From a virus: DNA of 20,264 nucleotides. Below are positions 1-20,264 of this stretch, one piece after another. The stretch spans positions 1-20,264 of IMG/VR virus record IMGVR_UViG_3300011430_000166. One strand, written 5' to 3'. The notes beneath the pieces are model-generated. The model saw only the letters and a program-made list of their open reading frames with translations. It did not search any database and was not told the origin of the DNA. The translations under genes were made by a program, and so were the position numbers. How positions within the stretch are numbered: the stretch's first letter is position 1; the number at the start of each line of letters is the position of its first letter.

Positions 1-3000
1 ACTGGGGGTAAAATAGCTGGCGCTCTTGGTGCAACTCAGGAAAGTGGAGGGCGCGCGTTTGGCGCACTGATGGACGCTACCAGTACAGGTAGTGAGAAGA
101 AGCCTCTGTCTGATGTAGTCTGGGAAGGTCTCAAAGGTGTCAAGTCAGGATATGAAGCAGGCTTAGGAGCTACTTCAGCGTCACAGGAATTTACAAAGCG
201 CGCCCCTGAAGAGACACTGAGTGGAGCTAACCCTGTACAGCGTGGGATGCTAGGTCTTGGTCTTGATGTAGTAACTGATCCAACCAATCTAGTTCCAGAG
301 AAGTATCTTGCGGCTGGAGCAGGCGCACTCATTGGTGCGACTCCTGAGATGGCGCAGACTGCTTGGCTTCCTCCGAACCTCTGGAAGCGCGCACGAGGGG
401 TCGAAGGTTTCTCGCACAGTCTGAATTACCCCCACCATGAAGATCTAGTCCTCAATAAAGGATTTGGTACTACGTCCTCTGGAGATGTGCTAGGCCGATT
501 TGGTCATGCAGGATACTACACTCCAAAGGAAGCCAAACAGGCTCGTCAGGCAGGTAAGCCACCAACAGGACAATCGAATAAGAGTTATCTTGGTGGTACT
601 CATATACCAGTTGATTTCCCAGAAACTACAAAGATTCTGGATGTTCGAGGCGCGCCCGTTCCGAAGGAAGATTTCGATGTAATTATCAAATCGCTAGATC
701 CTGTTGAGGATAAGGATTACATCAAGACTCTTACGAAAGCATTCAACGACCAACGACACTACGCCGAGGGTCCTAGTGCGGTAACACATGCGGCCGTCAG
801 GTCTGGTCAGGCTACACCGGAACAACTTGGGGCATACTACCAAAAGCTCAAGATGGACCCTGTAGCAACAGACGCCATCGATCGCTTGAATGGACTACTG
901 AGTTATCCTCAGGACTTCGGTCCTCATGTCAAGGTCAAGGGTTCTCGTGGTCAAGCACTGAGTAGTACAGGCGAGAAGCGATATGGCTCAGCCGCGCTCA
1001 ATCAACCCAGCGTGACAGGCGAGTTCGGTGGAATACACTATACAGATTATGTAGTTGGTACTCCCCAAGATACTAAGTCAGGGTCGATGGCCTTCGACCC
1101 AAGACAGACTTTATTCGCACCTGTAGGATCACAGAAGAATCGACTGACGACTCCTTGGAAGCAAGGTAAGATTGCTCCAGCCGGGATGCCAAAGGAAGGT
1201 GGTGGGACTTTTAAGGGAGTATTTCCATCGGATGCTCCCGGTGGAGTGTCAGCTCCAACTCCTGGTAATGTTGCTGGTCCTGCTGTAGTTCAACCTCCTC
1301 CAGTTCCTCCACCCTCTCAAGTATCTGCAGCTGAGTCGTGGGCGGCTGCAAATATGAATGAGGTTCCTACTGCGAAGAAACCTCCAAAGTCCTGGGAGGG
1401 CGCGCCCACATACAAGGGTAAGGTTATCTCGATAACCGAGCAAGGAACTCTCAAGGAGCTTGCGGCTGCGGGACGTGACCTCACCAAAACCGAGCAGGCT
1501 AAGCTTGCTGCAGTCAAGCAGTGGGAGTCTGGTCGTCCTGCCGATGTTCCAGTTCCTACGAGCCAAGCTCCAGCAGGTCCGGCATCACAGACCTGGGCGG
1601 ATATGTCTGATGCTGAGAAGTTACAACTCTCGCAGACAGACCCACAGAAATATCTTCAAATGTCGGAAGCTGCTATAGCAGAGCAGCCTCATGTCTATCA
1701 GGGAGTGACAACTTCCGCGACGGATGTAAATCGTCCAGCTACGATGCAACAGCATATAGCGGACTTGGATAACATCTTTGAGGAGGCTGGAGTCAAGCTT
1801 CCATACGAATTGAAAGAGGTCACGCCTGGCACAACTCCAGAGGAACTGCACCTCGCTGCAATAGAATACCTTGGGTCAGCAAGTCATTACGAAGCAGCCG
1901 AGGAAGTCCAAAAGCTCTGGGACATGAAGCTCAAGGGAGATACAGTTGATTCTCCACCGACTCCTACTGGTGCAGCTTTCGGTGACGTTGAAGCACCGGA
2001 TATTGGTAAGATCGACGTATTCAATGCAACAACTGGTAAGACTGTTGGAACATTTAATTCCCAGGCTGAGGTGGATGAATTTCTTTCCGTCCATCCCAGG
2101 GCCAGTGAATTAGATTGGGCGCCCCACGATCCATCGTTTGAGGCTCATGCGGCGATAGCAGAACCAACGGTCGAAGCTCCTGTCGATTATGACGCACAGT
2201 ATAAAGGATTCGTAGATCTATTCCACGATACTAACGCTGATCCTGAAGATGTCATGATGGCATGGAAGGATCTGCATCCTGCATTGAAGTCTAAACTCGC
2301 GTATGAAGATGCTGATTTGTTCCAGACCATCAGTAAGATGGAGGAAGCAGGAACACCTGAAGATATAGATCTTGGCACGATAGATTTCGATACGTTCGTG
2401 GGTGGTGCTACAAGACAGGCACCTGTCGCGAAGCCAAAGCTCGTCAAGGCTCCAGGACCTGTCGCAGCTCCAGCAGAACTTCCATCAGCTCTTCCCAAAG
2501 GTTTTGAGGGATTTGAAAATGTCCCTCTACCTAAGGCTCTTGATCCTCTTGGCAAGGAATCGATCAAGTCATTAGATACTCACGGCAGTTTAGATTATCT
2601 GAAGAATACCTATCCAGAGATTGCAGAGAACTTTGCCAAGCACAGTGGGACGGAGATGGGTAGCATCGAGTCCCACACAAAGGATGTGCTCAAGCAATGG
2701 AAGACCCAGCTAACTTCGGAGGAATTTGCAGACATCTCTAATCGCTCAGGGATGGATGTAGAAGCTATAATGAATCTTGCGCTCCCTCTACATGACATCG
2801 GGAAGCCGCAAGCTATAGCTAGCGGTGACAAGACTCTGCAGCACTCATTCACTACTCCTATTATAGAGGACATTCTACAGAAGGAAGGTTTTGATCAGAG
2901 AGACATCGATCTTGCTACAGAGCTTTTCAATCATGACATGATTGGCTCGCTTCTCCAAGGATCGAGCAAACTTACGCCGCAACAAGTAGCTGATGAACTT

Positions 3001-3939
3001 GTGAAAAAGGCCGACAAGGTCGGCATGGACCCTTCCGACTTTGCTAAGTTACAGCTCGCGTTCTTCCAGGCAGACGCTTCGTCATACCCGTTCGTCACGC
3101 AATACATGAAGCAACAGCCGAATGGTGGCTGGATATCAGGTAGTCCTAAAGTTAAACCTATTGAGGATTTGATTCAAGGTCCTACTGGTATTAAGAGTGC
3201 GGCGCCCACTGGTGCTGACACAGGATACCAGATCAAGGTAAAAGACGCCGAGGATATACTTGGTGGTACGAAGAACAAGGACATTTATACGAAGAACGGT
3301 CAGGACTATCTGTTCAAGGAAGCCAATCCAGCTTACTTCGCAGACCAGGAAGTTGCTGCAAACAAGGTTGCTAATCTGGCAGGCTTGCATCCCATCAAGA
3401 TAGAAGTAACACAGATGGGTGGTAAGACAGGCACGATGCAGGCTGCGGTCGGAAACAACATGAATTGGCCGACCCTGAAGGAAGTTGACCCTAAGACGCT
3501 TACTGCTGAAGAGCTTAGAGACGTAATCAGAAATCATCCTGTAGACTGGCTCACGGGAAATATGGATGCTCACGGTGCGCAGTTCCTACGAACTCCCAAC
3601 GGAATTGTCGGGATTGATCGAGGGCGCGCGTTCAAGAATTACGCCAGCAATAAGCTGCATCCAGATTACAACCCTACTGGCGGGGTGGGATACTACGACC
3701 AGATTTACAACGATATCGTAAAGCTCTATAAGAAGGGTGAGTTGCCTCAGCTAAGTGAGGCCGACATCAATGCTGCTATTAAGCAAACGACTTTTAAGAT
3801 GTATCAGAACACTAACGCAATCAGTGCTGAGATAGCAGACGGATTGGAGCGTTCCGGTCAGGGCCATCTCAAGGGTCTTGCCAAGCAACGCTTCCTGGAT
3901 CTAGAAAAAGATCTGTTGAAGTTCTGGACAGGTAAATGA
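1..3939 (+). CDS. Large multidomain phage protein (ART-like, HD and kinase-like regions), 5' partial
   Basis: The frame is open from base 1, so the true start lies upstream; 1289 residues follow the first visible Met at 70, which I use for numbering. Residues about 129-353 look like an ADP-ribosyltransferase-like fold of phage polyvalent proteins: a GHAGYYTPKEAK segment, then an ILDVRG strand, then GGIHYTDYVVG and SMAFDPRQTLFAPVG. This is the weakest call. A Pro/Ala-rich, low-complexity middle section follows. Around residues 903-912, LPLHDIGKP is a classic HD metal-binding motif, with later His residues (QHSF, FNHD). The C-terminus (about 1055-1190) resembles HipA or PI3/4-kinase-like folds: YLFKEA supplies the ATP-binding Lys, EVAANKVA the helix-C Glu, GNMDAHGAQF the catalytic loop and GIDRGRAF the metal-binding Asp. 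It overlaps the portal start by 4 bases (ATGA). It could be an injected virion enzyme or a modifier of head assembly; its role is unknown. Confidence 0.72.
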   Translation, partial: TGGKIAGALGATQESGGRAFGALMDATSTGSEKKPLSDVVWEGLKGVKSGYEAGLGATSASQEFTKRAPEETLSGANPVQRGMLGLGLDVVTDPTNLVPEKYLAAGAGALIGATPEMAQTAWLPPNLWKRARGVEGFSHSLNYPHHEDLVLNKGFGTTSSGDVLGRFGHAGYYTPKEAKQARQAGKPPTGQSNKSYLGGTHIPVDFPETTKILDVRGAPVPKEDFDVIIKSLDPVEDKDYIKTLTKAFNDQRHYAEGPSAVTHAAVRSGQATPEQLGAYYQKLKMDPVATDAIDRLNGLLSYPQDFGPHVKVKGSRGQALSSTGEKRYGSAALNQPSVTGEFGGIHYTDYVVGTPQDTKSGSMAFDPRQTLFAPVGSQKNRLTTPWKQGKIAPAGMPKEGGGTFKGVFPSDAPGGVSAPTPGNVAGPAVVQPPPVPPPSQVSAAESWAAANMNEVPTAKKPPKSWEGAPTYKGKVISITEQGTLKELAAAGRDLTKTEQAKLAAVKQWESGRPADVPVPTSQAPAGPASQTWADMSDAEKLQLSQTDPQKYLQMSEAAIAEQPHVYQGVTTSATDVNRPATMQQHIADLDNIFEEAGVKLPYELKEVTPGTTPEELHLAAIEYLGSASHYEAAEEVQKLWDMKLKGDTVDSPPTPTGAAFGDVEAPDIGKIDVFNATTGKTVGTFNSQAEVDEFLSVHPRASELDWAPHDPSFEAHAAIAEPTVEAPVDYDAQYKGFVDLFHDTNADPEDVMMAWKDLHPALKSKLAYEDADLFQTISKMEEAGTPEDIDLGTIDFDTFVGGATRQAPVAKPKLVKAPGPVAAPAELPSALPKGFEGFENVPLPKALDPLGKESIKSLDTHGSLDYLKNTYPEIAENFAKHSGTEMGSIESHTKDVLKQWKTQLTSEEFADISNRSGMDVEAIMNLALPLHDIGKPQAIASGDKTLQHSFTTPIIEDILQKEGFDQRDIDLATELFNHDMIGSLLQGSSKLTPQQVADELVKKADKVGMDPSDFAKLQLAFFQADASSYPFVTQYMKQQPNGGWISGSPKVKPIEDLIQGPTGIKSAAPTGADTGYQIKVKDAEDILGGTKNKDIYTKNGQDYLFKEANPAYFADQEVAANKVANLAGLHPIKIEVTQMGGKTGTMQAAVGNNMNWPTLKEVDPKTLTAEELRDVIRNHPVDWLTGNMDAHGAQFLRTPNGIVGIDRGRAFKNYASNKLHPDYNPTGGVGYYDQIYNDIVKLYKKGELPQLSEADINAAIKQTTFKMYQNTNAISAEIADGLERSGQGHLKGLAKQRFLDLEKDLLKFWTGK

Positions 3940-6500
3940 CGAATAACGCTGAAGACGAAATCCTCGCGCCTGAGCTGAAGCAAGCTCTTGACTCCTTGGT
4001 ATTGCAGATAGATTCAAGGGACCAGTTCGCTCGCGACCGGATGATGAAAGTTCTCAAGCGTAACGAGTACTTCTGGGAAGGTCTGCAAAACATCTACTTC
4101 TCTGAGGTTGCGCACGACTGGAGATTTATCAGCAGCACCGAAGGGGATGATTATGATTACGCAGAAGAGGCGGACATCGAGAACAAAATCGTCAACGTCT
4201 ACAAAGCCCACGGAGAAGTCATTATCTCTGCAATCTCACAGTCTCTGCCAGCAACTCGCTTTTATCCAAATGATGCAGACCAGGCTGAAGACATTTATAC
4301 CGCTCAGGCTTACACACGCCTCGCTGAATTAATACGCAAACACAATAAAGCTCCGTTCCTCTTTATGAAGGCTATTGGCCTTCTATACAATCAGGGCGTC
4401 ATAGCTGCATATACGTTCAACGACCAGAACAGCAAGTATGGTACAGAAACTGTTCAACATTTCCGTCAGGGAATGATCAAGAACAAGGTGGGATATTGCC
4501 CCGAATGTGGTGAGAACCTAGCTGTTCAGCCGATGAACACCGGGGAGCTTGCGGACCAACTCGGTGGAGCGCCCGTCGAAGAAATGCCCGTCCCTGAAGG
4601 TGCAGCAACGACGATCGAGAACAGCGCCTATCCGCAGGCAGAGGCTCCAGTAGAACCCCCTCCAGTAGAGACTGTGATGGAGCAAGATATGCCTGCGGAG
4701 ATGGGAATGCCGATTGAGCCTCCTGTTCCTGAAGCGATGGGTCTGGAAGGCTTACCTGATGAGGCGATGATTCCTCCTCCTGAGGAAGATGTCCTGGCGC
4801 AGCCAGGAATGATGGAGCCTCCTCCACCGAACGCGGAGATTTGTCCGAACTGTGGGGCGAACGTAGCTCCTATGATTGAGACAGAAGAAGAGCCTACTCA
4901 AGAACTAGATTGGGAAGAGACTGTCGCGAAGTCACGGCAGATCATTGAACTATACGGAGCAACCAATGTCCAGATTTTCCCACGGGCGCGCACTCTGCAA
5001 CAGTCGGGATATCTGATCCTGAACGATGAGCACGACGTCGCTGAGATGCAGGAGAAGTTCCCTCATATCGCTGACAAAATCGTGCCAACGGCGGATTCGG
5101 AAAGATACGACAGATGGGCGCGCGCCCCCTCTATTGTTCAGACGGATGATGATGCAGATGTTTGCACCTGTCGACAAATCTGGCTCAGGCCGTGGATGTT
5201 TAACAAGATTGGGAAGTCGGATGATGAGCGTGTGCTTGCGCTCAAGTCCCAGTTCCCCTCAGGTTTGAGAGCTATCTACATAAATGATGTCCTGGCCGAA
5301 GTTAACGACGAGGATATGGACGAGTATTGGACTGTGTCTGTTGATCCTATCCTGGATCGTGTCCACGGTCAGCCTTATGCTAATCCTCTCGTACCTATTC
5401 AAGAGATGACTAATGAAGTATTCCAGCTTACTGTCGAGACCATACGACACGGAATCCCTGAGACGTTCGTTGATTCTAGTGTCATCGACCTACAAAAATA
5501 TAGATCGATGGAGGTTTCTCCTGGGAGTCTATATCCTGTCAAAGCACCGGTCGGAGGAAATATCTCGGCGGCTTTCTATACGAATCGTGCGGCTCTTCTT
5601 TCCAGAGAGCACAAAGAATTCCATGATGATCTACAGACCGCTGGTCAGTTTGTACTTGGAACTGTACCGTCCGTCTACGGAGGATCAATGCAAGGAGGCA
5701 GCGACACCGCCTCCGAATACTCCATGAGTCGGGCGCAAGCCCTTCAGAGATTGCAGATCATCTACAAGATGATTTCATTCTTCTGGTCCGATCTTGAGAG
5801 CAAAGCAGTCAAGTGCTATGCTAAGAACATGAAGACGGACGAGAAGATTGTAAAGTCACAGGGCAAGAACTCCTTCGTGAATGTATGGATTCGTAAGGCG
5901 GAGATGTCTGGTCAGGTTGGTCAGGTCGAGCCTGAACTTTCAGAGCAGTTTCCTCTAGCCTGGTCTCAGAAGCGCGACATCATTATGCGCCTTGTTGAAC
6001 TGAATAACGAGGCTCTTAATGAGGCTCTGTTCCACCCTGAGAATCGACACACGGTCGCGGAGTTGATAGGTATTACGGAGCTGACTGTCCCAGGTGATTC
6101 GGATAGAAGCAAACAGCTATATGAGATTTACGAGTTGATCACTGGTCAGCCACAGCAGGTTGGGATGAATCCCATGGACGGTACGCCAATCCTACAGGCG
6201 ACTGTTCCGGTGGAACAGGACATCGACCAGCACCAAGTTCACATCGCGGTACTCAAGGAATGGTGTGTATCAGAGATCGGGATGGATCAGAAGATGACCA
6301 ATCCTGGTGGCTATATGAATGTTGTCGCCCATTTGCAGAATCATGTAGAGATGGAGCAGATGGAGATGATGAAGCAAATGATGATGCAAGGGGGCGCGCC
6401 GCCGCCTGAAGGTGGTCAGCCGCCCCAGTCAGGCTCGCCACCCAAAGCTAAGGATACTGAAAACATTCCAGCACCGAGAGGCATAGCAAATGTTCCTTAA
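3936..6500 (+). CDS. Portal protein with split zinc-ribbon insertion
   Basis: The portal forms the dodecameric DNA entry/exit ring at one head vertex. The 854-residue length, position before a scaffold and coat gene, and helical segments such as EVIISAISQSLPATRFYPND and SDTASEYSMSRAQALQRLQ resemble podovirus-type portals. The start ATG overlaps the previous stop as ATGA, suggesting translational coupling. An odd feature is an insertion with CPEC at residues 188-191 and CPNC at 303-306, separated by about 110 residues rich in Pro, Glu and Met. The two knuckles could together bind one zinc ion as a split ribbon. The C-terminus is Met/Gln-rich (residues about 805-825) and then Pro/Gly-rich. The identity rests on context plus family resemblance. 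Confidence 0.86.
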   Translation: MTNNAEDEILAPELKQALDSLVLQIDSRDQFARDRMMKVLKRNEYFWEGLQNIYFSEVAHDWRFISSTEGDDYDYAEEADIENKIVNVYKAHGEVIISAISQSLPATRFYPNDADQAEDIYTAQAYTRLAELIRKHNKAPFLFMKAIGLLYNQGVIAAYTFNDQNSKYGTETVQHFRQGMIKNKVGYCPECGENLAVQPMNTGELADQLGGAPVEEMPVPEGAATTIENSAYPQAEAPVEPPPVETVMEQDMPAEMGMPIEPPVPEAMGLEGLPDEAMIPPPEEDVLAQPGMMEPPPPNAEICPNCGANVAPMIETEEEPTQELDWEETVAKSRQIIELYGATNVQIFPRARTLQQSGYLILNDEHDVAEMQEKFPHIADKIVPTADSERYDRWARAPSIVQTDDDADVCTCRQIWLRPWMFNKIGKSDDERVLALKSQFPSGLRAIYINDVLAEVNDEDMDEYWTVSVDPILDRVHGQPYANPLVPIQEMTNEVFQLTVETIRHGIPETFVDSSVIDLQKYRSMEVSPGSLYPVKAPVGGNISAAFYTNRAALLSREHKEFHDDLQTAGQFVLGTVPSVYGGSMQGGSDTASEYSMSRAQALQRLQIIYKMISFFWSDLESKAVKCYAKNMKTDEKIVKSQGKNSFVNVWIRKAEMSGQVGQVEPELSEQFPLAWSQKRDIIMRLVELNNEALNEALFHPENRHTVAELIGITELTVPGDSDRSKQLYEIYELITGQPQQVGMNPMDGTPILQATVPVEQDIDQHQVHIAVLKEWCVSEIGMDQKMTNPGGYMNVVAHLQNHVEMEQMEMMKQMMMQGGAPPPEGGQPPQSGSPPKAKDTENIPAPRGIANVP

Positions 6501-7761
6501 AGATTTTCAGTTGTTGTACGACGACGCAGACGCACTAGGTGGTCCTACTGGATCTTCTGAATCTTCTGAAGGAAAGAGTGATCTAGAGATCCTTAACGAA
6601 GAGCCTGAGGCAGCAGAAGCCGAAGAGGAAGAGGCTGTCGCTGAGGAACCTGGAGAGGTCACCTTTGAAACTGAGGAAGAGGTCAAGGCCGAGGAAGAAG
6701 AAAAACCTAAGGTCGAGCCAGAACCAGATGATGCTGAAGTTCCAGAGGGTCAACTTAGATTTAAGGATATTAAGACCAAGTATCCGGCTATCTTCAAGGA
6801 ATTTCCGAAGCTTGCTGAGTCGATACGCAATGACCGTGCGTATAGTGAGATATTTGCGACACCGGAAGATGCCCGAGATGCCGCGCAGCGCGCAACCTAT
6901 TTCAATCGTCTGGAGAACACCATCATTGGTGGTTCTATCAAAGAGCTTCTAAATGACGTCGAGCAGAGCAATAAGGAGTCCTTCAAAGCGGTCGCGCGCG
7001 ACTTCCTTCCCACCATCAAAGAGAAGTCGATGGAGCTTTACGCGGAACTTACGCTGCCAGCTGTCAATGATGTGCTACGGAGCGCCATCCGAGATGCAGC
7101 AGGAACTGAGAATACTAATCTCCGAAACGCCGCCCTACATATTGCAAAGTATCTTTACGGTAAGCCCGAGATTCCCGACCTTGAGCGAAAGCCGGAGGTG
7201 CCTAATGAGGCCGAAGAAAGGGTCAAATCCGAGCGTCAAGCCTTCTGGCAAGAGAAAGCCGCAGACTTCACAAACGAGTGCTACGGCGAAGGTCGTGAAG
7301 AAACGATCAAAGAAATCGCGAAGGGGATAGACAATGACAAGAGTTTAAGCCCCTTCCTCAAGAAGACGTTGAAGGATTCTATTTTTCAAGAGGTCGATCA
7401 ACTTCTAGCTAAAGATACACGTCATCTTCGTCAGATGAACGCACTGTGGCGCAAAGCAGAATCGACTGGGTTTCCAAAAGAGACTCGCAAAGAAATCATA
7501 AACGCCTACTTGCGAGGGGCGAAAACTCTGATTCCTTCAGTCAGACAGAAGCTACGTGCCGAGGCAGGTCTACAAGTTAGTCATCCAACAAAAGCAATCA
7601 CTGGTGCGCCGCAGGTCAAACGTACAAACATTCCGGCATCCGGACGAAGCGCGTCTAGTTCCGCCGCCAAAACTCCTTCGGCAAGAGATGTTAACTGGAA
7701 CAAGACGAGCGACATGGATTTTCTGAATGGGAAGTACACACCGAAGCGGAGCGCCCGATAG
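6490..7761 (+). CDS. Probable head scaffolding protein
   Basis: This 423-residue protein sits between portal and major capsid genes, the usual place for a scaffold that templates procapsid assembly and then leaves or is cleaved. The N-terminal ~75 residues are very acidic, with long Glu-rich runs. The middle is charged and helical. The C-terminus is Ser/Ala-rich and ends with a short basic segment (DFLNGKYTPKRSAR), resembling coat-binding tails of phage scaffolds. The start ATG lies 11 bases inside the portal gene and has a GAGAGG ribosome binding site at 6476-6481, eight bases upstream. No protease motif is apparent. The call depends on position, composition and the basic tail; scaffolds have little sequence conservation, so a different head-assembly role remains possible. 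Confidence 0.78.
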   Translation: MFLKDFQLLYDDADALGGPTGSSESSEGKSDLEILNEEPEAAEAEEEEAVAEEPGEVTFETEEEVKAEEEEKPKVEPEPDDAEVPEGQLRFKDIKTKYPAIFKEFPKLAESIRNDRAYSEIFATPEDARDAAQRATYFNRLENTIIGGSIKELLNDVEQSNKESFKAVARDFLPTIKEKSMELYAELTLPAVNDVLRSAIRDAAGTENTNLRNAALHIAKYLYGKPEIPDLERKPEVPNEAEERVKSERQAFWQEKAADFTNECYGEGREETIKEIAKGIDNDKSLSPFLKKTLKDSIFQEVDQLLAKDTRHLRQMNALWRKAESTGFPKETRKEIINAYLRGAKTLIPSVRQKLRAEAGLQVSHPTKAITGAPQVKRTNIPASGRSASSSAAKTPSARDVNWNKTSDMDFLNGKYTPKRSAR

Positions 7762-7764
7762 GAG
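7760..7764 (+). promoter_or_regulatory. Ribosome binding site of the major capsid gene
   Basis: AGGAG overlaps the scaffold stop codon (TAG, 7759-7761) and stands nine bases before the ATG at 7774. It selects this ATG over a second in-frame ATG six bases later. Confidence 0.75.
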
Positions 7765-7773
7765 TTACCTGTC

Positions 7774-9078
7774 ATGGCAATGGACGAAACACAGGTAGCT
7801 GCCACGGAACTTGAGAAGGTTCGGACCAAGATCCCTGTTCTTTTCGACAAGGAAGACACTTTCTATTCCACGATCGAGAAGGGCGAAGTCGAGTCGATCT
7901 CAGCGCGAGACATGAGAATCCCGCTGGAGATTCGGCCCGGTGGAAGGTTCGGACATTTCGATCCGGCAGGCGGCGACCTCGGACGCGGTGAAGGACCGAC
8001 CTACGAGAAGGCGGTCATCAACACGGTTCACATGCGCCACGCGATTGAGTGGCACAAAAAGACCGAGTGGGCGACAGACAACGCACGTAAGGCAGTTGTC
8101 CAGTCGGTCAAGAAGCTCCTTGCCTCTGGCATGGTGGAGTTCCGACGTGCAGTTGACGCTCTGGCCGTATCCTCAGACGGTACAGGCGTGTTGGGCACTG
8201 TGGGCGTCGGGACACCTCCAGCGGGTGGCTACACCACTGCTGGTGGCAAGGACACTTTCGTCTGTGATACAGATGGCTACGGCGTCCGTTTGATGCGCTT
8301 CGGCCAGATGCTGTCACTCTACAACGCCACGCTTACCACGCGTCGTGCGTTCGCGGGCGGCGCAACGGTCAACGGCGAGGCGCCTATTGACCTGTACGAC
8401 ATTCCAACGAAGACCATCCGGGTCAATGGCGCGGCCACCACGCCAGTTGCGGGTGACAAGTTGGTCGTGTCGGGTCTGTCCACCACGCCTCCCGTTTCGA
8501 TGTATGGTGTTCCTTACCATATCTCGAATGCGTCAACCGGCTCGTGGCTCGGACTTGACCGAGCTTTGTTTCCTGAGATTCGTGCGAATCGAGTGAATGC
8601 GAACGGGACTTCCTTGGCCCTTCCGTATGCAAGACTCGCCATGAATAAGATCGGAGACAGGCTCGGTCAGGATCATGGCACGAAGTCGACGGCGTGGATG
8701 CATCCCTGTCAGGTCCAGGCTTATGAAGAGATGGCCCAGTCGGTCATGCTCATCAACAAGAATCCTGGCAAGCAGGGTGTCGACTTGTACTTCGGTGAGG
8801 GTGACAACTTCCAGATCGCTGGAGTTCCCATCCGCAAGCACTACTCGTGGGACAAGAAGAGAATCGACTTCATTGTCACCTCGGTGTGGGGCAGAGCCGA
8901 AATGCATCCCGCAGGTTTCTACGAGGTCGATGGTCGGAAGATCTTCGAGATTCGTGGAACTTCGGGTGGCGTTGCGACATCGCAGATTTTCTACGTGGTA
9001 GGTTCCTTCAACCTCTACGTGACGAATCCCGCGGTGTGTTCCTACATCGACAACCTCGCTGTTCCGGCGGGCTACTAG
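7774..9078 (+). CDS. Major capsid protein
   Basis: This is the shell subunit, 434 residues, the usual size for an HK97-fold coat protein. The segments MRIPLEIRPGGRFGHFDP and RHAIEWHKKTEWATDNARKA, followed by RRAVDALAVSSDGTGVLG, resemble coat proteins of podovirus-like phages. The central part (about residues 205-265) is beta-rich with Gly/Thr and may be an inserted domain. The gene has a good Shine-Dalgarno site and is followed by a strong terminator, both expected for the most abundant virion protein. By eye its codons are more GC-ending and uniform than in flanking genes, consistent with selection for high expression. No prohead protease is seen in the window, and the N-terminus shows no obvious cleavable delta domain. 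Confidence 0.9.
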   Translation: MAMDETQVAATELEKVRTKIPVLFDKEDTFYSTIEKGEVESISARDMRIPLEIRPGGRFGHFDPAGGDLGRGEGPTYEKAVINTVHMRHAIEWHKKTEWATDNARKAVVQSVKKLLASGMVEFRRAVDALAVSSDGTGVLGTVGVGTPPAGGYTTAGGKDTFVCDTDGYGVRLMRFGQMLSLYNATLTTRRAFAGGATVNGEAPIDLYDIPTKTIRVNGAATTPVAGDKLVVSGLSTTPPVSMYGVPYHISNASTGSWLGLDRALFPEIRANRVNANGTSLALPYARLAMNKIGDRLGQDHGTKSTAWMHPCQVQAYEEMAQSVMLINKNPGKQGVDLYFGEGDNFQIAGVPIRKHYSWDKKRIDFIVTSVWGRAEMHPAGFYEVDGRKIFEIRGTSGGVATSQIFYVVGSFNLYVTNPAVCSYIDNLAVPAGY

Positions 9079-9088
9079 AGGGGGTATT

Positions 9089-9125
9089 CCGGGGGAGGAT
9101 GGGCGAGCCTCCCCCGGGTATTTTA
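9089..9125 (+). terminator. Intrinsic terminator after the capsid gene
   Basis: A perfect 10-bp stem, CCGGGGGAGG at 9089-9098 pairing with CCTCCCCCGG at 9108-9117, closes a 9-base loop and is followed by GTATTTTAT. The T-tract is short, so termination may be partial, letting some transcripts continue into the connector and tail genes. It is the only convincing terminator seen in the window. Confidence 0.82.
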
Positions 9126-9126
9126 T

Positions 9127-9600
9127 ATGATTGACAAACAAGCAGTACTACTTATAAACCACGACCTGATACTGAAGTGGGGCGCGCGCTATCGCCTCGT
9201 ATGGGCGGATGACGAGCGAGAGATTCGAGTTAACGCAAATGGAATCTGGGACGAGTGGCCTAAGTATTCGTATCTCAAAGAGCGATTCGTCCTTGAGAAA
9301 TACTTTGGCGAGGGACTCTTCAAGGTTCCAGATGAAATAAGAAACTGGAACGGGTGGGAGATCATTTGGGCTTTCAGACCACTTGAGAACCCCAACCTCG
9401 CAGTTTGCATGTTCATCGCAGATGCGCTAGAGAACGGGGTTAAGCAAAGTCTGACGGACCATTACGACGCTGACAAGAAGCAGTTCGATAAAGAGGTCGA
9501 AGAGGCCTACGACATTCTAGAGAACGAGTCACCTTACATTGCAACGATGCTTCAGAATAAGGAAGCTATCGTAGTGCCGGAGATTAAGAAAGATGCCTAA
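9127..9600 (+). CDS. Conserved phage protein of unknown function (157 aa)
   Basis: I do not recognise a named family. The protein is acidic and soluble, with no signal peptide or membrane segment. Its N-terminal half contains YRLVWADDEREIRVNANGIW followed by a Tyr/Trp-rich stretch; its C-terminal half is helical and charged. It sits immediately after the capsid terminator and before the connector genes, so a virion or assembly role is plausible. The ATG at 9127 is only a few bases beyond the terminator stem and has no Shine-Dalgarno site. The next in-frame Met is far inside (about residue 95), so the start is accepted with caution. It overlaps the next gene by eight bases. Confidence 0.7.
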   Translation: MIDKQAVLLINHDLILKWGARYRLVWADDEREIRVNANGIWDEWPKYSYLKERFVLEKYFGEGLFKVPDEIRNWNGWEIIWAFRPLENPNLAVCMFIADALENGVKQSLTDHYDADKKQFDKEVEEAYDILENESPYIATMLQNKEAIVVPEIKKDA

Positions 9601-10243
9601 AGATTACGGGACGTCAGCGACTATTGTAAGTCTCTTTCCACTTCCAGTGTTTGAGCGAAAGCCTCTCATTCCATCGCTCTACCAAATAGAAGCTGCAAAG
9701 AATGAACTAGACCCTAAGATTCTTGTCGTGCGTGAAGGATTCTTCCACGTATATCTGGATGAATACCGTGGGATGATGACCATCAGAACTCCTGCTATTA
9801 CGATAGCTGAATCTGTGGTGCGCGATTTCCTCGATGGGCAATACATGCTCAGCGACTCGGCGCGCCCCGCACTGTGGACTCTCCCAGGGGAATGGACGGT
9901 CGAAGAACTTGTGGATGATCCTGAGCAGGCAGGTAGAATCCACACAGAACATAACATCCAACTAGAGTGGTTTCGACGCTTGATCTTTGTTGCTGATGAC
10001 GAATGGTCCAAGTTCCATCAGCATCGGATGATCACCGAAACGCAAAGAATTGCAGCTGCACGACTCAAGATGGTTCGTGAGTGGGCGCTCGATTTCAAGC
10101 CAGAGAACATCACGGATTGTCCTGGCTGCGGCGTAGCAATCAATAAGAAGGTTGCTGTCTGTCGTGAGTGCGGTTGTATTATCAATAAGGACATCTACGA
10201 GACTCTTCAGTTCACTGGAGAAGTTCGCCATGTTAGCAAGTGA
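9593..10243 (+). CDS. Phage protein with C-terminal zinc ribbon (216 aa)
   Basis: The function is not recognised. The C-terminus carries a clear zinc-ribbon signature: CPGC at residues 176-179 and CREC at 190-193, with a further Cys at 195. The rest is a mixed alpha/beta soluble region; residues about 1-20 contain a hydrophobic strand (ATIVSLFPLPVFE) but no convincing transmembrane helix. The start ATG overlaps the previous gene by eight bases and has GGAG at 9579-9582. A phage portal with a zinc-ribbon-like insertion lies upstream, so this genome uses Cys4-type knuckles in at least two proteins. A small-molecule, DNA or protein-binding role cannot be decided from the sequence. Confidence 0.72.
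   Translation: MPKDYGTSATIVSLFPLPVFERKPLIPSLYQIEAAKNELDPKILVVREGFFHVYLDEYRGMMTIRTPAITIAESVVRDFLDGQYMLSDSARPALWTLPGEWTVEELVDDPEQAGRIHTEHNIQLEWFRRLIFVADDEWSKFHQHRMITETQRIAAARLKMVREWALDFKPENITDCPGCGVAINKKVAVCRECGCIINKDIYETLQFTGEVRHVSK
10217..10220 (+). promoter_or_regulatory. Ribosome binding site that fixes the adaptor start
   Basis: GGAG followed by AAG lies nine bases before the ATG at 10230. It favours that ATG over the in-frame ATG at 10152, which would overlap the preceding zinc-ribbon gene by 92 bases and add an unlikely 26-residue leader, and over the ATG at 10248. Confidence 0.65.
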
Positions 10244-10880
10244 AGTGATGGATGAAGCTGCGGCGTTGATGAACGACGCCCAGAAGTTTACCTGGGGATA
10301 CACTCAGCTCCTACCCTATCTGCGTCGAGCATATGGAACGATGGAGCTACACCTCTTTCTTAATGGTGTGCGCGATTTGAAGGAGGTGTCTGCCGTCCTA
10401 CAGGTAACAGCTTTGTCCCCTACTGTTACACTACTGCCTACAGATTTCGTGCAGGCTATCTCGATGGAGGAGCGCGCTTCAGGATCTACAGACGTGTTCT
10501 TTCCAGTGGTAGAATCAGACTGGGAGCAGGACCTCAAATCTGATTCTATCCTATACTGGAACTGGAGGGAGAGTGGTCTGAAGATCAACCCTCCCAATGT
10601 CAACAGAGAAATCAGGCTCAAGTATCGCAAGGGTCTGACACCCATATTGGGTGAGAATACTAACATTACGATTCTTCTTTCCAAGCCATACCTTTCTGCA
10701 AAGACAGCAGCCAATGCGTCTGCATTTGGTGCGGCCAACGCTGAGAGGGCGGCCATCTTGAACAGCGAAGCAAACAGCGAACTGTCGATGCTTATCAATT
10801 CAGAGATTCGCAACCAACAAGGTGTGAGCTTTCGTCGTCGTGGTTATGGTGCAGCAAGGCGCGCGCGTCGTGGAGGCTAG
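10230..10880 (+). CDS. Putative head-tail adaptor/connector protein
   Basis: With the start at 10230 the protein is 216 residues. The N-terminal helix region (FTWGYTQLLPYLRRAYGTME) and the later pattern LLPTDFVQAISMEERASGS, followed by a W-rich segment (YWNWRESGLKINPP), resemble phage connector-type proteins that join the portal to the tail. The C-terminus is an Ala/Asn-rich helix ending in an Arg-rich tail (FRRRGYGAARRARRGG) that could contact DNA. Its place after the coat gene and before the large tail protein supports this. It overlaps the previous gene by 14 bases. The family assignment is by resemblance only; it could be another head-completion protein. Confidence 0.62.
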   Translation: MLASEVMDEAAALMNDAQKFTWGYTQLLPYLRRAYGTMELHLFLNGVRDLKEVSAVLQVTALSPTVTLLPTDFVQAISMEERASGSTDVFFPVVESDWEQDLKSDSILYWNWRESGLKINPPNVNREIRLKYRKGLTPILGENTNITILLSKPYLSAKTAANASAFGAANAERAAILNSEANSELSMLINSEIRNQQGVSFRRRGYGAARRARRGG

Positions 10881-10918
10881 TCCAGCCCCACGAAAAGTCC
10901 CGCCTAACAGGAGGACAG

Positions 10919-11230
10919 ATGCCTATCGCATTTACGCTAACAAACAAGCTCCACGGTCTTCGGTCGCAGAGGCTGGTTGGCACGTTGACATTCTCAGGCA
11001 GTTATGCGACAGGTGGCGAGGTGCCAACTGGTATCGCGAAGCCTGGTACGACGAAGAATCCGATCCTTGTTAGCTTCCATAACAAGGGACCTGTCGACTA
11101 CAGATTTGACTCAGCAACAGGAAAAGTCCTGGCATATGCGGCTGGTGTTGAAGTCACAGCCGGTGCATATCCTGCCTCAGTGACGAACGATGTTGTTGTA
11201 GCGAATATCGAGTATCCCAAGTTTGGCTGA
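10919..11230 (+). CDS. Small putative virion protein (103 aa)
   Basis: A short beta-rich protein (LVGTLTFSGSYATGGE, then DYRFDSATGKVLAY) of a type common near capsid and connector genes in phage genomes; no enzyme motif is present. It has the strongest Shine-Dalgarno in the window, AGGAGG at 10909-10914, four bases from the ATG, which suggests high expression and fits a structural or decoration protein. The 38-base gap before it contains the ribosome binding site but no visible promoter or terminator. The exact role is unknown. Confidence 0.72.
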   Translation: MPIAFTLTNKLHGLRSQRLVGTLTFSGSYATGGEVPTGIAKPGTTKNPILVSFHNKGPVDYRFDSATGKVLAYAAGVEVTAGAYPASVTNDVVVANIEYPKFG

Positions 11231-11233
11231 GCC

Positions 11234-13093
11234 ATGATCGAGAACCACGTTCCCGTCCCGCTATCGGATTTCAATGGCCTCTTCGACAGAGGTCCCAATG
11301 AAGCCATTCCGATAGACCACTTTAAGGTTGCTCAGAACCTGAAGTATAAGCCTGCGAGCTTCTACACACGGGAGGGGTTCGTAACCGATATCACTGTTGG
11401 TCCGATCGTCAGGTTTCACGTCTACAAGATTACAGGTCAAGCGTCACGACTCATCTCCTTGGGTGGGGATAACACGCTTTACGATCTGACACTTAATGTG
11501 CCGATCCTTACTATTCCTGGGATGACAGACTTCTCAATGGAAACTTTCTTTGACCGGGCATACATTACTCCCCATAACGGGACTACTGGATTGCCCGGTC
11601 AATTCGTTCATTACTACACAGGAACAGGTGTCGCGCGCCCTGCGGGTGGGACTGGACCTGTTGCCGCCATCCCTATGGGGATTGCTCAGGGTGGTGCAGG
11701 ACGTATCGATAAGGGTATACATGCGTTTGCTGTAGCGTTCGAGACTGCAACAGGATTCATTACCCAGATGGGAGGATTCACTGGCATCGTCACGGACGGT
11801 GATAAAACAGTAGAATTATCTTCTATTCCTGTAGGTCCTGCTGGGACTGTGGCGAGAATCATCTTCAGCACAAAGAATGTCGCAGACCCTGCAACCGGGC
11901 TTTATAATTGGGACTATGCAAATGCTGAGTGGTTCTTCGCGGTCGACGGTAGAATACCAGACAACACCACTACAACTAAATCGCTCTCTTATTTTGACGC
12001 TGATCTCGTCGATCAGGCCGACTATATCCTTGAGCAATTATCCCAAATCCCTGCCGGGGTTGGGATTACCGCGTATCAAGGAAGCATGGTTGTCTGGGGA
12101 GAGGACGCTAACCAATCGACTGTTAGAGTTTCCAAAGCCGGAGAGCCAGAGTCTTTTAACTCTGTTGAAGGCTTCTTGCAGGTTGAGCCAGCGGTCGGGG
12201 GCGGCGTCAGAAACTGCGTTGAGTTCAGAAGTAGTCTCTATATCCTCAAAGCGCACCGATGCTACGTAACTCAAGCCAACGATAAAGAAGCTCTGTTCTG
12301 GCAGGTTCCTCTCCTCGACGGCTCAGTAGGCACTGAGTGTCACGGCGTGGCAAAGATATTCGAGCGCAATTCCAACACAGTGGACAAATATCTGGTTGCA
12401 TCCAGGCGTGGTCTACTGATGTTTACTGGCAACTTCGAGGAAGAGATTAGCTGGAAGGTAAAGGACATCTGGGAGCGCATTACAAAGATTCATTTCCAGA
12501 AGATCCAAGTTGTGATTGATCCAGACAATCAATACCTCTACGTTTCACTACCACTAGATGGCTCTATATATACCAATACACTTCTGTTTGGTGACTACAG
12601 TAACGGGCTAAATGCCAAGAACATCAAGTGGTCTACCTGGACATTTGTAACACCTCCATTATCAATGGAGCTTGAGGTCAACAACGTAACAAAGGAAAAC
12701 ATATTCAGGGTTGCGTTTCTTGGTGGTGATATCAAGAAACAACTCCCAACTGCGCACGATGATACTGGTCAAGCGATACCTACGATCTTCGAGACTGCAG
12801 AGCTTCCGGTAGATTCCAAGGGTGAGGTATTTCATCATGGTGGAGTGCGCTTTCGGGCGGTGGGTATCGGAAGGCTGAACCTCACGGTGACTACACTGGA
12901 TGGCGCTCAGGTCTACAACCTACCATCCATTCTACTACGGAGCGCGCCCGGCAGCTATCCGATGAGGACGTTCAACGCACAAAGTGAGAAGATAACTATC
13001 AAAGGTTCATTAGCTCTGTTTGGTGAATACATAGTTGTTACAAAGATGTGGGCTTTCGTTCGTCAGCTCTGGCTCACGAGGCCGTCGGAGTAA
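11234..13093 (+). CDS. Large tail protein, nozzle/stabilisation-like
   Basis: A 619-residue, beta-rich protein. Its N-terminus (PLSDFNGLFDRGPNEAIPID, then NLKYKPASFYTREGF) resembles tail nozzle or stabilisation proteins of short-tailed phages such as T7 gp12 and P22 gp10, which extend the connector and contact fibres. The following region has repeated short strands and Gly-rich turns, compatible with a propeller fold, and there is no lytic or protease signature. It begins three bases after the upstream stop with no clear Shine-Dalgarno site, so coupled translation is likely, and ends in a TAATG overlap with the next gene. The assignment is by resemblance and gene order. Confidence 0.62.
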   Translation: MIENHVPVPLSDFNGLFDRGPNEAIPIDHFKVAQNLKYKPASFYTREGFVTDITVGPIVRFHVYKITGQASRLISLGGDNTLYDLTLNVPILTIPGMTDFSMETFFDRAYITPHNGTTGLPGQFVHYYTGTGVARPAGGTGPVAAIPMGIAQGGAGRIDKGIHAFAVAFETATGFITQMGGFTGIVTDGDKTVELSSIPVGPAGTVARIIFSTKNVADPATGLYNWDYANAEWFFAVDGRIPDNTTTTKSLSYFDADLVDQADYILEQLSQIPAGVGITAYQGSMVVWGEDANQSTVRVSKAGEPESFNSVEGFLQVEPAVGGGVRNCVEFRSSLYILKAHRCYVTQANDKEALFWQVPLLDGSVGTECHGVAKIFERNSNTVDKYLVASRRGLLMFTGNFEEEISWKVKDIWERITKIHFQKIQVVIDPDNQYLYVSLPLDGSIYTNTLLFGDYSNGLNAKNIKWSTWTFVTPPLSMELEVNNVTKENIFRVAFLGGDIKKQLPTAHDDTGQAIPTIFETAELPVDSKGEVFHHGGVRFRAVGIGRLNLTVTTLDGAQVYNLPSILLRSAPGSYPMRTFNAQSEKITIKGSLALFGEYIVVTKMWAFVRQLWLTRPSE

Positions 13094-14523
13094 TGCCTAG
13101 CCATCCCGTAAAGCCGCAGCGCGACGCCCGGATTGATGCTCTGGGAAATGACGACAGGTCTGTCCTGATCCTGAAGGATATTCTCAGGGACTTCAACAGG
13201 GACATGCAGGTCGTCTATGAAACGATCTCACCAATCACAGAGGCACTGAAGCCTGTTACGGGTGGCGGGACAGGAACATCTCCAGAGCCTCCCAACTTCA
13301 CGGGTGTGGTTCGTCTGAATGGTATCTTCCTTTCGTGGGATGCGTCACCTAGCACTGCGGCGCGCACCTACGAAATTCGTCGTTCGGATGAATTGAACTG
13401 GGATACTGCGTTCTTTGTAACGCGCACCCCCTCTCTGAATATCCTTCTCGACCCGCTCCCTTCGGGAGCATATTACTTTTTGATTAAGACTATTGATTTT
13501 CTTGGTAACTACTCACCAAACTTTGCAAGTACAGTCATTACGATTCTTTCACCCTATGCTCCATTCATTACAGCAGCGGTAGTCGACAACAATGTCCTAC
13601 TGAATTGGACTACCCCTACAACGAGCTTCTCGATTGAACGATTTCGTATATATCGGGATAACAACCTGTATGGGGTGCTTCGTGCTACGTTTGTCTCGAC
13701 ATTCGAGACCGTGGCAGGAACCTACACATACAGTATTGAAGCAGTAGATATCGCAGGCAATACTGGTCCTAGAGGCTACGTTACAGCAGTAGTCAATACA
13801 CCTCCAGACTACCAGTTGTTAGATCGTGCTGTTAGCGATCTAGATGGCACGATGCACAATGTTGTGCGAACTAGCGTGCCGACCTTGATAGCTTGCGTAG
13901 ATACTGCGCCCACGTGGGAATTGCATTATACAACAAAGTCCTGGGATCAACCACAGGACCAGATAGATGCTGGTTATCCAATCTACATACAGCCTACAGT
14001 AACAACTGGGTGGTATGAGGAAATTATCGATTACGAGCTTGAGATTCAGAATGTTATTGTAACAGTTGTCTTTCAGATGGCACAGATAGTGCCTGAGGTT
14101 ACGGTAGTAGTTTACCTAGCCAGCTCAACTGATGGTATTGTCTATACGCCACTCGTGGCAGGATACTCTCAGTTCGTTCCATTATTCCGATACCTCAAGA
14201 TAAGGCTAGAGTTTACAGGCTCAAGTGATAAGGCGTTAGCCGAGCTGACGCTGATGGAAACTACCATCGACGTCAAGCGAGAGGTAGATGGTGGTGAGAT
14301 CGTAGCACTCGCCGGTGATACTCTTGGCACTCAGGTGCTATTCAATAAGGTATTCAAGGACGTCAACTCGATTACTTGTACAGCAGACTCAGTCGAACCA
14401 ATCATTATCATTTACGACTTTGTGGATATTCCAAATCCAGAGTTCTTTAAGGTTTTCGCACTAGATTCTACTGGCAATCGAGTGACATACCTTGTGTCCT
14501 GGAAAGCACGGGGTATTGTATAA
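13093..14523 (+). CDS. Tail protein with two FnIII-like domains
   Basis: I place the start at 13093, in the TAATG overlap, giving 476 residues; an in-frame ATG at 13048 would lie inside the preceding gene. After a charged helical N-terminus (residues about 1-55) and a Gly/Pro linker come two Ig-like fibronectin III-type repeats: about 66-155 (IFLSWDASPS, YEIRRSDE, LPSGAYYFLIKTIDFLGNYS) and 156-237 (VLLNWTTPTT, FRIYRDN, GTYTYSIEAVDIAGNTG). The second half is beta-rich and may include a jelly-roll-like carbohydrate-binding fold (WELHYTTKSW, then LRIKIRLEF-type strands near LFRYLKIRLEF). FnIII domains in phage tails often bind cell-surface sugars. The likely role is a tail hub or adhesion protein. 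Confidence 0.7.
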   Translation: MPSHPVKPQRDARIDALGNDDRSVLILKDILRDFNRDMQVVYETISPITEALKPVTGGGTGTSPEPPNFTGVVRLNGIFLSWDASPSTAARTYEIRRSDELNWDTAFFVTRTPSLNILLDPLPSGAYYFLIKTIDFLGNYSPNFASTVITILSPYAPFITAAVVDNNVLLNWTTPTTSFSIERFRIYRDNNLYGVLRATFVSTFETVAGTYTYSIEAVDIAGNTGPRGYVTAVVNTPPDYQLLDRAVSDLDGTMHNVVRTSVPTLIACVDTAPTWELHYTTKSWDQPQDQIDAGYPIYIQPTVTTGWYEEIIDYELEIQNVIVTVVFQMAQIVPEVTVVVYLASSTDGIVYTPLVAGYSQFVPLFRYLKIRLEFTGSSDKALAELTLMETTIDVKREVDGGEIVALAGDTLGTQVLFNKVFKDVNSITCTADSVEPIIIIYDFVDIPNPEFFKVFALDSTGNRVTYLVSWKARGIV

Positions 14524-15314
14524 TGTGGCAAAGATACAACGTAGCAGGTAGGATCTTTGAGAAGTCGGTTGATAATGGAGCGACCTGGACTCAGCTTGAG
14601 TTGAATGCATCTATTATTACTCATGGGAATCTAAGCGCCGATCGGGATTGGATTACTACCGCTTATACAGATGTCCGAAATGCTTTTACTCAGAGACAAG
14701 AACTTTCATTTGGTGTGCCATCTCTCGTCTGGAATGACACTAGTCAACCCGCGAACCAAAAGAAATTTGAGATTATCCAAGCGACCCAGTTTTTATACTT
14801 ACAAGCTATAAATGATGCAGAGAATACCGCGACTGGATCTGTTCGAATAGATCGCTCTGGCAATGTACAGCTTAGTGGTGGATTAACTCTACCTAACTCC
14901 GCTACTCCTATTGGAAGGACTACTACATATACTCCGACGTTTACAGCGGATGGCGTTGCTTCGTCCCTTGGAAATGGTACTATAAATGGAAAGTATACTC
15001 AGATCGACAAAACGATATTTTTTACGATCAATTTCAATGCTGGATCAACGACCAATTTTGGAACTGGAACTTTACATTTTAGTTTGCCGAAGGGTGTCAT
15101 GGCAGCTTACATTGGCACTGGGGTTGAGGCTTGGCACGGACGTGTTTATAATCCTGGAACTGGACAGAGTTTGTCCATTTTTTGCACGATATCATCAGAC
15201 ATAGTCTTAGGTATGTATGAGGCAAACACTGGATTTTTATTGACTGGTACGAGTCCTTTTACTATGGGCTCTGGAGTCTCTATTTCAATCAGTGGTTTTT
15301 ACGAGACAATCTAA
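14523..15314 (+). CDS. Putative tail fibre/receptor-binding protein (263 aa)
   Basis: The gene begins in a TAATG overlap with the FnIII protein. The N-terminal part (residues about 1-110) would be the attachment region. After residue ~135 comes a C-terminal beta module beginning TTTYTPTFTADGVASSLGNG, with NGKYTQIDKTIFFTINFNAG and GTGTLHFSLP, a type found at the ends of many phage tail fibres and receptor-binding proteins. The Thr/Gly/Ser-rich, strand-dominated composition fits a trimeric fibre. The DNA is visibly more AT-rich than the capsid region, as is common for fast-exchanging host-range modules. No enzyme motif or chaperone domain is seen. Confidence 0.66.
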   Translation: MWQRYNVAGRIFEKSVDNGATWTQLELNASIITHGNLSADRDWITTAYTDVRNAFTQRQELSFGVPSLVWNDTSQPANQKKFEIIQATQFLYLQAINDAENTATGSVRIDRSGNVQLSGGLTLPNSATPIGRTTTYTPTFTADGVASSLGNGTINGKYTQIDKTIFFTINFNAGSTTNFGTGTLHFSLPKGVMAAYIGTGVEAWHGRVYNPGTGQSLSIFCTISSDIVLGMYEANTGFLLTGTSPFTMGSGVSISISGFYETI

Positions 15315-15631
15315 TGGAAGAATTAGTTCTTACAGACCCGGTTGTCGTACCTGAAAAGGTTACGGCGAAATACAAGATGCTTGCGCTTACCATGAATACA
15401 AAGATAGAGCTAGTTCCTGGGAAGCAGGGAGCTGTCATGATTCAGTTAGAAGATGAACACGGGGGTCTATTCAACCACACGTATGTTGGGGCAGAGGCTA
15501 AAGAGTTTATTCAATTCATTAACACAGCGGACTTTTCAACTCATAGTCTAACTAAGAGAGTTCTTAACAAACTCTCAACCGATGGCATATTGCCTGGAAC
15601 GGTGGTAGGGGAGCCAGATGGGACAATTTGA
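15314..15631 (+). CDS. Small hypothetical protein (105 aa)
   Basis: Not recognised. It is a soluble alpha/beta protein without signal peptide, membrane segment or Cys residues. It starts in a TAATG-type overlap with the fibre gene and is followed by a nested coiled-coil gene, so it belongs to the fibre operon. A fibre assembly helper or small virion component is possible, but nothing in the sequence shows it. Confidence 0.66.
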   Translation: MEELVLTDPVVVPEKVTAKYKMLALTMNTKIELVPGKQGAVMIQLEDEHGGLFNHTYVGAEAKEFIQFINTADFSTHSLTKRVLNKLSTDGILPGTVVGEPDGTI

Positions 15632-15779
15632 GATTACGCTTGAAGAACTTTACCAGATCGTGGGTGAGCTAGAAGTCGTTAGGAGAAAACAACTGCTTCA
15701 AATCAGTGAGATGGCTGCTGAGATAACTCGACTGAGAGAAGAAAATGGCCGACTGGAACAAGCCGACAATAACGAGTAA
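15618..15779 (+). CDS. Small coiled-coil protein (53 aa)
   Basis: A short frame starting at ATG 15618 and ending TAA 15777-15779, with GGGGAG at 15608-15613 as ribosome binding site. It overlaps the previous gene by 14 bases and the following fibre gene by 35. Nearly the whole product is a charged amphipathic helix (ITLEELYQIVGELEVVRRKQ, then EITRLREENGRLEQ) with Leu/Ile spaced as heptads, so a parallel dimeric or trimeric coiled coil is likely. Phage fibres often use coiled coils and small helper proteins for trimerisation, so a fibre-assembly role is a reasonable guess. That both neighbours overlap it in other frames, as in the rest of this operon, and that it has a ribosome binding site support it as real. 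Confidence 0.62.
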   Translation: MGQFEITLEELYQIVGELEVVRRKQLLQISEMAAEITRLREENGRLEQADNNE

Positions 15780-16377
15780 TTACGTTGCTTTCGTCGATGA
15801 GCTAAAATCTCGTGACGCTGATGCTATAGCTCTGAATACAACTGCCACCCTGGGACTTCCTTATCAAGCTGTTAAACTTATTCGCGCCCCTGTTAAGTTT
15901 CAAGAGTGGGTTGGTGACAGATTTAGTGATCTTACACTTTCTGTCGAGGGTGGAGGAACTGGTGCAGCTTCAGCAGGTACAGCACGTTCCAATCTTGGTC
16001 TAGGTTCGATGGCACTCCAGAATTCAAATGCGGTTGCTATCACAGGTGGAACTGCTGCGAATATAGGACTGTCTGGAAATTGCTCTTATAATGGTAATGA
16101 CTTCCATATGTATGGGACGAGTGGGACTACTCTTATAGTCCACGGTCGCCCAGGTCAATATGCAGAGCATGTGGCTGGTGAGGGTGCAACAAATGGATCG
16201 TCTGGCCTACTCATTACAGCTGGTTGGGCAGGAGGGTATGCTCTTACAGTTCACAGAGCAGACTTCGCTGATCTTGGTCTTGTAGTTTCTGTTCCACCAA
16301 ACAATGGTCCTATGGTGTGCAATGCCCCTAGTCGGCTAGTCATTCCGTTTGGCGCGGATAAGTGGGCAGCCACGTAA
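15745..16377 (+). CDS. Tail fibre-like protein (210 aa)
   Basis: The N-terminus (MADWNKPTITSNYVAFVDEL, then KSRDADAIAL) matches the opening of many phage tail-fibre proteins. The segment VEGGGTGAASAGTARSNLGL followed by GSMALQNSNAVAITGG is the widely shared fibre shaft motif. The C-terminal half is Gly/Asn-rich beta sequence with three Cys-containing strands (GNCSYNGNDFH, PMVCNAPSR) that would form the tip. No peptidase or chaperone domain is visible. The start ATG overlaps the small coiled-coil gene by 35 bases. The stop TAA touches the ATG of the His-x-Asp protein with no gap, so these two are almost certainly co-translated. Confidence 0.8.
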   Translation: MADWNKPTITSNYVAFVDELKSRDADAIALNTTATLGLPYQAVKLIRAPVKFQEWVGDRFSDLTLSVEGGGTGAASAGTARSNLGLGSMALQNSNAVAITGGTAANIGLSGNCSYNGNDFHMYGTSGTTLIVHGRPGQYAEHVAGEGATNGSSGLLITAGWAGGYALTVHRADFADLGLVVSVPPNNGPMVCNAPSRLVIPFGADKWAAT

Positions 16378-17211
16378 ATGGCTAAGTATCAAGGTTCCTT
16401 GTGGATAGAAGGGAACAATCTACATTGGGTTGATGAGGCTGGTGTAGAGTGGGCTTGGCAGGGAATCTTTGTCAAGAATCAAACAGCCTATCCTGGATCT
16501 CTGTGGATAGAGAGTTACTACGTTTACTATGTCAATCAAGCTGGAAATCAAATTTACAGGACTGAAGCAGTTTGGAATGGTGAGTATCATGGTGTGCCGG
16601 GGTCTATCTGGGTAGAGGGTTCTTTCCTTCGGTGGATAGGTGGTGCTGAAGCTGCGGAAATGCACGCGCATCAAGATGTAGCACACATTGACGGTGGTGG
16701 TGCAGCCGCGCATGTAGATCATACGGATCAAGTGGCTCATACAGATGTCCCTCCTGGAGGACACTCAGATGTGCCACATAACGATTGGCATCAGGACTGG
16801 GGTCATGGTGACTCTCATACAGATCAACATAGTGATACTCCTCATACCGATGCACATAACGATATGCACGGGGATAACCCTGGTACTCTGAACCATAGTG
16901 ACTGCACCATTTACCAAAACGGTGAGTTCTACGCACATGGCGACTTCTACGACAACGTCAGCGTTGGTCCTTATAACTGTATATGGCACGACGATTCACC
17001 ACATCAAGATGTAGCTCATAACGATTCACATGCAGACGTGCCACATCATGACGACCCAGGAGCTAACGATCATCAGGATGTTCCACATTCGGATGTTCCA
17101 TCTGGTACTCATAGCGATGTGCCGCACTCTGATACTCCACATGGAGATCATTCAGACGCAGTTCATAACGATGCACCACATGTCGATAACCCAATCAATC
17201 TAGGTCCATGA
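16378..17211 (+). CDS. His-x-Asp repeat protein, probable substrate of adjacent radical SAM enzyme
   Basis: Length is 277 residues. Residues about 6-88 hold three copies of a ~35-residue beta motif beginning GSLWIEG, GSLWIES and GSIWVEG (at 6, 40 and 75), probably a small folded anchor. From His98 to Asp270 the chain is almost wholly His-x-Asp units, about 29 by my count (HQD, HTD, HSD, HND, HGD and others), four to five residues apart. They form two blocks separated by a spacer that contains the only two Cys (176 and 201). There is no hydrophobic core there, so the region would be extended or metal-bound rather than globular. It abuts the tail-fibre gene and overlaps the radical SAM gene by four bases. 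It could be a precursor modified in the manner of RiPPs, or a metal-binding fibre like the HxH-iron needle of T4 gp37. Its function is inferred. Confidence 0.8.
   Translation: MAKYQGSLWIEGNNLHWVDEAGVEWAWQGIFVKNQTAYPGSLWIESYYVYYVNQAGNQIYRTEAVWNGEYHGVPGSIWVEGSFLRWIGGAEAAEMHAHQDVAHIDGGGAAAHVDHTDQVAHTDVPPGGHSDVPHNDWHQDWGHGDSHTDQHSDTPHTDAHNDMHGDNPGTLNHSDCTIYQNGEFYAHGDFYDNVSVGPYNCIWHDDSPHQDVAHNDSHADVPHHDDPGANDHQDVPHSDVPSGTHSDVPHSDTPHGDHSDAVHNDAPHVDNPINLGP
16393..16641 (+). repeat. Three tandem GS(L/I)W(I/V)E repeats
   Basis: Three ~35-codon units encode GSLWIEG, GSLWIES and GSIWVEG at their starts, each followed by aromatic/hydrophobic strands. They lie before the His-x-Asp region and are clear at protein level. 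Confidence 0.75.
16669..17187 (+). repeat. Degenerate His-x-Asp coding repeat
   Basis: About 29 His-x-Asp codon triplets lie in this stretch, with a less repetitive interval near 16903-16980. Codons for His and Asp vary (CAT/CAC, GAT/GAC), so protein-level selection, not recent DNA slippage alone, maintains the pattern. The spacing is irregular and coding, so it is not a CRISPR array. Confidence 0.85.
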
Positions 17212-18383
17212 GTATAGAGTATCTACCTGTCGGGATTGCCTGCAATATCTCCTGTGGCTATTGCTATCAAGACCCTATGCGTGAGGCAGGGAACATCAAT
17301 GTTCCAAGGGACTGGTCTAAGGTCAAGGCACAACTTGAAAGACTAGGTTCTGACTTCTCGGTCTTCGGCGGTGAGCCTTTGCTCGCGCCCGTCGAACACC
17401 TCGAAGAGGTCTGGGCTTATGGATTTGAGAAGTTTGGTCGTAATGGGATTCAAACAAACGGGTCGTTGATTACCGATAAGCACATAGAACTATTCTCTCG
17501 ATACGCAGTGCAAGTAGGTATCTCGATCGATGGTCCTGGCAAGATGAATCGAGTTCGCTGCACTGATGAACTGACAGAGAAAACTGAAGAGGCCATTTAC
17601 AAGCTATTCAAGCAAGGTATCAATACCTCTATCATTTGCACCATACATAGGGGGAACAATGATATTCCTGCTTTGTGTAACTGGTTCGATCATCTTAGTA
17701 GGGGTGGTATCAGGTATCTTAATCTACACGAGATGGAAATCGATTGTGGAAGACGTGATCTCGCCCTCTCCGAAGAAAGACAAATCGAAACCTTCCTAGA
17801 ACTCTATGAGTGGTCGAAGACAGCAAAGATACAAGTTGCGCCCTTCATTGACATCAAGAGACTTCTAACTGAAGAACAGCCTCAGGTATCGTGCGTGTGG
17901 AATAGTTGCGACCCAATTACAACCGCTGCGGTTCAAGGAGTTTCTCCAAATGGTGTTATGTCAAATTGTGGTAGAACTAACAAGGACGGAGTCAACTGGG
18001 TCAAAGCCGACCGACCAGGAAATGAGAGATATATTGGACTTTATTACACGCCTCAAGAGCATGGTGGTTGTAGAGATTGTAAATACTTCGCTTTCTGCAA
18101 GGGTCACTGTCCAGGCACATCAATTGACGGCGACTGGAGAAACCGCACAGTTAATTGCAGACTCTGGTACTCTCTCTTTGAGAAGATTGAATTAGATCTA
18201 CGTAGTGATAAAAGTGTAAGAATCCTCTGTTGTGATAAGAAGCAGAAGATTGTCGATAGGATACTAGCAGGTGTTCATCCGGTGAACAGCCACGGTGATA
18301 CTCCTCACGGGGATTCTCATGGGGATCATACAGATGGTATTAGAGCTACAATTCTAACGGAGAAACCAGAGTGGGCAAACTAG
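17208..18383 (+). CDS. Radical SAM/SPASM enzyme with C-terminal His-x-Asp tail
   Basis: A 391-residue SAM-dependent radical enzyme. The 4Fe-4S site is CNISCGYC at residues 12-19 (CxxxCxxC), followed by the SAM-contacting FGGEP at 53-57 and GISIDGP near 106. The C-terminal SPASM signature is C288-x2-C291-x5-C297-x3-C301, with further Cys at 229, 234, 254 and 317 that could complete two auxiliary iron-sulphur clusters. Enzymes of this type modify peptides or proteins. The ATGA overlap with the His-x-Asp gene makes that protein the obvious candidate substrate. An unusual feature is a short His-x-Asp tail at 362-376 (HGDTPHGDSHGDHTD), so the enzyme may modify itself, or the tail may be a recognition tag. 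The chemistry is not determined by the sequence. Confidence 0.9.
   Translation: MSIEYLPVGIACNISCGYCYQDPMREAGNINVPRDWSKVKAQLERLGSDFSVFGGEPLLAPVEHLEEVWAYGFEKFGRNGIQTNGSLITDKHIELFSRYAVQVGISIDGPGKMNRVRCTDELTEKTEEAIYKLFKQGINTSIICTIHRGNNDIPALCNWFDHLSRGGIRYLNLHEMEIDCGRRDLALSEERQIETFLELYEWSKTAKIQVAPFIDIKRLLTEEQPQVSCVWNSCDPITTAAVQGVSPNGVMSNCGRTNKDGVNWVKADRPGNERYIGLYYTPQEHGGCRDCKYFAFCKGHCPGTSIDGDWRNRTVNCRLWYSLFEKIELDLRSDKSVRILCCDKKQKIVDRILAGVHPVNSHGDTPHGDSHGDHTDGIRATILTEKPEWAN
18291..18335 (+). repeat. His-x-Asp repeat tail inside the radical SAM gene
   Basis: Four His-x-Asp units at residues 362, 367, 371 and 374 of the enzyme, coded like those of the upstream repeat protein: both contain GTGATACTCCTCA-type stretches. 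This suggests a shared origin or recombination between the two genes. Confidence 0.8.
18359..18362 (+). promoter_or_regulatory. Ribosome binding site for a GTG start
   Basis: GGAG ends eight bases before GTG at 18371 inside the radical SAM gene. It supports the GTG as the start of the methyltransferase fusion gene, as there is no near in-frame ATG. Confidence 0.7.
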
Positions 18384-19708
18384 AAAGATTAGACTTTACA
18401 ATTCCAGATTTCCTTCGGACTGTGTGGGTGTCGGAGCATGCAAGGGAATACTGGGAGCCTAAGATTAGAAGTATCTCTGCAAGTTGGCATGCTATCGAGC
18501 GCCTCACGCTATTGCAGGGTATGCGTCCCGGTGTGTTGCAGAGCGTCACACCTGAAGAGCTACCAGATGTACAGAACTGGGCGCTCGCCAAAAACATTCC
18601 GATGGCGATCGTTGGGTTGGACGGCGCGACAGAAAGCTACGGTAATGCGTCGATACCCTACGTAGCAGGAGAGAGATTTACCTACAGAGTGTATTTTGGT
18701 CTAGAACCTGAGAAGTTTATAGATGCTTGGAAAGCTCAGGCTGACCTTGCTATTGGTCATATGCTTGGTTTTCCAGATTGTTGTACTGCATCCTTTGTTA
18801 CGCATTGGAAGAAAGAAGGATGGCGAGACCTAACGATCCATTCGTATGGTCAGCCTCTTCAGAGAAACTTGATGTATAACAATGTTCTACTACGGCACAT
18901 TGGTATACGTGGAGTCTTTCATCTTCCTTGTAGTGTAAACTGTCAGGAGAGCGTGAAGATAGGTGCGAAGATCATTGGCGTCATGATGCATACAGAGGGT
19001 CTGATGATGCCTGCGGATTGGTTGCAGCAGCTACTCGTTATGCCTATGGAGTGGACTTCTCTCCATGGTGTAGCGATGGTAACTACTCCTATCCTCAAGA
19101 CCATCTACGCATCTGATCCCTTGCCTACCAAGGCTACGTTACGACTGGACAGTGAGCTATACCCTGCACATGGTGCGAGCGGGAATAAGTTTCCATTCCA
19201 GAACGTCGTGACATCTCGATTGTTTTTCAACGGCTTCAAATCCAAATCGGATATGAGCGCGGCGCACTCGTTCATCGTCTCGGTCCTATCAGATGCTAAG
19301 GTTCATGGCAAGGTTCTAGACCTAGGTTGTGGTAATGGCATACTCCTCAAGAGGATTCAGGCCGCGCATCCAAATACGAAATTGCTTGGTGTCGATTCAA
19401 ATACGGCAGTCATCGAGGACATAGTTCCGGGTGTCATTCCCTACTGTTCTGACATCTTTAGCTTCCGCGAGTGGGAGAAAGTAGATCTAGTTCTGCTCTC
19501 GTCCCAACGCCTATTCGAGGTTGATCCTTACAAGGGTACAGCCCTTATGGAGGTGATTTCACAGTACTCAAAACGACTACTTCTCTACAACTATGGTGAA
19601 TGGCGTGAGGGTCTAGAGTACTACACAGATCCATATTTCACTGTAGTGACAGCAGTCAAGAACGACAATTACAGAGCGTTACTATTGGAGAGCAAACATG
19701 CCATTTGA
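18371..19708 (+). CDS. DUF483-like domain fused to a class I methyltransferase
   Basis: The gene starts with GTG at 18371, 13 bases inside the radical SAM gene, and encodes 445 residues. The N-terminal ~260 residues contain GHMLGFPDCCTASF (Cys137-Cys138) and HLPCSVNC (Cys187, Cys191), the hallmarks of DUF483-like proteins of unknown function. The Cys residues could bind metal or be redox active. The C-terminal ~145 residues form a Rossmann methyltransferase: VLDLGCGNG at 315-323 is motif I, LGVDSN at 339-344 places the acidic ribose-binding residue, and later VDLVLL strands follow. A second SAM-dependent enzyme in the same overlapping operon as the radical SAM protein suggests joint modification of the His-x-Asp protein, but its target is unknown. 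Confidence 0.8.
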   Translation: MGKLERLDFTIPDFLRTVWVSEHAREYWEPKIRSISASWHAIERLTLLQGMRPGVLQSVTPEELPDVQNWALAKNIPMAIVGLDGATESYGNASIPYVAGERFTYRVYFGLEPEKFIDAWKAQADLAIGHMLGFPDCCTASFVTHWKKEGWRDLTIHSYGQPLQRNLMYNNVLLRHIGIRGVFHLPCSVNCQESVKIGAKIIGVMMHTEGLMMPADWLQQLLVMPMEWTSLHGVAMVTTPILKTIYASDPLPTKATLRLDSELYPAHGASGNKFPFQNVVTSRLFFNGFKSKSDMSAAHSFIVSVLSDAKVHGKVLDLGCGNGILLKRIQAAHPNTKLLGVDSNTAVIEDIVPGVIPYCSDIFSFREWEKVDLVLLSSQRLFEVDPYKGTALMEVISQYSKRLLLYNYGEWREGLEYYTDPYFTVVTAVKNDNYRALLLESKHAI

Positions 19709-20264
19709 CATGAGTCGTTGTCCTCAGACAGAGGAAGAAGCCAAGCAGTGGTTCTTTCAGGGTATTGGTAAGGTCATTGGTCAGCCTGCCAATGATTGGG
19801 AAACTGTCATGAATAGCTGCGGACTTCCTCCCGGCTATGGTCCCAACGTCAGGCCTGACGCCTCGATGCCCTACTTCGCTTTCACTCAGCAGTACTCGGG
19901 TGGGCCGAAGGGTCGTATGTTCCTCCCGACCGCCATCCCCGACGAGCTGGGTTACTACACTCGTTGTATGCAGTACCTCGACGACGCAGCTCAGACCTAC
20001 AGCAAGACAAGGAACGCGAAAGAGAACTTCAATGCGAAAAGCGGTGGTTTGGTGTGGGCTTTCTATTGGGTTGCTGGCAATGAGTATGCTCCTGTACAGG
20101 GTGCTCAAGGAGGAACTCAACCTCCAGCAACTGGTGGACTGACAGAGGCTCAGGTTCAGGCCATGATCGACGCCTCGCTTGCCAAGTTCACAGGTGTCAA
20201 GCTGGGCGACAAGATCGCGCTCCGGACCAACTCAGGTCTGCTCGCAGGTATCAAGGGTGGTGGG
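19698..20264 (+). CDS. Uncharacterised protein, 3' truncated, possible beta-trefoil C-terminus
   Basis: The frame begins at ATG 19698 with GGAGAG at 19687-19692, overlaps the previous gene by 11 bases, and stays open to the window end (189 codons). The first ~140 residues are not recognised; they contain GQPANDWETVMNSCGLPPGY and an aromatic-rich segment. A Gly/Pro linker and a short helix (LTEAQVQAMIDASLAKF) precede the last visible residues, GDKIALRTNSGLLAGIKGGG. That ending resembles the first strands of a fascin-like or ricin-type beta-trefoil, which often binds carbohydrate. The rest of the domain is beyond the edge. It may be a virion adhesion protein. Confidence 0.72.
   Translation, partial: MPFDMSRCPQTEEEAKQWFFQGIGKVIGQPANDWETVMNSCGLPPGYGPNVRPDASMPYFAFTQQYSGGPKGRMFLPTAIPDELGYYTRCMQYLDDAAQTYSKTRNAKENFNAKSGGLVWAFYWVAGNEYAPVQGAQGGTQPPATGGLTEAQVQAMIDASLAKFTGVKLGDKIALRTNSGLLAGIKGGG

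Follow-up and report, generated by a model that had tools for sequence, protein, structure and literature searches.

A phage cassette predicted to pair a His-x-Asp repeat protein with a radical SAM/SPASM enzyme and a DUF483 partner

We examined three plus-strand genes within a 20,264-nucleotide stretch of viral DNA (IMG/VR record IMGVR_UViG_3300011430_000166, positions 1 to 20,264; "the window" denotes this whole stretch). They encode, in order, a protein rich in His-x-Asp (HxD) motifs, a radical SAM/SPASM enzyme and a fusion of DUF483 to a methyltransferase (Table 1). The ORF coordinates agree with the overlaps given in the original prediction, i.e., 4 bp between the HxD and radical SAM genes and 13 bp between the radical SAM and DUF483-methyltransferase genes. 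The HxD gene starts immediately 3' of the stop codon of an upstream ORF with weak tail-fibre matches in PHROG, in keeping with the tail-fibre neighbour that had been predicted.

Table 1. Features of the cassette and its upstream neighbour, in window coordinates.
Feature	Position	Strand	Basis or remark
Upstream ORF, weak tail-fibre likeness	15745..16377	+	best PHROG E 1.1e-4
HxD repeat protein, 277 aa, predicted substrate	16378..17211	+	ORF call, domain and sequence analysis
HxD region, 30 His-x-Asp motifs, irregular spacing	16669..17187	+	AF2 confidence low, about 50
Radical SAM/SPASM enzyme, 391 aa, predicted peptide maturase	17208..18383	+	profile matches, conserved Cys
CxxxCxxC radical SAM cluster motif, aa 12-19	17241..17264	+	invariant, 56 relatives
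SPASM region, eight invariant Cys: 229, 234, 254, 288, 291, 297, 301, 317	17892..18158	+	
Radical SAM HxD tail, aa 362-377, four motifs	18291..18338	+	resembles the enzyme's own putative substrate
DUF483-methyltransferase fusion, 445 aa, GTG start, predicted radical SAM accessory partner	18371..19708	+	
DUF483 part, aa 1-278	18371..19204	+	conserved Cys137, Cys138, Cys187, Cys191
Class I methyltransferase domain, VLDLGCGNG motif	19238..19693	+	optional across family

The HxD protein contains 30 motifs when overlaps are allowed and 29 when they are not, matching the earlier estimate of about 29. Of the 31 His residues in the repeat region, 30 are followed by Asp at position +2; over 20,000 shuffles the mean was 5.7 and the highest count 13. 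The region (aa 98-270) is preceded by an N-terminal beta domain made of three GSxWIEG units (aa 1-96) and followed by a C-terminal strand (aa 271-277). Its motifs are unevenly spaced, mostly 3 to 17 residues apart, and a scan of the gene's DNA for tandem repeats found none; replication slippage of a tandem DNA repeat was therefore ruled out as the origin of the motifs.

Searches of the HxD protein against PHROG, Pfam and NCBIfam gave no informative match; the window protein lacks a PHROG tail match, and several relatives have one. In Foldseek one match to a viral protein was significant, that to A0A451ED92 (342 aa, E 3.6e-10), and nothing in the PDB was. The length of A0A451ED92 fits that of phiMa_29. 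The HxD protein of one relative (L058) is a tail-fibre protein (phrog_5073, E 1.3e-43), some others carry tail-fibre or virion domains, and the viral copies of the gene lie in the tail or baseplate gene region. The candidate substrates in phages are fibre-like proteins of about 200-1,500 aa. In phages the HxD protein looks like a tail fibre, and we infer a virion location from the order of the genes and the kinds of domain present.

The radical SAM enzyme (57.7 bits against PF04055) has CxxxCxxC and the full set of SPASM cysteines, all invariant across 56 relatives, as had been read from the window alone. Overlooked in that reading was a C-terminal tail carrying four further HxD motifs, SHGDTPHGDSHGDHTDG; such a tail is present in most viral relatives. 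The enzyme scored far below the NCBIfam cut-offs and reached that of no named cyclophane-maturase model: AmcB, 83 bits versus 425; YhhB, 52 versus 445; and GrrM/OscB, 47 versus 310. For DynA the score was 76 bits versus 450. Since a sulfatase maturase model scored nearly as high as the top match (70 bits), family resemblance alone leaves the chemistry unfixed. The AmcB and DynA models gave a match in 56/56 enzymes tested. No recognition (RRE) domain was seen. By sequence the family is separate from the named triceptide maturases; the enzyme tree is a quick tree with control rows on long branches, and deep placement among SPASM enzymes is not claimed.

The third gene product matched models of both DUF483 (PF04467) and the class I methyltransferases, as expected for the proposed fusion. 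The PF04467 score of the window protein (26.2 bits) lies above the Pfam gathering cut-off of 25, and 29 of 54 relatives match the model at E 0.001. The best Foldseek matches of the fusion protein were all methyltransferases, hence no fold was obtained for the DUF483 part; AF2 input was realigned without phage-database rows.

The cassette represents an unnamed family that is widespread. Of its 132 non-redundant loci, 76 are bacterial, spread over a dozen phyla, and 56 are viral; Thermus phages phiMa, Cumys and phiLo are among the viral ones. DUF483 occurs in 128/132 loci, in 21 of them fused to the radical SAM enzyme, and a motif-repeat ORF lies near the enzyme in 100/132 (median distance 10 bp). 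A further 20 loci have instead a small peptide with an H-x-D end, a feature found in 6 of 7,585 minus-strand small ORFs used as control. The methyltransferase is present in 47 of 125 loci and is therefore optional, so that the family core consists of radical SAM and DUF483; of the originally predicted three-gene set, linkage of these two with the repeat protein holds, whereas the methyltransferase is not a fixed member. In the reverse direction, a DNA pattern search found the radical SAM gene on the same contig as 66 of 76 diverse HxD-rich viral ORFs; contigs of the other 10 may be incomplete. Low-diversity HxD frames from this search, which came from tandem repeats in the DNA or from a wrong reading frame, were set aside; among tandem, short or low-count frames the enzyme was on the contig in 4 of 34, these four being HxD-bearing radical SAM C-termini themselves. 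The genes thus travel together, as the original prediction supposed; the separation that would have spoken against it was looked for and was not seen.

Bacterial relatives can have a small precursor-like peptide beside the enzymes, whereas the candidate substrate of the phage copies is a larger fibre-like protein. Bradyrhizobium-type relatives adjoin HIDx-tailed peptides (84-aa) and the RiPP C-methyltransferase TIGR03975, whose score of 594 bits exceeds the cut-off of 282; their clusters also hold a radical SAM enzyme resembling the YydG epimerase. Bacterial repeat proteins also include large ones with lectin or crystallin domains.

The motif was assessed by a blind scan of every residue pair at gaps from 1 to 6, applied in the 132 loci to ORFs lying no more than 6 kb from the radical SAM gene. 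His..Asp(+2) was the top pair in 81 loci, His..Asn(+2) in 5 and Phe..Asn(+2) in 1. Among 4,072 His residues of 128 distinct repeat proteins, position +2 was Asp in 84.7% and Asn in 11.1%; Glu (0.3%), His (0.7%, 27 cases) and Ser (0.3%, 11 cases) were rare. Where Asp had no His at -2, that position was enriched for Tyr (9.7-fold), Phe (5.7-fold) and Trp (5.9-fold), with no comparable enrichment of these residues at other gaps from Asp. Position 1 may therefore be Phe, Tyr or Trp, and position 3 may be Asn or, in one clade, Lys: all three His-x-Lys loci group in one enzyme clade, and L018 and L019, with His-x-Asn, group in another (support 100 for each in the quick tree), while one locus (L050) keeps the GSxWVEG domain and has 37 Phe-x-Asn where others have His-x-Asp. 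In the positive control of nine GrrM/OscB loci, which at about 4 kb are shorter than the test loci, Phe..Asn(+2) was the top pair in three. Another 21 SPASM loci had neither DUF483 nor HxD ORFs; an AmcB control search gave no member above cut-off, and its loci served only among these other-SPASM controls. At the level of sequence, the motif follows the grammar of three-residue cyclophanes (triceptides), and the Phe-x-Asn, His-x-Asn and His-x-Lys variants add to the fit originally proposed for His-x-Asp.

Linkage, motif grammar, family-wide co-occurrence and intact cofactor motifs are observed, and they strongly support an enzyme-substrate pair of radical SAM-DUF483 and repeat protein; from linkage and motif statistics we infer that the enzyme very probably acts on the repeat protein, as first suggested. 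That the cassette is of RiPP type, with radical SAM and DUF483 cyclising motifs of a virion fibre component, we consider probable, if by no wide measure. The HxD protein would be a fibre component with a long unstructured stretch set between a folded domain at the N-terminus and a strand at the C-terminus, and the enzyme together with the DUF483 protein would target every motif of the form (His or aromatic)-x-(Asp or Asn). Most likely a beta-hydrogen would be taken from Asp/Asn at i+2, and its beta-carbon joined to the ring of the His or aromatic residue i; the product would be a three-residue cyclophane, and each motif would become 2 Da lighter. With dozens of these rings the fibre would be stiffened and protected from proteases or heat; a crosslinked rigid fibre is here a hypothesis. 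The HxD tail of the enzyme would probably be a substrate or docking mimic, and the methyltransferase, where present, could add a secondary mark. The fuller picture, a covalent cyclophane ladder in an unstructured virion-fibre segment, with RiPP chemistry serving as structural post-translational modification and a sister system in bacteria whose targets are large proteins and small peptides, we regard as evenly balanced between right and wrong.

Cyclophane chemistry is the best reading, though unproven. The pairing would equally support modification of the HxD protein by epimerisation, beta-hydroxylation, Asp/Asn desaturation or a dynobactin-like His N-Cbeta link, with or without methylation; DynA and the anaerobic sulfatase maturase are among the best models besides the cyclophane maturases, and related bacterial clusters hold an epimerase-like enzyme and a C-methyltransferase. 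We judge this unlikely but worth serious attention: a single-residue change needs no partner at -2, yet His, Tyr, Phe or Trp is nearly always there, and an obligatory His-N link is excluded for the Phe and Trp variants. Maturation could also be real and the phage repeat protein a secreted peptide or host-directed factor, as the RiPP-like peptides and lectin- or crystallin-domain proteins of bacterial relatives might suggest; the tail or baseplate setting of the viral gene, and the tail-fibre or virion domains of some copies, make this improbable.

Two readings dispense with peptide maturation. Both His and Asp bind metals well, and phage fibres with metal-binding HxH motifs exist (for example that of PMC11705849, with potential iron-binding domains), so that the HxD stretch might be a metal-binding or charge-patterned fibre beside an unrelated or incidental enzyme. 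HxH is, however, depleted, Glu scarcely replaces Asp whereas Asn does, Phe or Trp takes the His position, and Phe-x-Asn repeats are unable to chelate; co-occurrence with radical SAM and DUF483 across so many bacterial phyla would also be left unexplained, and we hold this very improbable. For the module of Cumys and phiMa, a role in DNA modification has been suggested in print on the basis of cyanobacterial loci close to deazapurine genes (PMC11437467), and that suggestion did not consider the HxD repeats; the nearest enzyme models are peptide maturases, relatives sit in RiPP clusters, and a cyanobacterial relative (L088) itself has an adjoining HxD ORF, which leaves that role barely credible.

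If the cyclophane reading is true, radical SAM peptide crosslinking would extend from small natural products to large structural proteins, a virus would encode its own iron-sulphur-dependent maturation of virion parts, and DUF483 would gain a function as a near-obligate radical SAM partner. Nature would also offer a large library of (His/Tyr/Phe/Trp)-x-(Asp/Asn/Lys) substrates, together with the enzymes that match them. Until now this chemistry has been known from peptide natural products of bacteria alone, and phage may use it for a cross-linked fibre; Thermus phages phiMa and Cumys carry the cassette and grow on a laboratory strain (T. thermophilus HB8), making a direct test possible.

The Cumys/phiMa radical SAM module, described as including two proteins to which no function is assigned, one of them containing DUF483 (PMC11437467), is the same three-gene set with homologous proteins; the statement that no such described phage system was known must be amended accordingly, although that paper is silent on the repeats. 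Tail-fibre tips with HxH iron-binding motifs are likewise His-rich with one-residue spacing, but the depletion of HxH here and the aromatic substitutions exclude chelation as the rule. The His-Xaa-Ser (Hxs) systems, originally named as the closest analogue, also place a His-x-residue repeat protein beside radical SAM genes; they differ in that two enzymes (HxsB and HxsC) are expected and Ser occupies +2, no Hxs model was among the NCBIfam matches listed, and Hxs identity fits poorly. DynA/DarE, the dynobactin and darobactin maturases, are among the best NCBIfam matches, and the dynobactin maturase joins His and Tyr two residues apart; their substrates, however, are short antibiotic peptides. 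In the triceptide (3-CyFE) maturases XncB, OscB/GrrM, MscB, YxdB, HaaB and YhhB, a radical SAM/SPASM enzyme again lies beside a repeat or motif peptide. OscB couples Phe or Trp to Cbeta of Asn/Asp, YxdB couples Tyr to Asp, and HaaB and YhhB couple His to Ala/Arg (PMC11002830); a His-x-Asp cyclophane was absent from the combinations reported in the triceptide literature consulted for comparison. These systems share with the cassette an aromatic residue or His at i and an Asp/Asn/Arg-type residue at i+2, and the blind statistic also recovers the OscB pair; they differ in acting on a short precursor, where the phage has a fibre-like protein and a DUF483 partner.

Our judgement, which is not a computed figure, is that the radical SAM/SPASM enzyme (rSAM) and the His-x-Asp (HxD) repeat protein are very probably an enzyme-substrate pair. 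The pairing was assessed by a blind statistic that scored every residue pair at gaps of 1–6 in all ORFs within 6 kb of the rSAM. The top pair across 132 non-redundant loci (56 viral, 76 bacterial) was His..Asp(+2) at 81, His..Asn at 5 and Phe..Asn at 1; at fixed thresholds, a motif-repeat ORF was present at 100 of the 132, a median of 10 bp from the rSAM. A small peptide with an ending like GTIHIDIL or AAIVHFDG was seen at 20 further loci (most of them from Proteobacteria such as Bradyrhizobium); the peptides inspected were 59–99 aa, and only 6 of 7,585 small control ORFs ended in this way. The reverse search employed two DNA patterns for HxD repeats, with the enzyme not used, and yielded 76 diverse HxD-rich viral ORFs, with this rSAM on the same contig for 66; for tandem, short or low-count HxD frames the figure was 4 of 34, all four being the HxD-bearing C-terminus of the rSAM itself. 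The window rSAM also bears such a tail, with four HxD motifs, absent from the original prediction; 48 of 56 viral loci encode a tailed enzyme vs only 8 of 76 bacterial loci. A large phage record of 205,857 bases (L214) encodes a 2,311-aa ORF with tandem HTDTA-type repeats, with no rSAM relative detectable in that record.

The three overlapping genes originally predicted, and their motifs, were borne out in the window. The repeat protein contains 30 irregularly spaced HxD motifs, and a search for tandem repeats in its coding DNA found none. Asp occupied +2 for 30 of the 31 His in the repeat region; 20,000 shuffles averaged 5.7 and never exceeded 13. Past the N-terminal domain, the invariant columns of eight aligned relatives were nearly all His or Asp, with variable linkers. 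AF2 gave a confident N-terminal beta structure (aa 1–100) and C-terminal strand, and low confidence for the HxD stretch between them.

Coordinates of features in the window and in surveyed loci
Record	Feature	Coordinates	Strand	Length
Window	two large ORFs; no PHROG match at E 0.01	70-6500		1,289 and 854 aa
Window	HxD repeat protein	16378-17211	+	277 aa
Window	rSAM	17208-18383	+	391 aa
Window	DUF483-methyltransferase	18371-19708	+	445 aa
Window	ORF leaving record end, 11-bp overlap with DUF483-methyltransferase gene; no match in Pfam, PHROG or NCBIfam	19698-20264
L009	phiMa_28 frame	7001-8251
L066	tandem pair of DUF483 genes (viral)	9846-11632
L105	Pseudoalteromonas peptide adjoining rSAM	8957-9241		94 aa
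L137	bacterial RiPP-like cluster	6660-6914

Searches with the rSAM led to the Thermus phages phiMa, Cumys and phiLo, 72 viral contigs and 79 bacterial genome loci. DUF483 was encoded at 128 of the 132 non-redundant loci: at 21 as an rSAM fusion, at 90 no more than 60 bp from the rSAM, and at 17 up to 2 kb from it. The four loci without it lie on fragments of 4–11 kb. The HxD proteins of phiLo lie about 4 kb off on the opposite strand, so linkage outlasts rearrangement. The methyltransferase is an add-on, since its motif was found in only 47 of the 125 DUF483 genes that are complete, and most of these are from viruses (37 of 52 viral genes); this half structurally matches NodS, the plantazolicin methyltransferase BpumL and others (AF2 mean pLDDT for the DUF483-methyltransferase protein, 93.7). 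Cysteines 137, 138, 187 and 191 of DUF483 are conserved at ≥90%, and from fusion and co-occurrence we infer that DUF483 is a substrate-handling or cluster partner. The tandem DUF483 pair of L066 lies near a repeat protein with His-x-Asn motifs only.

Eleven cluster cysteines, His174 and Glu177 of the rSAM were kept across 56 relatives, all of which matched the models of the peptide maturases AmcB and DynA at E <1e-10; the window rSAM reached no NCBIfam model's cut-off, and its best-matching solved relative by sequence was an anaerobic sulfatase maturase. The annotated phiMa_28 starts at 7115 in a frame open from 7001, as in Cumys_12, and thus misses an N-terminus that includes the CxxxCxxC motif.

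That three-residue cyclophanes are formed at the motifs is, again by judgement and not computation, somewhat favoured. In reported triceptide bonds, a ring at residue i (Trp, Phe, Tyr or His) is coupled with Cbeta of an i+2 residue (Asn, Asp, Arg, Ser or Ala), and Phe..Asn(+2) is among those reported for OscB (PMC11002830); as positive control, the blind scan returned Phe..Asn(+2) in three of nine GrrM/OscB loci, and 21 other SPASM loci scanned had neither DUF483 nor an HxD ORF. Position +2 of 4,072 His in 128 distinct repeat proteins was Asp in 84.7%, Asn in 11.1%, His in 0.7% and Glu in 0.3%, the His and Asn figures being partly conditioned by selection of these proteins on H-x-D/N or F-x-N. 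Free of that effect is the enrichment at –2 of Asp lacking His there (n=703), of Tyr 9.7-fold, Phe 5.7-fold and Trp 5.9-fold over background, with none comparable at other gaps. One repeat protein (L050) keeps the GSxWVEG domain and intersperses 37 Phe-x-Asn with His-x-Asp. The enzymes of three bacterial His-x-Lys loci (L128, L140, L147) group in one clade with support 100, and those of the viral His-x-Asn loci L018 and L019 in another, also at 100, so enzyme and motif shift jointly. The His-x-Lys repeats are at the C-terminal end of large proteins adjoining the rSAM.

By gene order, the HxD genes of phages neighbour tail or baseplate genes; the repeats are carried by a collagen-like tail fibre in L058 and by relatives of virion structural proteins in L031 and L080. 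Bacterial HxD relatives include lectin-like and crystallin-like proteins, as well as small peptides clustered with a RiPP C-methyltransferase (TIGR03975, over cut-off) and a YydG-like epimerase. L137 and its relatives (L138-L154, L159, L162, L108, L131, L133) combine the rSAM-DUF483 pair and small H-x-D-ended peptides, which matched no NCBIfam model, with both of these enzymes where scanned. In the L105 peptide, HTD/HSD motifs are accompanied by an extended stretch of the alternating type DVDVDIDI.

The module was already reported in Thermus phages and prophages, where DNA modification was suggested and the text does not mention HxD repeats (PMC11437467), and no phage-encoded cyclophane system was found in the open-access library searched. 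We therefore call the phage cassette a candidate for RiPP-type crosslinking, which would here be newly applied to a predicted virion protein.

Follow-up and report, generated by a model that had tools for sequence, protein, structure and literature searches.

A predicted radical SAM/SPASM enzyme in the tail module of a virus carries near its C-terminus a short run of the His-x-Asp (HxD) motif, the same motif that is repeated in the protein encoded directly upstream. This C-terminal segment—hereafter the tag—is selectively conserved, predicted to be disordered, and associated with HxD arrays. It recurs in dozens of widely differing phages in which the two genes are likewise paired. Judging from their sequences, the enzyme and the repeat protein probably form one cross-linking system. 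We see about even chances that the cassette serves tailed phages as a protein-modifying system, in which the enzyme would cross-link the array of the tail protein and the tag would be a substrate-like peptide used for docking or itself modified. A maturase that bears the motif of its own substrate, conserved in very divergent phages, offers a handle on the multi-site modification of one protein.

The window, i.e., the whole stretch of DNA analyzed here, is a virus record of 20,264 bases, the right half of which is a tail module. Three genes, encoding the HxD repeat protein, the radical SAM enzyme, and a DUF483–methyltransferase protein, form a cassette whose neighbors overlap by a few bases. 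The features are as follows.

13048–14523, plus strand: tail protein J-like, matching PHROG 1727 (tail protein and host specificity, 2.2e-15); context.
15745–16377, plus strand: tail-fibre-like protein directly 5' of the HxD gene, with PHROG tail fibre matches at ~1e-4; context for a virion role.
16378–17211, plus strand: HxD repeat protein, 277 aa with 30 HxD, the presumed substrate; its gene and that of the enzyme share 4 nt.
16378–16668, plus strand: N-terminal domain of the repeat protein with three GSxWIEG beta repeats; confident all-beta model, residues 1–98.
16669–17193, plus strand: His-x-Asp array; modeled with low confidence (pLDDT ~40).
17208–18383, plus strand: radical SAM/SPASM protein, 391 aa, the predicted maturase of the HxD array; Pfam Radical_SAM 2.1e-15.
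17241–17264, plus strand: CX3CX2C radical SAM cluster motif (C12, C16, C19), invariant in a 47-sequence alignment.
17892–18158, plus strand: SPASM cysteines C229, C234, C254, C288, C291, C297, C301, and C317, invariant in 47 sequences.
18291–18335, plus strand: HxD tag, residues 362–376, C-terminal to the SPASM cysteines; predicted disordered.
18371–19708, plus strand: DUF483 domain fused to a class I methyltransferase domain, the third cassette gene; Pfam DUF483 8.8e-06, MTS 5.3e-06.

Both cysteine motif sets—the SPASM set includes C288-x2-C291-x5-C297-x3-C301 (CX2CX5CX3C) plus C317—and the fold identify the enzyme as a radical SAM/SPASM protein-modifying enzyme. Its closest folds in Foldseek are peptide-modifying SPASM enzymes, with matches to anSME, ChlB, CteB, SkfB, SuiB, and TigE at E-values down to 8e-14. 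Against NCBIfam, 56 models matched and, among the matches listed, none reaches its cutoff, so that membership in a curated radical SAM family is rejected. The top-scoring models are cyclophane formers, all far under their cutoffs: AmcB, the best match, with 83.1 of 425 bits, YhhB with 51.8 of 445, and GrrM with 46.8 of 310. The enzyme shares its fold and SPASM type with the anaerobic sulfatase-maturating enzyme (4k39), which likewise acts on a protein, but identity is only ~20%. Identity as such a maturase is not supported either, as the score of 70.5 of 349 bits stays under the family cutoff and a Pfam scan of the adjacent proteins found no sulfatase partner. The enzyme thus appears to work like a triceptide maturase and is placed in no known family.

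The tag follows the SPASM region and reads HGDTPHGDSHGDHTD, exactly as the earlier note had given it. All four HxD motifs of the enzyme fall within these 15 residues, a density seen in 0 of 100,000 composition-preserving shuffles (three motifs: 16 of 100,000), and a chance origin is hence rejected. In the AlphaFold model, residues 359–380 are the sole segment with a pLDDT below 50 at a mean of 86; the models are of single chains, and the predicted disorder does not show where the tag binds. A viral scan returned eight loci, one with an enzyme identical to that of the window and seven with enzymes at 58 to 79% identity. The comparison of homologues proposed in the earlier note favors conservation: all seven distinct homologues keep the tag, and at each of the eight loci an HxD repeat protein is encoded directly upstream. 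In this first alignment, H362, G363, D364, P366, H367, G368, D369, H371, G372, and D373 are invariant, and differences are confined to spacer residues.

The middle residue is Gly in 153 of 262 tag motifs versus 370 of 2126 array motifs, and tags keep Asp (21/21) even where arrays mix Asn and Asp; for both reasons, recent copying from the array cannot account for the tag. Extreme tags count 14 HxD beyond the enzyme core (locus L212) and 24 in a fused radical SAM–DUF483 protein of phage L073. In the group of loci L066 and L058, the enzyme ends in HADHTDxTGxY, and the adjoining small proteins of 128 to 133 aa (L066, 6303–6704; L058, 3300–3686) carry the module HADHxDxTGxY twice. Therefore, the tag can also occur outside the enzyme.

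Taken together, the tag appears to be a selected, flexible, and substrate-like segment with a putative role as a docking or self-modified peptide. In the mechanism that we propose, the sites of enzyme action would be the aromatic-x-Asp/Asn motifs, His-x-Asp in most cases, of the long disordered array encoded just upstream. Most likely, the aromatic ring would be joined to the beta carbon two places on, giving a three-residue cyclophane and thereby stiffening the array. The HGD tag, in turn, would most likely insert into its own enzyme molecule or a sister one, at the active site or in the peptide channel, where it might be modified itself, keep the enzyme on long arrays over repeated rounds of modification, or both. 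Alternatively, the tag might be an autoinhibitory pseudosubstrate that stays unmodified and fills the active site until an array takes its place, so that SAM is spared and radical damage kept low. Such a role would suit a substrate-like and flexible segment that is probably long enough to fold back and richer in HGD than the arrays. Yet the motif of the tag retains every feature of a modifiable site, and untagged relatives exist, and we thus regard autoinhibition as doubtful. Sequence alone cannot separate docking, self-modification, and autoinhibition.

The presumed substrate combines a folded N-terminal domain with the disordered array. For the fold of this domain, no confident match was found among solved structures; its sole good viral structural match, of 342 aa, may be the repeat protein of Thermus phage phiMa, and GSxWIEG repeats recur in the proteins of phages phiMa and Cumys. 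Across the arrays, His stands two positions before Asp or Asn 2776 times. Where another residue takes this position, Tyr (5.1-fold), Phe (5.3-fold), and Trp (4.0-fold) are enriched over background, and no further residue exceeds 1.6-fold. Asn replaces Asp in the arrays of L007, L020, L022, and L024, and phage L073 repeats Phe-Val-Asn. The arrays thus seem better described as aromatic-x-Asp/Asn than as His-x-Asp. In Fulvivirga marina (L150), a 1044-aa protein encoded 5' of the radical SAM gene ends in His-x-Lys repeats (HIKAPHIKHIKAPHIKHVKLPHVK), in which Lys is a possible variant acceptor residue.

This pattern resembles that of triceptides, whose SPASM enzymes bond an aromatic ring to the beta carbon of the second residue after it; the characterized motifs cross-linked by SPASM enzymes are Tyr-x-Asp, His-x-Ala, His-x-Arg, and Trp-x-Asp/Asn (PMC11002830). 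Like the triceptide maturases of the 3-CyFE type (OscB/GrrM, XncB, YxdB, HaaB, and YhhB), the enzyme of the window is encoded beside a protein rich in aromatic-x-(Asp/Asn), with Tyr, Phe, and Trp enriched as substitutes for His. On the contrary, its substrate would be a phage tail-like protein of 277 aa with ~30 sites and a folded N-terminal domain instead of a short leader-core peptide; in addition, the enzyme itself bears the motif and scores far under the family cutoffs. His-x-Asp is absent from the pairs listed in the triceptide review (PMC11002830), and it is hereby a predicted cross-link in a large number of proteins from phages and bacteria.

It is quite unlikely that the HxD motifs of array and tag merely bind a metal such as iron, nickel, or zinc, with the tag feeding or buffering cluster iron and the enzyme acting elsewhere. 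In favor of metal binding, the fibre tips of some phages bind metal ions through HxH motifs, both His and Asp coordinate metals well, and the tags hold Asp where arrays use Asn. Against metal binding, a missing His is replaced by Tyr, Phe, and Trp and not by Cys, Glu, or Asp, and neither the repeated Phe-Val-Asn of L073 nor the His-x-Lys repeats of the Fulvivirga neighbor fit. Metal binding also leaves the pairing of the arrays with a peptide-type SPASM enzyme unexplained. Since aromatic-x-(Asp/Asn) is the triceptide signature, cross-linking is favored over plain metal binding.

The array protein may be part of the virion. We infer this location from the gene position, the upstream matches to tail families, and array fusions: in L044, L048, L035, and L069, the same position encodes large proteins to which an array is fused. 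A further-reaching version appears improbable to us. In it, a class of tail proteins widespread among phages would be stapled, at dozens of aromatic-x-Asp sites, by the phage's own radical SAM enzyme, which would also staple its own HGD tag and thereby stay on the tail fibre or become part of it. If true, the maturase would tag itself, and the stapled proteins would be the first virion material with heavy cyclophane cross-linking. Separately, fibre proteins of L215, L237, and L243 are collagen-like (GPPGPPG) and contain an HxD run; in the 104-kb record of L243, a tagged enzyme is encoded elsewhere in the same genome.

The three-gene module itself is known. In 2024, it was described—at least in the main text of that report—as an "rSAM module" of Thermus phage Cumys with unknown function, a DNA modification was suggested, and the third gene was left uncharacterized (PMC11437467). 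As far as this main text goes, the HxD repeats and the enzyme tag are unmentioned, and the word histidine is absent (PMC11437467). New here are the HxD array, the aromatic-x-Asp character of its motifs, and the tag that is conserved on the enzyme. The enzymes of Thermus phages phiMa, Cumys, and phiLo are ~45% identical to that of the window (tblastn). Their tags read HGDYTDHGDAPHGDHWDG in phiMa and Cumys and comprise nine HxD in phiLo, and their HxD proteins hold 53, 54, and 72 motifs for phiMa, Cumys, and phiLo, respectively. The cassettes of Cumys, phiMa, and the window each unite a radical SAM enzyme, DUF483, and a third conserved gene, in one order and with a GSxWIEG and HxD protein and an HGD tag. 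They differ in that DUF483 stands without a methyltransferase in the Thermus phages, where it is a separate gene, and is fused to a methyltransferase in the window. Elsewhere, in long radical SAM proteins of many bacterial genomes, DUF483 appears fused to the radical SAM enzyme. A literature search on radical SAM combined with phage tail found nothing further.

A role of the radical SAM/DUF483 module in modifying DNA, the suggestion made for Cumys, appears very improbable to us. Cyanobacterial homologues located near deazapurine genes, as given in the main text of PMC11437467, speak in its favor; but the structural neighbors of the enzyme are peptide modifiers, and the third gene encodes an HxD array whose occurrence follows that of the enzyme. 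The module of the Thermus phages is thus pointed toward the modification of protein and not of DNA, and Cumys, an isolated phage carrying the cassette, makes a direct test possible. In Cumys, the enzyme is gp12 and the HxD protein gp13.

In wider scans, 76 viral and 75 bacterial loci were collected, near-copies were removed, and the tag was defined from the alignment. Of 50 tagged enzymes with more than 1.5 kb of upstream sequence, 49 have an HxD-array neighbor, compared with 32 of 56 untagged enzymes; the contig of the one tagged enzyme without such a neighbor, L014, is only 8 kb long. The median array holds 35 motifs beside tagged and 14.5 beside untagged enzymes. On the tree, the tag changes state seven times, and a single clade rich in phages holds most tagged enzymes (48 of 56 rows). 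A tree-corrected test of tag versus neighbor has only three supported independent pairs (median p 1), for which no significance can be claimed.

The association was also approached from the array, with a DNA pattern of four spaced H.D motifs searched in viral contigs independently of the enzyme; the two samples overlap in part (e.g., the contigs of L175, L180, L198, and L211). At least 34 loci show dense HxD frames, and at least 16 of these have a relative of the enzyme within the locus. Among the matches listed, the whole records of six other loci yielded two further relatives, and twelve of the loci then left were, by inspection, repeats of a simple tandem kind or out of frame. Of 14 intact enzymes among the matches listed, 13 have at least two HxD in the tag, and the other one (L206) has a single PHGD. 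Several of these enzymes, e.g., those of L177, L229, L226, and L289, are only ~28 to 35% identical to their nearest query. As tags recur in such divergent enzymes, the tag is common in phage enzymes of this kind. With both samples, the proposal of the earlier note that the tag ties the two genes more strongly than adjacency alone is well supported. A haloarchaeal pair resembling radical SAM/DUF483 has neither an HxD neighbor nor a tag.

The tag is not necessary, which counts against our model: the untagged enzymes that retain HxD neighbors are mostly cellular and include one phage subclade (L040–L061). This subclade has lost the tag and kept the HxD protein wherever the flank shows, with 62 motifs in the neighbor of L061, and its gene order differs, running from HxD protein over DUF483 protein and a protein of 180 to 210 aa to the enzyme. 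Hence, part of the case that the earlier note had named as refuting—the same neighbor without a tag—does occur, in L061 and many cellular enzymes, so that not every such pair requires the tag. A universal need for the tag was rejected by L061, L053, and the cellular loci.

That the tag came from the adjoining repeat gene through recombination or slippage and is merely incidental, for which short 79% DNA matches between tag and array and its absence from some relatives could be adduced, is next to negligible in our view, since its residues are conserved in all close homologues while codons drift silently (4 to 7 of 12 codons between the window and each homologue), since it recurs in very divergent enzymes and across a broad phage clade, and since its composition is unlike that of the array. 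The past fusion or recombination considered in the earlier note is thus rejected as a mere relic. The sequences of the codon comparison were chosen by the pattern HGD.PHGD.HGD, and the invariance of the residues therefore rests on the independent alignment.

Among the cellular relatives, enzymes adjoining large proteins with C-terminal HxD runs are without a tag. Such bacterial proteins of 890 to 1400 aa are found in L094, L105, L115, L121, L127, and L098; those of L094, L105, L115, and L121 have no Pfam match, and that of L098 has tectonin/tachylectin domains. In L140–L157 (Bradyrhizobium and others), untagged enzymes without an HxD neighbor are clustered with two other radical-SAM-like genes. 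In L112 and L164, leader-like peptides of 79 and 99 aa whose last residues are VVHIDI or VVHIDF are encoded beside untagged relatives, ~2.7 to 3.0 kb downstream of the radical SAM start and near two more radical-SAM-like proteins; they look like RiPP precursors with a single C-terminal HxD.

Follow-up and report, generated by a model that had tools for sequence, protein, structure and literature searches.

Why would a viral tail-fiber locus encode a protein with a long array of His-x-Asp (HxD) motifs, and what would act on such an array? The array gene lies in a 20,264-nucleotide stretch of viral DNA (the window). The genes upstream of the array resemble tail and tail-fiber proteins (PHROG), and this gene order suggests that the array protein is located in the virion. 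The array gene and its upstream neighbor are laid out as follows.

15745–16377, + strand: tail-fiber-like protein directly upstream of the array gene (PHROG tail fiber matches, best 1.1e-4).
16378–17211, + strand: HxD-array protein of 277 aa, the proposed substrate, in a tail-fiber locus downstream of the tail-fiber-like gene (motif count; homologues aligned).
16378–16668, + strand: N-terminal domain with three GSxWIEGxxLxYxDxxG beta repeats, aa 1–97 (internal repeat test; AlphaFold).
16669–16902, + strand: HxD block 1, 15 motifs, aa 98–175 (motif count).
16903–16986, + strand: spacer with C176 (16903–16905), C201 (16978–16980), HGD (16936–16944) and YQN, FYD and YDN; predicted beta-hairpin (motif count, model, alignment).
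16987–17187, + strand: HxD block 2, 14 motifs, aa 204–270 (motif count).

The array begins at H98 (base 16669), ends at D270 (base 17187) and contains 30 HxD motifs, at exactly the coordinates given by the initial annotation. The mean count in 20,000 shuffles was 4.05 and the maximum was 12. Asp is found at +2 of 30 of the 31 array His residues (shuffle mean 5.6, maximum 14), and other H-to-D gaps are far rarer, barring those implied by the motif spacing. There are 25 distinct 9-mers among the 30 motif copies, and His and Asp are each encoded by both of their codons. These data point to selection on the protein rather than a young DNA repeat, and a recent repeat was ruled out as the origin of the array. 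The AlphaFold model has pLDDT values mostly of 84–98 in the N-terminal domain and mostly under 50 across the unmodified array, which has no confident fold. Pfam and PHROG assign the protein to no informative family, and no NCBIfam model, including the HxsA-type His-x-Ser model, matched it at E 0.1. A fold search with the model returned nothing significant in the PDB and one significant viral match, an unnamed 342-aa protein. The N-terminal domain also occurs in Thermus phages and on a haloarchaeal plasmid; among phage records it was found only in phiMa and Cumys.

The array had been described as blocks of about 15 and 13 motifs around a spacer that holds the only two Cys residues of the protein, 176 and 201. 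The first count stands, and the second is 14, or 13 if the overlapping HHDD at residues 223–226 is scored once. The Cys assignment is also correct, but the spacer is not free of motifs. HGD at residue 187 is the one HxD motif outside both blocks, and HGD, YQN, FYD and YDN are consistent with the looser aromatic-x-Asp/Asn rule that relatives follow. The idea that the spacer is a fourth copy of the N-terminal repeat was unsupported (p 0.1–0.6). The Cys pair had been offered as a disulfide or a special modification site, with its conservation to be read from an alignment of homologues. Both Cys are present in 8 of 23 close homologues, 24–35 residues apart; 14 of the 23 have no array Cys, and the remaining homologue has just one, where the array begins. 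Across the wider set, 79 of 99 array regions contain no Cys. These counts rule out a conserved Cys site as a core feature. The pairing and the predicted hairpin are compatible with a local disulfide, and a disulfide specific to one subclade is the simplest reading.

The array gene is the first of three genes in an operon with the order array, radical SAM, DUF483.

17208–18383, + strand: radical SAM/SPASM peptide maturase of 391 aa, the proposed modifying enzyme, with an ATGA overlap with the array gene (Pfam, NCBIfam, Cys pattern, fold).
18291–18335, + strand: array-like HGDTPHGDSHGDHTD tail of the maturase, aa 362–376 (conserved in alignment A1; disordered in the model).
18371–19708, + strand: third gene of the module, DUF483 (aa about 124–199) plus a class I methyltransferase (aa about 290–350) (domain search; co-occurrence).

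The maturase matches Pfam Radical_SAM at 2.1e-15. It has CX3CX2C at residues 12–19 and the full SPASM Cys pattern at 234–317, and these are present in 140 and 142 of 144 homologues, respectively. The best NCBIfam matches are to AmcB, a cyclophane maturase (1.8e-23), to DynA, a dynobactin maturase (1.9e-21), and to the model for anaerobic sulfatase maturases (1.3e-19); each of them lies well below the curated cut-off. The bit scores against the cut-offs are 83 versus 425 for AmcB, 52 versus 445 for YhhB and 47 versus 310 for GrrM, and the cut-off for a named cyclophane-enzyme family is reached neither by the maturase nor by eight diverse homologues. The nearest folds to its AlphaFold model are ChlB and anSME (Z about 29). 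The maturase is about equally close to anaerobic sulfatase maturases and cyclophane enzymes, and for this reason sequence and fold do not by themselves fix the type of bond. A different modification of the array is one way to read these similarities: a dynobactin-like C-N bond from the His imidazole to the Asp C-beta, epimerization to D-Asp, or a lone C-beta oxidation, perhaps followed by methylation. DynA is the second-best model and dynobactin contains one C-N cross-link, the nearest folds are those of ChlB and anSME, and a methyltransferase is encoded by the next gene. The motif rules considered below bear on this reading.

The C-terminus of the maturase, HGDTPHGDSHGDHTDG, is itself a small array with four HxD motifs. 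This tail is present in most phage maturases, is missing from most chromosomal ones, and is modeled as disordered (pLDDT about 35). Its role may be docking or regulation, or it may itself be modified by the enzyme. In the DUF483 protein, C137, C138, C187 and C191 are near-invariant in a 60-row alignment, which suggests a metal or cluster site. No protease or exporter was recognized beside the array gene.

Searches with the enzyme yielded 76 viral and 75 chromosomal loci. Besides Thermus phages, about 60 metagenomic viral loci carry the array-radical SAM-DUF483 module, as do many bacterial chromosomes and one haloarchaeal plasmid. In phages phiMa and Cumys the three genes follow tail genes and are ordered as in the window; the tail genes are annotated in Cumys as baseplate and collar fiber. 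The array, enzyme and DUF483 counterparts are Cumys_13/12/11 and phiMa_29/28/27; the phiMa proteins are 37% (array) and 45% (enzyme) identical to those of the window, and the DUF483 match has an E value of 3e-25. The phiLo stretch has genes for the enzyme and for a DUF483 protein, together with three whose products contain about 18, 72 and 101 HxD motifs. The genes for the 72- and 101-motif proteins (L012, 14807–16231 and 16253–18601) are on the strand opposite the maturase and about 4–8 kb away from it. Collagen-like tail fibers (L056) and proteins that match virion-protein families (L034, L078) occur among the other array proteins. The haloarchaeal plasmid (NZ_CP100467.1, Halomicrococcus; L288, 5338–5958) carries an array-radical SAM-DUF483-like module beside baseplate J, and in its array protein the N-terminal domain is retained (39% identity, E 1e-21), while YxD and FxD motifs are interspersed with HxD.

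The association between array and enzyme falls off with distance. By a strict array definition, array genes account for 67 of 286 immediate neighbors of the enzyme, 27 of 527 genes two to three positions away, 6 of 650 four to six positions away, and 0 of 567 farther out. The same definition places an array within three genes of the enzyme in 59 of 74 viral loci and in 26 of 74 chromosomal ones, and with a looser test 42 of 75 chromosomal loci have an enriched ORF. The loci with no array gene within three genes (15 of 74 viral, 48 of 74 chromosomal) include some contig-end fragments, and the maturase relatives there may act on different substrates. Where HxD arrays are lacking, two pair scans for further enriched motifs revealed no substitute common to the loci. 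A reverse search with the HxD DNA pattern did not use the enzyme, and 80 listed stretches were analyzed. Of the 19 listed stretches with at least 20 motifs, 18 have the enzyme either in the stretch itself or elsewhere on the contig; some contigs are common to both searches, and the two are not fully independent. The sole exception among these 19 is a perfect HTDTA tandem repeat. Enzymatic crosslinking, which the initial annotation had set beside metal binding as an equal option, is strongly favored by the overlapping radical SAM/SPASM gene and by the co-occurrence of the two genes in viruses, bacteria and a haloarchaeal plasmid.

Two bacterial array proteins (L161, 2079–3542; L163, 12382–12864) begin with apparent Tat signal peptides, as if they were modified and folded before export. 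In Nannocystis (L118, 9001–11649; also L119 and L129) the maturase is part of one long ORF of about 880 aa with DUF483-like sequence, and the C-terminus of the L118 ORF is an aKG-HExxH peptide beta-hydroxylase domain (TIGR04267, 81.7 bits, cut-off 40). Maturase relatives in L140–L149, L156 and L157 (mostly Bradyrhizobium) and in L150–L155 mostly have a weak DUF483-like neighbor, and no HxD array was found within the stretches examined for L140–L157. A separate viral family (L184, L213, L235, L241) consists of 360–365-aa proteins with 13–14 C-terminal HxD motifs after a collagen-like stretch; of these four, the maturase was seen only in the L241 contig, far from the array. The pattern-scan matches L212, L215, L219 and L229 were rejected as simple repeats, and no enzyme was found there.

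The function of the radical SAM-DUF483 module of Cumys and phiMa was reported as unknown with DNA modification suggested (PMC11437467, accessible part), the sole published remark on this locus that the literature search turned up. On this reading, the radical SAM and DUF483 genes would modify phage DNA and the array gene would be unrelated. Relatives of the genes do lie near deazapurine DNA-modification genes in cyanobacteria (same source), whose accessible part does not mention HxD arrays. The enzyme, however, groups with peptide maturases, bears an HxD tail of its own, is fused in Nannocystis to a peptide beta-hydroxylase domain, and adjoins HxD arrays in unrelated viruses and cells. We regard DNA modification as very improbable.

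The rules governing the motif were derived from 102 non-redundant array proteins with 2,754 motifs and 2,844 array His residues. Asp or Asn occupies +2 of 2,754 of the 2,844 His (97%), with Asp 2561 times, Asn 193 times and Glu 3 times. Pro is the middle residue in 1 of the 2,754 motifs, compared with about 229 expected from background. Where Asp or Asn has no His at -2, Tyr, Phe or Trp is found there in 207 of 691 cases (30%) versus 8.3–9.1% at other tested offsets. The comparisons of -2 with the neighboring offsets give p values of 3e-21 and 3e-18, or 5e-15 without the three richest proteins, and these overstate the certainty because related proteins are not independent, but as many as 56 of the 102 proteins contribute. 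Of the 2,844 His residues in the family, 16 have another His at +2.

These substitutions discriminate between the metal and crosslinking options. His and Asp are classical metal ligands, and the array could be a scaffold for Fe, Zn, Ni or Ca ions like the HxH fiber tips, with the radical SAM neighbor having no direct role. A metal array is expected to take Glu more readily than Asn and to refuse Phe. The family has the reverse pattern: Asn stands in for Asp and Glu is nearly absent, Phe and Trp as well as Tyr appear in the His register, and Pro is excluded between the two positions. The initial annotation drew its metal proposal from T4 gp37, and a phage tail fiber with HxH sites is reported to have potential iron-binding domains (title of PMC11705849), but HxH is not the repeat here and the array is tightly linked to a peptide maturase gene. 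The substitution pattern rules out metal binding as the main reading, and a metal scaffold of any kind is improbable.

The same pattern fits a known chemistry. Characterized triceptide enzymes join the aromatic ring of residue i, which is Trp, Phe, Tyr or His, to the C-beta of residue i+2, which is Asn, Asp, Ser, Arg or Ala (PMC11002830). Examples are Trp-Asn/Asp, Phe-Asn, Tyr-Asp (YxdB), His-Ala (HaaB) and His-Arg (YhhB) (PMC11002830). Judged by its sequence, the array follows this aromatic-X-Asp/Asn (i,i+2) rule, with Asn and other aromatics tolerated, and three-residue cyclophanes along the array are proposed on this basis. The other modifications outlined above fit the motif less well. Neither epimerization nor a lone oxidation of Asp would require an aromatic partner at -2, but 97% of the array His are in that position and Tyr, Phe or Trp replace them, and a C-N or C-O bond is hard to reconcile with Phe, whose side chain has no nitrogen or oxygen. 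This alternative is possible but rather unlikely. That the array undergoes some radical SAM modification is very likely, and we consider it likely that the adjacent phage enzyme staples the tail-fiber array with dozens of three-residue cyclophanes.

In the proposed stapling mechanism, the radical SAM/SPASM enzyme that the phage encodes next to the array would use the array as its substrate. It would generate a 5'-deoxyadenosyl radical that takes a hydrogen from the C-beta of Asp (or Asn), and this carbon would then bond to the aromatic ring two residues earlier, that of His or else of Tyr, Phe or Trp, to form the three-residue cyclophane. The reaction may be repeated at many of the about 30 sites, and a flexible low-complexity segment of the tail fiber would become a rigid stapled rod. 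The DUF483 protein is probably an electron-transfer or substrate-handling partner, and its fused methyltransferase probably carries out a tailoring step. A broader statement calls for a little more caution and on balance seems probable: tailed viruses of bacteria and archaea staple a virion fiber with their own radical SAM enzyme through tens of His/Tyr/Phe-to-Asp/Asn cyclophanes, and bacteria apply the same module to their own large, sometimes exported proteins.

If correct, stapling would be an apparently new way to build a virion part, with covalent stapling of a fiber at up to about 100 sites per chain by a phage-encoded radical enzyme. It would take the chemistry of three-residue cyclophanes beyond short peptides and into structural proteins, provide a single-enzyme system for stapling at many sites, give a function to DUF483-radical SAM modules in phages, bacteria and archaea, and correct the published suggestion of DNA modification. 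The cultured Thermus phages permit an immediate test. No report joining HxD arrays with radical SAM enzymes was found in the mainly open-access journal literature searched, and a His-Asp cyclophane was not found among the known triceptides in the literature examined. As far as could be checked, stapling of a fiber by a phage radical enzyme is a virion modification for which no report was found; the chemistry is of a known kind, and what is new is the class of substrate (virion proteins and other large ones), the scale, and the partner gene.

Several known systems resemble the module. T4 gp37-type fiber tips share His-rich motifs and a phage tail fiber with the window, but 30 of the 31 array His here are in HxD and not HxH, the substitutions are unsuited to metal, and a maturase gene is linked. 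The His-Xaa-Ser (HxsA/HxsB/HxsC) systems also place a repeated His-x-polar motif beside radical SAM enzymes; the polar residue is Ser there and Asp in the window, and HxsB and HxsC are absent from the 25 best models for the window enzyme. In the TvgA/TvgB poly-cyclopropylglycine system, one radical SAM enzyme likewise modifies a tandem-motif substrate repeatedly, but the repeat is TVGG, the bond forms within one Val side chain, and the product is a bacterial peptide. The Cumys and phiMa modules have homologous array, radical SAM and DUF483 genes in the order of the window, and the accessible part of their report mentions neither the array nor a link to peptide crosslinking. The triceptide enzymes (XncB, OscB, YxdB, HaaB, YhhB and AmcB) are SPASM radical SAM proteins encoded beside an aromatic-X-(Asp/Asn/other) i,i+2 substrate, with His and Tyr among the known aromatic partners and Asp and Asn among the known C-beta partners. 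They differ from the window enzyme, which is under all family cut-offs and has a DUF483 partner and the HxD tail of phage enzymes. Triceptide substrates are short precursors that carry a leader and are released as a peptide product, whereas the proposed substrates here, several of which are phage tail proteins, are long and contain from 8 to about 100 motifs, and that of the window is a 277-aa protein with a confidently modeled N-terminal domain.
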